Shown: positions 1 through 64,000 of the stretch, in pieces
How the letters are laid out: every line of letters begins with the position of its first letter
Numbering within the stretch: position 1 is the first letter of the stretch
DNA from: Candidatus Saganbacteria bacterium
GTDB lineage: Bacteria > Margulisbacteria > WOR-1 > XYC2-FULL-46-14 > XYC2-FULL-37-10
Assembly (NCBI GenBank): GCA_016223245.1
Contig: JACRPL010000008.1
Coordinates: 1-64,000 of the forward strand
Length of the DNA stretch: 64,000 nucleotides
Direction of reading: 5' to 3'
The notes under the pieces: model-generated
Databases searched by the model: none
The model's input: the letters and a program-made list of their open reading frames with translations, nothing else
Told to the model about the DNA's origin: nothing
Made by a program: the position numbers and the translations under genes

Positions 1-234
1 CTTACGACGCCTCCGACAGTCTGTGATTATATTGCGCGATTCAATCCTGCTACGCAAAAGTATGAGTCTGTATATTGGAGCCCGTTTGACCCAAGCGACA
101 TTTCGAAGGGTGTCTGGAGTTCGGATACTGATGATCCCAATACCGACCCATTGGAAGTCTCTTCGGTTATTATGGGCGAGGGATATGAGATATCTATATT
201 AAAAAATACGGCTTGGAAGCCGTTGATTAAGTGA
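1..234 (+). CDS. 3' end of an unidentified protein (partial)
   Basis: An open frame runs from the first base of the window to a TGA at 232-234, giving the last 77 residues of a protein that starts upstream. The tail is polar and aromatic-rich (CDYIARFNP, YWSPFDPSD, ending WKPLIK) and matches no family I recognise. It reads into the Shine-Dalgarno sequence of the next gene, whose ATG is 12 nt after the stop, so the two are probably one transcript. Being next to secreted proteins, it may be the C-terminus of another surface protein, but that is inference. Confidence 0.6.
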   Translation, partial: LTTPPTVCDYIARFNPATQKYESVYWSPFDPSDISKGVWSSDTDDPNTDPLEVSSVIMGEGYEISILKNTAWKPLIK

Positions 235-245
235 GGAGGAATAAA

Positions 246-2915
246 ATGAAAAAGAAAAAAATATTTGGTTTGTTGTTGGCGGGGGTGAGTATATTATTGT
301 TTGCGAGTGCGGCTCTTGCTGCGGGCGGCAGCCATCCTGTCAAAGGATATATTTTGCCGTTGAACACAAACTATACTCCCGCGACTTACAAAATGTGGCT
401 TTCAACCGATGCAACAAAAACAAGCTCGGGCAATTGTTCGTATAATAACGCAATAACAAGAACGCAATATCAGGATAACATTGGCAATTGGTATGGCAGT
501 TGGAGCAATGGCCAAGTTCTTCTTTCATTGATTGAAAAAGCTGATGCCGCAGAAGCAGGGGCGGGCCTATATGGCAAAAGTTCATTAACTTTGTCTGATG
601 CGACACCTTCTCAAAACTTCGCGGATATCGCTTCATTAGCAGCTATTCCAAAGCCTACGGCTGCAGCTAATGCTGGGACGGGAACCGTTGATCTTTCAGG
701 CCTTCCAGCTCCTGCCGGAACAATTACTGGATACAATATTTATCGCAGCACCGATGGTACAACTTATACAAAAATCGGCAGTACAAATTCAACAACTTTT
801 TCTGATACAACTGGCATAGTCGCAGCAAATTATACATATGCAGTTAAAATAGTATTTACCGGCGGAGTTGAGACGACAAACCGTTCACAAAAATCGAATC
901 AAGTAACTTATCCCGCAAAGCCAGTAGCCCCAGTTTTGACGCTTAATAAATCAAGCGTTGCTTTTAATTTCCAAATTGGCGGATCGGCCCCGGCAAGCCA
1001 AACAATCGGCATAAGCAATACAGGGACCGGAACATTGAATTGGACCGCAGCAAAAACGGCGGCTTGGCTCACGATTAATCCAACAAGCGGCTCTCAAACG
1101 TCATCAATGACAGTTTCTGTCAATACAACAGGGCTTACAGCAGGGACATATAATGACACAATATCGTTTACATCAAATGGCGGAAGCGGATCGGTTGCAG
1201 TATCATTAACAGTTTCTTCATTGCCAGTACCGACGATCGCAATAGCTCCAAGCACGGTCAACGCCGCATGGAAACATTCGGATATGACGATCACGGGCAG
1301 CAATACGAATTTTACGAGTTCAAGCACAGTTGTCTTTGATTCAACTGACATTACAATGACTTTAGGAACTTTAAAAATTGATGTTGCCAAACAAATAATT
1401 ACATTTGGGATTGATTACCCAACAACGTTGAGCGGAGATAAGATTGTTACAGTCAAAACAGCGGGCCAGCCTGATGTTTCGACAACACTAAAAGTTACGG
1501 CAGCGGCGCCTGTTATTTCATTACTCTCCGCAACCCCGTCATCCGGCACTCAAGGCCAAACTTTGGCATCAGTTGCTATTGTCGGTTCAAATACCAATTT
1601 TACAAATGCATCAGTAGTTGACTTCGGAGCGGGAATTACGGGTGGAACTGTTTCCGTAACCGACGCAACACATATAACTGTTCCAAATGTCGCGATATCC
1701 GCAACTGCAACAGAAGGCCTTCGAACTGTTAAAGTTACAACAGGCACAGAAGTCGCTGCGGGCGATGTGTTCACTGTAATTAAATATGCCGCTCCTCCTG
1801 CCACAAATGAAGTGGTCATAGACGACATCGAAGGGACTTTGGCTTCAGGCTATTACCAGTTCGGGCCTACGGAAACTTCGAAACCGATAACAACTGTTAT
1901 CACAACAGATAAATATGAAGGCACAAAATCTATACAGACAACTTATCCATCTGTCACAGACGGATGGAGAGGATGGGGCGCAACGCTTTCAAGCACGAAA
2001 GATGTCCTATCCATGGATGACATTTCATTCCGAATGAAAGGCGACGGCTCATCGAATAAAGTTAAACTGCAGGTGAAAGATGCCGACGGCACAAACTTCG
2101 CGATGTCGGATACCGATGCATTTGCGCTCACCGGAAATACTTGGGCTGAATATAAGCTTCAAAACTTCAGATCAAAGATGGCTCGCGTTGTAGGTTCTAC
2201 AACAGGCGACGCCGCTATTGATTGGAGCAAAATAACCGAGTATCAGTTCGTATTTACAGGGCCTTCACAGACAAATACCGGCGGCATCTTGATCGACTAT
2301 GTCGTCGCAAAGAAAGCGTCCACTGCGGCGGCTGATCCGACGATCATCCAGGTAAGCCCCGCGGAAGCGGTACCAGGCGCGAAAATAACCGTTGCAGGAA
2401 CATCTTTTGGCTTAAGCGGATCGGTCGGCTTCAATGACGGGTTCACTGATGTTTATACAATAAAGAGTTCCGGAACAGGCGAAGTTACAACGCAATGGAT
2501 CGATACAAGCGTAACATTTACCCTTCCAAAAGCTCTTCTGCCAGGCAAGAAGAACGTGAAGATCGTAAGGGACGATGGAAAAACAAGCAACCAAATAGTG
2601 TTCACGGTCTTGGCGCCGACAGTCACAAGCTCTTCATATAATTACCCGAACCCGTTCAACGCATTGGCCGGCGGCACGACAAAGATCGTGTTCGCGACAA
2701 ACGGCGCAACCTCCGCCACAGCTTACATCTTTGATACGATCGCACGCGCCGCGGCAAAATTAAGCTGGACTGGAACCGGAGCTAACGGCGAAATATCGTG
2801 GGACGGAAAAAATTCTCTCTCTGAAATAGTTGGAGACGGCGCATATTTGTATCGCGTAGTCGACGCGGGCAATAAGACTCTCGGCAAGGGAAAGATACTT
2901 GTCGTCAATAAATAG
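246..2915 (+). CDS. Large modular secreted surface protein (FN3, BACON-like, IPT/TIG, sugar-binding-like, FlgD/T9SS-like C-terminus)
   Basis: 889 residues from the ATG at 246, chosen over an upstream in-frame GTG at 231 because GAGGAGG at 233-239 is a well-spaced ribosome-binding site. A signal peptide (MKKKK, hydrophobic core, cleavage near AALA-AG) sends it out of the cytoplasm. Approximate order of modules: fibronectin III-like 135-225, BACON-like 226-325 (AWLTINPTSG), two IPT/TIG-like repeats 327-510 sharing 'GSNTNF', a carbohydrate-binding-like beta-sandwich 520-692 (IDDIEG start, aromatic WRGWG), another IPT domain 697-790, and a C-terminal domain 798-889 opening with NYPNPFN. That last motif is typical of FlgD-like or type IX sorting domains. 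It is probably a cell-surface binding or adhesion protein; its ligand is unknown. No catalytic motif was seen. Confidence 0.75.
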   Translation: MKKKKIFGLLLAGVSILLFASAALAAGGSHPVKGYILPLNTNYTPATYKMWLSTDATKTSSGNCSYNNAITRTQYQDNIGNWYGSWSNGQVLLSLIEKADAAEAGAGLYGKSSLTLSDATPSQNFADIASLAAIPKPTAAANAGTGTVDLSGLPAPAGTITGYNIYRSTDGTTYTKIGSTNSTTFSDTTGIVAANYTYAVKIVFTGGVETTNRSQKSNQVTYPAKPVAPVLTLNKSSVAFNFQIGGSAPASQTIGISNTGTGTLNWTAAKTAAWLTINPTSGSQTSSMTVSVNTTGLTAGTYNDTISFTSNGGSGSVAVSLTVSSLPVPTIAIAPSTVNAAWKHSDMTITGSNTNFTSSSTVVFDSTDITMTLGTLKIDVAKQIITFGIDYPTTLSGDKIVTVKTAGQPDVSTTLKVTAAAPVISLLSATPSSGTQGQTLASVAIVGSNTNFTNASVVDFGAGITGGTVSVTDATHITVPNVAISATATEGLRTVKVTTGTEVAAGDVFTVIKYAAPPATNEVVIDDIEGTLASGYYQFGPTETSKPITTVITTDKYEGTKSIQTTYPSVTDGWRGWGATLSSTKDVLSMDDISFRMKGDGSSNKVKLQVKDADGTNFAMSDTDAFALTGNTWAEYKLQNFRSKMARVVGSTTGDAAIDWSKITEYQFVFTGPSQTNTGGILIDYVVAKKASTAAADPTIIQVSPAEAVPGAKITVAGTSFGLSGSVGFNDGFTDVYTIKSSGTGEVTTQWIDTSVTFTLPKALLPGKKNVKIVRDDGKTSNQIVFTVLAPTVTSSSYNYPNPFNALAGGTTKIVFATNGATSATAYIFDTIARAAAKLSWTGTGANGEISWDGKNSLSEIVGDGAYLYRVVDAGNKTLGKGKILVVNK

Positions 2916-2926
2916 GAGGCCAGCAA

Positions 2927-4897
2927 ATGAAATTCCTAAACAGAATTGACGATAATAGTATAGAGGGCAATAGAATGTCAAATGTCAAATGTCAAATGTT
3001 AAATGATTTAAAAGCTGCGAGGAAACCGCGAAGTTTATCTGCCCGTCTGGCAGGCGGGTTCGCAGGTTTCCGAGCTATATTTGCTGTCAGCTGTTTGCTG
3101 TTAGCTGTTAGTTCTCCAGTATTTGCCGCCGATAATCTCGTAGTCGTCGACCCCATGTACATAGGCGTAGGCGCCAGGCCATTAGGGATGGGCAAGGCTT
3201 ATGTAGCAGTAGCCGAAGACGGCGATGCGTTATTTATAAATCCAGCAGGGCTTGGGAAAGCCACAACCCCAAAACTGACCAGCATGTACACAAATCTTTT
3301 GGGTGATGTCAATTATATGGTGCTAGGCGGAGTTTATCCGCAAACCCAGAACAGCGCTATCGGCGCGGGAGCCGTCATAAGCTCGATATCAGGCATCGAT
3401 TTGAGGGATTCAAGCGGCGCATCATCCGGGACTGGCAGTTGGGGGAACAGCGTTTTCTTCCTATCGTACGGCGTCAACCTCGAAGAATCAAATCTACAAT
3501 TAGGCGGAAGCTTCAAATATTTCTCACAGGGCGGGGCAGGAGCCGCAACAATTGAATCAGCATCGGCATCCGGCATGGGATTTGACCTCGGAGCGGTGTA
3601 TTCCCCTTCAGAGAATTTATCGCTCGGCGTATCGGCCCAAAACCCGATCGGCACCAAGATGCAGTCGAGCAATAGGATCGAAAATACTATCCCTTCATTA
3701 TTTAAGGTCGGCGGAAGCTTAAAATTAAAGCCGGCTGAAAGCCAAAAACTTATCATTGCAGCGGATATGGACCTCGCACGCGGCGCGCAATCCGCGATGC
3801 ATGCAGGGGCGGAATACCAGGCAACCCCGAATATTTCACTCCGCGCCGGGCTCGACCAAAACCCAGTGGCGGGAGGCGTTGAAACAAACCCAACAATGGG
3901 GATAGGTATTACGTCTGGCGGCATGCAGTTTAATTATGCGTTCCATCCATACGGGGCGATCGCCGAAAACACAACCCATTATTTTTCAGTATCTTATGTA
4001 GGCGTGCCAAAACAAGCCGCAGCTGAAGAAGCTTCTTTGAATATAACCTTAAAAGAACCATCCGACAAAGCCGTGGTTTATGCCGATGCGGTGAAAGTCT
4101 CGGGTCTTGCTAAAGGCGCGGCTGTTGTAACTGTCAATGGCGCCAATGTTTTGGTTGAAAAAGACGGGTCATTTACAGCCTCTGTCCCAATCTCAAAGAT
4201 CGGAAAGAAACTGGTTCTCGTTGAAGCAAAGAATGCGCAAGGAAAATCGGTACAGGAAGCAAGGCGAGTGCTTCGCTTGCTCAATTTTGCCGATGTTCCC
4301 GACGGGCACTGGGCAAAACAGCCTATCGAAGGCTCGAGCACGGCAGGATTGGTCCAAGGATATCCCGACGGCACATTCAAGCCTGAAAGGGTTCTTACAA
4401 GGGCCGAAATAGCGACGCTTCTTGTGCGCGCAAAAGGTAAAGAATTAACCGAGCGCCCGGCGTCCTCCGTATTCAAGGATGTTAAGGGTGATTTCTGGGC
4501 CGCGGCTTATATCAAAGAAGCTGTCGATATGGGGCTTGTCAAAGGATATCCTGACGGCAAATTCCGCCCCAACAAAAGGCTGACAAAAGCGGAAGCGATA
4601 ACTGTATTGGTCCGCTACGACAAACTGCCGGTATCGGTCGCCATGGAGAACCCATACAGGGATGTTAAGGCGAAACACTGGGCGGCAAAATATGTCCAGG
4701 CGGCAAAAGACAATGGGATGCTCTCATACATCGAAGGCGATAAGTTAGGGCTTGGGAATGCCGTAAGCCGCGCCGAATCGGTTGAAATGATGAGCAAGAC
4801 GACAGTTGCAGGAAAACTTATAAAAGATCTCCTTTCTTTTGAGAAAGGATATGAATATGAGAAGTCAGCGCCTATTATCAAAGCGAGTATCAATTAG
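2927..4897 (+). CDS. PorV/UPF0164-like outer-membrane beta-barrel with three C-terminal SLH domains
   Basis: 656 residues; the ATG follows TAGGAGG at 2913-2919, which overlaps the stop of the previous gene. After a signal-type segment (hydrophobic ~50-66, AA cleavage near 'VFAAD') comes a barrel of the PorV/PorQ (UPF0164/FadL-like) type, with the opening 'GARPLGMGKAYVAVAEDGDALFINPAGL'-like signature split over residues ~80-110 and alternating beta strands to ~355. A beta-sandwich (~370-450) follows, then three SLH domains at ~454-505, 516-566 and 577-625 (FxDVxxxxWA, GYPDGxFxP, TRAE). SLH domains normally bind peptidoglycan-linked polymer, so this protein could tie the outer membrane to the wall. 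The first ~50 residues precede the signal segment and derive largely from repeats (2974-3005 and ~3019-3078), so the true start may be later. Confidence 0.8.
   Translation: MKFLNRIDDNSIEGNRMSNVKCQMLNDLKAARKPRSLSARLAGGFAGFRAIFAVSCLLLAVSSPVFAADNLVVVDPMYIGVGARPLGMGKAYVAVAEDGDALFINPAGLGKATTPKLTSMYTNLLGDVNYMVLGGVYPQTQNSAIGAGAVISSISGIDLRDSSGASSGTGSWGNSVFFLSYGVNLEESNLQLGGSFKYFSQGGAGAATIESASASGMGFDLGAVYSPSENLSLGVSAQNPIGTKMQSSNRIENTIPSLFKVGGSLKLKPAESQKLIIAADMDLARGAQSAMHAGAEYQATPNISLRAGLDQNPVAGGVETNPTMGIGITSGGMQFNYAFHPYGAIAENTTHYFSVSYVGVPKQAAAEEASLNITLKEPSDKAVVYADAVKVSGLAKGAAVVTVNGANVLVEKDGSFTASVPISKIGKKLVLVEAKNAQGKSVQEARRVLRLLNFADVPDGHWAKQPIEGSSTAGLVQGYPDGTFKPERVLTRAEIATLLVRAKGKELTERPASSVFKDVKGDFWAAAYIKEAVDMGLVKGYPDGKFRPNKRLTKAEAITVLVRYDKLPVSVAMENPYRDVKAKHWAAKYVQAAKDNGMLSYIEGDKLGLGNAVSRAESVEMMSKTTVAGKLIKDLLSFEKGYEYEKSAPIIKASIN
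2974..3078. repeat. Family C tandem plus degenerate family A palindrome at the start of the PorV-like gene
   Basis: AATGTCAAATGTCAAATG-type heptamers (2974-3005), then inverted arms GAGGAAACCGCGAAG and TTCGCAGGTTTCCGAG around GCCCGTCTGGCAGGCGGG (3019-3078). Together they encode the ~50 residues ahead of the hydrophobic signal core. Confidence 0.75.
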
Positions 4898-4993
4898 TGA
4901 AATTAGGGAAGGGTATCAGAGGATCAGGAAATCAGGGCAACAGAGGAAGAAAGTAGAAAAATAACATGATAGATATAATTGGAGGGGAGTAAA

Positions 4994-5767
4994 ATGTTTG
5001 GAGTGGGAAAAGTATTTGGATTCGTAACAAGTTTTGCCAGAAAGTATCCTGCCTCCTTTGCTTTGGGCGGGGCATTAGGCGTGCTTGGGGGCTTTGGCGC
5101 AGGGTTAACAGCTCTTAAATTAACTTCCCCTACTATTGGTGAAACAAGAACAATGCCAAGTATTGTTGCCCATCAATTGCCAAATCCAGATGCTGATTGG
5201 AAGACAGCCGCCGCAATAGTTATGCGCTTTCAGTGCGGAATGCTTACAAATGATCAAGGTACAAATTCTGCTGTTTATGAGAGAATGGGCGAAGAGCTAA
5301 GAGAAATGAACTTGGCTGCAGCTAAAAGATTTCCATTTTTATCAAAAGGTGCAGAACGTCCCGATGATGTTGTGCCTCCAATTCTTGAATATTTGAATGG
5401 CAGGGAATTTATGGGAGGAAATGATGAAATAGTATTATTTACCCCAGCTTTTTGCGCAAAAGCTCAAGCCGTCATTGATGAAGCTCGTTCCACTAAAGCG
5501 CCTGTAGTTCCGCCTCAAGCAACATGTCCGCCAGTGGCTCCAGCAGCTCCAGCTGCGGCGGCACCGCCTCCAATTCCCGTAGAGAGATATAAAGCGAAGA
5601 CAGAACTGGTCCCAGTTGCTGCCAAATCGAAGCCGAAAGCTCCAGTCAAACCGAAAAAGCCTGCGCCTAAACCGGCGAAGGATGAAGCTAAACCAGGCAA
5701 AGCGGATGCTCCGCCTCCGCCACCAAAGAAAAAACCAAGTATCGATTTTGATCCAGGACAGTTTTAA
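4994..5767 (+). CDS. Unknown membrane-anchored protein with Pro/Ala/Lys-rich tail
   Basis: 257 residues from the ATG at 4994, preceded by GGAGGGGA (4981-4988); an upstream TTG in the same frame is less likely. Residues ~20-45 form a Gly/Ala-rich hydrophobic segment (ALGGALGVLGGFGAGLTAL) that could be a membrane anchor. The middle part is globular without a recognisable motif. From about residue 175 the chain becomes a low-complexity Pro/Ala/Lys tail (PVKPKKPAPKP, PPPPPKKKP), as in periplasm-spanning or TonB-like linkers. It ends 18 bp before the next gene, which has its own ribosome-binding site, so the two are probably co-transcribed. The function is not known; a role in spanning the envelope is inference from composition. 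Confidence 0.6.
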   Translation: MFGVGKVFGFVTSFARKYPASFALGGALGVLGGFGAGLTALKLTSPTIGETRTMPSIVAHQLPNPDADWKTAAAIVMRFQCGMLTNDQGTNSAVYERMGEELREMNLAAAKRFPFLSKGAERPDDVVPPILEYLNGREFMGGNDEIVLFTPAFCAKAQAVIDEARSTKAPVVPPQATCPPVAPAAPAAAAPPPIPVERYKAKTELVPVAAKSKPKAPVKPKKPAPKPAKDEAKPGKADAPPPPPKKKPSIDFDPGQF

Positions 5768-5785
5768 TCTGGAGGAACAAATAAA

Positions 5786-8674
5786 ATGTCTGATGTAAAA
5801 GCAAGTTTAATAAGGCCGAATTTAGCAGAACATGTTTATCCTAAAATTTCTGCTAGAGCCAAGGATGTCAAAATTGAGGACAAGCCGCTAACTGATCAAG
5901 AAGTGGAAATTGTTAAAGCGGTTTTAACTGCGATGATAGATGCGGCAAGTAAGGCGCCACGCGAAGTAATACTTAGAGCAGCAAGAGAAGTCCTTTCACG
6001 AGCAATTTATGAGAATAAAATTACAGCGGAAAGAGCGCAACAGGTATTAAGAGCCATTTTCCCAGCTTTATATGATGAAGTCGAAAAACAAGCAATGCAA
6101 TCTGCTTGCGAAAAGAAAGACAAAAGACCAACTCTAGCCGATAAGATTTACCCTGGTATTTCCGATAAAATAAAAGATATAAAAATTGGGGACAAGCCGC
6201 TAACTGATCAAGAAGTGGAAATTGTTAAAGCGGTTTTAACTGCGATGATAGATGCGGCAAGTAAGGCGCCACGCGAAGTAATACTTAGAGCAGCAAGAGA
6301 AGTCCTTTCACGAGCAATTGATGAGAATAAAATTATAGTGGAAAGAGCGCAACAGGTATTAAGAGCCATTTTCCCAGCTTTATATGATGAAGTCGAAGCC
6401 AATCTGATGGCAGAAGCCTGCAAAGCTGAACCGGCAAGATCGAAATTCGAACTTGCCGCAGCCGTTAAAGCATACCTAAGGACAAAAAGTGACGCAAGGA
6501 TCGCGGAAGCTACAAAAGAACCCGATACTTGGGGCGATAATTGGGATAAAACTCTTGTGAGAAATCCTGGAATACCAAGACCGTATGTAAGCGTGGGCTT
6601 GAGCGGGGCTTTCGCGGGACAAGAATTGCGGGATGCAAGATTAAGGATCGGCGAGTCCGTGAGTTCCGACCTTCCTATACAGCCGGGCGCTACGGCAACT
6701 GTTGGCGCTAGGTGGCATGGACGTTCCGGGAATAATATTGTCGAAGTAATGCCTTATTATTCGCATTCATACAATGGCCTCTTTGGCGCGGAAGCATCTG
6801 CTCCAAAGGTAAATGGCTATGGCCATGAAAATAGGCTCGGATTGTCGTTATCTTCCACTAACTTCGATCGCCGCAGTTTTATGCCAAGCTTAAGCTTGCG
6901 AGCCGAATATTACGATTATTCCACAAATGTTCCCAATTTTCCAAACTATAACCAAGAAAGCTTTAGATTGTCAGCGGGAGCTAACGAATTGATCTCTTCT
7001 GGCGAGTATGGAAGATTGTCCGCTAATATCTCAAACGATCTGGGAGCCGGCGATCTTAGCGGCTTGGGATGGACCATGGGATGGACCAGAAATGTATTGA
7101 GCGCGGGCGTAAGGTGGAACAGGGGCAATGCATACGCTTTATTAGGCTACAGGAATACCTACGAATCAAACGAGCTTCGCTTTGATCCGTTTACTCCTGA
7201 AGGCCAAAGGCAGTATAACAGAGGCCATGGAGTTTACGCAGGCGGCGGATATGATCTTGGCAAGTATGGATCGATAGATTTTGTCGTATATGCGGATTTT
7301 ATGAGCAAATTCCGAAATCCTGCTTCAGTTGTTTTGCGCTATTCAAGGTCCGAATATTTTGGAACGCCTTACGCTTTATTGAGAGCCGGACAGCAGAATC
7401 TAAATAACGGCGTAAGCAGGTTTGCAATGTTTGAAGCCGGGGTGAGGGATATCAGGCTTTCCGGAAGCGAAAAAGACGGATCGGCAGTAATGCTTGATGT
7501 TTCAGCTTATGCCGGACAACAATCAATCGAGCGTCCATTCAATTCCGGCAGTGGAGCTGTTGGAGGGGTTAATGTTGCCTTTAGATTTGGGTCAAGGCCT
7601 CAAAGCCCAACAGTTAGGGGAAGCATAAGCGATGTTGTCCCAGATTCCGATGCCCATCAAGCCGAATTGAGATTGAGCCGCGCGAGAGTATTGACAGGCA
7701 GTGAATCGGCGATTTTTTCCGATCCTCTTGTTGGGACATTGGTCCCGGACTATCCGCTTGACGCGCATGTGATAGCGGCGTATCTTACGGCATTTAAATT
7801 AGGCAAATTAGAGCCTAATTATTCTTTGCCGAAAGATCATGGTCTTTCAAATATAATTCTATTGTCAAGAAAAGCGGACGAATCGAAATTCGGTTATGTG
7901 CCAGCTGCATCGGACAAAGTTAAATTGGGAGATGTCGCGCCAGTAGCATTTTTTGTGGGCGAGCAAAGTTCGCTTGCAAAACCAGCTGACGAATTGGAAA
8001 CAGCGAACGATAAAGACATATACAGAATGACGCCAAGCAAAAGGCGCGTTCTAGAAATTGCAGCTTTAAGGAAGACTTTTGCGTTCATTGCCTCTTCGAA
8101 TGCGGGCACTGAAATCGCAAAAGACCTGCTTGATGCAGTTGAGGCGATACTTGTAAAAGGAGACATGTTCATTCCACCGGATAAAATTTCGGTTGAGGGC
8201 CTTAAGAGCGAACTAAAAGCTCAAGTTGTTGGACCAAATGTCATGGCTTATGCAAGAATTGTTTTGGCCGATGTTGCTAAGAAAGTCAAAGCTGACGCAA
8301 GCATACAAGATCCTTTATCTGAATTAAACAAGGCGGCAGTTGATGTAATTCGAGCTAGCGCTTATAACGCAAGCAAAAATGATTCCGATCCTAAACAGGA
8401 ACTTCCTTCTGCAGAAGAAATGAAAGAGATCTTGAGTGGATTGAAGACTGACCCAGTAGAGCCACCTAAGGCTGAGCCACCAAAGGCAGAGCCACCAAAG
8501 GCAGAGCCACCAAAGGCAGAGCCACCAGCTAAACCAGGAGCAGCGCCAGCAGACAAACCAGCACCAGCGGACAAGCCGGCAGATGATGCCGCTAGAGGAC
8601 TAGAAGGCGTTGATCCTAATAAAGGCAAGGGTGGAGCAGGCAATGGGCCGCAAATAGTACCGTCGCCGAAATAA
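5786..8674 (+). CDS. Large protein with duplicated helical module, beta-barrel-like middle and EPPKA repeat tail
   Basis: 962 residues; GGAGGAA at 5771-5777 precedes the ATG. Residues ~10-210 hold two copies of a ~104-residue helical module (TDQEVEIVKAVLTAMIDAASK core). The cores at 5879-6085 and 6191-6397 differ at only 3 of 207 bases. Residues ~265-610 alternate hydrophobic and polar residues with many Tyr/Gly/Asn and aromatic strand ends (VMPYYSHSYNG, LSLRAEYYDYS, FRFGSRP), like an outer-membrane barrel. A mostly helical region follows, then a tail with five EPPKA-type repeats (8459-8526) and Ala/Pro/Lys-rich sequence. No Sec signal peptide is visible at the N-terminus (MSDVKASLIRPN), which is odd for a barrel. 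I do not recognise a family. Confidence 0.6.
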   Translation: MSDVKASLIRPNLAEHVYPKISARAKDVKIEDKPLTDQEVEIVKAVLTAMIDAASKAPREVILRAAREVLSRAIYENKITAERAQQVLRAIFPALYDEVEKQAMQSACEKKDKRPTLADKIYPGISDKIKDIKIGDKPLTDQEVEIVKAVLTAMIDAASKAPREVILRAAREVLSRAIDENKIIVERAQQVLRAIFPALYDEVEANLMAEACKAEPARSKFELAAAVKAYLRTKSDARIAEATKEPDTWGDNWDKTLVRNPGIPRPYVSVGLSGAFAGQELRDARLRIGESVSSDLPIQPGATATVGARWHGRSGNNIVEVMPYYSHSYNGLFGAEASAPKVNGYGHENRLGLSLSSTNFDRRSFMPSLSLRAEYYDYSTNVPNFPNYNQESFRLSAGANELISSGEYGRLSANISNDLGAGDLSGLGWTMGWTRNVLSAGVRWNRGNAYALLGYRNTYESNELRFDPFTPEGQRQYNRGHGVYAGGGYDLGKYGSIDFVVYADFMSKFRNPASVVLRYSRSEYFGTPYALLRAGQQNLNNGVSRFAMFEAGVRDIRLSGSEKDGSAVMLDVSAYAGQQSIERPFNSGSGAVGGVNVAFRFGSRPQSPTVRGSISDVVPDSDAHQAELRLSRARVLTGSESAIFSDPLVGTLVPDYPLDAHVIAAYLTAFKLGKLEPNYSLPKDHGLSNIILLSRKADESKFGYVPAASDKVKLGDVAPVAFFVGEQSSLAKPADELETANDKDIYRMTPSKRRVLEIAALRKTFAFIASSNAGTEIAKDLLDAVEAILVKGDMFIPPDKISVEGLKSELKAQVVGPNVMAYARIVLADVAKKVKADASIQDPLSELNKAAVDVIRASAYNASKNDSDPKQELPSAEEMKEILSGLKTDPVEPPKAEPPKAEPPKAEPPKAEPPAKPGAAPADKPAPADKPADDAARGLEGVDPNKGKGGAGNGPQIVPSPK
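5879..6397 (+). repeat. Intragenic 312-bp-period duplication with near-identical 207-bp cores
   Basis: 5879-6085 and 6191-6397 match except at three positions, and all three change the residue (Tyr/Asp, Thr/Ile, Ala/Val). The sequence on either side of each core is clearly related at protein level but diverged (AEHVYPKISARAKDVKI versus ADKIYPGISDKIKDIKI). A conserved core inside older, diverged flanks suggests recent gene conversion between the two modules. Confidence 0.9.
8459..8526 (+). repeat. 15-bp tandem repeat encoding EPPKA
   Basis: About 4.5 consecutive units of GAGCCACCAAAGGCA encode an EPPKA-type proline-rich stalk near the C-terminus of the large barrel-like protein. The first unit is slightly diverged (CCTAAGGCT); the rest are identical, so copy number probably varies between strains. 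Confidence 0.9.
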
Positions 8675-8711
8675 TGACCAAATCCCAATGACCAATGACC
8701 AACATGGTATT

Positions 8712-8728
8712 CCGCCTTCGGCGGTTTT
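8712..8728 (+). terminator. Rho-independent terminator
   Basis: Stem CCGCC/GGCGG with a TTC loop, directly followed by TTTT, 37 bp after the stop of the barrel-like gene. The stem is only 5 bp but GC-rich. It would end the 246-8674 transcription unit before the eno promoter. Confidence 0.6.
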
Positions 8729-8781
8729 ATAATTACCAAATTATAACAACCAACTTCCGCAAATGACGAGTTAACAAATCT

Positions 8782-8810
8782 TTGAAATTAACCTATTTTT
8801 CCGCTATAAT
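8782..8810 (+). promoter_or_regulatory. Promoter for the eno locus
   Basis: TTGAAA (8782-8787), a 17-bp spacer and a perfect TATAAT (8805-8810). It lies upstream of the duplicated enolase start, so in the present arrangement it drives the mini-ORF, the inserted DinD-like gene and eno together. Unlike most promoters in this window it leaves a ~135-nt leader, which is filled by repeat sequence. Confidence 0.7.
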
Positions 8811-8872
8811 TACATTAGAATAATCTCACTTTTCTTCAGTGTTGTTTTTAATATAATTTTGGCGAAGCCAAA

Positions 8873-8921
8873 CATTGTTGGTCATTGGGACCTGCCTGCC
8901 GGCAGGCAGGTTTGCGTCATT
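8873..8921. repeat. Composite 49-bp repeat with 20-bp palindrome (family A), intergenic copy
   Basis: Contains the perfect palindrome CCTGCCTGCCGGCAGGCAGG at 8891-8910, flanked by CCAATGACC-type and TGACGCAAA-type arms. The reverse complement of the whole unit, flanks included, recurs at 14042-14090 inside the signal peptide of a lipoprotein gene. So the mobile or dispersed unit is larger than the palindrome alone. Confidence 0.85.
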
Positions 8922-8952
8922 AGTAATTTTTCATATGAAAGGGTGTAAATAA

Positions 8953-9024
8953 ATGGCAAAAATAAAAGCGATAATCGGACGAGAAGGATTGGACTCGAGA
9001 GGAAACTCTCAGGAAAGAGAATAA
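8953..9024 (+). pseudogene. Duplicated 5' end of enolase, now a 23-codon mini-ORF
   Basis: The first ~52 bases repeat the start of eno at 9910 with three mismatches up to that point, two of them at third codon positions. The frame reads [18 protein letters not shown] then SQERE and a TAA, against [18 protein letters not shown] in the intact gene. It keeps its own ribosome-binding site (GAAAGGG at 8938-8944). The stop lies 2 nt before the ATG of the inserted gene, so the truncated enolase start now works as a translated leader for it. This is best read as the left boundary of an insertion at the 5' end of eno. Confidence 0.85.
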
Positions 9025-9026
9025 GC

Positions 9027-11184
<2,158 letters not shown>

Positions 11185-11240
11185 CCTCACCCCCTGTCCC
11201 CCTCTCTACGAAGTAGAATAGAAGCCCGACTATTTCCATT
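11185..11240. repeat. Degenerate C-rich repeat between eno and yqeY (family B-like)
   Basis: CCTCACCCCCTGTCCCCCTCTCTACGAAGTAGAATAG-type sequence (11185-11221) follows the eno stop directly. It resembles half of the CCCCCTT/AAGGGGG palindromic family found elsewhere in the window, with a small TAC-GAA-GTA hairpin. No clear terminator is present in this convergent gap. Confidence 0.5.
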
Positions 11241-11690
11241 TTATTTTAAAAGCTCACGGACAAATTGATTGACGATCTTGCCGTCGATGCCGGGATGCTT
11301 TGCCGACACGGCTTTCATGACACTGCCCATATCTTTGATAGTTGTGGCGCCCAATTCGGATATTGCGGCAATAACCGTGTTTTTTATTTCTTCAGGTGAG
11401 AGCTGTTTTGGAAGATATTCTAAAACGATCTCGTTCTCTCTGGTTGATTTTGAAGCATCCTGTACGCGGCCGACTTTATTGGCTTCAACGGCCGCTTCCG
11501 TTAATTCTTTCGAATATTTTGAGACGATCTTTATGACTTCAGCGTCTGTTAGTTCTCCTCGCGCATTGACATAAAGCACTTTGCTTTTCATCATGCGGAG
11601 GACGGAGAGGCGGAATTCATCCCGCACTTTCATTGCCTTCATGAGATCAGAGTTTATTTTAGCTAATAGTTCGCTTTTTGTCTCGGTCAT
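11241..11690 (-). CDS. yqeY: YqeY/GatB tail-like protein
   Basis: 149 residues, the normal size of YqeY-family proteins, which share the helical tail domain of the GatB subunit of tRNA-dependent amidotransferases. Typical sequence: LKMKVRDEFRLSVLRMMKS-like N-terminus, YSKELTEAAVEANKVGR, YLPKQLSPEEI and a C-terminal GKIVNQFVRELL. The family is widely conserved but its exact function is unclear, probably tRNA-linked. It starts 5 bp after the stop of the MNT gene on the same strand, so it is likely co-transcribed with the HEPN/MNT pair. Confidence 0.9.
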   Translation of the reverse strand: MTETKSELLAKINSDLMKAMKVRDEFRLSVLRMMKSKVLYVNARGELTDAEVIKIVSKYSKELTEAAVEANKVGRVQDASKSTRENEIVLEYLPKQLSPEEIKNTVIAAISELGATTIKDMGSVMKAVSAKHPGIDGKIVNQFVRELLK

Positions 11691-11695
11691 GACTA

Positions 11696-12028
11696 TTAAC
11701 CCCTATACACTATTTTGCCGTTTTTTTGTATTTCGCTTAAAAAATCTAGTTTCGATGCGGATAGTACTTCTTTTGGCGTAAACCCGATCGCCTCGATCTC
11801 GGTTGTTTTTGCTTTCCATGCGAGCTTCCCTAAAAAAACAAGCCGATCGAAAAACCCCTGGTTTTTAAATGAATCGGATATTATGGCAAGATCAATATCG
11901 CTCCATTGTTTTTGGGATCCTTTTGCATAGGAGCCGAAAAGAATGGCTTCCTTGATATCGATCGCCTTTCCAGCTTCGGCGATAAACCGGTTGATTATAT
12001 TTATAGCTTTAGATTTTCTATAAACCAT
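11696..12028 (-). CDS. MNT-type minimal nucleotidyltransferase (antitoxin of a HEPN/MNT pair)
   Basis: 110 residues with the nucleotidyltransferase signature GSYAKGSxxxxSDIDLAI (Gly32-Ser33, Asp44, Asp46), the minimal Pol-beta fold. In HEPN/MNT systems the MNT enzyme neutralises the HEPN RNase, in characterised cases by AMPylating it. The gene overlaps the end of the HEPN gene by 28 bp and is downstream of it, the standard order. A later start is possible but would cut the N-terminal helix. Confidence 0.9.
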   Translation of the reverse strand: MVYRKSKAINIINRFIAEAGKAIDIKEAILFGSYAKGSQKQWSDIDLAIISDSFKNQGFFDRLVFLGKLAWKAKTTEIEAIGFTPKEVLSASKLDFLSEIQKNGKIVYRG

Positions 12029-12399
12029 TTGTAAATCCTTTTTGCGTTCTCGTATATGCCTTCCGCTTTTTTAAGATTTTTGATATTTACCGCTTCCTTG
12101 TAAGTTGGATATCTTGTGGCAATGTAGTATTTATCGGTTTCAATGAGCTTGTCTAGAATATCCTGCGGCGGGGTTAATTCCAAAAGCTGGCAGAGCCGTT
12201 CAAGCTTATGGAGATAAGGCGGTATTTCTTTATGTATTTTTACATATCCCGCCTTGAGGCATTTTTCCAGAGCCTGCTGGCAGATGAACGCGCACCATGT
12301 GTACCTATGCGCATCAAGCAAAGCTTTCGCGGATTTTAGGTCTTCTTTTGAAAAATCAAGCCAATATTCCGCGAGCTCTTCGGGATTTTTTGTCATCAT
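12001..12399 (-). CDS. HEPN-domain protein (toxin partner of MNT)
   Basis: 132 residues, all-helical, with the HEPN pattern WLDFSKEDLKSAKALLDAHRYTWCAFICQQALEKCLKA (read in pieces across ~13-50) and a later ATRYPTYKE. Catalytically active HEPN RNases carry an R-x4-6-H motif; I do not see a clear one, so activity is uncertain. ATG codons lie at 12399 and 12396. A TATAAT (12415-12410) ends 10 nt upstream with no Shine-Dalgarno sequence, consistent with an almost leaderless transcript for the HEPN-MNT-yqeY unit. Confidence 0.85.
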   Translation of the reverse strand: MMTKNPEELAEYWLDFSKEDLKSAKALLDAHRYTWCAFICQQALEKCLKAGYVKIHKEIPPYLHKLERLCQLLELTPPQDILDKLIETDKYYIATRYPTYKEAVNIKNLKKAEGIYENAKRIYKWFIENLKL

Positions 12400-12435
12400 A
12401 TTACAAGCAATTATACAATGTTTAACAGTAAATAT

Positions 12436-14112
12436 CTATGTTTTTCTAAAGTAAATAAGTTGTGATGCGTTACCCCCGCCATTAGCCGGACTTTCGGCCT
12501 TAACATCTACCTTGAAATATGAATATGCTGCAGTTGTTGGAGTAAAGATATATGTATATGTCGGCCCAAAAGTTGCATCGGAACTGGATATTAGAGTTGA
12601 AGCAGCAGGCCTTAATGCGCCCGCTTGTATCAAAACCGCACCTGTTGCATCGTAATAATTGATCCCGTCAAGGTTATAGTTCATGCCTGTTATTGGGTTT
12701 CCCGCGTCATCGCGCGGGACCGTCCAAGTAAATGTGACGGAAGTCCCTTCAAACGTGAATTTGTTCGAGTTGAGCTGGTATACATTCAAATTTAAAGCAG
12801 AGCCTTCCTTTGTGGTATATGCGCCGCCGGTAGTATATTTATACGAGGTAAGCCTTGGGATGGAGTGGAATACGTAATTTATTGTAGATATGAATTCTTG
12901 CGTGGTGCCGCTTGTCGATGTCACTCTGAATTTAATGATATCCCCAGCTTCGGGGGTGCCGACAGGGATCACATGGACTGTCCACCTGTCGTTGTTCGTA
13001 CCTTTATATAATTTATAAGAATTGGCGCTCCATAATGTGCCGCTGCTGCCAGCCGGCCCGTCGCCCGAAATTGTCGCGGTTCCGATCCAGGCGGGACCAT
13101 CAATGACGCGGATTTCCGAAAAATCGTTCGCCGTGTAACCTGTTGCCATGACGACTTCGATCGCCATATTTGTTTTAGCGCCTACAGAAACCGAGCTTGA
13201 GTTGACCGCGCCGCTAATATAGGTTGGGTATTCTTCGTAAATTAACGGGAGATTCGAAAAGGCATTAGTATTACTGACGCCCGCAACCTTTACTTCAACT
13301 GCCCCTGTTTTTCTCGGGGTGCTGTCAAGCCCATCGACAGAGCCGTCGCCATCGTCATCAACATCGATGACATCGGGTATCCCGTCGCTGTCTTCATCGA
13401 CAGCGTCTTTTAATGTGCCAGTAAAAGCGGCTTCTCCGGTCCCTCGCCCCAATATTCCCGCACCGACAGGAATAAAAGTTTCGGTGCTTTTCTTTGTCGC
13501 AGTGCTTCCGGTATCCAGTTTAGTTGACGCAATTTCCGCCGTCGGGACCGCGGCGCCTTTTGCGCTCTCGTAAACAATTTTTCCAAGATCGATCGGCCCG
13601 CCTGTTGATTCCGGGGTTATAGCCATGTATACGCTAGTGGCTGTTCCTCCAAAAGAAACAGGCGCCACGAATTTTTTGCCGCTGTCTATTAGTTCCAGGT
13701 AAAAAGATTCGCCCGAAGGGACCGATATCGAAAATGCCCCATCGGTTGCGGCAGTTGTTGTATCAGGGAAATAGACTTTTTTATCGACAGTACCAACAGC
13801 TACGACCGTATAACCCGAAAGAGGAGCGGTCGGGTCAGCCATGATCCTGACGCCTGACGCCAACGAACTTAAGGCTGATGTCCTTACAGCGCCGGAATAT
13901 ATATTTCCTTTAATTGAAACAGCCGATGATGTAGTGCCGGCGATCGTTGTGGTCGTAGTTGACGATGTGGTAGTTGTCGTTGTGGCAGCAGTTGTGGACT
14001 GCGTGGTACCGCATCCAGCAATTAGCGTTACTGCAAATCCCAATGACGCAAACCTGCCTGCCGGCAGGCAGGTCCCAATGACCAACAATGAAATAATTAT
14101 ATTATTTTTCAT
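12436..14112 (-). CDS. Lipoprotein with poly-Thr linker and EF-hand-like calcium loops
   Basis: 558 residues. The signal peptide ends in a lipobox (LIAGC), and the hydrophobic core before it (SLLVIGTCLPAGRFASLG) is encoded by the family A composite repeat at 14042-14090. After the Cys comes a Thr-rich linker (~36-60), then carboxypeptidase-like and beta-sandwich segments. Around residues 235-265 lies a DxDxDG-type stretch (DEDSDGIPDVIDVDDDGDG) of thrombospondin type 3/EF-hand style, likely Ca2+-binding. It is probably anchored to the inner leaflet of the outer membrane or exposed at the surface; the function is unknown. A promoter (14136-14164) with a short leader containing GGGGGG drives it, diverging from the 14223 gene. 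Confidence 0.75.
   Translation of the reverse strand: MKNNIIISLLVIGTCLPAGRFASLGFAVTLIAGCGTTQSTTAATTTTTTSSTTTTTIAGTTSSAVSIKGNIYSGAVRTSALSSLASGVRIMADPTAPLSGYTVVAVGTVDKKVYFPDTTTAATDGAFSISVPSGESFYLELIDSGKKFVAPVSFGGTATSVYMAITPESTGGPIDLGKIVYESAKGAAVPTAEIASTKLDTGSTATKKSTETFIPVGAGILGRGTGEAAFTGTLKDAVDEDSDGIPDVIDVDDDGDGSVDGLDSTPRKTGAVEVKVAGVSNTNAFSNLPLIYEEYPTYISGAVNSSSVSVGAKTNMAIEVVMATGYTANDFSEIRVIDGPAWIGTATISGDGPAGSSGTLWSANSYKLYKGTNNDRWTVHVIPVGTPEAGDIIKFRVTSTSGTTQEFISTINYVFHSIPRLTSYKYTTGGAYTTKEGSALNLNVYQLNSNKFTFEGTSVTFTWTVPRDDAGNPITGMNYNLDGINYYDATGAVLIQAGALRPAASTLISSSDATFGPTYTYIFTPTTAAYSYFKVDVKAESPANGGGNASQLIYFRKT
14042..14090. repeat. Family A composite repeat inside a lipoprotein signal peptide
   Basis: The palindrome CCTGCCTGCCGGCAGGCAGG at 14053-14072 has the same flanking arms as the intergenic copy at 8873-8921, in the opposite orientation. 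Read on the minus strand it supplies about 16 residues of the lipoprotein's hydrophobic signal core without breaking the frame. Confidence 0.9.
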
Positions 14113-14135
14113 GTCCCCCCCATTAATATATTGGA

Positions 14136-14164
14136 ATGATAGTTTTTGGGGAGATAATTGTCAA
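14136..14164 (-). promoter_or_regulatory. Promoter of the 12436-14112 lipoprotein gene
   Basis: On the minus strand: consensus TTGACA (14164-14159), a 17-bp spacer and TATCAT (14141-14136). The start codon lies 23 nt further, leaving a short leader with a G-rich ribosome-binding sequence. The -35 box is only 6 bp from the -35 of the plus-strand promoter, so the two polymerases compete for one site. Confidence 0.75.
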
Positions 14165-14170
14165 GAGCGT

Positions 14171-14199
14171 TTGAAATTTATTATGCCGTGTATTATACT
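14171..14199 (+). promoter_or_regulatory. Promoter of the 14223 envelope genes
   Basis: TTGAAA (14171-14176), a 17-bp spacer and TATACT (14194-14199). The transcript would have a leader of ~17 nt with AAGGAGG (14212-14218), a proper Shine-Dalgarno sequence. Confidence 0.7.
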
Positions 14200-14222
14200 G
14201 CTTGGTACTTCAAGGAGGTTCT

Positions 14223-14837
14223 ATGATAAAAAAGACCTTAGCGGCGTTTTTTATTACTGTTCTTGTATTTGCCACCCAATCCTTTGCGGCATTCCATAAT
14301 TTATTCTTGGAACAAAACCAAAAAGATATAAGTTATTTCGTGCTTCCGCATCTTTCGGGTGGGACGACGGCATCCTCAATTAATTTTGATTATTCGCCGG
14401 AAAAAGACAGGAGCGCCGAGATATTTATTATGGGGCTCAACAGCCTGTTAGGCTTCAGTCCTAATTCCGTAACCCAGATTGGATTGCTTGGGAAACAAAA
14501 ATTGCTGACTGGAGGAAGCTTTTTTTTCTCCGGCATAATCGGTATGGGCGGCCTTTATACTCCGCAATCAGGCTTTGGAATGGCCGGGAACCTGGGCGGA
14601 GCTCTTGGATATGCGGTTACGCCCGGCATTAAGATCTCTATTCCAGTTGTCGCTTCTATATTCAAGGACGGAGGATTGATCGATTATTCGGCCGGCCTTT
14701 CGCTTTCGATTCCCGGGCAAGGTAATAAGGAGATCGTTGTTGGCGCAAAAGGGACGGCTATGATCGTTTTAACCTCAAGTCTTGCCGCCCTTCAAAATTC
14801 GCTGTTTGGCCTTGCCGGGTTCCGCGCATACTTCTAG
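14223..14837 (+). CDS. Small secreted, probably outer-membrane protein
   Basis: 204 residues from the ATG at 14223, set by AAGGAGG at 14212-14218; the longer frame from 14202 has no such site. A signal peptide (IKKTLAAFFITVLVFATQSFA) is followed by a Gly/aromatic-rich sequence with alternating strands (GLLGKQKLLTGGSFFFSGIIGMGGLY and similar), typical of a small barrel or Gly-rich envelope protein. It ends 10 bp before the next gene's start, with an AGGAGGG site in between, so the two form an operon. No family recognised. Confidence 0.65.
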   Translation: MIKKTLAAFFITVLVFATQSFAAFHNLFLEQNQKDISYFVLPHLSGGTTASSINFDYSPEKDRSAEIFIMGLNSLLGFSPNSVTQIGLLGKQKLLTGGSFFFSGIIGMGGLYTPQSGFGMAGNLGGALGYAVTPGIKISIPVVASIFKDGGLIDYSAGLSLSIPGQGNKEIVVGAKGTAMIVLTSSLAALQNSLFGLAGFRAYF

Positions 14838-14847
14838 GAGGGAAATA

Positions 14848-15834
14848 ATGGGAAATAAATTCAGTAATATTAGGATTTTATGGCTTGTGCTTGCGATTTG
14901 TTTTGGATTTGGGATTTTGATTTTTGGATTTATGAATATCGGCTGCAGTTCGATCCAGTCGTTCTTAAACCAGGCGAATACAGATATGAAGAGCTCGACT
15001 TTTTCGGCCCTTGCGGCTCTCGGATTGAAAACTACAGGCATTGTAACTGTAGGAGGCGCATCCTATTGGGGTGTAACGCCTTCCAAGATCACCGGAAAAG
15101 TTGCAACTGTTTTTTTTCCCATAAACAATACCGAAGATGAAGGGGTTGTAGTTTTCGGCTTTTATCGTCCTGACCTTGCGACAAGTCTGACGGAACTCAA
15201 GGATTTTGACCTGTCCCAGACTACAAGGTTAAAAGGCATAATGAGCAAAAAGCCCGGCTATATTGGAGGGCCCGCATCAATGATACTTATGATGTACGGG
15301 TATTTCAACGTCTACTTCAACCAAGGGTCGCCTGAAGCCGAGCGCGTGTTAAGGTATGCCTATGCTACAACAGGCGATTATACCAAAGGCGATATATTAT
15401 TAAAAAATTCGACAACAGGAAACTTTGAATGGCTTAATTCGTCGACGGGATCGCTTGATTCAACCCGCCCGTCATCGCCTGTTGCAAATTCGACGATCAA
15501 GAATTGGACCGATTCAACGCATCCGACAATGGTATTTTTCCCTCTTTTAGCAAAGGTCACTCCTGAAGCGGCAACTTTTACCGCCGCATTGATCGATAAT
15601 AACAATTTGACGATCACTTTGGACTTTAATTATGCGAATTCACTTTTGTTCGATGGCGTTACGACCGAAGCGCAATTCAATAGTTTGGCCCCGCGGGACC
15701 TTATAGGCAAGTCTTCCAGTTCAACTTGGACCGACAGGTGTTTTATGAGGCAGATGAGGACTGCATGGAATGGGCCTTCAACAACAGACCCCGGGGTTTA
15801 TGTGACAGTAAGCGTTGAAGCGACGCCAAGATAA
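14848..15834 (+). CDS. Putative lipoprotein or anchored protein of unknown function
   Basis: 328 residues from the ATG at 14848, preceded by AGGAGGG (14837-14843). The N-terminus has a long hydrophobic segment ending FMNIGCSS; the Cys looks like a lipidation site, but the -3 residue is Asn, so the lipobox is not canonical. The segment is encoded by a low-complexity GGATTTGGGATTTTGATTTT-type run resembling the repeat debris at 47245-47300. The rest is a mixed alpha/beta sequence without a known motif. It is co-transcribed with the 14223 gene and converges on the isocitrate dehydrogenase gene with a 1-bp gap. Confidence 0.6.
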   Translation: MGNKFSNIRILWLVLAICFGFGILIFGFMNIGCSSIQSFLNQANTDMKSSTFSALAALGLKTTGIVTVGGASYWGVTPSKITGKVATVFFPINNTEDEGVVVFGFYRPDLATSLTELKDFDLSQTTRLKGIMSKKPGYIGGPASMILMMYGYFNVYFNQGSPEAERVLRYAYATTGDYTKGDILLKNSTTGNFEWLNSSTGSLDSTRPSSPVANSTIKNWTDSTHPTMVFFPLLAKVTPEAATFTAALIDNNNLTITLDFNYANSLLFDGVTTEAQFNSLAPRDLIGKSSSSTWTDRCFMRQMRTAWNGPSTTDPGVYVTVSVEATPR

Positions 15835-15835
15835 T

Positions 15836-16915
15836 TTATAAAGCCGCTATTATCGCGTCGGCCATTTTGGAGGTTGAAACCGCTGACTTGTCGTTTCGAT
15901 CAGGCTTTAGATCATAGGTAACGCTCTTTCCTTCGGCTATTACTTTTTCTACAGCTTTTTCCAATCTCTTTGCCGCATCTTTTTCACCGATATAATCGAG
16001 CATTAGTACAGCTGAAAGTATCATTGCTGTTGGGTTGACTTTGTTCTGTCCCGCGTATTTCGGGGCTGATCCGTGTATCGCTTCAAATACCGCGATCCCA
16101 TTGCCAAGATTTGCCCCGGGCGCTATGCCTAATCCGCCGATAAGACCGGCGCAAAGGTCGGAGAGGATATCTCCGTATAGATTCGGCAAGCATAATACAT
16201 CATATAGTTCAGGTTTCTGCACCAACTGCATGCACATGTTGTCGATCAATCTTTCTTCGTATTCGATCTTGCCCGCGTATTCTTTGGCAACTTCGCGGGC
16301 AGAGGCAAAGAATAGGCCGTCAGTATATTTCATAATGTTAGCTTTAGAAATAGCTGTTACTTTCTTTCTATTATTCTTGACCGCGTATTCGAACGCGTAT
16401 TTTGCAATTCTTTTAGAATTGGTTGCCGATATTGGTTTGATCGAAATGCCGGAATCTTTTAAGATATTTTTTTTCGAAAGCTTTTCAATTTCCGAAATTA
16501 AAGCCTTAGTTTCAGGTTTCCCTTCTTCGAACTCTATCCCCGCATAAAGGTCTTCGGTGTTTTCACGTACAACAACGAGATCGATGTCGGCAAACCTTGA
16601 TCTGACGCCTTTAAACGATTTGCATGGCCTCAAGCACGCGTAAAGGTCAAGTTCTTTTCTTATGGCGACGTTTACACTTCGAAATCCTGTCCCAATAGGG
16701 GTCGTTAGCGGACCTTTAAGGGCGATCTTGTTTTTTCTTATAGATTCAAGTGTTTCTTTTGGGAGAGGGGTTTTGTATTTTGAAATGATGTCAGCGCCTG
16801 CTTCAACGATTTCCCAATCGATCTTAACGCCTGTCGCGTCAACGCAGCGCCTAGCGGCGCCTGATACTTCAGGGCCTATGCCGTCTCCCGGGATCAAGCT
16901 TATTTTGTAGGCCAT
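15836..16915 (-). CDS. Isocitrate dehydrogenase, NAD-type (isocitrate/isopropylmalate dehydrogenase family)
   Basis: 359 residues. The family start [11 protein letters not shown] is followed by [21 protein letters not shown], whose SxNxxxR pattern is the isocitrate-binding form rather than isopropylmalate, and [10 protein letters not shown]. The metal site is in [19 protein letters not shown] and the cofactor region in [24 protein letters not shown] (split over ~255-280). It oxidatively decarboxylates isocitrate to 2-oxoglutarate, giving precursor for glutamate. NAD versus NADP use cannot be settled by eye. It follows the DUF2283 gene by 2 bp and is probably transcribed with the DUF4258/DUF2283 pair. 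Confidence 0.9.
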
Positions 16916-16917
16916 AG

Positions 16918-17151
16918 TTATTTTGATGCCTTTTTTGTATTTGGCCTTAAAATTTCAAAATTGATGCTTAATAATTTGCTTTTTGGGGCCGGCAGGTTTT
17001 TTGAAGCATCTAATATCTCAATTCCAATGACCTTTCCCGACCTATTATAATCAAGGATGATCCCATCTTTGGTTTCATCGCTTTCAAAATATGGTGAATC
17101 ATTGAAACGTATGTACATTGCGTCCAGTTTTTCGTCATAATTTATTTTCAT
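16918..17151 (-). CDS. DUF2283 protein (first pair)
   Basis: 77 residues with the DUF2283 pattern: N-terminal [12 protein letters not shown] and central [18 protein letters not shown]. It overlaps the DUF4258 gene by 17 bp. Genes of these two families are commonly paired like toxin-antitoxin modules, with DUF2283 as the likely partner/antitoxin; this is inference from arrangement. A paralogous pair lies at 43637-44133. Confidence 0.85.
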
Positions 17152-17410
17152 TCAACTCCCCCTCCCAATATTTTTCAATTTTTGTTGTCCTATAAGCCGT
17201 AATGACCAAAAAATCATGCCCTTCTTTCACATAAACCACTCGATATAGAAATTTTATCTTCGAACGGAAAATGATTTTTTGAGCTATTTTTCGCCCTTTT
17301 GTTTTGGCGGAAACCAGTTGATCGGGTTTGTTTATAACACTTTCAATATCCTTAAGCGACAAATCCCTTTCATTTAGCTGCCGGTCCGCATGCAATGATA
17401 ACTTTATCAC
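17135..17410 (-). CDS. DUF4258 protein, RelE-like candidate toxin (first pair)
   Basis: 91 residues: SLHADRQLNERDLSLKDIESVI, then a beta-rich half (IIFRSKIKFLYRVVYVKEGHDFLVITAYRT), the size and fold order of DUF4258/RelE-like proteins. The start is a GTG at 17410-17408. The -10 box TATAAT ends 6 nt before it and there is no Shine-Dalgarno sequence, so a leaderless GTG start is predicted. It is first in the unit DUF4258-DUF2283-isocitrate dehydrogenase. Confidence 0.8.
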   Translation of the reverse strand: MIKLSLHADRQLNERDLSLKDIESVINKPDQLVSAKTKGRKIAQKIIFRSKIKFLYRVVYVKEGHDFLVITAYRTTKIEKYWEGELNENKL

Positions 17411-17416
17411 AAATTG

Positions 17417-17445
17417 ATTATAAATCTTTTTGATGATAAAATCAA
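17417..17445 (-). promoter_or_regulatory. Leaderless-type promoter of the DUF4258/DUF2283/IDH unit
   Basis: Minus strand: TTGATT (17445-17440), 17-bp spacer, TATAAT (17422-17417), then 6 nt to the GTG. Transcription would begin at or next to the start codon. Confidence 0.7.
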
Positions 17446-17478
17446 ATCACCCCCACTTGCCTTACTGTGTTCGGCATT

Positions 17479-17504
17479 CTCCCTCTTATAAGGGGGGGAG
17501 GGGG
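17479..17504. repeat. Family B palindromic repeat providing the ddl ribosome-binding sequence
   Basis: CTCCCTCTTATAAGGGGGGGAGGGGG-type inverted repeat. Its G-rich right arm ends 8 nt before the ddl ATG at 17512 and is the only Shine-Dalgarno-like sequence there. Confidence 0.7.
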
Positions 17505-17511
17505 TTTAGAT

Positions 17512-18447
17512 ATGGAAAAAGATCTCAAAAAATTAAAAATAGCAGTTCTTTGCGGAGGCCGGTCTGGCGAGAGAGAAGTATCATTGCGTTCCGGCAAGCG
17601 CGTTTTTGAATCTCTAAAGAACCAAGGGTTCAATGTCATCCAATCCGATATCGATGACGATCTCGTGTCGCGACTCAAAAAAAACAAGATCGATGTCGCA
17701 TATCTTGTTCTTCATGGAAAATACGGCGAAGACGGAACTATCCAAGGGTTATTGGAAATAACGCAGATCCCTTATACGGGGTCTGGAGTTTTAGCATCTG
17801 CGCTTGCGATAAATAAAGTGGCGTCAAAAAGGATTTTCCAAGCGATCGGTATCCCAACCCCCAAATTCATCGAAGTCGATCCGCAAGCCGACTTAAAAAA
17901 TGAGGCAGGAAAAATTTCCGGCATTTTCGCTTATCCTTTAGTCGTGAAGCCATTGAGCGAAGGTTCAAGCTTAGGCGTCACGATTGTGAAAAAAGAAGAC
18001 GATCTTGAAAAAATATTAAAAGAAACGATCAAAAAACATGGCAACGCTTTCGTCGAAGAATTCATCAAAGGCAAAGAAGTCACAGTTGGAATTCTGGGGA
18101 ATGAAGCCTTGCCAATACTTGAGCTTGTGCCAAAGTCTGAGTTCTATGATTTTAAGGCGAAGTATACCGAGGGAGGGACCGAGTTTATATTGCCCGCACG
18201 GTTATCCCCGCAGCTTGCGAAAAAAGTCCAAGAAATTGCTTTAACCGCGCATCGCGCGTTAGGATGCAGAGCAGTGTCCAGGGTTGATATGATAATCGGG
18301 GCCGACAACGTCCCATATGTCCATGATGTTAATACTATCCCAGGGATGACTGAAAACTCCGATCTTCCCGCAGAAGCAAAGCATATCGGGTTAACTTTTG
18401 ATGAACTCGTCGTAAAAATCCTCGAGATATCGTTAAATGCGGAATAG
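17512..18447 (+). CDS. ddl: D-alanine--D-alanine ligase
   Basis: 311 residues, ATP-grasp enzyme joining two D-Ala for the peptidoglycan stem peptide. Typical segments: VLCGGRSGEREVSLRSG, HGKYGEDGTIQGLLE, PYTGSGVLASALAINK, PLVVKPLSEGSSLGV, VEEFIKGKEVTVGIL, and the metal-binding end VHDVNTIPGMTENSDLP. The ATG at 17512 is chosen over a GTG at 17467 because homologues begin here. It overlaps ftsQ by 11 bp and opens the ddl-ftsQ-ftsZ division cluster; murB/murC are not directly upstream. Confidence 0.95.
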   Translation: MEKDLKKLKIAVLCGGRSGEREVSLRSGKRVFESLKNQGFNVIQSDIDDDLVSRLKKNKIDVAYLVLHGKYGEDGTIQGLLEITQIPYTGSGVLASALAINKVASKRIFQAIGIPTPKFIEVDPQADLKNEAGKISGIFAYPLVVKPLSEGSSLGVTIVKKEDDLEKILKETIKKHGNAFVEEFIKGKEVTVGILGNEALPILELVPKSEFYDFKAKYTEGGTEFILPARLSPQLAKKVQEIALTAHRALGCRAVSRVDMIIGADNVPYVHDVNTIPGMTENSDLPAEAKHIGLTFDELVVKILEISLNAE

Positions 18448-19204
18448 GCCGAAGAAAAAAACCAAAAAAAGAAGCAGGATGATCCTAAGAATGCTATTGC
18501 TTGCTTTATTTCTTGGCGCCATATTGACTTTGATCGCGCTCCTGCCGGTTTTTAAGCTTGAAGAAGTCCAAATATCCGGCACACGCCTTCTTCTGCCGGA
18601 AGAAGTGATACGCGAAGCAAAGGTCCCGCTCGGCGGCAGCATCTTTTTTACAAGCCTTTTAAACGCCAAAAAGAATCTCTCAAGAATCGCTATAGTAAAG
18701 AAATTAAGATTCAAAAGGGTCCCACCGTCAAAAATATTAATTGTGATAGAAGAGCGGAAAGAAGCCGTGATATGCGTCCTAAAAAATAAGCAGTCCCTTA
18801 TTTTAGACAAGGACGGCGTGGTGTTGAACCCGCAAATTGCTTCAAACTCTGCCATAGAGTTCCCCGACATCACCAATCTTCCTGTCATGAACGGCCTTGA
18901 TGAAGCCTGGCTTGAACAAGGCAGGTACATCCGCTCGGATGTGGGTCGCGATGTCCTCAAATTGCTGGCGGAATTTGAAACTTTCATCGCCCCTCAAAAA
19001 TTGCAGATCGATGTTGCCGACCTGAACGACATAAAATTGCTCGTTGACGACATTTTAAGGGTCAGGATAGGGTCGGTCCAGGATCTCAATTTAAAAATGC
19101 GGAACTTCGAGGCTATTTATTCGAAGAACAGGGACCGTAAGAACGAAATTGAGTATATAGATGTCAGCTCGTATTCCTTTCCAGCGGTCAAATACAAGCA
19201 TTGA
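18437..19204 (+). CDS. ftsQ: FtsQ/DivIB-type cell division protein
   Basis: 255 residues: basic cytoplasmic N-terminus (MRNRPKKKTKKRSR), one transmembrane helix (~16-38), then a POTRA domain starting LEEVQISGTRLLLPEEVIREA and the FtsQ beta domain (VIEERKEAVICVLKN, LILDKDGVVLN). It links early and late divisome proteins at midcell. Sequence conservation is low in this family, so the call rests on topology, POTRA pattern and position between ddl and ftsZ. The start overlaps the ddl end by 11 bp. Confidence 0.9.
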   Translation: MRNRPKKKTKKRSRMILRMLLLALFLGAILTLIALLPVFKLEEVQISGTRLLLPEEVIREAKVPLGGSIFFTSLLNAKKNLSRIAIVKKLRFKRVPPSKILIVIEERKEAVICVLKNKQSLILDKDGVVLNPQIASNSAIEFPDITNLPVMNGLDEAWLEQGRYIRSDVGRDVLKLLAEFETFIAPQKLQIDVADLNDIKLLVDDILRVRIGSVQDLNLKMRNFEAIYSKNRDRKNEIEYIDVSSYSFPAVKYKH

Positions 19205-19230
19205 CATTTAAAGTTTGGATAGGGTAAAAT
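19201..19230 (+). promoter_or_regulatory. Leaderless-type promoter of ftsZ
   Basis: TTGACA (19201-19206), overlapping the ftsQ stop, an 18-bp spacer, then TAAAAT (19225-19230). The first ATG is 6 nt downstream, where transcription should begin. No Shine-Dalgarno sequence is present. Confidence 0.65.
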
Positions 19231-19236
19231 GGCGTC

Positions 19237-20283
19237 ATGATGATGTCAAGCAACGGCAAGAATTTCGCGACCATCAAGGTCTTCGGAATAGGCGGCGGCG
19301 GGACCAATGCCGTGAACCGCATGATAGGGTCAGGGGTCAAGGGCGTTGAGTTTTGGGGAGTTAACACCGATCTTCAGGCTCTCTCCGTTTCTCTCGCGGA
19401 CAACAAGCTTCAAATAGGCGCAAAATTAACGCGCGGACTAGGAGCTGGATCAAACCCTGAAGTCGGACAAAAAGCCGCGGAAGAATCAAGAGAAGAGATC
19501 AAGAGCGCGCTAACAGGCGCCGACATGGTATTTATCACAGCCGGCATGGGCGGCGGTACTGGCACAGGCGCCTCATCAGTGATCGCCGAAGTTTCAAAAG
19601 AATTAGGCATTTTAACTATCGCAGTGGTCACAAAACCATTCAGGTTCGAAGGTCCGGTTAGGATCTCGCAAGCCGAATCCGGCGTATCACTCCTTAAAGA
19701 AAAAGTTGACGCATTAATTGTTATCCCTAACGATAAACTTCTTCAAGTTGTTGAAAGAAAAACTTCAATAATTGAAGCATTTAAAGTTGCGGACGATGTC
19801 CTGCGCCAAGGCGTTAAGGGAATATCGGATCTTATAACTGTCCCGGGACTCATCAATCTTGATTTCGCCGATGTTAGGACGATCATGTATGAAGCAGGAT
19901 CTGCGATGATGGGGATTGGCACTGGATCCGGCGAGAATCGCGCAGTTGAAGCTGCGGAGCAAGCCATCTCGAGCCCTCTGCTTGAAGAAACAATAACCGG
20001 CGCCAAAGGCGTCATATTCAATGTCACAGGCGGATCGGATCTAACCCTCTATGAAGTGAACGATGCGGCGGAAGTTATATACAACGCCGTTGATCCCGAC
20101 GCAAATATTATTTTTGGTGCTGTTATCGACGAAAACCTAAAAGGCGATGTTGTTGTGACAGTTATCGCAACTGGCTTCAGGCCGGGAGCCAAAAAAGAAA
20201 AAGAATCAATGCCAACGACATTCCACAGGACGGCATCCCACGGAAAAGAACACATAGAACTGCCGCCATTCATGAGGGTGTGA
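19237..20283 (+). CDS. ftsZ: Cell division protein FtsZ
   Basis: 348 residues; tubulin-like GTPase that forms the Z ring. The tubulin signature GGGTGTG lies at ~105-111, with [14 protein letters not shown] near the N-terminus, NDKLL and the T7 loop region [14 protein letters not shown]. The C-terminus ends [10 protein letters not shown], a typical short anchoring peptide after a brief linker. Three consecutive ATG codons (19237, 19240, 19243) leave the exact start open. The promoter ends 6 nt before the first, predicting a leaderless message. It stands at the head of the run to leuS. Confidence 0.97.
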
Positions 20284-20286
20284 TCC

Positions 20287-20949
20287 GTGCACATACCAGA
20301 CGGGTTTCTCGATCCAAAAGTTTCATCGGGGCTAATTGCCGCCGCAGCTGCGGCCCTATCTTATAGCATCTCAAAAGTCAGGGAAGCCGCAACAGTTCTT
20401 AAAACTTCAGAAGCTTATGCCTTAGCCGGCAATGCCGCTCAAAATATTTCAAGCAATGCCAAAAAAATATTATCCCGCGACGGGCAAAGATTATTTATTA
20501 AAATGGGGATGGTCGCTTCACTGATATTTATCGCGCAAATGATCGATTTCCGCATAGGACAATCGTCATCGGGGCATCTCTTTGGCGGAGTTTTTGCTTC
20601 GATCTTGCTTGGTCCATATGCCGGATCGATCGTAATGTCTTTGGTCCTGGCTATACAGGCGATATTTTTACACGATGGCGGACTAATTTCGCTTGGGGCA
20701 AATATTATAAATATGGCAGTAATTGGCGCAATGCTTGGTTACGGCATCTATTTTGTTCTCAAAAAAATAATTCCAGAATGGACTGCTATATTAATTGCAG
20801 GTTGGGCTTCTGTTGTTATGATGTCTATTGCCGGCGCGATTGAAACAGGAATTTATAGTATAGTCCGAGTTCATTTGGTGATCGGGATCGCCGAAGCGCT
20901 GATAACACTTGCGCTTGTAAATATTTTCCGTGCGAAAACCTCGGACTGA
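20287..20949 (+). CDS. cbiM: CbiM-type substrate-binding membrane protein of a cobalt/nickel ECF transporter
   Basis: 220 residues starting MHIPDGFLDP from a GTG. The N-terminal Met-His of CbiM/NikM coordinates the metal, which fixes this start. Multiple hydrophobic helices follow, with the family segment SSSGHLFGGVFASILLGPYAGSIVMSLVL and FLHDGGLISLGANIINMAVIG in two stretches. It takes up Co2+ or Ni2+ together with CbiQ/CbiO-type subunits, none of which is next door. Placed between ftsZ (3 bp gap) and miaB (0 bp), it is translationally coupled to division and tRNA genes, an unusual setting. Confidence 0.9.
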   Translation: MHIPDGFLDPKVSSGLIAAAAAALSYSISKVREAATVLKTSEAYALAGNAAQNISSNAKKILSRDGQRLFIKMGMVASLIFIAQMIDFRIGQSSSGHLFGGVFASILLGPYAGSIVMSLVLAIQAIFLHDGGLISLGANIINMAVIGAMLGYGIYFVLKKIIPEWTAILIAGWASVVMMSIAGAIETGIYSIVRVHLVIGIAEALITLALVNIFRAKTSD

Positions 20950-22323
20950 ATGCCCAAATATTTCATTAAGACGTACGGATGCCAAATGAACAAGAACGAT
21001 AGTGAACGGCTGGCGGGCGTTTTCGAGTTTGCGGGCTACGCGCCAACCGATGCCATAAAGACGGCTGACCTTGTTCTGGTCAACACTTGTGCCGTTCGCG
21101 AAAATGCAGAAAATGTCGCAATGTCTTATCTGATGTCTCTTAAAGGCGACAAGAAGAAAAATCCAAATTTGAAAGTTGTCGCTTCTGGATGTGTGGTAGC
21201 AATTCCCGAAGGAAATCTGAAAAAACAATTATCCCATGTCGATCTTTTCATAACACCCTCCGAGTATCAAAAACTTGCCGATTTCTTGGGAGTATCGCCA
21301 TGTACATTTTCTCCCAAAAGAAGCGGCTCGATAACCGCATGGATCACGATCATGAATGGCTGTGATAACTTTTGCTCATATTGTATCGTTCCATATGTCC
21401 GCGGGCGCGAAAGAAGCATTCCTGCAGAGGATATCCTATCGGAAATCAAACAGCTGGGCCCACAATATAGAGAAATTTTCTTGCTTGGGCAGAATGTGAA
21501 TTCATATAAGTATGGATTCGCTGATCTGATGAAAAGGATAGAGGCAATTATTGAACCTGCGGCTGAACGCCGCGGTTATGTTGGTGAGGAACCGCGAGCC
21601 GTGCCTGCCGGCAGGCAGGGTTTACTCGCAGGTTCCGTCAAAATTGATAGAATCCGCTTCATGACATCGCATCCAAAAGATATGTCTGATGAAATTATAG
21701 ACGCGGTGCACGATCTGCCCCATGTTTGCGAATATTTCCATTTGCCCATCCAGCACGGCGATGATGAAATATTAAAAAGCATGAATAGGGGATACACAGT
21801 TTCTGATTATAAAAAAATAGTTGATAAGATCAGGAATAAGATACCTAATGCTGCGATCACTTCAGATATAATAGTCGGGTATCCCGATGAAAATGATAGC
21901 CAATTTCAGAATTCCCTAAATATAATAAAAGATATCGGTTTCGACGCTGTAAATACTGCGGTTTATTCTCCACGAGCAGGTGCTAAGTCCTCAAAACTAA
22001 CAGATAATGTTCCCGCCGATATAAAAGTCCAAAGGCTAGGCGAAATAATGGAAGTTGTCGATGCAGTAGCGCTTGAAAGGAACAGTAAATTAATTGGCTC
22101 TGTTCAGGAAATTCTCGTTGAGCCCCCCTCTCTTTCTCCCCCTTATCAAGGGGGAGATGTCCCGAGCTCTGTCGAGGGGCAGAGGGGGTATAAAGGCCGC
22201 ACCAGGACAAATAAGATAGTAAAACTATTTTCGGATCATTCGGACTTGATAGGCAACCTAGTCAATGTTAAAATAAAATCAGCAAAGAGCTGGATATTAC
22301 AAGGAGAATTGACAAATGGCTAA
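20950..22323 (+). CDS. miaB: tRNA-2-methylthio-N6-dimethylallyladenosine synthase
   Basis: 457 residues. It methylthiolates i6A37 of tRNAs using two Fe-S clusters. The N-terminal MTTase domain has its three Cys (TYGCQMNKND, LVNTCAVREN, ASGCV), and the radical SAM CxxxCxxC is Cys138/142/145 (GCDNFCSYC). A C-terminal TRAM domain follows. Two repeat insertions are in frame: family A at ~212-229 (RAVPAGRQGLLAG) and family B at ~391-415 (SLSPPYQGGDVPSSVEGQRG). The second sits in the TRAM domain. It starts directly at the cbiM stop and overlaps prs by 8 bp. Confidence 0.95.
   Translation: MPKYFIKTYGCQMNKNDSERLAGVFEFAGYAPTDAIKTADLVLVNTCAVRENAENVAMSYLMSLKGDKKKNPNLKVVASGCVVAIPEGNLKKQLSHVDLFITPSEYQKLADFLGVSPCTFSPKRSGSITAWITIMNGCDNFCSYCIVPYVRGRERSIPAEDILSEIKQLGPQYREIFLLGQNVNSYKYGFADLMKRIEAIIEPAAERRGYVGEEPRAVPAGRQGLLAGSVKIDRIRFMTSHPKDMSDEIIDAVHDLPHVCEYFHLPIQHGDDEILKSMNRGYTVSDYKKIVDKIRNKIPNAAITSDIIVGYPDENDSQFQNSLNIIKDIGFDAVNTAVYSPRAGAKSSKLTDNVPADIKVQRLGEIMEVVDAVALERNSKLIGSVQEILVEPPSLSPPYQGGDVPSSVEGQRGYKGRTRTNKIVKLFSDHSDLIGNLVNVKIKSAKSWILQGELTNG
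21585..21635. repeat. Family A palindrome within miaB
   Basis: GCCTGCCGGCAGGC (21603-21616) with outer arms GAGGAACCGCGAG and CTCGCAGGTTCC, themselves inverted. The same outer arms occur around the degenerate copy at ~3019-3078, so the two share a larger unit. It keeps the frame and adds a PAGRQ-type loop. Confidence 0.85.
22122..22188. repeat. Family B palindromic repeat within miaB
   Basis: CTCCCCCTTATCAAGGGGGAG core followed by ATGTCCCGAGCTCTGTCGAGG and a G-rich end. The reverse complement of the same ~66-bp unit, inner sequence included, lies in leuS at 29403-29469. Confidence 0.85.
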
Positions 22324-23260
22324 TTCTGAATTAAACGTTTTCTACGGAACGTCCCATCCCGAGCTTGGCGAGAAAATAACAAAGTATTTGGGTATAAACG
22401 CGGGGAAGATCAAGCTTTCGAGGTTTTCCGGCGGAGAAAATTATGTCCGGTTGCTCGACAATGTCCGGGGCCAATCAGCCGTAATAATCCAAACCTGCAC
22501 CCAAAATGTGAACGACGATCTTATAGAGCTTTTCATTATAATCGACGCGATGAAGAGAGCTTCCGCGAAATCAATTACTGTTGTGATGCCGCAATTTGGA
22601 TACGCAAGGCAAGACCGGAAAGCGGCTTCCCGCGAACCGGTCTCCGCAAGGCTTGTCGCCAATCTTTTGGAAACCGCGGGCGCCGATAGAATTATCGCAA
22701 TGGATCTCCATTCGGACCAAATTCAGGGATTTTTTAATATCCCGGTGGATACATTGACCGCAATGCCGCTTTTTACAACATATCTTAAAGAAAAAAATCT
22801 TAAAGATATGGTGGTTGTAGCACCCGATACCGGCCGCGCAAAAGTAGCCAAAAAACTTGCCGACCGAATAGGCGCAAATCTCGCTATCCTCCATAAAGTC
22901 AGGGCCGAACACCATCAATCCGCCGTAACCCATGTTGTCGGTGAAGTTAAAGGAAAAACAGTGATCATTACGGACGATATGATAGATACAGCCGGAACGA
23001 TTACAAACGGAGTTGCGGCGCTCAAAGCGGAAGGGTGCAACAAAGATATTTATGTCGTAGCGACACACGGGATATTTTCGGGGCCTGCGGTCGAGAGAAT
23101 GGAAAAAGCAGGCTTTGCGGAAGTTGTCGTTACCGATTCGGTCCCAATATCCAAAGAAAAGCAATTCAAAGGTTTAAAAATACTGTCTTCTGCAGAGATA
23201 TTAGGAGAGGCCATCAGGCGCAATTACGAACACAAGTCCATCAGCAGCCTTTTTGATTAA
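22316..23260 (+). CDS. prs: Ribose-phosphate pyrophosphokinase
   Basis: 314 residues, usual length. It makes PRPP from ribose 5-phosphate and ATP for nucleotide, His and Trp synthesis. Visible family segments: FSGGENYVRL, FGYARQDRKAASREPVSARL, DLHSDQIQGFF, VVAPDTGRAKVAKKLADRI and the PRPP loop ITDDMIDTAGTI. AGGAG at 22302-22306 precedes the ATG, which overlaps the miaB end by 8 bp. hom follows after 1 nt. Confidence 0.97.
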   Translation: MANSELNVFYGTSHPELGEKITKYLGINAGKIKLSRFSGGENYVRLLDNVRGQSAVIIQTCTQNVNDDLIELFIIIDAMKRASAKSITVVMPQFGYARQDRKAASREPVSARLVANLLETAGADRIIAMDLHSDQIQGFFNIPVDTLTAMPLFTTYLKEKNLKDMVVVAPDTGRAKVAKKLADRIGANLAILHKVRAEHHQSAVTHVVGEVKGKTVIITDDMIDTAGTITNGVAALKAEGCNKDIYVVATHGIFSGPAVERMEKAGFAEVVVTDSVPISKEKQFKGLKILSSAEILGEAIRRNYEHKSISSLFD

Positions 23261-23261
23261 T

Positions 23262-24533
23262 ATGAAAAAAGTAAATATCGGAATATTAGGATACGGCACA
23301 ATCGGTTCGTCCGTTGATAAGTTGGTAAAAGATAACCACGATCTTATCGCTCAAAGGACCGGTCTTGATCTGGAAGTCCTAAATATCTGTGATGTATCGC
23401 CAAAACTAAAACACCCCAAACTTGTCCGCGATGCCGGAAAGATCACAAGAAATCCTGAAATTTCCGTCGTGGTCGAATCGATCGGCGGGACAAAACCGGC
23501 CTTGGATTTCATATTAACCGCAATTGAAAATGGAAAACACGTTGTAACATCAAACAAAGAAGTTATGGCTCTTTTTGGCGATAAGATAATGGCAGCTGCG
23601 GCAAAACATGGAGTAGCGGTCCTCTTTGAAGCGTCCGTTGGTGGTGGTATTCCAATAATTGGTTCGCTTTCTTCGGATCTTGTCGCTAACGATGTGACCG
23701 AAGTTTACGGCATTGTAAATGGGACCACAAATTATATTCTCTCCAAAATGGAAAAAGAGGGCAGTGAATTTAGCGATGCCCTTAAAGAAGCCCAAAGCTT
23801 GGGGTTTGCCGAAGCTAATCCTAAAAAAGATATTGAAGGGTATGACGCGTCATATAAAGCAGCGATATTAGCTAGCGTAGCATTCCGAAAGATCATTAAT
23901 TGGAAAGATGTTTATTTTGAGGGTATTACAAAAATAACCAAAGAAGATATAAGCTATGCCAAAGATATCGGATATGTAATCAAGCTTTTGGCAATAGCAA
24001 AAAAGACCGGCAATGAGCTTGAGGTCCGCGTCCATCCGACGCTTATACCAATTGATCATGCTCTTGCTTCCGTAAATGGCCCTATGAACGCTATTTATGT
24101 TAAAGGAAGTGCGGTCGGGGAGCTTATGTTCTATGGGCAAGGAGCTGGTGGCTTGCCAACTGCCTCTGCGGTGGTTTCAGATATTATAGCGGCCGTCGCA
24201 AATGACAAATGTCAAATGGCAAATGTCAAATTATTGAAAGCTAGAATTAAAAATATTGAAGAGATAAGCAGCAGGTATTATATCCGCATGATAACGCCTG
24301 ACCACCCGGGTGTTCTTGCCCAAATATCAAAGGCATTCGCCGACAATAATGTTTCGATAGCCGCTGTTGTCCAGAAAGAGAATGCCGTGCCTGCCGGCAG
24401 GCAGGTTGGATATCTCGCAACTATTGTTATTACGACGCATGAGTCAAAAGATAAAGACCTGAATAACGCACTCGATAAGATCAAAAGATCAAAAATAGTA
24501 AAAACTGTATGCAATGTGTTAAGGATAATCTAG
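23262..24533 (+). CDS. hom: Homoserine dehydrogenase with C-terminal ACT domain
   Basis: 423 residues. It reduces aspartate semialdehyde to homoserine for Thr and Met synthesis; the C-terminal ACT domain usually gives threonine feedback. Seen: Rossmann GILGYGTIGSSV, TSNKEVMALFGD, FEASVGGGIPIIG, GIVNGTTNYILSKME and KAAILASVAFR. The ATG at 23262 follows the prs stop by 1 nt; an upstream TTG is ignored. A family C repeat encodes the linker between catalytic and ACT domains (~314-324), and a family A palindrome adds AVPAGRQ to an ACT loop (~374-383). thrC lies elsewhere at 42502. Confidence 0.95.
   Translation: MKKVNIGILGYGTIGSSVDKLVKDNHDLIAQRTGLDLEVLNICDVSPKLKHPKLVRDAGKITRNPEISVVVESIGGTKPALDFILTAIENGKHVVTSNKEVMALFGDKIMAAAAKHGVAVLFEASVGGGIPIIGSLSSDLVANDVTEVYGIVNGTTNYILSKMEKEGSEFSDALKEAQSLGFAEANPKKDIEGYDASYKAAILASVAFRKIINWKDVYFEGITKITKEDISYAKDIGYVIKLLAIAKKTGNELEVRVHPTLIPIDHALASVNGPMNAIYVKGSAVGELMFYGQGAGGLPTASAVVSDIIAAVANDKCQMANVKLLKARIKNIEEISSRYYIRMITPDHPGVLAQISKAFADNNVSIAAVVQKENAVPAGRQVGYLATIVITTHESKDKDLNNALDKIKRSKIVKTVCNVLRII
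24201..24232. repeat. Family C repeat (CAAATGT units) in the hom linker
   Basis: AATGACAAATGTCAAATGGC continuing to 24232, a simple tandem of CAAATGT-type heptamers, in frame between the catalytic and ACT domains. The same motif occurs at 2974-3005, 34527-34540 and 50423-50456. Confidence 0.8.
24383..24408. repeat. Family A palindrome in the hom ACT domain
   Basis: GCCTGCCGGCAGGC at 24389-24402 encodes PAGRQ within the loop before an ACT-domain beta strand (GYLATIVITTH), in frame. Confidence 0.85.
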
Positions 24534-24549
24534 AAGGGAGAAATAATAA

Positions 24550-27417
24550 ATGGCTATGATCTGCGACGAATGTCATATAAATCCGGCGACGGTGCATGTT
24601 ACAAGGATTGTTAACGGAAAAAAAATAGTTAGGCACTTGTGCGCATCATGCGCCGAAAAGCTTGGCTTTATGCCGACAGAGTTCGGATTCCCGGGATTTT
24701 TCGAAATACCGGATATTTTTGCATCTCTTTTTAAACGCAGGCCGTCCGAGAGAATTTACGATTATTTCTCCGAATCCGCCCAAAAAGTCGTCCATTTGGC
24801 ATCGGAGGAAGCTGGCAGGTTAAAACATGACCACCTTACTCCCGAACATTTGCTTTTAGGAATCATAAAAGAAGAGGGATTTGCTTCAAAGATATTGGCT
24901 GATCTCGGAATCAATAGTGTTAATCTTTTTTCCGACATTGAATCGCTTATCGGCCATGGCGAGGGCGGTAAAAAAGAAATAAGCTTGTCTCCTCGTTCAA
25001 AAAAAGTATTGGAGCTTGCTTATAACGCGGCTCGCGAATTGGGATTTAGCTTTGTAGGTTCGGAACATATACTTTTGGGGATAATCCGTGAAGGCGAATC
25101 AATTGCGGCGCAAGCATTGCACAAGAGGAAGATCAATTTTGATAAAGTTGTTACAAAGATAATCGAGAATATCGAAAAAGAACAAAAAGAAGAACCGCCG
25201 CAAAGAGAGATAGAGCCATTTGCCCAAGAGTTTGAAAGTCCTGAAGAGCCGGAAGAAGGGGAAGGCGGTCCCGGAATGTTCGGATTCCCCGGATTTGGCG
25301 GCGGAATGCCGGGCACTATGATGCAGCCTCCACCGCGAAAAGCTGCTCTTGCATCATTTGGGCGCGACCTGACAGAGGACGCAAAAAATGGAAAACTCGA
25401 TCCGGTTATAGGCCGTGAAAAAGAGATAGAGCGCATTATCAGGATATTATCCCGAAGGACAAAAAATAATCCCGCACTCCTGGGCGATCCGGGCGTAGGT
25501 AAGACCGCGATCGTTGAAGGCCTTGCCGAGCGGATCATAAAAGGCGATGTACCTGATGTCCTAAAAGACAAAAAAGTATTTTCCTTGGACCTTGGCGGTA
25601 TGGTCGCGGGGACCAAGTATAGAGGCGAATTTGAATCAAGGGTTAAAAAAGTCCTTGATGAAATATTGGCAAAAAAGAGGCAGATAATACTTTTCATAGA
25701 TGAGCTTCATACTTTAGTCGGCGCCGGCGCCGCAGAGGGTGCGATAGATGCCGCCAATATGTTAAAGCCGGCCCTTGCCAGAGGAGAGCTTCAGGTAATT
25801 GGGGCAACAACAGTTGACGAATACCGTAAAAATATCGAAAAAGATGCCGCACTTGAGCGGCGCTTTCAGCCTGTAATGATAACCGAGCCTTCACAAGAAT
25901 TAACGATCGAAATATTAAAAGGCATCAGGTCTAAATATGAAGAGCATCATGGAGTTAGGATCCCTGATCAAGCAATAATTTCTGCGGTTTCTTTATCCGA
26001 TCGCTATATTTCCGATAGGTTCCTTCCCGATAAGGCGATCGATGTCATGGATGAGGCGGCAGCAAAAGTTAGGTTGCGATTAATTGCGAAATCTCCAGAA
26101 TTAAAAGAGATCCAGAAAAAACTCTATGCGCTAAAAAATAAACAGCATGACAGCGTCGGCAAACAAAAATTTGAAGAAGCGGCAACCGACCGAGATGAAA
26201 TAAAAAATCTGGAGAAGAAACAAAAAGAGCTCGAAGTTGATTGGAATGCGGAGAGAGTAAAACTTCCCGCGATAGTTACAGATGATGATATCGCAGAAGT
26301 CGTATCCGATTGGACAGGGATCCCTGTCGTTAAATTAACTCAAGCCGAAACGGAAAAGCTTATTCACATGGAAGAAACTCTCCATAAGAGAATTATCGGC
26401 CAAGAGGATGCTGTTGTATCGATCGCTCAAGCGATCAGGCGTGGAAGAGCGGGGCTCAAGCAGCCGGAGCGGCCCGTCGGATCGTTTATTTTTGCCGGAC
26501 CAACGGGGGTAGGAAAAACAGAGGTCGCAAGGCGTCTTGCAGAATTTATGTTCGGCACAATGGACGCGATGATCCGCATCGATATGTCGGAATACATGGA
26601 AAAACATACGGTCTCCAGATTGATCGGAGCGCCTCCCGGATATGTCGGATACGAAGAGGGTGGGACATTGACCGAAGCTGTTAGGCGCAAACCGTACTCT
26701 GTTGTTCTTTTTGACGAGATCGAAAAAGCCCATCCGGATGTTTTCAATGTCCTATTGCAAGTACTCGATGACGGCAGATTGACCGATTCAAAAGGCAAAA
26801 CTATCGATTTTAAAAATACCGTTATCATTATGACAACAAATATCGGGCAGAGAATGATAATTGAACGCGGTGCGATCGGCTTCCTGCCTCAAGAAGACCG
26901 CGAGCAGGATTACGAAAAGATGAGGGATATGGTGCTCGATGAGATGAAGAAAGAATTCCGTCCGGAGTTCTTGAACCGTGTCGATGAAACTATAGTTTTC
27001 CATCCGTTGTCGGACGAGGAATTAAAGAAGATCGCTTCGTTAATTATTGCCGATGTCGAAAAGCAGATGGAAGGACAGGGCATGCAGCTTGAAATAAATG
27101 ACGAGGTAAAAGCGCAGATCGTGAAAGAAGGGTACGAACCGAAATTCGGAGCTAGGCCGCTGCGGCGTGCGGTCCAAAAGCTTATTGAGAATCCTTTGAG
27201 CAATCAAATTATCGAAGGTAAATTCAAGATCGGAGATAAGATAGGCGCAAAAGTATCCGACGGCAAGATCGTATTCGAAAGAATAGGAACTGCCGACATC
27301 AAGCCTAAGGCGAAGAAATCTGAAACGAAAGGCGATTTTCCCGAACCAAAAGTTGAAGAAACCAAAGAAGTTTCCGGCGAAGAGCGCGCAAAAAAGGGCC
27401 GAAAAAAGAGCAAATGA
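24550..27417 (+). CDS. clpC: ClpC AAA+ unfoldase with an N-terminal McsA-like zinc finger
   Basis: 955 residues. The first ~40 residues form a CxxC...CxxC finger (Cys5, Cys8, Cys31, Cys34; PATVHVTRIVNGKK) that matches the start of McsA, normally a separate protein of the ctsR-mcsA-mcsB-clpC operon. Then come two Clp-N repeats (~71-215), AAA1 with Walker A at 312-319, an M-domain with a UvrB/UvrC-type motif (~539-560) and AAA2 with Walker A at 650-657 (GPTGVGKT). It unfolds substrates for ClpP. The tail is Lys/Glu-rich. GAAGGGAG precedes the ATG. It overlaps leuS by 4 bp. Confidence 0.95.
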   Translation: MAMICDECHINPATVHVTRIVNGKKIVRHLCASCAEKLGFMPTEFGFPGFFEIPDIFASLFKRRPSERIYDYFSESAQKVVHLASEEAGRLKHDHLTPEHLLLGIIKEEGFASKILADLGINSVNLFSDIESLIGHGEGGKKEISLSPRSKKVLELAYNAARELGFSFVGSEHILLGIIREGESIAAQALHKRKINFDKVVTKIIENIEKEQKEEPPQREIEPFAQEFESPEEPEEGEGGPGMFGFPGFGGGMPGTMMQPPPRKAALASFGRDLTEDAKNGKLDPVIGREKEIERIIRILSRRTKNNPALLGDPGVGKTAIVEGLAERIIKGDVPDVLKDKKVFSLDLGGMVAGTKYRGEFESRVKKVLDEILAKKRQIILFIDELHTLVGAGAAEGAIDAANMLKPALARGELQVIGATTVDEYRKNIEKDAALERRFQPVMITEPSQELTIEILKGIRSKYEEHHGVRIPDQAIISAVSLSDRYISDRFLPDKAIDVMDEAAAKVRLRLIAKSPELKEIQKKLYALKNKQHDSVGKQKFEEAATDRDEIKNLEKKQKELEVDWNAERVKLPAIVTDDDIAEVVSDWTGIPVVKLTQAETEKLIHMEETLHKRIIGQEDAVVSIAQAIRRGRAGLKQPERPVGSFIFAGPTGVGKTEVARRLAEFMFGTMDAMIRIDMSEYMEKHTVSRLIGAPPGYVGYEEGGTLTEAVRRKPYSVVLFDEIEKAHPDVFNVLLQVLDDGRLTDSKGKTIDFKNTVIIMTTNIGQRMIIERGAIGFLPQEDREQDYEKMRDMVLDEMKKEFRPEFLNRVDETIVFHPLSDEELKKIASLIIADVEKQMEGQGMQLEINDEVKAQIVKEGYEPKFGARPLRRAVQKLIENPLSNQIIEGKFKIGDKIGAKVSDGKIVFERIGTADIKPKAKKSETKGDFPEPKVEETKEVSGEERAKKGRKKSK

Positions 27418-29927
27418 GCTCATATAACCCGTTAGATATCGAACCACGTATCCAGGAATTGTGGGAGAAAAATCAATCATACACAGTTTTGGACTCTTCC
27501 GATAAGCCAAAGTACTACGATCTAGTCATGTTCCCTTACCCGTCCGGCAATCTCCATATGGGCCATGTCAGGAATTATGCGATAGGCGATGTGATCGCGC
27601 GCTATAAAACAATGAAAGGCTTTAATGTCCTTCATCCGATCGGATGGGACGCGTTTGGAATGCCCGCCGAAAATGCCGCCATCAAAAATAATACTCATCC
27701 CGAACCATGGACCGACCAGTGTATCGCGCGCATGAAAAAGCAATTGAAACGACTGGGCCTATCATATGATTGGAGCCGCGAAGTCAACACAAGCAAACCG
27801 GAATATTATAAATGGACTCAATGGATGTTCCTTTTGATGTATGAGAGGGGCTTGGCGTACAGGAAAGAGGCCGTGGTCAACTGGTGCCCAAAATGTGAAA
27901 CTGTTTTGGCCAATGAACAAGTAAAAGAAGGAGCTTGCTGGAGATGCGATTCTATAGTTGAAGAAAAACAGCTAAAGCAATGGTTCTTTAAAATTACCGA
28001 ATATGCAGACAAACTTTTAACCGATATCGATAAATTAAAGGGGTGGCCCGAGCCTGTTAAGATCATGCAAACTAATTGGATCGGGAAATCGGAAGGCTTA
28101 GAGATATCTTTTGCCATCACCCCCAGCCCCTCTCCCAATGGGAGAGGGGGGGCCGCGAGCGGAAGCGAGCGGTGGGTGAGGGTTTATACAACAAGACCAG
28201 ATACGATATTTGGCGTTACTTATATGGTTCTAGCGCCGGAACACCCTATGGTTTCGGACTTATCCAATGGAACCCCATTTGAAAAAGCTGTAAAAGAATA
28301 TCAAGAAAAAGTTAAACATGAATCTGTCCATGATAGGACCATAAAAGCTGAAAAAGACGGGGTCTTCACTGGAGCTTACGCTATTAATCCCGCGAATAAC
28401 GAACAGATCCCGATCTGGATATCAGATTATGTTTTGATGGGGTATGGAACCGGAGCCGTTATGGCTGTCCCAGCTCATGACCAAAGGGATTTCGATTTTG
28501 CGAAAAAGAATAAACTGCCAATGAAAATCGTGATTTGCCCAAATTATCCCAACCCTATCTGCCCCGTTCTAACCGAAGCTTTTGAAGGGGAAGGGCACAT
28601 GGTTGACTCAAAACAATTTGATGGGCAGAAAAGCTCGGAAACTCTTGATAAAATTGGGGACTGGTTGGTTGAGAAATGGATCGCTTCTTGGAAAACAAAT
28701 TATAAGCTTCGTGATTGGCTTATTTCCCGCCAGAGATATTGGGGCGCCCCAATTCCTGTAGTTTACTGCGATAAATGTGCTTCGACAGGCTCAGCACAAG
28801 CTGGGATAGTTCCTGTTCCTATTAAAGATCTGCCGGTCAAGCTTCCAATAGACGTAAAGTTTACAGGAGAGGGCGGGTCGCCTTTAAAGAATTCGAAATC
28901 GTTCATTGAGACTACGTGTCCGAGATGCGGGACGCGGGATGCGAGACGCGAGACTGATACATTGGATACCTTCAATTGTTCATCCTGGTATTATTTCAGA
29001 TATTGCGATCCCAAAAATAGCAGTGAGCCATTTAGCCGCGAGCTGTCAGCTAAATGGATGCCGGTTGACCAGTATATTGGCGGTATTGAACATGCCATAC
29101 TCCATCTCTTATATTCGAGATTTTTTACAAAAGTCCTTTATGACGCGGGCTATTCGAGTACAAATGAGCCATTTACAAATCTTTTGACCCAAGGAATGGT
29201 CGTAAAAGACGGCGCCAAGATGAGCAAATCAAAGGGCAATGTTGTAGATCCGGATTATATTATAGAAAAATATGGTGCGGATACCGCGCGTTTATTTATT
29301 TTATTCGCATCACCGGCTGAACGCGAGCTGGAGTGGTCTGACGCCGGGGTAGAGGGGAGCTTTAGATTTCTGTCGAGAGTTTGGAGGCTCATAACTGAAT
29401 TGACCCCATCTGTCCCTCGACAGAACTCGGGACATCTCCCCCTTGGTAAGGGGGAGAATGAGAGGGGGGCAAAAAAGACCCATCAAACGATCAAAGCTAT
29501 CACTGAAGATATCGAGCGATTTTCTTTCAATACTGCAATTGCAAAACTTATGGAGCTCACGAATTCTTTTTACGAAAACTCTGCAACAGTTACAAAATGG
29601 GAACTGGAACAACTTATTTTGATGTTGTTCCCTTTTGCGCCGCATATTTCAGAAGAGTTGTGGAAGATAATGGGACATAGCGACATAGCAACAAAGCAAC
29701 AGTGGCCTAAATATGACCCAGAGTTAATTATAGATTCGGAGATCACGATCCCAGTCCAAGTTAACGGTAAACTACGAGATACAATTACTTTGACAATTGA
29801 AGCATCCGAATCAGATGTTAAAGCGTTGGCCCAAAAGAGCGAAAAAGCGCAGATATTCCTTAAAGATAAGACTATTATAAAAGTGATCTATGTGCAAAAA
29901 AAATTAATTAATTTTGTTGTCAAGTAA
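27414..29927 (+). CDS. leuS: Leucyl-tRNA synthetase
   Basis: 837 residues, class I synthetase charging tRNA-Leu. HIGH motif in PYPSGNLHMGHVRNY (~41-55), the editing-domain TTRPDT near 260 and KMSKS in GAKMSKSKGN (~600-606). At least five repeat-derived stretches are in frame: ~235-257 (family B-like), ~456-465 (TGSAQAG), ~501-514 in the zinc-ribbon-like segment (RCGTRDARRETD), ~663-686 (family B, SGHLPLGKGENERG) and ~753-763 (SDIATKQQ). All catalytic motifs are intact, so the enzyme should be active. It overlaps clpC (ATGA) and converges directly, with no gap, on the next gene. Confidence 0.97.
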   Translation: MSSYNPLDIEPRIQELWEKNQSYTVLDSSDKPKYYDLVMFPYPSGNLHMGHVRNYAIGDVIARYKTMKGFNVLHPIGWDAFGMPAENAAIKNNTHPEPWTDQCIARMKKQLKRLGLSYDWSREVNTSKPEYYKWTQWMFLLMYERGLAYRKEAVVNWCPKCETVLANEQVKEGACWRCDSIVEEKQLKQWFFKITEYADKLLTDIDKLKGWPEPVKIMQTNWIGKSEGLEISFAITPSPSPNGRGGAASGSERWVRVYTTRPDTIFGVTYMVLAPEHPMVSDLSNGTPFEKAVKEYQEKVKHESVHDRTIKAEKDGVFTGAYAINPANNEQIPIWISDYVLMGYGTGAVMAVPAHDQRDFDFAKKNKLPMKIVICPNYPNPICPVLTEAFEGEGHMVDSKQFDGQKSSETLDKIGDWLVEKWIASWKTNYKLRDWLISRQRYWGAPIPVVYCDKCASTGSAQAGIVPVPIKDLPVKLPIDVKFTGEGGSPLKNSKSFIETTCPRCGTRDARRETDTLDTFNCSSWYYFRYCDPKNSSEPFSRELSAKWMPVDQYIGGIEHAILHLLYSRFFTKVLYDAGYSSTNEPFTNLLTQGMVVKDGAKMSKSKGNVVDPDYIIEKYGADTARLFILFASPAERELEWSDAGVEGSFRFLSRVWRLITELTPSVPRQNSGHLPLGKGENERGAKKTHQTIKAITEDIERFSFNTAIAKLMELTNSFYENSATVTKWELEQLILMLFPFAPHISEELWKIMGHSDIATKQQWPKYDPELIIDSEITIPVQVNGKLRDTITLTIEASESDVKALAQKSEKAQIFLKDKTIIKVIYVQKKLINFVVK
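28118..28182. repeat. Family B-like palindromic repeat in leuS (first)
   Basis: CCCCTCTCCCAATGGGAGAGGGG core with a following GCGAGCGGAAGCGAGCG segment, in frame just before the editing-domain TTRPDT motif. Confidence 0.8.
28780..28806. repeat. CTTCGACAGGCTCAGCACAAG-type insertion in leuS
   Basis: Short imperfect inverted repeat encoding STGSAQAG between the CxxC of YCDKCA and the conserved VPVP segment. It is of the same kind as the CTCGACTTCGCTCGGGG element in pnp. Confidence 0.6.
28918..28955. repeat. GATGCGGGACGCGGGATGCG repeat in leuS (family D)
   Basis: Tandem GATGCGAGACGCG-type units replace the usual short loop after CPRCG, giving TRDARRETD. A second copy lies at 30976-31001 in a glycosyltransferase gene, in the coding sense VSHPAL. 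Confidence 0.75.
29403..29469. repeat. Family B palindromic repeat in leuS (second)
   Basis: Same ~66-bp unit as in miaB (22122-22188), opposite orientation: CCCTCGACAGAACTCGGGAC, then CTCCCCCTTGGTAAGGGGGAG. It encodes an insert in the anticodon-binding region. Confidence 0.85.
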
Positions 29928-30263
29928 TTAAGCGGGGACTTTTGTTTCCAGGGTTTTGATCCTAACCTCATGATTTTCTATCTTTTCATCATGCCTTTTA
30001 TATTGGGCATAAGCCATTTTTTGCTCAATAGACATATCTTCGAGCTTTTTAATGATTTTATCTTGGCCGGTAAGCATTTCATTTCTTAACTTTGAAAGGT
30101 CATCTTTGGTTGCAAAAGCCTTCAGATCCTCTTTAGTTGCGAAGACGTCCGAGAGTTTTTCAATATCTTTTTTTGTTGCGAAGACGTCCGAGAGTTTTTC
30201 AATATCTTTTTTTGTCGCGAAGACGTCCGAGAGTTTTTCAATATCTTTTTTTGTGATCGCCAT
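29928..30263 (-). CDS. Small coiled-coil protein with three 15-residue tandem repeats
   Basis: 111 residues, highly charged and helical: three copies of KKDIEKLSDVFAT, then KEDLKAFATKDDLSKL and a long helix (MSIEQKMAYAQYKRHDEKIENHEVRIKTLE in pieces) ending VPA. Such short coiled-coil proteins with ATKxDLxxL repeats are common and of unknown function. The stop directly abuts the leuS stop in a convergent arrangement with no spacer. The -10 box ends 10 nt before the ATG and an inverted repeat lies in the promoter spacer, hinting at regulation. Confidence 0.75.
   Translation of the reverse strand: MAITKKDIEKLSDVFATKKDIEKLSDVFATKKDIEKLSDVFATKEDLKAFATKDDLSKLRNEMLTGQDKIIKKLEDMSIEQKMAYAQYKRHDEKIENHEVRIKTLETKVPA
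30137..30254 (-). repeat. 45-bp in-frame tandem repeat
   Basis: About 2.6 near-identical 45-bp units (GAAGACGTCCGAGAGTTTTT start) encode the KKDIEKLSDVFAT heptad-like units of the coiled-coil protein. Identity between units implies recent expansion. Confidence 0.85.
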
Positions 30264-30273
30264 GTTGCTTATA

Positions 30274-30302
30274 ATTTTAACAACTTAAAAAGTTGTTTGC
30301 AA
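30274..30302 (-). promoter_or_regulatory. Promoter with a symmetrical operator-like spacer
   Basis: Minus strand TTGCAA (30302-30297), 17-bp spacer, TAAAAT (30279-30274), 10 nt to the ATG at 30263. The spacer is covered by a perfect inverted repeat AACAACTT-AAA-AAGTTGTT (30279-30297), where a repressor or activator dimer could bind. It could alternatively be a weak terminator hairpin. Confidence 0.5.
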
Positions 30303-30303
30303 G

Positions 30304-31179
30304 CTATTTATTGTCTTCCAATCCCTTTCTATACTGAAACTCTTCCCAAATATATCCATAAAAGTTTGATTTCTCGGCTTTTTCTTCTATAAATTTCTGA
30401 AGCGTTGGGTGTCTCTTTATTAATCTGTATATTCCCTGCGCCAGCGGGTTCATCCCTAAAAATAACTTAATTTCCGTATTTGGATGCTTTTTGTAAAAGA
30501 CCGCTGCTGACTTGCCCATGTGGTATTTTCTCTGGAACATTTCTCCTTGTGAGACAGGGTGCATATGGTGATTGACCGCTGTCGGCAAATAATACAATGG
30601 AACACCCAGTTTGCTTAAACGATACCCAAGCTCAATATCTTCCCATCCGTATCCCGCGAAATCGGCATCAAACACACCCGCATTTTTTATTATTGATCGA
30701 GGGATTGATAAATTACCCGTTAAAAAGTATGAAAACTTTAGTTTCTGCATAGGTTTGATCTTCTCTTTGATATATGGCTTGTTATCCGGATTTATTGTTA
30801 TGCCTTCAAAGGCAGAATTGGGTTTCTTCCCATGGACTTTCAAATGTTCTTGCAGCAAATTCGCATCGGCGAGCATGTCCGCGTCGGTTAGAAATATTAT
30901 TTTGCCCTTTGCTTCGTTAATACCTCGATTCCTAGCGCCTGGACGGCCAGTGTTTTCTTGTCTAATGTAAAGTAACGCGGGATGCGAGACGCGAGATGCG
31001 CGTGAAGAGTTGATTTCTTCTATCATTATATCTGTGCCGTCGGAGGACATGCTGTCGACAACTATTATTTCATAGAAGTAAGGGGAGAGGGTTTGTTTGA
31101 AAAGCGACTCGAGAACTTTTTTTAGATTGTCTTTTTGGTTGTAGGTACCAATAACAACGCTTAACTTTATTTCAGTCAT
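30304..31179 (-). CDS. Family 2 glycosyltransferase
   Basis: 291 residues, GT-A fold: [21 protein letters not shown], the nucleotide-binding [17 protein letters not shown] (DxD) and [13 protein letters not shown], the ED acceptor motif seen in polymerising GT2/GT27-like enzymes. It transfers a sugar to a growing surface glycan at the membrane. A family D repeat supplies residues ~60-68. It overlaps the upstream GT2 gene by 8 bp and is the last gene of the glycan cluster. Confidence 0.9.
30976..31001. repeat. Family D repeat in the GT2 gene
   Basis: GCGGGATGCGAGACGCGAGA-type tandem, same element as in leuS (28918-28955), in frame in the N-terminal half of the glycosyltransferase. Confidence 0.7.
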
Positions 31180-31849
31180 TAAACTTATACCAAATAAGGG
31201 TCAAAATTGCGGAGAAGGCATCTTTCCACGAGATCTTTTTCCCTTCAGAAAAAGCCCTTCCTTGATATGAAATCGGCACTTCAAGTATTTTGTAATTTCT
31301 TTTTAATATTTTTGCGGTAATTTCCGGTTCCATGTCGAATTTCTTTGATTTGATATCAAGTTTCTTGGCAACATCAGCCGGCATCAGCTTATAGCAAGTT
31401 TCCATATCGGTTATTGTGCTTCCATATAGAATGTTTGTAAGTGTTGTCAAAAATTTATTTCCCAAGAAGTGCGATAGCGTCGAAAACGAGTGTTTGCCTA
31501 AGAAGCGAGACCCATAAACTACTTTTGCGCGGCCTTCAATTATCGGAAGCATTATTTTTAAGTATTCTTGAGGATCGTATTCGAGGTCAGCGTCTTGGAT
31601 TATTATATAGTCTCCGGTGGCTTCTGCTATCCCTCGGCTTACGGCAGACCCTTTGCCCTGGTTTTTTTCTTGAAGGATGATCCTAATATCCTCTCCTTGA
31701 ATCTGAGGATAAATGTCGCGTGTTCCGTCTGTTGAATAATCATCGACAATTATTATTTCTTTCTCAAGATTTACAGCTACTACGCGGTCGATGAGCGTTT
31801 TTATGGTATTCTTTTCGTTGTAAACCGGAATTATGACGGATAATTTCAT
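31172..31849 (-). CDS. Dolichyl/polyprenyl-phosphate sugar transferase-like GT2
   Basis: 225 residues of the DPM1 type: [62 protein letters not shown] and GSRF. It probably charges undecaprenyl phosphate with a sugar for a GT-C transferase such as the 34001-35251 product; that partnership is inference. No C-terminal membrane helices, as in soluble DPM1 forms. It overlaps the following GT2 gene by 8 bp. Confidence 0.9.
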
Positions 31850-31872
31850 GGTTCAATTATACCATTTCCTCA

Positions 31873-33240
31873 TCATTGGAATCTCCTTTTATATAATTCT
31901 ATAAGCGAGTTCGTTGAATAGTCGTATCTTGTTCTTTCGTTTATGAGTAATGGGGGAATTGAAAGCGATGGTGTTGCCAATATCTTTGCGATATTAATAG
32001 TGTATGGCATATTAAGCCCAACAAAATGGATAATGTTGATATCTTCTTTAATCAGCTGGTTATAAAGCTTGGGTATCGATGTCGCGAGGCCAATATCGAC
32101 CACGTGATATCCATTTAGTGTCAGCTCTCGGAGGATCTCTTCTTTATTTGTAAAGATATTGACAGATTTCTTGAACCAATCGGCTCTTGATTCGGCAAGC
32201 GTATTGTTTCCTTTGCTTTCGATAAGATTTGAAATGGCGTCCAATACTTCTTCCGCCGATATTTCTTTTAAACAGTCATCGAATGGGCAATTTAAGGGGC
32301 GGCATTTTTGAGAACAATTAACAGCTTTTCTAATAATTATATGAGGCGTTTGCCATGGGCCCCATTCCGTCGGCTTTACAAATTTTGTTGGGAAAAGTGC
32401 AACCGTCGGAACATCGAGCGCTGCCGCAATATGCAATGGCCCTGTATCAACTCCAAGATATATATTGTAGCGCGAGATTATTGCGATCAATTCCGAAAGG
32501 GTCGTCCTTTCAACTAGATCGATAGGTTTATTTTTACAGATGCGGAGTATCTGCCTTACCGCTTGAGCTTCATTCTTTGAACCGGTCAAAATCATCTTGA
32601 TGTTGTTGTATTTTTCGTACAGATGATCGATGACTTTCGCGTATCTTTCGGGAAGCCAAGCTTTGTTCCCGCGTCCGGTGCCCACATGAATGCCCAAAAC
32701 AAAATCACTTGGACCGATATTGTATTCGCTTATGAATTTATCGACAATCTCTTTCTTAGGCGTTAAAGACATCGGGGGAGGGGTTTGGGGAAGCTCAATT
32801 CCCAATGGTTTTAACAATAAAATATTATGTTCAATCTCGTGAAGCGTCAAATCGCCCCATTTGCAATCGCCTCTCAAATTGTAAAATGGCGCAAGGAGCG
32901 GCTTTGAAATGTCTCCAACTCGTTGCTTAATGCCTGCGAATCTCGCAAGCAGGGCGTAGGGCAGTTCGTTGTAAAAATGTATGGAACAATCGAAGTTTTT
33001 TGATCTTATAAGATCAATATATCTCCTGAAATTATTTATCGATCCTATTTTGTTCAAGGCGAACCAATCTTCGATCACTTCGTCGACATTCTTGTTGCCG
33101 AGGAATATTTCTTTTGTATATGGCCTGCAAAGAACGGTTATCTTGGCTTCAGGATATTTCTTTTTTAGAAGATCAATGGCAGGCGTAATAAGAAGGCAGT
33201 CGCCGATCATATCGGGGCGGATTATCAGGATGTTTTTCAT
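31873..33240 (-). CDS. Heptosyltransferase family (GT9) protein with C-terminal extension
   Basis: 455 residues; the first ~345 are a GT9 enzyme: NILIIRPDMIGDCLLITPAIDLL, HVGTGRGNKAWLPERYAKVI, GVDTGPLHIAAALDVPTVALF and the Cys cluster CSQKCRPLNCPFDDC. GT9 enzymes add heptose or similar sugars to LPS-core-like acceptors. The extra ~110 residues (from about GNNTLAESRADWF) have no recognised domain. It starts 2 bp after the stop of the PIN gene, which has been placed upstream of it. Confidence 0.9.
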   Translation of the reverse strand: MKNILIIRPDMIGDCLLITPAIDLLKKKYPEAKITVLCRPYTKEIFLGNKNVDEVIEDWFALNKIGSINNFRRYIDLIRSKNFDCSIHFYNELPYALLARFAGIKQRVGDISKPLLAPFYNLRGDCKWGDLTLHEIEHNILLLKPLGIELPQTPPPMSLTPKKEIVDKFISEYNIGPSDFVLGIHVGTGRGNKAWLPERYAKVIDHLYEKYNNIKMILTGSKNEAQAVRQILRICKNKPIDLVERTTLSELIAIISRYNIYLGVDTGPLHIAAALDVPTVALFPTKFVKPTEWGPWQTPHIIIRKAVNCSQKCRPLNCPFDDCLKEISAEEVLDAISNLIESKGNNTLAESRADWFKKSVNIFTNKEEILRELTLNGYHVVDIGLATSIPKLYNQLIKEDINIIHFVGLNMPYTINIAKILATPSLSIPPLLINERTRYDYSTNSLIELYKRRFQ

Positions 33241-33242
33241 TG

Positions 33243-33644
33243 CTATTCGATTTTTGTTAGAAACTGATAAGCTGTTAGGATGTGGATATTTCCTTGTTTC
33301 TTCAGGATTAGGATGTGTTTGTCGCCGGTAATTAGGACATCTGCTTTGCCATCAATCGCACAAGCAACAATTAGATTGTCAGCCGGATGTTCCGTAACGA
33401 GGTCTACAACAGAAGAAACTTCAACAATTTTGGATAAAGCCAGGATATCCCGTTCGATAATATTTAATCTGGAGTCGGGAATTTTGAATTTATATTTTAG
33501 AATCTTCCTAATTTCCCAAAGAATGTATTCTGATATTAAAAGTTCGATCTTTTCGTTTCTAGCCAGTTCTATTATTTCTTTGAGTTTGCCACCAAAAAGA
33601 ATTGCGGAAATATAAATATTGGTATCAAGCAAAATTCGCTTCAT
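33243..33644 (-). CDS. PIN-domain toxin (COG1569-like)
   Basis: 133 residues; LLDTNIYISAILFGG with the first catalytic Asp at 7, the central acidic residues in SEYILWEI, and HPADNLIVACAIDGKADVLITGDKHIL carrying the remaining Asp ligands. PIN proteins are Mg2+-dependent RNases. It overlaps its AbrB-type partner by 1 bp, the usual antitoxin-toxin order. The pair interrupts the surface-glycan cluster. Confidence 0.9.
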   Translation of the reverse strand: MKRILLDTNIYISAILFGGKLKEIIELARNEKIELLISEYILWEIRKILKYKFKIPDSRLNIIERDILALSKIVEVSSVVDLVTEHPADNLIVACAIDGKADVLITGDKHILILKKQGNIHILTAYQFLTKIE

Positions 33645-33889
33645 TATCTGGATCTTATTTCTTGGAGTGCCTTAAGGATGTCCTTTGGTTTTATTCTTTT
33701 TACTTTAGCAAATTCTTTTCCCCAAGCAAAGTTTTCCTCCCAGTAATCCTCTTTAGGCTTTTCTAATATAAGTTCTTTGCCATTTAATAACCGCACTACA
33801 AGCCAATCGCCATTTTTAATAGAAAAATTTCTCAATGTTTCTTTCGGTAATTCTATTATAAACCCTTCTTTAATGCTTGCTTTTTTCAT
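33644..33889 (-). CDS. AbrB/SpoVT-type antitoxin
   Basis: 81 residues with a swapped-hairpin AbrB pattern (FIIELPKETLRNFSIKNGDWLVVRLLNGKELILEKP) and a basic C-terminal tail (RIKPKDILKALQEIRSR) likely to wrap the toxin. AbrB antitoxins bind their own promoter. The promoter ends 6 nt before the ATG, so the transcript is expected to be leaderless. Confidence 0.85.
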   Translation of the reverse strand: MKKASIKEGFIIELPKETLRNFSIKNGDWLVVRLLNGKELILEKPKEDYWEENFAWGKEFAKVKRIKPKDILKALQEIRSR

Positions 33890-33895
33890 GATATT

Positions 33896-33924
33896 ATCTT
33901 AATTCATCTTCTTTGGAAAATCAA
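33896..33924 (-). promoter_or_regulatory. Leaderless-type promoter of the AbrB/PIN module
   Basis: Minus strand TTGATT (33924-33919), 17-bp spacer, TAAGAT (33901-33896), then 6 nt to the ATG. The module therefore has its own promoter inside the glycan cluster. Confidence 0.6.
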
Positions 33925-33966
33925 GGGCAAAAACCGAATCAAGGAAGCAAACATGCGTTTTATGTC

Positions 33967-33998
33967 AACAAATAACTCAATCCATTGAGTTATTTGTT
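33967..33998. terminator. Long perfect hairpin downstream of the polytopic transferase gene
   Basis: Two 15-bp arms (AACAAATAACTCAAT and its complement) separated by 2 bases, 2 bp after the 34001 stop on the minus strand. The AU-rich stem ends in TTATTTGTT, so it could terminate transcription from the glycan cluster before the AbrB/PIN module, or stabilise the 3' end. Confidence 0.5.
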
Positions 33999-34000
33999 CT

Positions 34001-35251
34001 TCATGCGTGGAGGTGAACGATCGGCAGTGCGCCTTCTATTCTGATCGGCGATTCCGATTTTTGGCGGATCAGAATGAATTGGTTCAACAGGAATATCATG
34101 AAAATAATCGCCATAAATATCTTAAATCTTTTCCTGTCGAATAATTTTGAAAAGATCCCGATGAATTGCGGGATCATCGCGCCCAAAAACAGCGTAAAGA
34201 AGAACATCGGCAGATAATGATATCTCCCCCAATTCAAAAAGGCATCCGCTTCGATCGCGGCCCGCCCGACAGCAAGCGCGATATAGCATATAATTATTGA
34301 CGTCGAAGAAAAGGCGATCAGCCCTCTTTCCTTTAAAAGAGGGATTCTATCTTCTTTTTTGTTCAAAATAAAATACAGGAAAATAAAGAGCAAAAAAAAC
34401 GCCAGCATAAATGCCAAAAAAGCGGCCATGCCTGTGGTATAAGGAAAAACGAGCGTCGAAAAGCCCAAGTTCTTAAAAACAAGTCCCAAAAATCCGAAAA
34501 CGGCGTAAGAGGCCAGCCTTCCGGCGTCAAATGTCAAATGAGGCGCAGTTCCGGGGCTTAATAGATTGGAAAGGGAAAAAGTAAGATACACGGCAAGATA
34601 AGACAGCCAAACTAAAACATACGGCAGAAAAAATAATATTTTTTCTTTTAACGCTTTTTCTTTATCTAAAACTAAAAAGTAGTACAAAAAAATGAACACA
34701 ATGCCAAGGAACCCGCTCATATAATTCATCGGCATGAAAAAAGAAACGGCGATCGATGCGAAATAAAACCCTTTTTTCTTTTTAATCGCGCTGTGATGAA
34801 GCAGCAGGAAAGTGGCCAAGATCGCCAAAAAAGGATATGCCTGTCCCAGAGCCGAGGGCCAATGCAGTATCTCGAAATAGGCCGTATTTAGCGCGTAAAA
34901 CAAGGTAAGTAAAAAAGCCATGACCGGCCTTGAAGAAAAGACGGCTTTAAGAAAATATAGTACAAGCAGGGAAGCGATCGCATGCATTATTATTGAAAAG
35001 CACATAAATGTGAAAATATTGGCACCAAAGATCTTCAGCATCGCGAAATAAACAGCTTTGCCGATCGGGGCAAAATGCCCGTTATCGGGAACAAATAAAG
35101 ACCCGAAAGAGAAGCTCCCGCTTTGTACCTTGTTTATAAATGTCCAATCATCCATGAAAAAATCGTTGTTAAAAAGGATCGGCCACCAAAATAGTACGAT
35201 TAAAAAGACGATCGATATAATTTGGAAATAACGATTTGAGAAAACTTTCAT
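34001..35251 (-). CDS. Polytopic membrane protein, GT-C-like glycosyltransferase
   Basis: 416 residues from the ATG at 35251, 1 nt after the stop of the upstream GT4 gene; the longer frame to 35326 would overlap that gene. About ten hydrophobic helices. After the first helix comes NNDFFMDDWTF, an acidic periplasmic loop motif like the catalytic DD/DE of GT-C enzymes (ArnT, PMT), then GHFAPIGKAVYFAML. It would use lipid-linked sugars outside the cytoplasmic membrane; the family call is tentative. A family C repeat encodes ~238-242. The strong hairpin at 33967 follows the stop. Confidence 0.65.
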   Translation of the reverse strand: MKVFSNRYFQIISIVFLIVLFWWPILFNNDFFMDDWTFINKVQSGSFSFGSLFVPDNGHFAPIGKAVYFAMLKIFGANIFTFMCFSIIMHAIASLLVLYFLKAVFSSRPVMAFLLTLFYALNTAYFEILHWPSALGQAYPFLAILATFLLLHHSAIKKKKGFYFASIAVSFFMPMNYMSGFLGIVFIFLYYFLVLDKEKALKEKILFFLPYVLVWLSYLAVYLTFSLSNLLSPGTAPHLTFDAGRLASYAVFGFLGLVFKNLGFSTLVFPYTTGMAAFLAFMLAFFLLFIFLYFILNKKEDRIPLLKERGLIAFSSTSIIICYIALAVGRAAIEADAFLNWGRYHYLPMFFFTLFLGAMIPQFIGIFSKLFDRKRFKIFMAIIFMIFLLNQFILIRQKSESPIRIEGALPIVHLHA

Positions 35252-35252
35252 A

Positions 35253-36422
35253 TTAGCTAGTATACTCTTTCTTGCAAAATTTATTAATAGAGTCAATGAT
35301 ATTGCCCCAATATAAGTCTGGGCCAAAATCTTTGATGTTTTGTTTTATTTTGTTATAATCTTCCGAATTATCAAGCAATGACAATATTGCGGAAGCATAT
35401 GCTTGCAGAGCATTTGCGGGAACAACTTTTCCCAAATGATTGTCTTTTACCAATTGGCTTATCGGGTCCCCATCGGTTGTTATAATTGGAAGTCCAGCCC
35501 AAATATAATCAAGCGCTCTCGTTCTCCATGCATATCTTGTTTCAATATTATTTTGATGCGATACGATGCCTATATCAGACTCCAGCAGCCAATTTGCTCT
35601 TTCGGAATATGGCGTCAATTCGTTAATAAAAAATATTTGTTTATTGAACAATCCAAGCTCTTTTGCCAATTGGATGGCTTTTAGTGCTGATCTTGAAGGG
35701 CCTTTAAACACTAATTTGATATCGGATCTAGTTTTCGAAATGATCTTTAAAGCTTTGATCGGAGTTAAAGGATCCAGCCATTCCCATATTCCGCCCCACC
35801 AGAGAACAACTTTGTCGCTTTCACTTATTCCGGGAATAATGCCTTTTATTGCTTTTTTTGTTTGATTGGGAGCATCTTTGGGAATACCAATGGGAACGAT
35901 GCCAACTTTATCGTCCAAGTTCGCGTCGGCAATTCCTGCCATAAGCATCATGCCGATATACATGTCTTTTTGTTTTTCGTTGGCGCAAATAAAGTACTCT
36001 CCTGCGAGGAGAAGGTCTTTTATCCCTCTCATACTTTGTTTGTGGTCGATCTTTTTTCCTGAGGCAATATCTTCGATAAACCATGGGCCATAAAGATCGA
36101 TAATTAGAGGTGTTTTGATCTTAGATAAACCTATTGCGCGCAAAATCCTGCCGTGGGTGATGATAAAGTCATATTGATTTAGCGCTTCAATAAACTCAGG
36201 ATTGGGAATGGATGCTTTCAGAATAAAATTAATATACTTGAAAGCTGCAATCTTTAAAACTTTGACAGCGGAAGGAGGCGTGAAATCTTTTTCAACATAT
36301 TCTCCCGACAACGTCACATCGTGGAATTTTGATAATGCTTTTGAAAGTTCATAATATCGAAGGATCGGCCCCGACATGTTATTGCTCAAAGGGAAGTCCA
36401 CTAATAATAATATTTTACTCAT
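35253..36422 (-). CDS. GT4-like glycosyltransferase
   Basis: 389 residues with a GT-B fold: N-terminal ILLLVDFPLSNNMSGPILRYYELSKALS, middle VVLWWGGIWEWLDPLTPIKALKII and the C-terminal nucleotide-sugar region ESDIGIVSHQNNIETRYAWRTRALDYIWAGLPIITTDGDP (read in pieces). Likely a cytoplasmic or peripheral transferase building a surface glycan. It overlaps the upstream GT9 gene by 4 bp. Confidence 0.85.
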   Translation of the reverse strand: MSKILLLVDFPLSNNMSGPILRYYELSKALSKFHDVTLSGEYVEKDFTPPSAVKVLKIAAFKYINFILKASIPNPEFIEALNQYDFIITHGRILRAIGLSKIKTPLIIDLYGPWFIEDIASGKKIDHKQSMRGIKDLLLAGEYFICANEKQKDMYIGMMLMAGIADANLDDKVGIVPIGIPKDAPNQTKKAIKGIIPGISESDKVVLWWGGIWEWLDPLTPIKALKIISKTRSDIKLVFKGPSRSALKAIQLAKELGLFNKQIFFINELTPYSERANWLLESDIGIVSHQNNIETRYAWRTRALDYIWAGLPIITTDGDPISQLVKDNHLGKVVPANALQAYASAILSLLDNSEDYNKIKQNIKDFGPDLYWGNIIDSINKFCKKEYTS

Positions 36423-37435
36423 TTTAATAATTCTTTCGCTGCGGCAACAAGTTCTTCTGGTTTAATTACCTCTAGGCAATAGTTTTTTGTGCATTCCCTG
36501 TGCGAACATTTCAGCTTACAATCGTTTTTGCTTCTTATAATTATATTCCGATCCATCCAAGGGGACCATCTTATCGGCTTCACGTCGTTTGCGGTATAAA
36601 TAGCGGCAACAGGAACTTTTAGAGCCGCCGCCGCGTGCATTGGCCCCGAATCAACACCAATAAAAACGTCCATCTTGCTTATTGCAGAGAATAATTCTTG
36701 GATCGACAGGTTTGCCACAAGATCAATATGGGGATCCTTTGTGTAATTCTTAATTGTTGTTAGCATCTCCTTTTCTCTTTCTCCGCCGAATAAGAATACT
36801 TTGCAGGATAATTTTTCTTGTAATAGGTCGGATATCTTGGCATAAGTTTCGGGAAGCAAGGCTCGATTGCCGCCGCCAGTACCTATGTGAATGCCTATAA
36901 ACTTTTCATCTATGTCTTTTGGCGGCAATAAGCTTGATATTTTGCTGTCAGCCGATTTGTCGAGATCGATCCTAAGCGGGAAATCGCATTCTGTTATCCC
37001 AAGCGAACCTAATAATCTTGAATAAAGTTCGATATGGTGTTTCGTATCATTCCCGGAATTAATATATACGCCATAATTATATATCCATCCGTACAGAAGC
37101 CTGTTTTTGTCGCCTATCCTATGAGGGATCCCGGCGAGAAGCATCAATAATGCGTATTCCGGCCTTGGATTGTCCTCGAAATTTATTGCAAGATCAAATG
37201 CCTCTTTCTTGACTTCGTTAAGCATAGGAATAAAATCTTGCTTTAACATGAACCCGTCAAAATCGCTGTTATTCTTGATTATTTCCTCCATTGGATGCTG
37301 TAAAAGGATATAGACCTTCGTCTTTGGGAATTTTGATTTTATGGCGGAAGCGATAGGGGTTAAAAGGATCGTATCGCCCATCATTTCAGGGCGAATAAGA
37401 AGTATTTTTTTAGGATAGGCTTTTATAAGCTTCAT
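36419..37435 (-). CDS. Heptosyltransferase family (GT9) protein
   Basis: 338 residues from the ATG at 37435, preferred over a TTG at 37450. GT9 pattern: KILLIRPEMMGDTILLTPIASAI, GIHIGTGGGNRALLPETYAKI, GVDSGPMHAAAALKVPVAAIY and the Cys cluster CKLKCSHRECTKNYC. It resembles the 31873 protein but lacks the C-terminal extension. It overlaps both neighbours (26 bp with the GT4 upstream, 4 bp downstream), so translation is coupled. Confidence 0.9.
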   Translation of the reverse strand: MKLIKAYPKKILLIRPEMMGDTILLTPIASAIKSKFPKTKVYILLQHPMEEIIKNNSDFDGFMLKQDFIPMLNEVKKEAFDLAINFEDNPRPEYALLMLLAGIPHRIGDKNRLLYGWIYNYGVYINSGNDTKHHIELYSRLLGSLGITECDFPLRIDLDKSADSKISSLLPPKDIDEKFIGIHIGTGGGNRALLPETYAKISDLLQEKLSCKVFLFGGEREKEMLTTIKNYTKDPHIDLVANLSIQELFSAISKMDVFIGVDSGPMHAAAALKVPVAAIYTANDVKPIRWSPWMDRNIIIRSKNDCKLKCSHRECTKNYCLEVIKPEELVAAAKELLK

Positions 37436-38513
37436 ATACCTTGTCTGCAACTATCTTCCAGTCAAAAATCTTGCCGCGAGATAGGCCGTTTGTTGTAAGA
37501 GAACGCGCTAGTCCCGGATCTTGCCTGATGCTTGTGATCTTTAATGCAAGATCGTTTGGATCTTTCTCTTTGAAGACAAGCCCTGCATTGCCTATTACTT
37601 TTGGGATCTCGCCTGACGATGAGCCGATCACGGGAACTCCGCAAAGCATGGCTTCAACCAATACTCTTCCAAATTGCTCTTTCCAATTTTTTGTAGTTCT
37701 TGATGGCAATACAAAAACATCCAATGCGGAATAGTATTCGTTGATCTCGTTTGGCGTTACGGCATCGATAAAAGTTGCGTTTTGAGCTATGCTCTTGAAA
37801 TATTCTCGGTCGGGGCCGTTGCCGATGAACATAAGTTTATAATGGAAAGCAAGTTTTTTGCATGCTGCGATAAGGTCTTCAATTCCTTTTTCTTTGATCA
37901 TTCTGCCAAAATATCCGATAGTGAATTCTTTTAGCCCAAGTTTATCCTTTATACGAGCAGGGTCTTGCGGTGAGAATAATTTTGTTTCTATCCCGGGATA
38001 TACCACATGGATAGGTTTTTTGTATCCCCAATGGAGAAGCACATCTTTCATTTCTTCCGCACATGCAATGGCTGCCGACGATCTTTTAAAAGTCCAATTT
38101 TGCGTCCGAATCCAGCTTTTTTGGTATTCTTCAACTTGGTTTTGGAATGTTTGGAAAATTAATTTTGCCTTGGGGCATATAATGCTTGACCATAAGTCCA
38201 TATAGGCCGCTATATTGTGCCATGGCTCTTCGAACATATGGATTATGTCGGGTTTGACCTTGAACAGATAGTAGGGCAGAAGGGGATAGAATCCGATCAA
38301 GATATCTTTGGGATAAAAAAGATATCCCACTATGATCTTGTATTTCGCATTTTTTGGGATGAAAGCCTCGACATATCGGCTGCCTTCGACATTTCCTTTC
38401 GGCATGAGGAGGGTTATTTCCAGGTCGTTATGCTCGGCAAGTTCCGCGATATATTTTTGATAAGTTTCAACGACCGCGGCATGCCAGATAAATAGTACTT
38501 TTGTTTCCCTCAC
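37410..38513 (-). CDS. GT4 glycosyltransferase
   Basis: 367 residues starting from a GTG at 38513 that overlaps the previous stop (GTGA). GT-B/GT4 hallmarks: FTIGYFGRMIKEKGIEDLIAACKKL, LMFIGNGPDREYF and the C-terminal E-x7-E region EQFGRVLVEAMLCGVPVIGSSSGEIPKVIGNAGLVF (in pieces). Retaining sugar transfer for surface-polysaccharide synthesis. Substrate unknown. Confidence 0.92.
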   Translation of the reverse strand: MRETKVLFIWHAAVVETYQKYIAELAEHNDLEITLLMPKGNVEGSRYVEAFIPKNAKYKIIVGYLFYPKDILIGFYPLLPYYLFKVKPDIIHMFEEPWHNIAAYMDLWSSIICPKAKLIFQTFQNQVEEYQKSWIRTQNWTFKRSSAAIACAEEMKDVLLHWGYKKPIHVVYPGIETKLFSPQDPARIKDKLGLKEFTIGYFGRMIKEKGIEDLIAACKKLAFHYKLMFIGNGPDREYFKSIAQNATFIDAVTPNEINEYYSALDVFVLPSRTTKNWKEQFGRVLVEAMLCGVPVIGSSSGEIPKVIGNAGLVFKEKDPNDLALKITSIRQDPGLARSLTTNGLSRGKIFDWKIVADKVYEAYKSLS

Positions 38514-39622
38514 TTTAACATATCCGATATGTCATGAGATATTTTTATAACCGATCCCACAACCCCCATGCGCTTTTGCCCCGTATTCGCCATATATTCC
38601 TGCCGCTGTTTGTCGTTTAGTATTTCCCAAACCTCTTCAGCGACTTTTACAGGCTCCCTTTTTGTTAAAGCTAGCGCCTCGCCTAGCAATTGTTTTTGTG
38701 CTCGGGCAAATTTCTTGTTGTATTGTGATCCACGACCGACAAATGCCACGACTGGTTTTCCGATCCCTGCCGCTTGTTCGTTCCCCGTCCCTGATAGCCC
38801 AATAACTACATCGGAGCTATAAATTACGTCTTCAAAAGGCTTTATGTCAAAACCTGCGACTAAATCCCGATGTGGGAATCGGGACAAGCGTCGCGGTTTC
38901 GAGCTTGTTAAAGCCAGCAGAAAGTTGAGCTTATTGTCGATTTTTTTTAATTCAATCAAGATTTTTTCAAAATCTTCAATATTCCTGTCAATATCGGCTT
39001 CCCTTGTACCTGGGAGGAATCCAATTACCCTCTCTCTTCTCTCCCCCTTAGCAAGGGGGAGATGTCCCGAAGGGGCAGTGGGGGTAAGCCCATCCATAAG
39101 AGGATTTCCCGCATAAATAGCGTTTATTCCATATTTCTTTAGGCTTTCGGCTGTTATTTCATCTCGAGCGTAAACTTTTTTCGCATATTTCTTCAAAATA
39201 TATTTTTCGAAAAAAGTGTAATTGAATCCCAGAGAGTGATAGTATTCGGATTTGTTGACGCCGACAAAGATAAATGGAGTTCTCGTAAGAAGCGCTCCGA
39301 CAATTGGGACAAAATCCCCGATCGACACAACAAGGTCGAATTCTCCTCTTAGAGAGATAAGTTTCTTTATTTGCGAATGGAATAAAGTGAAAAGCCCATT
39401 AATTAGATCTTTTGGCAGGGCGAAGAAATTCCTTAAAGAAAACCCTCCACCAGGAAGAGCTCGCCTTGGTTCGAGAATTTTCACATTTAGATCTTTGAAT
39501 TCTAACCCTTCACCTACAAGAGGGTAAACTGAAATATCAAATCCCTGGGGCAGGTTTTTTATTATCCTTGCCGCAGTTTGGTCTTCACCGTGTCCGTTAG
39601 TGAGAAATAGAATTTTTTTCAT
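38510..39622 (-). CDS. LpxB-related glycosyltransferase (TIGR03492-like)
   Basis: 370 residues from the ATG at 39622 (MKKILFLTNGHGEDQTAARI); a longer frame to 39664 runs deeper into the ABC transporter gene. GHGEDQTA, IGDFVPIVGALL, GFLPGTREADI and GLSGTGNEQAAGIGKPVVAFVG fit the lipid-A-disaccharide-synthase-related family, known mainly from cyanobacteria and relatives. Exact acceptor unknown. Two palindromic insertions are in frame: family B at ~179-198 (SGHLPLAKGERRER) and a TCCCGATGTGGGAATCGGGA element at ~246-253. It overlaps the ABC gene by 26 bp. Confidence 0.85.
   Translation of the reverse strand: MKKILFLTNGHGEDQTAARIIKNLPQGFDISVYPLVGEGLEFKDLNVKILEPRRALPGGGFSLRNFFALPKDLINGLFTLFHSQIKKLISLRGEFDLVVSIGDFVPIVGALLTRTPFIFVGVNKSEYYHSLGFNYTFFEKYILKKYAKKVYARDEITAESLKKYGINAIYAGNPLMDGLTPTAPSGHLPLAKGERRERVIGFLPGTREADIDRNIEDFEKILIELKKIDNKLNFLLALTSSKPRRLSRFPHRDLVAGFDIKPFEDVIYSSDVVIGLSGTGNEQAAGIGKPVVAFVGRGSQYNKKFARAQKQLLGEALALTKREPVKVAEEVWEILNDKQRQEYMANTGQKRMGVVGSVIKISHDISDMLK
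38865..38884. repeat. TCCCGATGTGGGAATCGGGA palindrome
   Basis: A short inverted repeat (TCCCGAT...ATCGGGA) inside the LpxB-related gene, in frame, encoding SRFPHRD. It is another member of the small palindromic elements in this window. Confidence 0.6.
39028..39086. repeat. Family B palindromic repeat in the LpxB-related gene
   Basis: CTCCCCCTTAGCAAGGGGGAG core, then ATGTCCCGAAGGGGCAGTGG; same orientation as the miaB copy and slightly shorter. In frame. Confidence 0.85.
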
Positions 39623-41336
39623 CTTTAAATTGGAGGTCGTAGAGCTTTTTGTAAAGCCCGCCACCTGCTATCAATTCGGAGTGTGTCCCCGATTCAATTA
39701 TCCTTCCCGAATCCAGAACGATGATCTTGTCGGCATGCTGGACAGTGGACAGCCTATGGGCTATGACAAAAGTCGTGCGGTTTTTCATGAGCTTGTCTAT
39801 GGCGTCCTGGACAAGCTTTTCAGATTCCGTGTCAAGGGAGGAGGTTGCTTCGTCGAATATAAGTATCCTCGGATCCCTCAAAAGTGCTCGCGCTATTGCG
39901 ATCCTTTGCTTTTCTCCGCCGGATAGCCTAACTCCTCTTTCTCCGACCAATGTCTCATATTTTTCCTGAAGGGCGCTTATAAAGTCGTGTGCATTGGCCA
40001 TTTTAGCCGCTTGTTCTATTTCTCTGTCCGTCGCGTCGATCTTTGCATAGAGAATATTGTCCTTTATCGACCCAGAAAATAATATCGTTTCCTGCGGCAC
40101 AAGGCCCATAAACCTGCGTATATCGAAAATTTTCAGGTCTCGGACATCGTTGCCGTCGATCAATATTTGGCCGGAAATTACATCGTAAAATCTCGGGAGA
40201 AGGTTTACCATTGTCGATTTCCCGGATCCGGACCTTCCCACGAGGGCTATTATTTCTCCGGCGTTCATCTTGAAGCTGATATCTTTTAAAACGGGAACTT
40301 TGTCGTCATATGAAAAATAAACATTTTTAAATTCGACATTTCCGTCGATGTTTTCGAGATGTTTTGCGTCGGCTTTTTCCACTACTGTCGGCTTGATGTC
40401 GATAACCTCAAAAACCCTTTCGGCCGATGCCATTGCCGATTGAATGGATGTTGAAATAGACCCAAGGCGGGAAACTGGATCAGCTAGAAGTGCGATCCCC
40501 GTGAAAAAAGCTATTAAGTTCGCGCTTGAAAGTCGTCCTGCGACAACCTCAAGTCCCCCGTACCAGATCAATGTTAGTATCACGAACATTTGGATAAAGG
40601 ACAGGAGAGGCGTTTGGGTCGCGTATATTTGCGCCTGTTTCATCAGTATCCAGAAATTATTTTCGTTCTCGAGCCTGAATTTTTCGACCTCATGTTTTTC
40701 CATCGCGAAAGATTTTACAACTCTAATTCCTGAAACTTTTTCCTGAAGTATAGATGAGACATCGGCCACTTTGCTTTGCGCGCTATGGGAAACTTTGTGC
40801 ATTTGGTTGCCAAAATGGGTTATGAATAATCCCAAGATCGGGATCACGGTAATTGTAATAAGAGTTAAATGCCAATTTAGGTAGCACAAATATGCCAATA
40901 CGCCAAAAAGCGTCAAGATATTCGGGGTCATTTCGGTTATAGTGTTAACGATGACTGATTGTATGTTTTGGATGTCGGACAATAGCCTGGACAATAGATC
41001 TCCAGTCCGCCATTTAGCGAAAAAATCAAAGGACATATCCTGCATATGGCGATAAACCTGAAGCCTCAAGTCCGTTACGACCCTGTATCCCACAAAATTC
41101 ATAAGGTATCCTTGCCCGTATGCCGCAAGACCCCTAAAAAAATATACTACAAGGGCCGAAAGCGCTATGATATTTAAAAGGCCAAAATCCTTATTCCCGA
41201 TCGCTTCGGATATTTTGCCCACCAGGGGAATTATCGAAATGTTCGCCATCGCGAATATTGCCATGCATAGAATAGCCGTGGCTACTTCTTTGTTATAAGT
41301 TTTAATATATGAAAGCAGTCTTTTAAAGGTTTTCAT
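39597..41336 (-). CDS. MsbA-type ABC exporter
   Basis: 579 residues, one transmembrane domain (about six helices, ~1-310) fused to one ATPase. Walker A GRSGSGKST near 370, signature LSGGEKQRIAIARALL, Walker B ILIFDEATSSLD and the H-loop VIAHRLSTV. It works as a homodimer flipping lipid-linked saccharides or lipid A across the inner membrane. Lying between two LpxB-like genes with 14- and 26-bp overlaps supports a glycolipid substrate. A multidrug role cannot be excluded from sequence alone. Confidence 0.9.
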   Translation of the reverse strand: MKTFKRLLSYIKTYNKEVATAILCMAIFAMANISIIPLVGKISEAIGNKDFGLLNIIALSALVVYFFRGLAAYGQGYLMNFVGYRVVTDLRLQVYRHMQDMSFDFFAKWRTGDLLSRLLSDIQNIQSVIVNTITEMTPNILTLFGVLAYLCYLNWHLTLITITVIPILGLFITHFGNQMHKVSHSAQSKVADVSSILQEKVSGIRVVKSFAMEKHEVEKFRLENENNFWILMKQAQIYATQTPLLSFIQMFVILTLIWYGGLEVVAGRLSSANLIAFFTGIALLADPVSRLGSISTSIQSAMASAERVFEVIDIKPTVVEKADAKHLENIDGNVEFKNVYFSYDDKVPVLKDISFKMNAGEIIALVGRSGSGKSTMVNLLPRFYDVISGQILIDGNDVRDLKIFDIRRFMGLVPQETILFSGSIKDNILYAKIDATDREIEQAAKMANAHDFISALQEKYETLVGERGVRLSGGEKQRIAIARALLRDPRILIFDEATSSLDTESEKLVQDAIDKLMKNRTTFVIAHRLSTVQHADKIIVLDSGRIIESGTHSELIAGGGLYKKLYDLQFKDEKNSISH

Positions 41337-42465
41337 TTAATATTGTTTGTACGATCTTCTCGGATGAATTCGACGGCTTCAACAGATCTTTAAGATTACG
41401 CGAAGTAGTATCCAAACAATCTTTATCGTTAAGCATTTCTAATATCTTGTCCGCCGTATTTTCTGGGTCGATCTTGCCCCTGATCTCGGGGACAAGCTCG
41501 TCATCGGCTAAAATGTTAGGAAGTGCGAAATATTTTGTCCGTGAATTGGCGATTTTAACTAATATTTTCTTTATAGCATACCCTAAAATAGGGATCGATG
41601 TTATGTAATGGGCGAGCCCTTCAAGTGGAATATCTTCGGGTTTATCAAGCGGGAAGATGACAAGCATTGGCAATCCAAGGGCCGCAATTTGCGCAGTGTT
41701 CGTTCCCGGGATCGTTACCACTAGCTCTGCGGCTGTAATTGAATCAAATGGCGTGAAAACATCGAAAATCGCGTGTTCTTTGAATGATTCGATATCTTTC
41801 ATTGAAGTGAATGGCGAAACGATAAGCATAAGCAATATATCCGGATCTGTTTTTTTGAGGATCTGTCCGATCTTTGCGTATAATGGCAATAAATGTTTTA
41901 TTTCCCAAAGTCGGCTCCCAGGCATCATGGCAATAACTTTTCTGGAGCTTTCTATCTTCCATTTTTCTTTGGAAGCTTCTTTTGAAAGAGTCGGCATTGG
42001 TTCCGCCATTAGGTCTGATACTTCGATAAGTTTTTGTTCGGGGATCTTGTTCTTGAATAATTTGCGATAGGGGACGAAGAACTTTTCAAAAGCCATTGTC
42101 CAAGAAACGGTTTTGTTAGCCAGATACGCGTAGGCTTTGTATCCAAGCTTTTTGGAAATAAGAGTTGCGTGAAGCAAATCTCCGCCCAAAAATAAAACTA
42201 TGCCCTTATACTTTAAAGAAAGATTATTAGGCAATTGTCCGCCGATCAGCCATTTTTTGTATTGATCGGCCGTAACTATCGCATCGGCTAAAACATAGTT
42301 CTTCACATATTCAATCTCGTTGCCCGATGAATATTGGCATGGGGTCAAGAACACTATAATGCGGGCATTATGCGCTTTCTCTTTGAATTTTTGGGCAATT
42401 GGCCTTACTAATGCGGAGAGTTCGCCCGGGCTATTTGCGACAAGAATGATATCAATATCTGTCAT
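41323..42465 (-). CDS. LpxB-like lipid-A-disaccharide synthase family protein
   Basis: 380 residues. The N-terminal VANSPGELSALVRPIAQKF, the central IAMMPGSRLWEIKHLLPL and TIPGTNTAQIAALGLPMLVIFP follow the LpxB pattern (GExS, LPGSR, SGTATLE equivalents). LpxB joins UDP-diacylglucosamine and lipid X. lpxA, lpxC and lpxD are not in this window, so a true lipid A role is unproven. A TATAAT lies 13 nt before the ATG. It is the first gene of the glycan cluster, 36 bp after thrC. Confidence 0.8.
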   Translation of the reverse strand: MTDIDIILVANSPGELSALVRPIAQKFKEKAHNARIIVFLTPCQYSSGNEIEYVKNYVLADAIVTADQYKKWLIGGQLPNNLSLKYKGIVLFLGGDLLHATLISKKLGYKAYAYLANKTVSWTMAFEKFFVPYRKLFKNKIPEQKLIEVSDLMAEPMPTLSKEASKEKWKIESSRKVIAMMPGSRLWEIKHLLPLYAKIGQILKKTDPDILLMLIVSPFTSMKDIESFKEHAIFDVFTPFDSITAAELVVTIPGTNTAQIAALGLPMLVIFPLDKPEDIPLEGLAHYITSIPILGYAIKKILVKIANSRTKYFALPNILADDELVPEIRGKIDPENTADKILEMLNDKDCLDTTSRNLKDLLKPSNSSEKIVQTILNENL

Positions 42466-42501
42466 GTTTATACTCTATATTATACCAAAAAATAGGGGGC
42501 T

Positions 42502-43554
42502 TTAGTAGCTTAATTCGGATACGATAGCTTGAGCTTTGCAAGGGACATTTTTTGGTTTTAATGTTGAATGTTTGACAGCAACGTCTGGGTCTTTAAGCCC
42601 ATGGCCTGTTAGGATGCAAACTATTACCGATCCATCGGGGATCTTTTTTTCATTTCGATATTTCAGGAGACCCGCGACTGATGCTGCCGATGCCGGTTCG
42701 CAAAAAACCCCTTCGGTTGAAGCAATTAAATTGTAGGCTTTGAGTATTTCTTCATCTGTTACCGATGATATTGATCCATTCGATTCCTCGGCGGCGGCGA
42801 CTGCGCCTTTCCAAGAAGCCGGGTTCCCGATCCGAATTGCAGTAGCTATCGTTTCAGGCTTTTCGATCGGGTGTCCTAAAACGATAGGGGCGGCGCCGGC
42901 AGCTTGGAATCCCATCATTTTTGGCAATTTGCTTATTTGCTTTGCGGTATAATATTCTTTATAACCCTTCCAATACGCAGTAATATTCCCCGCATTGCCG
43001 ACAGGGATAAATTGATAATCCGGAACGGCTTCCAATTGGTCGCAAAGCTCAAACGCTCCGGTTTTTTGGCCTTCTATTCTATAAGGATTGATCGAGTTTA
43101 CAATCTCTATCGGGTATTTTTCGCCGAGTTCTTTGACCAAATTCAAGGCCTGGTCAAAATTGCCGTCTACTTCAAATATTTTTGCTCCATACATCATAGC
43201 TTGAGCTAGTTTTCCAAGAGCGATCTTGCCTTTTGGTATAATTACTACGCAATCAAGCCCGGCTTTAGCGGAATATGCTGCGGCGGATGCCGAAGTATTT
43301 CCTGTTGACGCGCAAATGACAGCTTTTCTCTTTTTTTCAAGTGCTTTTGAGATCGCCAGGCACATTCCCCTGTCCTTAAACGATCCCGTAGGGTTTGCGC
43401 CCTCGTATTTCAAATAAACTTGGCATCTAGTAGTTTCCGACAGGTTTTTTGCAAAAATTAACGGGGTATTCCCTTCGTAAAATGTAACAATAGGAGTGTC
43501 ATCCGTAACCGGAAGATATTTTCTATAAGTTTCGACGACGCCTTGGTATCGCAT
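42502..43554 (-). CDS. thrC: Threonine synthase
   Basis: 350 residues, PLP enzyme converting O-phosphohomoserine to threonine. PLP-lysine in [13 protein letters not shown], the phosphate loop around [36 protein letters not shown] and [12 protein letters not shown]. It completes the branch started by hom at 23262. The ATG lies 7 nt after a TATAAT with no Shine-Dalgarno sequence, predicting a leaderless transcript that diverges from the 43637 gene. Confidence 0.95.
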
Positions 43555-43561
43555 TGTTTCA

Positions 43562-43590
43562 ATTATATAGGGTCAAGGGGCAAGGGGCAA
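43562..43590 (-). promoter_or_regulatory. Leaderless-type promoter of thrC
   Basis: Minus strand TTGCCC (43590-43585), 17-bp spacer, TATAAT (43567-43562), 7 nt to the ATG. The -35 lies in a GGGGCAA tandem repeat (43571-43590). Confidence 0.65.
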
Positions 43591-43597
43591 GAGTTTA

Positions 43598-43627
43598 TTG
43601 TTCGCCTCGCAATTTCCATGTTATAAT
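43598..43627 (+). promoter_or_regulatory. Leaderless-type promoter of the DUF4258/DUF2283/hisS/aspS unit
   Basis: TTGTTC (43598-43603), 18-bp spacer, TATAAT (43622-43627), 9 nt to the ATG at 43637. No ribosome-binding site. Confidence 0.65.
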
Positions 43628-43636
43628 CTTTAACAA

Positions 43637-43930
43637 ATGTCCTGGAAAATTAGATATTCAAATCACTTGAGGGAAAGGATAAAGATCAGGGAACTGCCTT
43701 ACGATTTGGCGAAAGATATTCTGATTTATGCCATTGAACGATATTATGATACAATTACTCATTATTTGATCGCCCTGGGATCAGGAAAATATAAAGGGAA
43801 AAAGCGCAATTTTGCGGTAGTTTATAAAGAAGATTTTGAAAATAAGGTCCTCGATGTGGTTACGATCCATCCTTTAAAGCATGGGCAAAAAGAAAATCGG
43901 GTTATTAGCAGGAGGTGGGTTAGGAAATGA
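43637..43930 (+). CDS. DUF4258-like candidate toxin (second pair)
   Basis: 97 residues: IRYSNHLRERIKIRELPYDLAKDILIYAIERYY, then a beta-rich part (NFAVVYKEDFENKVLDVVTIHPLK) and a basic end (RVISRRWVRK), the layout of RelE-like/DUF4258 proteins. It overlaps the DUF2283 gene by 4 bp. The pair stands at the head of the hisS-aspS transcript, as the first pair precedes the isocitrate dehydrogenase gene. Toxin activity is inferred only. Confidence 0.7.
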   Translation: MSWKIRYSNHLRERIKIRELPYDLAKDILIYAIERYYDTITHYLIALGSGKYKGKKRNFAVVYKEDFENKVLDVVTIHPLKHGQKENRVISRRWVRK

Positions 43931-44133
43931 AAAAACCAAACGTTTATTTTGACAGCGATAGCGATGTCCTCTATATTGTCACCAAAAAAGGCGCAGAAGA
44001 AGAGTTTGTCGAAGTTGCCAAGGGTGTAAATGTCGAATTGGATAAAAATAAAAAAGTGATAGGGATCGAAATTCTTGATGCCTCAAGATCTTTAAGCCAA
44101 TTTATTAAAAAAGCCCATCTAAAAAGAGCATAA
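43927..44133 (+). CDS. DUF2283 protein (second pair)
   Basis: 68 residues with YFDSDSDVLYIVTKKGA and [21 protein letters not shown], clearly related to the 16918-17151 protein (shared [10 protein letters not shown]). Its stop shares a base with the hisS start (TAATG), so hisS translation is coupled to it. Confidence 0.85.
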   Translation: MKKPNVYFDSDSDVLYIVTKKGAEEEFVEVAKGVNVELDKNKKVIGIEILDASRSLSQFIKKAHLKRA

Positions 44134-45410
44134 TGAAATATTCATCACAGCGCGGCACTCGCGACATTTTGCCTGAAGATATGCCCGTTTGGCACGCAAT
44201 AGAAAATACATGCAAAACTCTCTTTGAATTATACAATTATCACGAGATAAGAACCCCAATTTTTGAAGCGACAGAGTTATTTACGCGCTCAATTGGACAG
44301 GAAACCGATATAGTTTCAAAAGAAATGTACACTTTTACCGATAAGGGGGAAAGAAGTTTAACATTAAGACCTGAAGCGACGGCTCCTGTTGTCCGAGCGG
44401 CGGTACAAAACAACCTAATTTCGGCAAATAGAATAACCAAACTCTATTATGTCGGCCCGATGTTTAGATACGAGAGGCCGCAAGCAGGGCGTTATCGCCA
44501 ATTTTACCAAGCTGGTGTTGAGGCATTTGGCCCCAAAGATCCCGCGTTAGATGCCGAAATTATCATCCTTGCGCATGAGATCCTTTCGCACCTTGGCATA
44601 CAAGACCTCGAAGTTGATCTTAATTCTGTCGGCTGTGAAAAATGCAGACCGGCATATCTTGAAAATGTTAAGAGCCATTTTTCAACCCATCTGGAAGAGA
44701 TGTGCGAAGATTGCAAGAACAGGGCGGAACATAATCCATTGAGGATTTTTGATTGCAAAAACCCGCAATGCAAAGAATATATAGAAAAAGCTCCGGCAGT
44801 ATTTGATAGCCTATGTTCCGAATGCAAAGACCATCTTGAAAAAGTTATTTCAAATTTGGACCTATCTAATATCAAGTATAAAATAAACAAAAGATTGGTC
44901 CGCGGGCTTGATTATTATACCGGAACTACATTTGAGATAATCTCAAAACAGCTTGGCGCCCAAAATGCCATCTGCGGCGGGGGACGATATGATGATCTAG
45001 TTTCAGAACTAGGCGGATCTTCGGTCCCGGCTGTTGGTTTTGCTTTTGGCATCGATAGGCTTGCAGAGATACTAAAAAACGCATCTCTCATCACGCATCA
45101 CCTGCCTGCCGGCAGGCACGGCGCATCTCGAAAACTAATTTATATTGCAGCGCTTGGAGATGATGCTCAAAAAGCCGCAATGGATCTGTTGCAGAAGATC
45201 CGTAAAATGGGAAGGATTGCCGAAATTGATTATTTTTCGCGCAATTTGAAGTCTCAATTGAAAGAAGCCGACAGGTTAAAGGCAAAATACGTGATAATAA
45301 TTGGGGATGACGAATTAAAATCTGGGAATTTGATCCTGCGAAACATGGAAAAGGCGACCCAGGAATCAATACCCATACCTAAAATGTTGGAAAGGATAAA
45401 TCTGCTATGA
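44133..45410 (+). CDS. hisS: Histidyl-tRNA synthetase
   Basis: 425 residues, class II synthetase. Motif 1 region with [17 protein letters not shown], motif 2 [22 protein letters not shown], the HisA signature [13 protein letters not shown] and motif 3 [13 protein letters not shown] family A palindrome adds ~LPAGRHGAS at 320-333, exactly in the linker between the catalytic core and anticodon-binding domain. It overlaps aspS by 4 bp (ATGA), the common hisS-aspS pairing. Confidence 0.97.
45092..45130. repeat. Family A palindrome within hisS
   Basis: CCTGCCTGCCGGCAGG-type palindrome (45101-45118) with GCATC-type arms, in frame, in the interdomain linker. Confidence 0.85.
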
Positions 45411-47170
45411 AGCGAACAAATAATAACGGAGAACTAAGATCATCGCATATAGATTCCGAGGTTTATCTTTTGGGTTGGGTCCACAGAAGGCGCGACCATG
45501 GCGGACTGATTTTTATCGACCTTCGCGACAGGACGGGGCTAGTCCAAGTTGTTTTTTACGCCAAAGATAAAAAACTAATAGCGGAAGCATCGAAGCTTCG
45601 TTCAGAATTTGTTGTGCAAATTAGCGGAAAAGTCGCAGCTCGTGCTCCGGAAGCTGTCAATAAGAATATATTGACCGGCGAGATAGAGGTTATCGCAAGC
45701 CATCTTGAAATATTAAACATGTCAAAAACTCCACCTTTTGAAATTGCCGATGCGACAACCGAGCCCGATGAAATGGTCAGATTGAAATATAGATATCTTG
45801 ACCTTAGAAAAGACAAAATGCGAGAGAATTTGATCTTCCGCCACAGGATAATAAAATCAATGGCGGATTATCTCGATAACCAAGGATTTTTAGAGATCGA
45901 AACCCCATACTTAACGAAATCAACGCCGGAAGGCGCAAGGGATTTCTTGGTGCCAAGCAGATTGAATCCGGGAAAGTTTTTTGCGCTCCCTCAATCGCCC
46001 CAGTTATTCAAGCAATTGCTTATGGTGTCCGGCATGGAAAAATACTTTCAAGTTGTCAGGTGCTTTAGGGACGAAGATCTTCGAGCCGACCGCCAGCCCG
46101 AATTTACACAATTAGACATCGAAATGTCGTTTGTTACCCGCGAGGATGTCATCAACGTTATTGAAGCGATGATGAAGCATACGTTTGAAAAAATCGGAAG
46201 AAAGATCGAGCTTCCGTTCCCTCGATTGACTTGGGATGACGCGATGAATAAATACGGATCGGATAAGCCCGATACCCGCTGTGGAATGGAGCTCGTCGAT
46301 ATCTCCGACCTTGTCGTTGACACTGGATTTTTAATATTCGCCAAAACCGTTGAAAAGGGCGGGGTTGTTAAGTGTATCAATGTTAAAGGCGGAGAAAAGC
46401 TTTTATCAAGGACCGATCTTGAAAAGCTCGAAGCCCATGCAAAAGAATATGGTGCAAAGGGTTTGGCTTGGATGAACCTGACATCAGATGGAGTTAAATC
46501 CCCCATAGCCAAATTCTTTAAGTCGGAAGAATTAGAATTGATATTTACAAGGGCAAAAGCTGAAACAGGCGATGTTCTTCTATTCGCGGCGGATATATTT
46601 GAGATAGCGTGTTCTGTTCTTGGCGCTGTTAGATTAGAACTCGCTCGAAAACTGGATCTTCTAGATAATACAAAATTTAATTTCTTATGGGTCATCGATT
46701 TCCCGTTGTTTGAACACTCGGATGTCGAAAAACGATGGGTTTCGCGCCATCATCCTTTCACGCTACCTCAAGGGACCCTTGATGATATTGAAGAAAGGTT
46801 TGCAAAAGATCCATCAAAGATGAGGGCGCAGGCTTATGATTTCGTATTGAACGGAATTGAGCTTGGCGGCGGGTCTATTCGTATCCATAGGACAGATATC
46901 CAGCAGAAAATACTCAAGATCTTGGGATTTTCCGAAGAAGAAGCCCGCAGAAGATTTGGATTTCTTCTGGAAGCGCTGGAATTTGGCGCTCCTCCACACG
47001 GCGGCATTGCTTTAGGTTTAGATCGAATGGTCATGATGCTGGCGGGTATGGATTCGATAAGGGATGTAATTGCTTTCCCAAAAACACAATCGGCAAGCGA
47101 TCCTATGAGCGGCGCACCGGATATTGTTGATCCGATGCAGTTAAAAGACGCCCATATCAGATTGATATAA
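45407..47170 (+). CDS. aspS: Aspartyl-tRNA synthetase, bacterial type
   Basis: 587 residues, class II enzyme with N-terminal OB anticodon domain ([23 protein letters not shown]), motif 2 [23 protein letters not shown], an inserted GAD domain (~300-400) and motif 3 [11 protein letters not shown]. Whether it also charges tRNA-Asn cannot be read by eye. It is the last gene of this unit and converges on the hydrolase gene at 47284. Confidence 0.97.
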
Positions 47171-47283
47171 ACTCTAAATACTAATATCGAAATACTAAAC
47201 AATATTCAATTCAAAAATTCAAATCTTCAAAACAGTTTTGGTCATTAGATAGTATGATTTGGGGTTTGTTTAGGATTTCGGAT
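47171..47283. repeat. AT-rich repeat debris between aspS and the hydrolase gene
   Basis: Contains AAATTCAAATCTTCAAAAC-type and GATTTGGGGTTTGTTTAGGA-type runs, ending GGATTTAGATATTAGGATTT. Such degenerate GGATTT-rich sequence also forms the signal segment of the 14848 gene. No gene or clear terminator was found in this convergent gap. Confidence 0.5.
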
Positions 47284-48693
47284 TTAGATATTAGGATTTA
47301 TTTTTAAGTAATATGCGTCTTTCGATTTTTTAAGCTTTCCAATCTTCCACGCATAGTTTAGCGGCATTGTGCTTTCCTTGAAATCGGGCATTTTGTTTAA
47401 AATGTCAGCCCAAGCATTTCTTGACAATTTGTGCTCGAATATCTTGTCTATTGGCTCTGTTGTAATTACCATGTCTCGGCCGTCGCTTGTAATTATCCGA
47501 AAAGAAGCAAAAATCGGCGATGAGTTCTGAGCCCCCTTTTTATCGAATGCCGCCGCATAAAAAATGATTTCCGGATAAAGAGTTTTGATAGGGATGCTTA
47601 CAACATATTTTCCGTTAATGGTACTGGCTTTTATCGATCTCCAAACTTTTGCCGTCCATCGGTCGACACTCGAAACCGAATAAAATAATTTAACCGATGT
47701 TATCTCATCCGACCCATCCGCTGATAATTTAAATATGACGTTGTTCCCGGACCTGAAAACATTCTCGATCGAAATCGTCGGGAACCCTTTCCCCCCTTTT
47801 AATTTGTGATCGACCCACTTAAATATCGTATTTTTCATGTTTGGAAGGATATTATGTTTAATGTTCGCAAATAAAGACAAAGTACATTCGACTTCGATCG
47901 ACTGGTAGGATCTGATAAAATTTGGCAAATAAAAACAATGGTCGTTGGTACCTGTAATATAGTAAAGGGGTGCGTGCTGGGTTTTTAAATATTGCCTAGC
48001 GTCAAAGCTGCTGTTGTAAATTTTTAATTCTGTCGAGGTTAATCTTTTATCGAACCATTCCTGCCAAGTTGACCCTTCATCCAAGAATCCCGACCCGAAC
48101 ACCGGGACAGCCGCCGCCAAACGGTCATCCGTCCCATTGGATAAAAGAGTGATCACTCCGCCCCAAGATACGCCTACCATTGCAATTCTCTTATTCACAA
48201 AGGATTGTTGTTCCAAGAAAGTTATGCCGCATCTCGCGGCGCGCACCGCATGATACAGGTAATTATATGAAAGGTCGGGTTCTACCCTGAATAATATCGG
48301 GACGTCCATGTCGGGACCCGTTGACCTTGATGCTTTTCTTCTAAATCCATGGCCCGGAAGGTCGATCGAAAGTGCCGCGTATCCTCTTTTTGCCAAACTA
48401 ACAGCGTATGAAGCATCCGCTCCGCCTGCGCCTCCGTGGACCAATACAACTCCTGGCATACCCCAAGGCCGAAGTTTTTTTGGATAACAGAAATAACCAA
48501 ATATTGTTACCGGCTTGCCTTCAAAAGAACTGCTGACGTAGGTTATTTCATTTATTGATATCCCGTTTTTAACTTTACTGAAAAGTATCTTTGAATTGAT
48601 ATTTTGGGGCAGGTTCCACAAGCTTTTGTCATAGGCAAAGCTTCCCATGCCGGTTATCAATACAAATATCGCGGCGAACAATATCTTTTTCAT
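47284..48693 (-). CDS. Secreted alpha/beta-hydrolase (acetylxylan esterase/S9-like)
   Basis: 469 residues with a signal peptide (MKKILFAAIFVLITGMGSFA). Alpha/beta-hydrolase core: VLVHGGAGG oxyanion region (~85-91), nucleophile Ser176 in GVSWGG, Asp251 in TGTNDH and His280 in NIKHN as a plausible triad. A C-terminal beta-sandwich (~300-410) with a CBM- or PhoPQ-like look follows. Likely an exported esterase or peptidase; the substrate is unknown. A TAGAAT on the minus strand ends 7 nt before the ATG with no Shine-Dalgarno sequence. Confidence 0.8.
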   Translation of the reverse strand: MKKILFAAIFVLITGMGSFAYDKSLWNLPQNINSKILFSKVKNGISINEITYVSSSFEGKPVTIFGYFCYPKKLRPWGMPGVVLVHGGAGGADASYAVSLAKRGYAALSIDLPGHGFRRKASRSTGPDMDVPILFRVEPDLSYNYLYHAVRAARCGITFLEQQSFVNKRIAMVGVSWGGVITLLSNGTDDRLAAAVPVFGSGFLDEGSTWQEWFDKRLTSTELKIYNSSFDARQYLKTQHAPLYYITGTNDHCFYLPNFIRSYQSIEVECTLSLFANIKHNILPNMKNTIFKWVDHKLKGGKGFPTISIENVFRSGNNVIFKLSADGSDEITSVKLFYSVSSVDRWTAKVWRSIKASTINGKYVVSIPIKTLYPEIIFYAAAFDKKGAQNSSPIFASFRIITSDGRDMVITTEPIDKIFEHKLSRNAWADILNKMPDFKESTMPLNYAWKIGKLKKSKDAYYLKINPNI

Positions 48694-48724
48694 TGGTTTT
48701 ATTCTAGCACGGCATAATCATAAA

Positions 48725-50040
<1,316 letters not shown>

Positions 50041-50095
50041 TTATCTAAAATAGCCTCTCTTTAACTGAAATTTCAATCAATTCCTTCGGATATAA

Positions 50096-50239
50096 AATGA
50101 GAATAGTTATAAATTTGATGTTGCATATCTGCTGATAGCCAAAACCACAGGCTTGGACTCGAGGATTTCAGTTGATGGTCCCGAACCCGAATCTGGCCAG
50201 GCGATGGTCTATTTAAAACCTGCATCACTGAAGATTTAA
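50096..50239 (+). pseudogene. Possible gene remnant between purA and queC
   Basis: An open frame without a start codon encodes ~47 residues (FDVAYLLIAKTTGLDSRIS, DGPEPESGQAMVYLKPASL) ending TAA at 50237-50239. Composition looks protein-like, and the frame just upstream also reads plausibly until TGA at 50098. It could be the 3' end of a lost gene. I do not recognise the family, and chance is possible. Confidence 0.3.
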
Positions 50240-50253
50240 TATAGTTTTTAATA

Positions 50254-50259
50254 TATAAT
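50254..50259 (+). promoter_or_regulatory. -10 box upstream of queC
   Basis: TATAAT ends 8 nt before the queC ATG. No convincing -35 was seen (AT-rich upstream) and no Shine-Dalgarno sequence, so queC fits the leaderless pattern with a weaker promoter. Confidence 0.45.
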
Positions 50260-50267
50260 ATTCCAAT

Positions 50268-50906
50268 ATGAAAGTGATCATTTTACTCTCCGGCGGCCTT
50301 GATTCGACAACTACATTATATTATGCCATTCGCCACGGCTATGAATGCTTCGCGTTAATATTTGATTACGGCCAGCGGCACGCTCGAGAACTGCGAAGCG
50401 CGGTTGCGGTTGCCAAAAGAGCGAATGTCAAATGTCAAATGACAAATGTCAAATTACCCTGGAAGGGATCAGCACTTCTTGATAAAAACATTAAGATCCG
50501 AGAGACAAAGAACCATAGCGACATAGGGACAGATATTCCCTCGACTTACGTTCCCGCTCGAAACACAATATTTTTAAGTTTTGCCTTATCTTATGCTGAA
50601 GCGATAGGCGCGAAGAAAATATTTATCGGCGCAAATGCGGTTGATTATTCCGGTTATCCCGATTGCAGGCCTGAATTCATCGATGCGTTTAATGCTCTTA
50701 TCAAAAAAGGGGCTCGCGACAACAAGATCAAGATCGAAGCGCCGCTTATTAGATTAACTAAGCCACAAATAATAAAATTGGCATTAAAGCTTAAAGCGCC
50801 GATCGATCTTACATGGTCCTGCTATAAAGGCGGAAAGAAACCGTGCGGCGTTTGCGACAGCTGTGTTATCCGCCAAAAAGCTTTTGATGAGCCTAGATCG
50901 CGTTGA
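50268..50906 (+). CDS. queC: 7-cyano-7-deazaguanine synthase
   Basis: 212 residues. It makes preQ0, the precursor of queuosine. PP-loop LLSGGLDSTTTLYYA, FDYGQRHAREL, VPARNTIFLSFALS and the zinc site Cys185/193/196/199 in CYKGGKKPCGVCDSC. Two repeat-derived stretches are in frame: family C at ~51-64 (RANVKCQMTNVKL) and a CATAGCGACATAGGG element at ~79-88. The C-terminus KAFDEPRSR is abnormal: after DE the frame runs into foreign sequence, while the lost end (LGLAE or LGLKE) occurs in two downstream copies. It probably still works, since the zinc site is complete. Confidence 0.95.
   Translation: MKVIILLSGGLDSTTTLYYAIRHGYECFALIFDYGQRHARELRSAVAVAKRANVKCQMTNVKLPWKGSALLDKNIKIRETKNHSDIGTDIPSTYVPARNTIFLSFALSYAEAIGAKKIFIGANAVDYSGYPDCRPEFIDAFNALIKKGARDNKIKIEAPLIRLTKPQIIKLALKLKAPIDLTWSCYKGGKKPCGVCDSCVIRQKAFDEPRSR
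50423..50456. repeat. Family C repeat within queC
   Basis: CAAATGT-type heptamer tandem, in frame after the HAREL segment, encoding NVKCQMTNVK. Nearly the same sequence as in hom (24201-24232). Confidence 0.8.
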
Positions 50907-50950
50907 CAATCGACGGGTTATAGGGTAACATGCACATAAACATGCACATA
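50903..50950 (+). promoter_or_regulatory. Promoter and tandem operator of the RHH/PIN module
   Basis: TTGACA (50903-50908) overlaps the queC stop; a 17-bp spacer leads to TAACAT (50926-50931). The -10 and start region hold two perfect copies of AACATGCACATA (50927-50938, 50939-50950). Tandem direct repeats like these are typical binding sites of RHH antitoxins, so autoregulation is likely. Confidence 0.65.
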
Positions 50951-50968
50951 TAAGGGGGGGGTAAGTAT

Positions 50969-51211
50969 ATGTTGTCAAAACGGATACAGGTGCTTTTAGA
51001 CGAAAAAGAATACAAACGCCTGAAAAAAGCGGGAGACAAGTCTCATAAATCTGTAGGGGAAATATTTCGTGAGGCCGTAAAATTATACGGGGAAAGGTTA
51101 TTGAGCCAATCTGGCAGGGTGAAAATAGTTGAACAAATGGCGAAGCTTAAAGCTCCGGTGAAAGATTGGGCAAAGATGGAAAAGGAGATTTTTAAAGCGC
51201 GCGCCTCATGA
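50969..51211 (+). CDS. Ribbon-helix-helix-like antitoxin
   Basis: 80 residues: SKRIQVLLDEKEYKRLKKAGDKSHKSVGEIFREAVKLY is a ribbon-helix-helix pattern (beta strand, two helices), followed by a C-terminal region likely to bind the toxin. A run of eight G (50953-50960) serves as ribosome-binding sequence. It overlaps the PIN gene by 4 bp. It would repress its own promoter through the AACATGCACATA repeats. Confidence 0.85.
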   Translation: MLSKRIQVLLDEKEYKRLKKAGDKSHKSVGEIFREAVKLYGERLLSQSGRVKIVEQMAKLKAPVKDWAKMEKEIFKARAS

Positions 51212-51621
51212 AATACTTTTTTATAGATACGAACATAATAATTTACGCGCAAGGGGCGCAGCATAAATATAAAAGCCCATGCCAGACGATCATGCGGCTA
51301 ATAGCTTTAAATGAGATATTTGGTGCAACAAATACGGAAGTGCTGCAGGAGGTTTTATATCGCTACTCTGCTATCGGGAAAAAACAGCTTGGCATTCAAA
51401 TGGTCGAAAATACGCTTAATATCATGCATGAGGTCATTTCGATAGAACGGGCGGATATTATTTTAGCAATGGAACTCCTAAAAAAGCATTGTGAAATAAA
51501 TGTCAGAGATGCAATACATGCCGCATCCGCAATAAGAGGGAATTTTAAATATATTTTAAGCGTAGATAAGCATTTTGACCGCATTAAAAATCTGCAAAGA
51601 GTCGATCCTTTTAATTTGTAG
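51208..51621 (+). CDS. PIN-domain (VapC-like) toxin
   Basis: 137 residues: FFIDTNIIIYA (Asp7), the central acidic TEVLQEVLYRY, VRDAIHAASAI and SVDKHFDRI provide the four acidic positions of a PIN RNase. VapC-type enzymes cleave tRNA or rRNA; the target is unknown. Its stop lies inside the start of the second queC 3'-end copy, so that copy marks the right boundary of this insertion. Confidence 0.9.
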   Translation: MKYFFIDTNIIIYAQGAQHKYKSPCQTIMRLIALNEIFGATNTEVLQEVLYRYSAIGKKQLGIQMVENTLNIMHEVISIERADIILAMELLKKHCEINVRDAIHAASAIRGNFKYILSVDKHFDRIKNLQRVDPFNL

Positions 51622-51622
51622 C

Positions 51623-51705
51623 AAAGGCGGAAAGAAACCGTGCGGCGTCTGCGACAGCCGTGTTATACGAAAGAAAGCTTTTGATGAATTGGGACTAGCC
51701 GAGTA
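51623..51705 (+). pseudogene. Second copy of the queC 3' end
   Basis: The first 66 bases (51623-51688) match 50826-50891 of queC with about seven differences, then continue to a natural end: KGGKKPCGVCDSRVIRKKAFDELGLAE and TAA. One zinc-site Cys has become Arg (DSC to DSR). It is detached from any start codon. It bounds the RHH/PIN insertion on the right. Confidence 0.9.
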
Positions 51706-51780
51706 AAGTTTCAAAAAAATTATTCCCTCCAACCTGAAATTCCCCAAAATAGGCGGCGATAAGTATCAGGGTAAGATAAC
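51706..51780 (+). other. Short gap before the split propeller gene
   Basis: No gene. A TAAGAT at 51772-51777 ends 3 nt before the ATG at 51781, but there is no good -35 and no Shine-Dalgarno sequence. Confidence 0.3.
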
Positions 51781-52536
51781 ATGTCAATTTCAAGTATTTT
51801 TAGAAGTGATTATAAGAAATGCAGTTTTGGCCTTCCGTCGGGAAACAAGGTAAAAGTCTATGTTAAAAGAGAACTTTTATCTCCAAGCGGTGAAATTGCG
51901 GGTATCTTGCACCTTAACGGAACCAAAGTATATCTGCCAAAAGGCGAAATATTAACATTTGGCAATGCGGGGAAAGCCGAGATTAGAATCGCTGATCGGT
52001 CGCTTGTTGGCTCCGCTTTGCTTATTGATGCTTTAGGCGATAATTTGAAATTATCGTCCGTTTCAGGCAGGACTTTAAAGATAGCCGTAGCAGATATGTT
52101 AACAACTGACCTAATCCCCACATCCGAGGAACCAATAGACATTACTCGCGATGTTTCAATCGGTTTCAGGCTATCTGGCCTAAACAGTAATTTAGTGATG
52201 CGGCTTGAGATACCAACAAGCCCGGAAGTGGGGCTCCATGAAGCGATGGGCGTTTCTGCTGCAAGACCGAAGATAGATGAAGTCCCGCCAGAAAAAATTG
52301 GCGTTACCCCATCATCAAAAGCAATAGATTGTATTGGCTTGCGGCTAACGAAAATTATCAAGATATTTGGCGATCCTTTATCTTTTTCTTTTTCGCTACC
52401 CGATCCACCAAGACGAGTAAGGGTTAATAAATCTACGGGTGAAATTTATCTTGCTTATGGCGACAGGATCGTTAAATTAAATAGAAATGGCCAGGAAAAC
52501 CTGTCATTTGGGAATAAAGGGAACGGCATCTTTTGA
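51781..52536 (+). CDS. Unknown protein, N-terminal part of a possibly split beta-propeller gene
   Basis: 251 residues, mainly beta: an FHA/sandwich-like first part (YLPKGEILTFGNAGKAEIRI) and at the end an NHL-like repeat (RVRVNKSTGEIYLAYGDRIVKLN). The frame stops at 52534-52536, and the next ORF continues with more NHL-like repeats from a TTG in the -1 frame, with no ATG. A TTTTGA run at the junction makes a frameshift (mutation or programmed) plausible; coupled re-initiation at TTGA is the alternative. Not recognised; it belongs to the accessory block inserted after queC. Confidence 0.6.
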   Translation: MSISSIFRSDYKKCSFGLPSGNKVKVYVKRELLSPSGEIAGILHLNGTKVYLPKGEILTFGNAGKAEIRIADRSLVGSALLIDALGDNLKLSSVSGRTLKIAVADMLTTDLIPTSEEPIDITRDVSIGFRLSGLNSNLVMRLEIPTSPEVGLHEAMGVSAARPKIDEVPPEKIGVTPSSKAIDCIGLRLTKIIKIFGDPLSFSFSLPDPPRRVRVNKSTGEIYLAYGDRIVKLNRNGQENLSFGNKGNGIF

Positions 52537-53525
52537 AAGTAGTCGGGCGGGGAGGGGAGAAGGAATTTTTCTTTCGGCGCGCCCGCGGAATGGATTTAGA
52601 TGAAAAAGGCGATTTATATATTTCCGACGAAGAAGACGGAAAGCCGTGTTTAATGGTTTTGGATAGCAATTATAATTATCTTAAAAAGATCAGTTTTGAT
52701 GATGGGGAAATTAAACCAAATAGTTGGATATTGGTGCGGCAAGGGAATATTTATGTGGCCAGTATGCAATTCGGCGCACTAATCGAAAACCCACCTTATC
52801 CTTATAGTGCTGCTAACATAGAGCTATATTCGCTTGCAGAGAAGAAAAGTGCAATGTTTTGTTTGAAAGTAATAGTTTATCCTATCCCTCCGCATTCAAA
52901 TGCATTTACTAAAGAAAACATTGCAAATGCTATCGACTTTAGCACGGATAAAGCAGGGAATATTATAATTATGAGCCCCTGGAAAATATTAATCTTGAAT
53001 AAAGGACTAACCTGTATTCAGGAGATTTATGGTGATGATATTTCTAAAGAAAATGATTTTTTAATTTATGATATACCTGGCACTGGCTATACCAACCAAA
53101 ACCTTTTGGGTCGCTTCCAAAGTGTTGCCATTGATAGGGATGACTGTATTTTGGTTTGTGGCGGCAGATTACTATTTGTTCTTGATGCAAAAGGAGCGCT
53201 GGCAGTTGCCAAGCCTGTTCGCGAGACTCTTGCCGAAATACATAGAGCTCCTTCTTTCTTTGGTTGGTTTTTCCGTGATAATGATTATATGGCAATGTCC
53301 GAAATATTGGGAGGAGGCATTGCTCTTCTTTCTGGTGTGTTCGGTGGATTATCATTTATCGGAGCCATAGTTTGCGGCTTATCGTTTGGGGCTATATGCG
53401 CATTTATTCTTAGAGTGAAAAATTGGTTTAAGCCAAAAGGTAAAGATTTTGAAAATATGCAAAAAAGAAAACAAGTTAAATCCCTACCCATTATCCCCGG
53501 CACCGAAATTGTAAAACGAAAATAA
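52533..53525 (+). CDS. NHL-like propeller protein with C-terminal membrane segment (continuation of previous ORF)
   Basis: 330 residues if started at TTG 52533. NHL/SMP-30-like repeats: RARGMDLDEKGDLYISDEEDG, AIDFSTDKAGNIIIMSPWKIL and SVAIDRDDCILVCGGRLLFVLD. Near the C-terminus a long hydrophobic stretch (~255-300; GGGIALLSGVFGGLSFIGAIV) could cross the membrane, then a basic tail. Together with the preceding ORF it would be a ~580-residue propeller protein facing one side of the membrane. Function unknown. Confidence 0.6.
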   Translation: MKVVGRGGEKEFFFRRARGMDLDEKGDLYISDEEDGKPCLMVLDSNYNYLKKISFDDGEIKPNSWILVRQGNIYVASMQFGALIENPPYPYSAANIELYSLAEKKSAMFCLKVIVYPIPPHSNAFTKENIANAIDFSTDKAGNIIIMSPWKILILNKGLTCIQEIYGDDISKENDFLIYDIPGTGYTNQNLLGRFQSVAIDRDDCILVCGGRLLFVLDAKGALAVAKPVRETLAEIHRAPSFFGWFFRDNDYMAMSEILGGGIALLSGVFGGLSFIGAIVCGLSFGAICAFILRVKNWFKPKGKDFENMQKRKQVKSLPIIPGTEIVKRK

Positions 53526-53530
53526 CCATT

Positions 53531-53592
53531 TGCGTAGTTCGCGCACCAAAAAGCTTTTGATGAGCTTGGGCTAAAAGAGTATAATACAAAGA
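53531..53592 (+). pseudogene. Third copy (remnant) of the queC 3' end
   Basis: TGCGTAGTTCGC followed, after a 3-base insertion, by CAAAAAGCTTTTGATGAG, identical to the queC end at 50874-50891, then CTTGGGCTAAAAGAG (LGLKE). It looks like the original end of queC, which leads directly into the promoter and start of amj. It marks the right end of the whole accessory block. Confidence 0.75.
53557..53585 (+). promoter_or_regulatory. Leaderless-type promoter of amj
   Basis: TTGATG (53557-53562), 17-bp spacer, TATAAT (53580-53585), then 8 nt to the ATG at 53594. The -35 lies inside the queC end remnant, so promoter and queC tail overlap, as expected if queC originally sat directly upstream. Confidence 0.65.
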
Positions 53593-53593
53593 T

Positions 53594-54412
53594 ATGACCG
53601 CACTTTTTGTCGTTTGTTTCTTTACCGCGATAATCCATTTGGCCGAAACATCTTCTTCCTGCCTTAGGTTGGCGGGAGTTAGGACCGGCAGGATAGCGAC
53701 CGCGCTATCGTTTGTTAACGCGACGCTTCTTGTCTCACGGCTTTCAAATATGTTCCAAGCCCCGTTCCTTGGGGGAATGGTAGATACGGCGATACTTCGC
53801 GGGAACCCCGAGACGCTTATTTATAATTTCAGGATGATAATATTTGCCGCGTTCATAGGCAATCTCCTTGGCGCAATAATGTCCCCATTCTTTATTTCAT
53901 TGTATACACGAGCTATTTATAGGTTTGATAAAACAGGATCAGTCCCACGCCTTATCGTGCTATCTTTTCATCCAAAAAACATGCTCGGGTTCATAAAAAT
54001 ATTTAAACTTCCCAAAAAGTCTTCATTTCAAAATATTTCCCTAAAAAATATTCCCAAGACTTTTCTTGTATTGAACGTTCTAATGGTCTCGATCTACGCG
54101 ATCGGCGTTTTGTCCTCGATGCTTGCGGGGGCGATGGTTCCCGAATACCGCGTCACAGCAACACAGCTTTCCGCGATAGTTAACGGCATGGCTACAATAC
54201 TATTGACTCTTATGGTCGACCCGACCGCTGCGCTTATAACCGACCAAGCTGTAAGGGGAAAAAGGCCGGAGTCCGACGTACGATCAATGGTTTTTTATAT
54301 TATCGGCGGAAGGATCCTTGGGACATTGCTTATCTCCCAGCTTCTTCTTCTTCCGGCGGCTAATTATATCGAATCCGTGACCCATATGGTCCGCGCAATG
54401 TTCGGGCATTAA
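53594..54412 (+). CDS. amj: Amj-type lipid II flippase (DUF2837)
   Basis: 272 residues, about six hydrophobic helices. IHLAETSSSCLRLAGVRTGRIATALSFVNATLLVSRLSNMFQAP (in pieces) and the later MVDPTAALITDQAVRGKR fit the Amj/YdaH family, an alternative to MurJ for flipping lipid II to the outside. This links to ddl and ftsQ/Z in cell-wall synthesis. Predicted leaderless start; ribF follows after 1 nt. Confidence 0.85.
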   Translation: MTALFVVCFFTAIIHLAETSSSCLRLAGVRTGRIATALSFVNATLLVSRLSNMFQAPFLGGMVDTAILRGNPETLIYNFRMIIFAAFIGNLLGAIMSPFFISLYTRAIYRFDKTGSVPRLIVLSFHPKNMLGFIKIFKLPKKSSFQNISLKNIPKTFLVLNVLMVSIYAIGVLSSMLAGAMVPEYRVTATQLSAIVNGMATILLTLMVDPTAALITDQAVRGKRPESDVRSMVFYIIGGRILGTLLISQLLLLPAANYIESVTHMVRAMFGH

Positions 54413-54413
54413 T

Positions 54414-55286
54414 ATGCAAGGTTCAGTCGTCGCCCTCGGAACTTTTGACGGAGTGCATCTTGGCCACCAGCGAATAATTAAAGACGCGTTGAACTATTCT
54501 AAAAGAAAAGGCCTTCGATGTGTTGTTACGACTTTTGATCCCCATCCACAGCAATTCATAGCGCCGGAGCGCGGTTTGAAATTATTGACAACGTTGGAGG
54601 AAAGAAGATATCTCTTTAAAAGTTTTGGCATACCGAATATCTCCGTTCTTAAATTCAATGAAAAACTTTACAAATTAAATTATAAGGATTTTGCCGAGAA
54701 ATATCTTGTTGAAAAATTAAATGCGGCAATTATTTTTGTCGGTTATGATCATGCATTCGGCCATGGAAGGCGGGGCGGCATAAAAGAACTAAGAGCGCTT
54801 GGGAGGGAATACGGGTTCCAAGTCAAAATGGTCAAGCCTTTCAAAAGCCATGGCCATATCGTCAAATCAAGCATCATTAGAAAATTTATCGCGGAAGGTA
54901 AATTCAACAAGGCTATCCATTTTTTGGGCCACTCATATCCATTAACAGGGAAAGTCGTAAGAGGCGAAGGCATAGGCGCAGGATTAGGATATCCAACCGC
55001 GAATTTAAAAATCGGTTTTCATAAGCTCATCCCAGCTCCCGGAGTATATATAGGAAGGGTTCACGGGAAAAGGGCTTTAATCAGCATTGGAACACGCCCG
55101 ACTTTTGGCGGCGGCCACGTTGTAGTCGAGGTGCATATCCCGCAATTCCATAAAAATTTATACGGCCTGCCGCTTCGGGTAGAGATAAAAAGGCAATTGC
55201 GGCGTCAAATAAAATTCACAAATGCAATCCATCTCAAAAAGCAAATAGCTAAAGATGTTGCCAAGTGTTTGAGGTCTGTGATATAA
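54414..55286 (+). CDS. ribF: Bifunctional riboflavin kinase/FAD synthetase
   Basis: 290 residues. N-terminal nucleotidyltransferase half (VVALGTFDGVHLGHQRII, TTFDPHP, VGYDHAFGHGRRG) and C-terminal kinase half (GEGIGAGLGYPTANLKI, ISIGTRPTFGG). It converts riboflavin to FMN and FAD. It starts 1 nt after the amj stop. rpsO follows after 53 bp with its own promoter inside the ribF end. Confidence 0.96.
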   Translation: MQGSVVALGTFDGVHLGHQRIIKDALNYSKRKGLRCVVTTFDPHPQQFIAPERGLKLLTTLEERRYLFKSFGIPNISVLKFNEKLYKLNYKDFAEKYLVEKLNAAIIFVGYDHAFGHGRRGGIKELRALGREYGFQVKMVKPFKSHGHIVKSSIIRKFIAEGKFNKAIHFLGHSYPLTGKVVRGEGIGAGLGYPTANLKIGFHKLIPAPGVYIGRVHGKRALISIGTRPTFGGGHVVVEVHIPQFHKNLYGLPLRVEIKRQLRRQIKFTNAIHLKKQIAKDVAKCLRSVI

Positions 55287-55287
55287 T
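55258..55287 (+). promoter_or_regulatory. Promoter of rpsO-pnp
   Basis: TTGCCA (55258-55263), 18-bp spacer, TATAAT (55282-55287), inside the 3' end of ribF. It ends 7 nt before an ATG (55295) that opens a 13-codon mini-ORF, not rpsO itself. Confidence 0.6.
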
Positions 55288-55294
55288 AAATACA

Positions 55295-55336
55295 ATGTTG
55301 AGATTTGGAAGTTTGAAATTGGGAGTTGGAAGTTAA
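55295..55336 (+). CDS. 13-codon leader ORF in front of rpsO, repeat-derived
   Basis: Reads MLRFGSLKLGVGS and TAA, 3 nt before the rpsO ATG and in the same frame. The sequence is a GGAAGTTTGAAATTGGGAGT-type simple repeat. Its ATG sits exactly where a leaderless start is expected 7 nt after TATAAT. Probably a repeat insertion pushed the original rpsO start downstream. Confidence 0.4.
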   Translation: MLRFGSLKLGVGS

Positions 55337-55339
55337 AAA

Positions 55340-55606
55340 ATGGCATTAGAAAAAAGTTTAAAGAGCAATATAATCGAAATGAACAAGCTTCACGATACCG
55401 ATTCCGGTTCGACTGAAGTACAGGTTGCGCTTCTGACGCAGAGGATCAACCAATTGGTCGAGCACTTGAAAAAGCAGAAAAAGGACCATTCAAGCAGGCG
55501 CGGCTTATTGATCTTGGTCGGACAAAGGAAAAGGCTAATGACTTATCTTGAAAGGACAGATATCAAGCGTTACGAAAGCCTCGCCCAAAAAATCAAATCA
55601 AAATGA
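55340..55606 (+). CDS. rpsO: Ribosomal protein S15 (uS15)
   Basis: 88 residues, standard. HDTDSGSTEVQVALLTQRINQLVEHLKKQKKDHSSRRGLL (in pieces) and the end RLMTYLERTDIKRYESL. It binds 16S rRNA early in 30S assembly. GGAAG at 55328-55332 may act as ribosome-binding site. It overlaps pnp by 4 bp, the classic rpsO-pnp operon. Confidence 0.98.
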   Translation: MALEKSLKSNIIEMNKLHDTDSGSTEVQVALLTQRINQLVEHLKKQKKDHSSRRGLLILVGQRKRLMTYLERTDIKRYESLAQKIKSK

Positions 55607-57753
55607 CAATCGAAAAAGTCGAACTCGGCGTTTTGCCTTCACAAACATTATCCATTGAAACCGGAAAAATAGCTTTGGAAGCTGGCGGGTCCGTCGTCGT
55701 GCGCCTTGGCGACACGATAGTATTGGCCACAGCCACCGCATCCGCGGCTCCTCGTGAAGGAATAGACTTTTTCCCCCTGCTTGTCGATTTCGAGGAAAAA
55801 CTTTATGCGGCGGGCCGCATCCCCGGCGGATTTTTCAAGAGAGAGGGAAGGCCATCTGAAAAATCAATATTAAATTCGAGAAAAGTCGACCGTCCAATAC
55901 GTCCGCTTTTTCCTGACGGATATAAAAATGATGTCCAGATTGTCGTGACCCCGTTATCTGTCGACCAAGAAAATCCTCCTGATATCATAGGCATAATTGG
56001 CGCTTCAGCGGCCCTAACTTTATCAAGCATCCCGTTTGAGGGCCCGATAGGCGCCGCAAGGATTGGGCGCATAAATTCACAACTGGTCATTAATCCTACT
56101 TTAAGCCAAATGAGGGAATCGGATATAGATATTGTTATTGCCGGTACAAAAGACAAAGTGCTTATGATCGAAGCCCAAGCAAACGAAGCAACTGAAGCAG
56201 ATGTATTTTCTGCAATAAAGGCCGGCCATGTATTTGTAAAACAAGTGATCGAGCTTCAAGAAAAACTCGTTAAAAAAGCGGGCAAACCAAAGATTGCAGT
56301 CGAGCCGCATAAGGTCAATCAACATATCGAGCAATTCATAGCTAAGTCTTTTAAAAAGAAGATCGAAGAGGCATTAAAAATATCAGATAAAAACACCCAA
56401 ATAGGCGAGATAAAAAAGATCGAAGATGAGATCAAAGCCGGTCTTGAAAAAGACAGCGGTCTTAAAGAAGTATATTTAGCTAATCCAAAAGACATCAAAA
56501 AGGTCATAGAAGAGATCGAATATGACTTTATAAGGGATATGATCCTAAATCAAGGCAAGCGTGTTGACGGCCGCGGACTTAAGGATATCAGGAAATTAAG
56601 CTGTGAAGTAGGCGTTCTGCCTCGGGCGCATGGCTCATCGTTGTTCTCACGCGGCCAGACCCAGATATTAAACATAGTAACGCTTGGGTCCGCCGGTGAA
56701 GAGCAGATGCTTGAAGGGCTCGACCTTGAAGAGACAGGCAAGCGCTACATGCACCATTATAATTTCCCCGCGTTCTCTGTCGGAGAAGTAAGGCCGCTTA
56801 GGGGCCCTGGAAGGCGGGAGATCGGCCACGGGGCATTAGCTGAAAAAGCTTTGCTCCCGGTGCTTCCTACTGAAAAAAAATTCCCTTATACGATAAGATT
56901 GGTTTCCGAAACTATGGGCTCTAACGGATCGACATCAATGGCCTCAACTTGCGCGTCCACTCTGGCGCTGATGGATGCTGGCGTTCAAATATCTTCTCCG
57001 GTCGCAGGAATTTCTATCGGACTTATTACAAGCGACCCCTCGACTTCGCTCGGGGCAAGTAAAAAATGGGTAACGATCACCGATATCCAAGGCCTTGAAG
57101 ACCATTTGGGCGATATGGATTTTAAAGTTACAGGAACAAGAAAAGGCATCACCGCGATCCAGGTTGATATAAAGACCAAAGGTTTAAGCTTTGAAGTTGT
57201 TGAAAAAGCTTTAACAGAAGCCAGAGAAGCAAGATATGTAATACTTGATAAAATGGCTGAAGCGATAGCAAAGCCTCGTGCTGATCTTTCTCCTTATGCG
57301 CCAAGAATCATCTCGATAAAGATCAATCCCGAAAAGATCGGGATGGTGATAGGTCCCGGCGGGAAGAATATCAAAAAACTTATTGAAGAAACCGGCACCC
57401 AGATCGACATCGAAGATGACGGCACAGTCCTAATAACTACTTCCGACCCTGAAGCCGCAAAAGCGGCGAGATCTGCGATCGAAGCCATGACTTTTGAACC
57501 AAAGATCGGAGATGTATTCTCCGCAAAGATAGTCCGGATCATGCCTTTCGGCGCATTTGCCGAGATACCCGGCGGGAAAGACGGCCTGGTGCATATAAGC
57601 CAGTTATCCGACCGGCGCGTCGCCAAAGTTGAAGATGTAGTAAACCTTGGCGATGAAGTGATAGTCAAAGTCCAAGAGATAGATGATATGGGACGGATAA
57701 ATTTGACCATGAAGGGCGTAACTGAAGCTGACAAGAATCGTTTGCACTCTTAA
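55603..57753 (+). CDS. pnp: Polyribonucleotide nucleotidyltransferase
   Basis: 716 residues: two RNase PH domains, then KH (KIGMVIGPGGKNIKKLIEETG) and S1 (GDVFSAKIVRIMPFGAFAEIPGGKDGLVHISQL, in pieces). 3'-5' phosphorolytic exoribonuclease of RNA decay, trimeric. An insert at ~477-486 (SDPSTSLGAS, 57032-57059) derives from a CTCGACTTCGCTCGGGG inverted repeat, in frame in the second PH domain. Confidence 0.97.
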   Translation: MTIEKVELGVLPSQTLSIETGKIALEAGGSVVVRLGDTIVLATATASAAPREGIDFFPLLVDFEEKLYAAGRIPGGFFKREGRPSEKSILNSRKVDRPIRPLFPDGYKNDVQIVVTPLSVDQENPPDIIGIIGASAALTLSSIPFEGPIGAARIGRINSQLVINPTLSQMRESDIDIVIAGTKDKVLMIEAQANEATEADVFSAIKAGHVFVKQVIELQEKLVKKAGKPKIAVEPHKVNQHIEQFIAKSFKKKIEEALKISDKNTQIGEIKKIEDEIKAGLEKDSGLKEVYLANPKDIKKVIEEIEYDFIRDMILNQGKRVDGRGLKDIRKLSCEVGVLPRAHGSSLFSRGQTQILNIVTLGSAGEEQMLEGLDLEETGKRYMHHYNFPAFSVGEVRPLRGPGRREIGHGALAEKALLPVLPTEKKFPYTIRLVSETMGSNGSTSMASTCASTLALMDAGVQISSPVAGISIGLITSDPSTSLGASKKWVTITDIQGLEDHLGDMDFKVTGTRKGITAIQVDIKTKGLSFEVVEKALTEAREARYVILDKMAEAIAKPRADLSPYAPRIISIKINPEKIGMVIGPGGKNIKKLIEETGTQIDIEDDGTVLITTSDPEAAKAARSAIEAMTFEPKIGDVFSAKIVRIMPFGAFAEIPGGKDGLVHISQLSDRRVAKVEDVVNLGDEVIVKVQEIDDMGRINLTMKGVTEADKNRLHS
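57032..57059. repeat. CCCCTCGACTTCGCTCGGGG element in pnp
   Basis: Imperfect inverted repeat with an ACTTCG-like loop, in frame, adding about ten residues to the second RNase PH domain. Confidence 0.65.
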
Positions 57754-57770
57754 TCTTTAAGGATTACAAT
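57742..57770 (+). promoter_or_regulatory. Leaderless-type promoter of the 57778 lipoprotein gene
   Basis: TTGCAC (57742-57747), inside the pnp end, 17-bp spacer, TACAAT (57765-57770), 7 nt to the ATG. Confidence 0.6.
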
Positions 57771-57777
57771 ACAAGCG

Positions 57778-59265
57778 ATGAATAATAAATCCCTATTTTT
57801 CTTGATATTCTTTATTATCGGCTGGGTTGTATTTTCTTTGAGCCAAATCGGATGCGGCAAGGGAGACCCTAAAACCACAACAACTACTACAACCACAACA
57901 ACTACTACAGTCAGCACAAGCACAACAACGACATCAACAACAACCACAACCGTTGCAACAATAGTAGCAACGCCAACATTTAATCCAAGTGCGGGCACTT
58001 TTGAAGCGAACAGCAAGCCAATAACCATTGAAACAACCACATCCGGCGCCACGATCTATTATACGACAAACGGGGAATCTCCAACAGTGGGCGAGGTTAG
58101 GGCTCCAACTGCAATCACATATGAAGCGCCCGTAGCCTTAACGTCTTCAAAGACAATAAGGGCAGCCGCTGTCAAATCCGGATTAACAAACAGCGGGGAA
58201 CTTATCGGAACATTCTACCTTAATTGGTGGCAATCGGCGGGGCTGAATTTAAATGCTCCCGTCAAAACCATCTTGAACTACGGCGGTGAAATATATATTG
58301 GAGGCAGATTTACAAACGCATCGGGCAATGCAAATGCGGACTATGTAGCCCATTTTAACAGCACGACATCGACCTGGGAGGCGGTTAACGCAACTGTCTT
58401 GGACGGGACCGTTGAGGTTTTAGCGGGGGGTGTTGCGGCTATATTTATGGGGGGCACATTCCAGAACTTTGGGGGAACTAGCGCAATTAATGTTGTGAGA
58501 ATGAACAGCAGCAATGCCTTTAGCGCTCTAACTGGAGGCGGGGTAGATAGTATAGTGCAAGCTCTGGCTTTTGATACAACCACCAGCCGAATGTACATGG
58601 GTGGAGATTTTGCAACAGTTGGCGGAAGTACGACTGCGACTCGGGAGGCCTATTATAATCAGGATACAGGCGCCTGGGGTGCGATGAGGTCAGGATTGCC
58701 GGCATATGTATCAGCTATGGCCCTTAATTCAGCCACCGAAATATACATTGGCGGAGGTTTTACAACTACAGAAGGCGCTCCGGCAAGTTACGCTGTCTTA
58801 TGGAATGGGACTTCTTTTGCGGCATTTGACGATGTGTATCCTAATAATTCAGTCAGCGCATTAAAATATTTTCCTTCAAGCGATCCTTATCTTATTGTCG
58901 GAGGCTTGTTCCAAAGGATAGGAAGCACAGTGTATAACTATATTGCAAAATGGACCAAAAGCACAGGGGAATGGTCTGCTTATGGCAGCGGGCTTGGCGA
59001 CGGGGTCAACACTATAGCGATAGATTCATATACTAACAATGTTTTATATGTTGGCGGGAGATTTATATCTTCCGGGACCGGAACAACCCTTAATCATATC
59101 GCCAAATGGAATGGCTCATCATGGGCGGCGCTTGGGAGCGGATTAAATGGGATCGTACATTCGATAGTTTCCGATAATTCAGGGAATATTTTTATCGGAG
59201 GAGAATTTACAGACGGCGGCGGAATAACCGGCGCAAATTATATTATTAAATGGGGCAGACTATAA
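57778..59265 (+). CDS. Lipoprotein with poly-Thr linker, chitobiase-like domain and propeller repeats
   Basis: 495 residues. Signal core FFLIFFIIGWVVFSL and a Cys in SQIGCGKG (lipobox-like, Gln at -3). A Thr/Ser linker of ~30 residues follows, encoded by ACA/ACT repeats (57871-57960). Then a chitobiase/beta-hexosaminidase C-terminal-like domain (~62-140: TFNPSAGTFEANSKPITIETTTSGATIYYTTNG in pieces) and about seven propeller-like repeats with IYIGGxF motifs (MYMGGDF, LYVGGRF, IFIGGEF). Probably displayed on the cell surface and binding glycan or protein. It overlaps purL by 16 bp. Confidence 0.75.
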   Translation: MNNKSLFFLIFFIIGWVVFSLSQIGCGKGDPKTTTTTTTTTTTTVSTSTTTTSTTTTTVATIVATPTFNPSAGTFEANSKPITIETTTSGATIYYTTNGESPTVGEVRAPTAITYEAPVALTSSKTIRAAAVKSGLTNSGELIGTFYLNWWQSAGLNLNAPVKTILNYGGEIYIGGRFTNASGNANADYVAHFNSTTSTWEAVNATVLDGTVEVLAGGVAAIFMGGTFQNFGGTSAINVVRMNSSNAFSALTGGGVDSIVQALAFDTTTSRMYMGGDFATVGGSTTATREAYYNQDTGAWGAMRSGLPAYVSAMALNSATEIYIGGGFTTTEGAPASYAVLWNGTSFAAFDDVYPNNSVSALKYFPSSDPYLIVGGLFQRIGSTVYNYIAKWTKSTGEWSAYGSGLGDGVNTIAIDSYTNNVLYVGGRFISSGTGTTLNHIAKWNGSSWAALGSGLNGIVHSIVSDNSGNIFIGGEFTDGGGITGANYIIKWGRL

Positions 59266-61436
59266 TTATAGCTTCCCAAGTTTACAAAGAGTTAGGCTTA
59301 TCAGACAAAGAATACCAAAGAATTTGGAATATCCTGGGCCGCGACCCGTCTCCAACAGAGCTTGCCATGTTCTCTGTAGAATGGTCGGAGCATTGCGGCT
59401 ATCCAAGGTCGCGGAAATATCTCAAATTATTCCCCCAAAAAGGCAAATACGAATCCCTAGTTGGCGAGGATGCCGGGGGGATCATTTACGACGACACAGC
59501 GATAATATTTAAAATGGAATCCCACAACCATCCATCTCAAGTCGAGCCAAAACAAGGCGCCGCGACAGGGGTCGGAGGCATTATCCGCGATATCTTTACT
59601 GCAGGCGCCAGACCTATCGCATGTTTGGACTCGCTCCGATTCGGCGATCCCACAAATCCCAAAAATAAATTTATTTTTGACGGGGTTGTCGATGGCATCC
59701 AATTTTACGGCAATTGCGTGGGAGTCCCGACCGTAGGCGGCGAGATATATTTCAATGACGCGTATGCCGGCAATTGCCTTGTAAATGTTATGTGCGTCGG
59801 CGTATGCGATAGGAGCAAGATCGCCAGGGCAAAAGCTGTTGGGATCGGCAATTCGATAATATATGCCGGTTCCCGCACTGGCCGCGACGGGATAGGGGGA
59901 TGTTCAGTCCTTGCATCGGCCGAGTTTTCGGAAAAGGATTGCGAAAAACGCCCAACAGTCCAAGTCGGCGATCCTTTCACCGAGAAATGCTTGATCGAAG
60001 CGACGCTCGAAGCTCTTGAAAATGATGCGGTATTCGGGATAAAAGACATGGGGGCCGCGGGGCTTACCTGTTCTTCGTCAGAGATGGCCGCGGCCGGCGG
60101 CGTTGGAGTTGCCGTTGACCTCGACCTTGTCCCTCTTCGGGAAGAAGGAATGGAGCCATACGAAATAATGATGTCCGAATCCCAAGAGCGGATGCTTCTT
60201 TGCGTTAAAGCCGGGCATGAAGATGAAATAATAAAAGTGTTTGTTAAGTGGGGGCTTGAAGCCGCAACTATAGGGAAAGTTATCCCCGAAAAATTAATTA
60301 AGATAACAAGAAATAAAGAACTAATTGCAGAAATCCCTATTGAAGAGCTTGCAAATGCGCCGCTTTATGATATGCCGTGGGAAGAACCTCCAACTTCCAA
60401 CATCAAACCTCCAAAAATAAATGCGCCAAAAGATCTAAATAAGACATTGTTGCAGTTAATGGGATCGCCGAATATTGCGAGCAAAAAAGCAGTATATGAG
60501 CAATACGATCACATGGTGCAGGTTAATACTTCAATTTACCCGGGCGGCGATGCGACTGTCCTTAGGATGAAAGATAAACCTTGGGGAATAGCTGTTACAT
60601 CCGATTGTAATGGGCTTTATTGCAAACTTGATCCATTTATCGGCGCGCAGATAGCTGTTGCCGAAGCTTGTCGGAATATCGTTGTAACGGGAGCGGATCC
60701 CGCCGCGGTGACCGACTGTTTAAATTTCGGGAATCCCGAAAAACCCGATAGATATTATTATTTTAAACGCTGCGTAGAAGGGATAATAAATATATGCAAA
60801 GAATTTGAATTGCCTGTGATCTCCGGCAATGTTTCTTTTTATAACGAAAGTCCGCAAGGCCCGATCCTTCCAACACCTACGATCGGAATGGTCGGGATAT
60901 TAAAAGATATCGAAAAAAGATGCACGGTGCCTTTTAAAGATAACGGCGATTTAATCATTCTTCTTGGGATCAACAAGGACGAGCTTGGAGGCTCGGAATA
61001 TTTGCAGTATATCCACAAAACAGAAGAGGGCCAGTGCCCGTCATTGGACCTAGACCTTGAAAAAAAGGTACAAGCCGCGTGTTCGACCGCGATAGAAGTT
61101 GGTATCGTAAAATCGGCGCATGACCTATCGGAAGGCGGGCTTGCGTCCGCGATATCAGAATGCTCGATCCTGGGAAACAAGGGAGCCGCGATCTATTTAA
61201 AGGATGACTTGAGGCCCGATTCCTTGCTGTTTTCCGAGACACAATCGCGCATCTTGCTCACTATCGATCATGACAACATTTTTGCCGTATCGGACATCTG
61301 CATGCTATTGAATGTCCCATTTGAAATTATCGGTAAAGTAGCGGGCAAAAACCTATCTATCAAGCACAATGACAAAAAGATCATCGATCTTCCTGTCTCA
61401 AAATTAGCGGAAGCATACTACAATGCGATATTATGA
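59250..61436 (+). CDS. purL: Phosphoribosylformylglycinamidine synthase, large subunit (PurL)
   Basis: 728 residues, the small PurL type that works with PurS and PurQ (not in this window). Pattern: ELAMFSVEWSEHCGYPRSRKYL, MESHNHPSQVEPKQGAATGVGG, TGRDGIGG, GAAGLTCSSSEMAAAGGVG and the second half SDCNGLYCKLDPF, SEGGLASAISE. ATP-dependent amidation in purine synthesis. The ATG at 59250 lies within the end of the lipoprotein gene; no Shine-Dalgarno sequence is seen. Confidence 0.96.
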   Translation: MGQTIIIASQVYKELGLSDKEYQRIWNILGRDPSPTELAMFSVEWSEHCGYPRSRKYLKLFPQKGKYESLVGEDAGGIIYDDTAIIFKMESHNHPSQVEPKQGAATGVGGIIRDIFTAGARPIACLDSLRFGDPTNPKNKFIFDGVVDGIQFYGNCVGVPTVGGEIYFNDAYAGNCLVNVMCVGVCDRSKIARAKAVGIGNSIIYAGSRTGRDGIGGCSVLASAEFSEKDCEKRPTVQVGDPFTEKCLIEATLEALENDAVFGIKDMGAAGLTCSSSEMAAAGGVGVAVDLDLVPLREEGMEPYEIMMSESQERMLLCVKAGHEDEIIKVFVKWGLEAATIGKVIPEKLIKITRNKELIAEIPIEELANAPLYDMPWEEPPTSNIKPPKINAPKDLNKTLLQLMGSPNIASKKAVYEQYDHMVQVNTSIYPGGDATVLRMKDKPWGIAVTSDCNGLYCKLDPFIGAQIAVAEACRNIVVTGADPAAVTDCLNFGNPEKPDRYYYFKRCVEGIINICKEFELPVISGNVSFYNESPQGPILPTPTIGMVGILKDIEKRCTVPFKDNGDLIILLGINKDELGGSEYLQYIHKTEEGQCPSLDLDLEKKVQAACSTAIEVGIVKSAHDLSEGGLASAISECSILGNKGAAIYLKDDLRPDSLLFSETQSRILLTIDHDNIFAVSDICMLLNVPFEIIGKVAGKNLSIKHNDKKIIDLPVSKLAEAYYNAIL

Positions 61437-61484
61437 CCCCCACTCATTCTCCCCCTTATCAAGGGGGAGATGTAAGAGGGGGTA
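61437..61484. repeat. Family B palindromic repeat between purL and the lytic transglycosylase gene
   Basis: CTCCCCCTT-ATC-AAGGGGGAG hairpin (61449-61469), then AGAGGGGG (61475-61482), which lies 11 nt before the next ATG and is its only ribosome-binding-like sequence. The hairpin could also act as a weak terminator. Confidence 0.75.
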
Positions 61485-61493
61485 AAAGCTTTC

Positions 61494-62129
61494 ATGGATC
61501 CAACTACTTCCACGATCATCATCTTGGTTTTCGTATTTTCAATAATTGGTTCGGCCACCCATCATAAAAAAGGACCAATTGCCGAAAAACCCGGCCAAAC
61601 TATAGGGATCGCATCTCCCGGGACCGTTTACGGCACAGTTGAGTCGGTCGTCCCTATTGAGTCTTTTGAGGGTGTTACACTCGAAGGATTGAGCGATAAG
61701 ATCAAAAGCTTCACATTGAGATACGGCAAAAATCTTCCCGAATCCGATGCACAAAGCATTTCCGAAAATGTCATCAAATATTCCAAACAATATGACGTTA
61801 ACCCAAAACTTGTAACCGCTCTAATCGCACGGGAGTCAAGGTTCAATAAGTACGCGATATCATCGTCTAATGCGCAGGGACTCGGCCAGCTTCTTCCAAG
61901 CACTGCAGTAGGCCTTGGCGTTACCGATCCATTCGATATCGAGCAAAATATCAAAGGGACGGTCAGGTATATTAAATCTCTGCTTGATAGGTTCCCAAAT
62001 TCCAATAAGATACCAAATGCCATTGCGGGATATTTTGAAGGCCCGAACGGTATTTTGCGAAATGGCGGGTTCAAGCTCAAATCCAAGAGTTATGTTGAAG
62101 ATATTTTAGCGATCTACAACAAAATTTAA
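61494..62129 (+). CDS. Lytic transglycosylase (SLT domain)
   Basis: 211 residues: N-terminal membrane anchor or signal (~8-21), linker, SLT domain from ~83. Catalytic Glu114 in ARESRFN, then SSSNAQGLGQLLPSTAVGLGV, ENIKG-type NIKGTVRYIKSLL and a Tyr motif IAGYFEGPNGI. It cleaves peptidoglycan glycan strands. The usual AYNAGPG is changed to GYFEGPN. It may make room for envelope machines; next to comEA-comEC a role in DNA uptake is possible, but inferred. Confidence 0.9.
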   Translation: MDPTTSTIIILVFVFSIIGSATHHKKGPIAEKPGQTIGIASPGTVYGTVESVVPIESFEGVTLEGLSDKIKSFTLRYGKNLPESDAQSISENVIKYSKQYDVNPKLVTALIARESRFNKYAISSSNAQGLGQLLPSTAVGLGVTDPFDIEQNIKGTVRYIKSLLDRFPNSNKIPNAIAGYFEGPNGILRNGGFKLKSKSYVEDILAIYNKI

Positions 62130-62195
62130 CTCACCCCCTTAATCCCCCTCTCTTAATAAGAGAGGGGGAAACCGACGAAGTCGGAGGGGGTGAGT
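62130..62195. repeat. Family B-like palindromic repeat upstream of comEA
   Basis: CTCACCCCCTTAATCCCCCTCTC... AAGAGAGGGGG...GGAGGGGGTGAG: nested inverted repeats with a CGAC-GAA-GTCG hairpin inside. It begins right after the transglycosylase stop. Confidence 0.75.
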
Positions 62196-62222
62196 TGGCA
62201 TCTTAATTGCTCCAACTGTTCC

Positions 62223-62810
62223 ATGAACTTCGATCTAAACCAAAAATTGACGTTTATTGGTCTAATTGTCGCGATTGTCATCGGATCAGGATATTATTTT
62301 TATGAGCACATTTTTGTACCTGATCCCCCTCAAAAAATGATCGATCACATCAAAAATAATCAGCAGGAGAACAAGTCTTCTCAAATAGTGGTTCATATTG
62401 AAGGGGCTGTTAGAAATGAAGGAGTTTTTAAAGTATCGTTCGGAACTAGAATATTCGATCTTATAAAGCTTGCCGGTGGAGAGTTGGCATCAGCCGATTT
62501 TTCGTCGATCAATCTTGCGGAAACCGTAAAAGACGGGCAGAAGATCATTATACCGAGAAAGGTTTATCAGGATATCAGGGGATCGGCGGGAAGTGTATCA
62601 GAAAATCAGGATAACAGGGAACGGAACAATAAAAAAATTAATATCAATCGAGCGACGAAAGAAGAATTGGATGCTCTGCCGGGTGTCGGACCTGCGACTG
62701 CAAAGAAAATAGTTAATGCACGGCCTTTTAACTCGATCGAAGACCTAAAAAAGATCCCTCGATTCAGCAAGAGCGGGTTTGAAAAAGTTAAAGATAGGAT
62801 CACTTTATAA
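62223..62810 (+). CDS. comEA: ComEA-like DNA-binding protein
   Basis: 195 residues from the ATG at 62223; a GTG at 62190 in the same frame lies in the repeat and is less likely. One N-terminal membrane helix (FIGLIVAIVIGSGYYFY), an SLBB-like domain (VVHIEGAVRNEGVFKV, LIKLAGGE) and a C-terminal helix-hairpin-helix (INRATKEELDALPGVGPATAKKIV). Binds incoming DNA in natural transformation. A TCAGGATAACAGGG-type simple repeat supplies the linker (~126-134), like 4908-4944. It shares a base with the comEC start (TAATG). Confidence 0.93.
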   Translation: MNFDLNQKLTFIGLIVAIVIGSGYYFYEHIFVPDPPQKMIDHIKNNQQENKSSQIVVHIEGAVRNEGVFKVSFGTRIFDLIKLAGGELASADFSSINLAETVKDGQKIIIPRKVYQDIRGSAGSVSENQDNRERNNKKININRATKEELDALPGVGPATAKKIVNARPFNSIEDLKKIPRFSKSGFEKVKDRITL

Positions 62811-64000
62811 TGTTTAAACGCCCGATCGTCACAATTGCAATTCTTTATGCGCTTCTAATAATTCTTCTAAGGCCTATGATCCCTGTTCCCGAGAGACCAA
62901 ACTTCAATACCGATAAAAAAGAAATACCAGCGATCTCCGCGATCAACGAAAAATTCATGGATGTGATTAAGAAAACCACACCTGCACCATATGATGCACT
63001 TCTTGGAAGCATTGTTTTCGGGACAAACGTTTCTCCTCTCGATACTGGCCTTAAGGACAGGTATAAAAAAGTCGGATTGGCTCATCTTTTGGTCGCATCG
63101 GGGACCCAGATCTCGATATTGATCGGGGTATGCCTTGCGATGATCCGATATTTTAAAATAAAAATGGGAATCGGCGTTGTTGCAGTTTCGATCGTAAATA
63201 TTTTGTTCACAATAACGACAGGCTGCGGGCCATCAATGGTCAGAGCTGCAGTCATGGGGGAAATTGCTCTTATTGGCCTATTATTCGACAGGGAATCGGA
63301 AATATATACTTCGCTTGCTCTTTCTGCCTTGGTATTATTTATCGTTGATCCGCTTAATTTATTTGATCTGGGATTTCAATTGAGTTTTTCGGCTACTTGG
63401 GCTCTTGTTTATTTTTGTCCGGTATTGGAAGAAAAAGGGATCCCATCTATTATATGCGTATCTTTAGCGCCCATTTTGGCGACACTTCCCATTTCTCTTT
63501 ATAATTTCAATCAAATATCAATAGTTTCGCTATTGGTCAATATATTGGTCGTCCCATGGATCGAATTTCTTACAATAGCGGGTTTTGTTTCGACATTCTT
63601 TGGTGTATTTTTTCTTCCGATCGCCGCAATAATGAATTTTTTACTTTATATCGCGCTTAAATTCTTGAACGGCATAGTGTATACTTTCTCGGGTCTTACT
63701 TTTTCATGCGTTTACTTAAAACAGCCTTGGTTCCCTTTCGTGATAATATATTACGCTGGATTGATCTGCTTTGCCGAAAGATTAAAGGGGAAAAGAGTGT
63801 TTAAACTGAACAAAGAAAATATAATATTGATCGGATTGTTGTTTGTCGGGCTGTTCACATGGAATATTGCCGTATCGCCAAGTTCCGCATTTGCCCAAAA
63901 CGATCTTCAGATATCGGTTATAGATGTAAAGCAAGGGGACTCGATCTTCATTAAGAGCCCATCCGGCAAAACAATGCTGATCGATGGCGGGCCAAAATTC
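62810..64000 (+). CDS. comEC: ComEC/Rec2 DNA-uptake channel (cut by window end)
   Basis: 397 codons to the window end. Starts MFKRPIVTIAILYALLI at the TAATG overlap with comEA. Competence domain: GLAHLLVASGTQISILIGV, GCGPSMVRAAVMG and LGFQLSFSATWALVYF with many membrane helices (~90-350). The metallo-beta-lactamase-like domain begins at ISVIDVKQGDSIF and LIDGGPKF, where the window stops. The protein carries single-stranded DNA across the inner membrane in transformation. Confidence 0.93.
   Translation, partial: MFKRPIVTIAILYALLIILLRPMIPVPERPNFNTDKKEIPAISAINEKFMDVIKKTTPAPYDALLGSIVFGTNVSPLDTGLKDRYKKVGLAHLLVASGTQISILIGVCLAMIRYFKIKMGIGVVAVSIVNILFTITTGCGPSMVRAAVMGEIALIGLLFDRESEIYTSLALSALVLFIVDPLNLFDLGFQLSFSATWALVYFCPVLEEKGIPSIICVSLAPILATLPISLYNFNQISIVSLLVNILVVPWIEFLTIAGFVSTFFGVFFLPIAAIMNFLLYIALKFLNGIVYTFSGLTFSCVYLKQPWFPFVIIYYAGLICFAERLKGKRVFKLNKENIILIGLLFVGLFTWNIAVSPSSAFAQNDLQISVIDVKQGDSIFIKSPSGKTMLIDGGPKF

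Follow-up and report, generated by a model that had tools for sequence, protein, structure and literature searches.

The leucyl-tRNA synthetase gene (leuS) of a Candidatus Saganbacteria bacterium carries DNA from several families of short repeats that are dispersed in its genome, and in the leuS genes of related species the same few loops of the enzyme are occupied by other repeats. This reuse of the same LeuRS loops by different repeats is a stronger finding than the inserts of the one leuS gene alone. We document the identity of the repeats, their reading frame, their sites, the intact motifs of the enzyme and the recurrence in relatives. The reading that we favour, and consider quite probable, is that dispersed short repeats enter genes and that selection keeps the in-frame copies in tolerant loops. 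The window is the whole 64,000-nt stretch of DNA that was analysed, in contig C8 of the genome, and all coordinates without a contig name refer to it.

Results

The leuS gene and its five repeat-like stretches

The leuS open reading frame is complete and of the bacterial type (1085.8 bits against TIGR00396, cut-off 548.4, in an NCBIfam profile search), and the solved structures closest to its product are LeuRS 1h3n, 3zgz and 5ah5. Close named relatives are the LeuRS of WOR-1 RIFOXYB2_FULL_48_7 and Candidatus Saganbacteria X2_MaxBin.013, with which the leuS genes of L032 and L030 (same class and order) are identical in the loops compared. In an alignment of 36 LeuRS, the HMGH and KMSKS motifs, the editing motifs TTRPDT and AHDQRD and the full set of eight zinc cysteines (C158, C161, C175, C178, C452, C455, C502 and C505) are kept and are mostly invariant or nearly so, in agreement with the preliminary description, in which every catalytic motif was intact. 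The gene and the five stretches are as follows, with the basis of each assignment in parentheses.

27414-29927, + strand: leuS, leucyl-tRNA synthetase (LeuRS), 837 aa (ORF; NCBIfam TIGR00396; Pfam; structure match)
28117-28179, + strand: stretch 1, 63-bp composite palindrome in loop A (alignment, folding, pLDDT, dispersed matches)
28779-28802, + strand: stretch 2, 24-nt insertion GCTTCGACAGGCTCAGCACAAGCT (ASTGSAQA) (alignment, other copies)
about 28921-28954, + strand: stretch 3, repeat-like GACGCGGGATGCGAGACGCGAGAC after CPRC (alignment; matches elsewhere)
29402-29470, + strand: stretch 4, 69-bp composite palindrome in loop C (matches, folding, pLDDT)
29671-29699, + strand: stretch 5, 8-nt tandem repeat ACATAGCG/ACATAGCA in loop D (matches dispersed copies)

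The preliminary description had counted at least five in-frame insertions in leuS, placed in the entrance of the editing domain, near CxxC segments and in the part that binds the anticodon. All five stretches are present at the positions given and match dispersed repeats; they lie at the editing-domain base, next to the CxxC pairs and ahead of the anticodon-binding bundle. Searched against 802 kb of the own genome, stretches 1 to 5 gave 10, 1, 7, 28 and 9 matches, respectively, self-matches included, and dinucleotide-shuffled queries gave none in five rounds over the same 802 kb. The five are, however, not all insertions: stretches 1, 2 and 4 gain length, stretch 3 adds 1 aa and stretch 5 adds none. 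These comparisons rest on alignment of the leuS stretches with about 30 relatives and with 35 mostly more distant LeuRS.

Stretch 1 consists of an outer stem holding two inner hairpins and is translated as TPSPSPNGRGGAASGSERW... It lies in loop A, at the editing-domain base, and in the structure model it extends the turn that joins strands 225-236 and 254-259. The loop thereby reaches 28 aa, where the median outside the group is 15, a gain of about 13 aa. Stretch 4 likewise has two inner hairpins within an outer stem. It belongs to a family of the form CCCCCTCT..CTCCCCCTTnnnAAGGGGGAG..AGAGGGGG, is translated in leuS as LTPSVPRQNSGHLPLGKGENERGA, and lengthens the turn in loop C between helices 643-666 and 681-701 of the model. 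Compared with the nearest relative it adds 11 aa, and the linker in which it sits is of variable length throughout. Both stretches are real insertions, with exact borders that are blurred because the loops evolve fast.

Stretch 2 is a clean, precise 24-nt insertion. It sits between C455 and G464, past the first CxxC of the second zinc site, with its junction between TGT and GGG, and it was found in no Saganbacteria relative in the leuS alignment. One near-copy with a single mismatch lies between genes elsewhere in the own genome, at G000:C4:56744, in the 1.65 Mb searched, in which a backward-read control had no copy, and a 15-mer of the stretch (CTTCGACAGGCTCAG) is also intergenic in G001, a genome of the same family. 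The nearest relatives, L006 and L028, have none of stretches 1, 2 and 4.

One stretch had been described as replacing the loop after CPRCG. At stretch 3, repeat-like DNA does follow CPRC, but its net gain is only 1 aa and half of it encodes the conserved ARRETD, and it would not seem to be a clean insertion. Alignment with relatives, which had been proposed as a check, separates stretches 1, 2 and 4, which add real length, from stretch 3, which is in part conserved LeuRS. Stretch 5 leaves the length of loop D unchanged in the alignments (net 0 aa) and is not an insertion, though its sequence fits an 8-nt tandem family. Related peptides occur in BioF (DIATKLHSNIA), a FemX-like protein (DIETKRHSA) and RlmD (EDIVTKGHSNIE).

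In folding calculations, stretch 1 reached a minimum free energy of -42.6 kcal/mol (z -4.05) and stretch 4 one of -35.3 kcal/mol (z -2.81), and in neither case did any of 200 shuffles fold as well. The z scores of stretches 2, 3 and 5 lay between -0.7 and -1.1. With just these two outdoing their shuffled versions, the term palindromic, which had been used for the whole set, is valid for two of the five. An AlphaFold2 model of LeuRS, built on 36 sequences, has a mean pLDDT of 88.8, and segments of at least three residues with pLDDT below 50 occur only at 245-251, 672-674 and 676-679, all of them within stretches 1 and 4. The placement at surface loops that had been proposed is supported by the model for these two stretches.

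The same LeuRS loops hold different repeats in relatives

In other Saganbacteria the repeat families occur in different loops: the stretch-4 family sits in loop A of the L029 leuS, and the stretch-1 family in loop C of the L009 leuS. CGA-type REPs occupy loop B in L010, L013 and L014, and loop C in L013 and L029, whereas loop B of the own leuS (aa 376-386) holds nothing repeat-like. Tandem arrays with AATTCGAA-, AAATCCG-, ACTTCAA-, TGTACAG- and CGTCCAA-like units occupy leuS loops in L007, L011, L035, L028 and L025, and some relatives leave the loops short. The length of loops A and C varies outside Saganbacteria as well.

Matching leuS to the repeats of its own genome in 13 relatives (34-60 kb sampled from each) and the own genome (14 genomes) yielded 72 matches within the loops, which total 3.1 kb, and 50 in the remaining 30.8 kb, compared with 5 in reversed controls. 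The 50 matches outside the loops lie mostly at motifs shared with aminoacyl-tRNA synthetase paralogues, as read from their coordinates. G010, G014 and G025 showed no leuS loop match to their own repeats in the 38-60 kb sampled. When 24 Saganbacteria leuS were searched for strict palindromes and 6-9-nt tandem arrays, 16 fell in the six loops (5.4 kb) and 4 real ones in 47.9 kb outside them, three of these four in one further helix-helix loop. Four further tandem calls outside the loops proved to be a single row of N in L033 and were not counted.

In-frame repeats in other genes of the genome

For a census of repeats in coding sequence, 40 stretches and the window (802 kb, about half of the 1.65 Mb of this likely metagenome-assembled genome) were blasted against themselves, with ORFs called mechanically. 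Short repeats with at least three matches made up 197 intervals, from which KMSKS and ABC-signature motifs, poly-Thr tracts, protein-level tandem repeats and N-terminal segments were dropped. The census is conservative, as leuS stretches 1 and 2 themselves were missed. After this filtering, 55 repeat intervals lay within 40 ORFs of at least 150 aa in the 802-kb sample, which puts such repeats in at least 39 genes besides leuS. Their density was 0.074 per kb in ORFs compared with 2.1 per kb elsewhere, which is consistent with strong removal from coding sequence.

According to NCBIfam, the carriers are mostly housekeeping genes. They include, among others, IleRS, ValRS, CysRS, HisRS, MiaA, MiaB, RimO, TruB, QueC, RsmE, RlmD, MutS, RecG, RadA, a UvrD/PcrA helicase, DnaX, BioA, BioF, HemW, FolC, MurF, PurL, CoaBC, ThiL and LeuC. 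Many of the 40 carrier ORFs, which come from L115-L154 and the window, have tRNA or rRNA as their substrate (five tRNA synthetases, MiaA, MiaB, TruB, QueC, RsmE and RlmD). Within the window, in-frame inserts lie in MiaB (two; 20950-22320), homoserine dehydrogenase (two; 23253-24530), a lipid-A-disaccharide synthase-related protein (two; 38513-39664), HisRS (44133-45407), QueC (50268-50903) and PurL (59250-61433).

Twelve genes had at least two inserts, compared with 3.1 expected by length, and three genes (IleRS, ValRS and HemW) had three detected inserts each, compared with 0.24 expected; neither number was reached in 2000 simulations. This clustering in the same genes beyond chance could reflect more than passive tolerance. 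The idea that leuS is exceptional within its own genome was dropped because of the three inserts in each of those three genes.

Of the 18 copies of the stretch-4 palindrome family in the 802-kb sample, 14 sit inside ORFs, oriented either way, and the remaining four between ORFs. Each copy leaves just 1 to 5 of the six frames open, and still these 14 are in open frames. In the copies at L137:7450 and L144:16752, a second short, stretch-2-like palindrome is nested in the inner hairpin; the nested structures span L137:7400-7520 and L144:16730-16870, with a CTTCGACTTCGCTCAGG-like hairpin inside the stretch-4-family inner hairpin. Head-to-tail tandem arrays are also dispersed in the genome, with a period of 7 in most and of 8 in stretch 5, and are read in frame in LeuRS, ValRS, CysRS, QueC, MurF and others.

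A RAYT-like transposase gene and its REPs

The own genome has one Y1_Tnp (RAYT-like) gene (E 1.9e-19), with REP palindromes that share the TGCGAATAAATTCGCGG core on both sides. A Y1_Tnp gene flanked on both sides by the same REP family was thus found for the CGA-type REP of the own genome only. The ends of this REP (AACCGCGA..TCGCAGGTT) are found in the leuS genes of L010, L013, L014 and L029. None of the five own leuS stretches contains the CCTGCGA..TCGCGG core, and a direct transposase link for them was dropped because none belongs to the RAYT-flanking family. Y1_Tnp genes were present in 24 of the 38 genomes searched and were not detected in some relatives with a repeat-filled leuS, such as G008.

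Other repeats in the window

Position 8944 holds a 62-nt copy of the beginning of the enolase gene eno (9910-11184), and the two copies (8944-9962) enclose a 292-aa ORF (9027-9905); it looks as if a mobile element had entered at the eno start and restored the 5' end of the gene. Downstream of queC (50268-50906), the 3' end of the gene recurs twice, on the second occasion only partially (50826-50890, 51623-51687 and 53550-53581). A PIN-like ORF (51208-51621) separates the first two copies, an arrangement that suggests integration in tandem at this 3' end. Right after leuS, at 30126-30254, three 39-nt tandem copies (ATKKDIEKLSDVF) lie in a 111-aa minus-strand ORF. Two 274-nt direct repeats with 91% identity (5812-6397) lie inside a 962-aa ORF with C-terminal EPPKA repeats.

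Discussion

We suggest that several short-repeat families, namely composite palindromes, REP-like hairpins and 7-8-nt tandem arrays, have multiplied in this genome and its relatives, and that their copies would land in coding sequence as well. Copies that break the frame or strike the protein core would be purged by selection, and in-frame copies in length-tolerant surface loops would persist and be translated as additional, mostly disordered residues. The tolerant loops of LeuRS would be those at the base of the editing domain, in the second zinc module, in the linker from the catalytic to the anticodon domain and between helices. As LeuRS has a few such loops, it would gather repeats repeatedly and independently in different species. 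We infer that the inserts are translated, that selection acts as the filter and that an adaptive role is absent.

Stretches 1, 2 and 4, like the pattern across the genome, are explained by insertion combined with selection on reading frame and on position within loops. Stretches 3 and 5 add no sequence, and simple insertion therefore does not account for them. They look overwritten, not inserted, possibly by gene conversion or microhomology template switching. RAYT-type single-strand transposition is a plausible spreader of the CGA-type REPs, as is template switching or slippage for the tandem arrays. The repeated capture of unrelated repeats by the same loops across the class might reflect self-propagating 7-8-nt arrays and nested hairpins that spread without a dedicated transposase, for example by replicative template switching at microhomology, and that overwrite as well as insert, as is suggested by stretches 3 and 5; we consider this unlikely.

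A functional role would have the hairpins of the leuS mRNA slow the ribosome at domain boundaries and aid co-translational folding, or the loops bind a partner. The strong hairpins of stretches 1 and 4 at the editing-domain base and before the anticodon-binding bundle, and the reuse of loops A and C in many species, would fit such a role. We nevertheless consider it quite unlikely: the loops of relatives hold tandem arrays that need no hairpin, or stay short, neither sequence nor structure of the inserts is conserved, and the same repeats occur in many unrelated genes.

It is very improbable that the stretches are ordinary variable loops of LeuRS that resemble repeats by compositional chance. 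This holds in part for stretch 3, half of whose match is the conserved ARRETD codons, and loops A and C do vary in length outside the group. Yet no shuffled query matched, relatives too have leuS loops that match repeats from the respective genome, and stretch 2 is a clean insertion with an intergenic copy elsewhere, so that chance likeness is disfavoured for stretches 1, 2 and 4. Bypassed elements, such as the byps of yeast mitochondria, are GC-rich hairpins inside essential genes, which the present inserts may by analogy resemble; but decoding bypass or splicing from the RNA, by which they would never appear in the protein, is scarcely credible here, since it needs no preserved frame and yet the copies hold frame without stops (14 of the 18 in the stretch-4 family in open frames, the other four between ORFs), and hairpin-free tandem arrays occupy the same loops.

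The present repeats have counterparts in other bacteria. The STRR of cyanobacteria are dispersed short tandem heptamer repeats, and dispersed head-to-tail units of about 7 nt were found here. TAACTGA repeats are known from Beggiatoaceae (PMC4679880). These two systems and the present one share dispersed arrays of 7-8-nt units; theirs are described mainly between genes, whereas the arrays here are also read through in frame.

The Rickettsia palindromic elements (RPEs; Ogata et al. 2000, 2002) lie in frame in many unrelated genes whose products are presumed functional, and are about 150 bp long and of ten families, as summarised in PMC10969869. Dispersed palindromic repeats in frame inside unrelated ORFs are likewise what we found. 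The elements here are 24-90 bp long, of several unrelated families that include tandem arrays as well as palindromes, and belong to an uncultured Margulisbacteriota lineage; given these differences in size and lineage, and with the RPE families compared by description only, we do not claim RPE membership.

REPs tagged with GTAG or CGTC lie inside ORFs of several species, among them tRNA synthetase, TruB and DNA repair genes; some ORFs are hit twice, and two Xanthomonas recB genes are hit at about the same site (PMC3733652). The present repeats are similar in being intragenic, in tRNA synthetase and TruB genes and sometimes at the same site of orthologues. Here, however, the same sites are reused in many species of a class, by palindromes and tandem arrays alike, and stretches 1 and 4 have none of the GTAG or CGTC tetranucleotides, or their complements, that mark one end of the 20-40-nt palindromes of that class. 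With REPIN/RAYT systems (PMC3116915, PMC2817692) the genome shares a Y1_Tnp gene with flanking REPs, but the five own leuS stretches are outside that REP family.

In the literature on repeats in Saganbacteria, we found no title or abstract opening that dealt with in-gene decoration. To our knowledge, descriptions of selfish repeats that decorate essential genes in frame come mainly from Rickettsia, Wolbachia and some REP-rich bacteria, and the phenomenon is now seen in a candidate class, uncultured and near the cyanobacteria. Alignment of LeuRS serves as a natural map of insertion tolerance, marking the loops that accept unrelated sequence repeatedly. The same loop with a different repeat in each of many species forms a comparative series, from which the mechanism of insertion and overwriting could be worked out.
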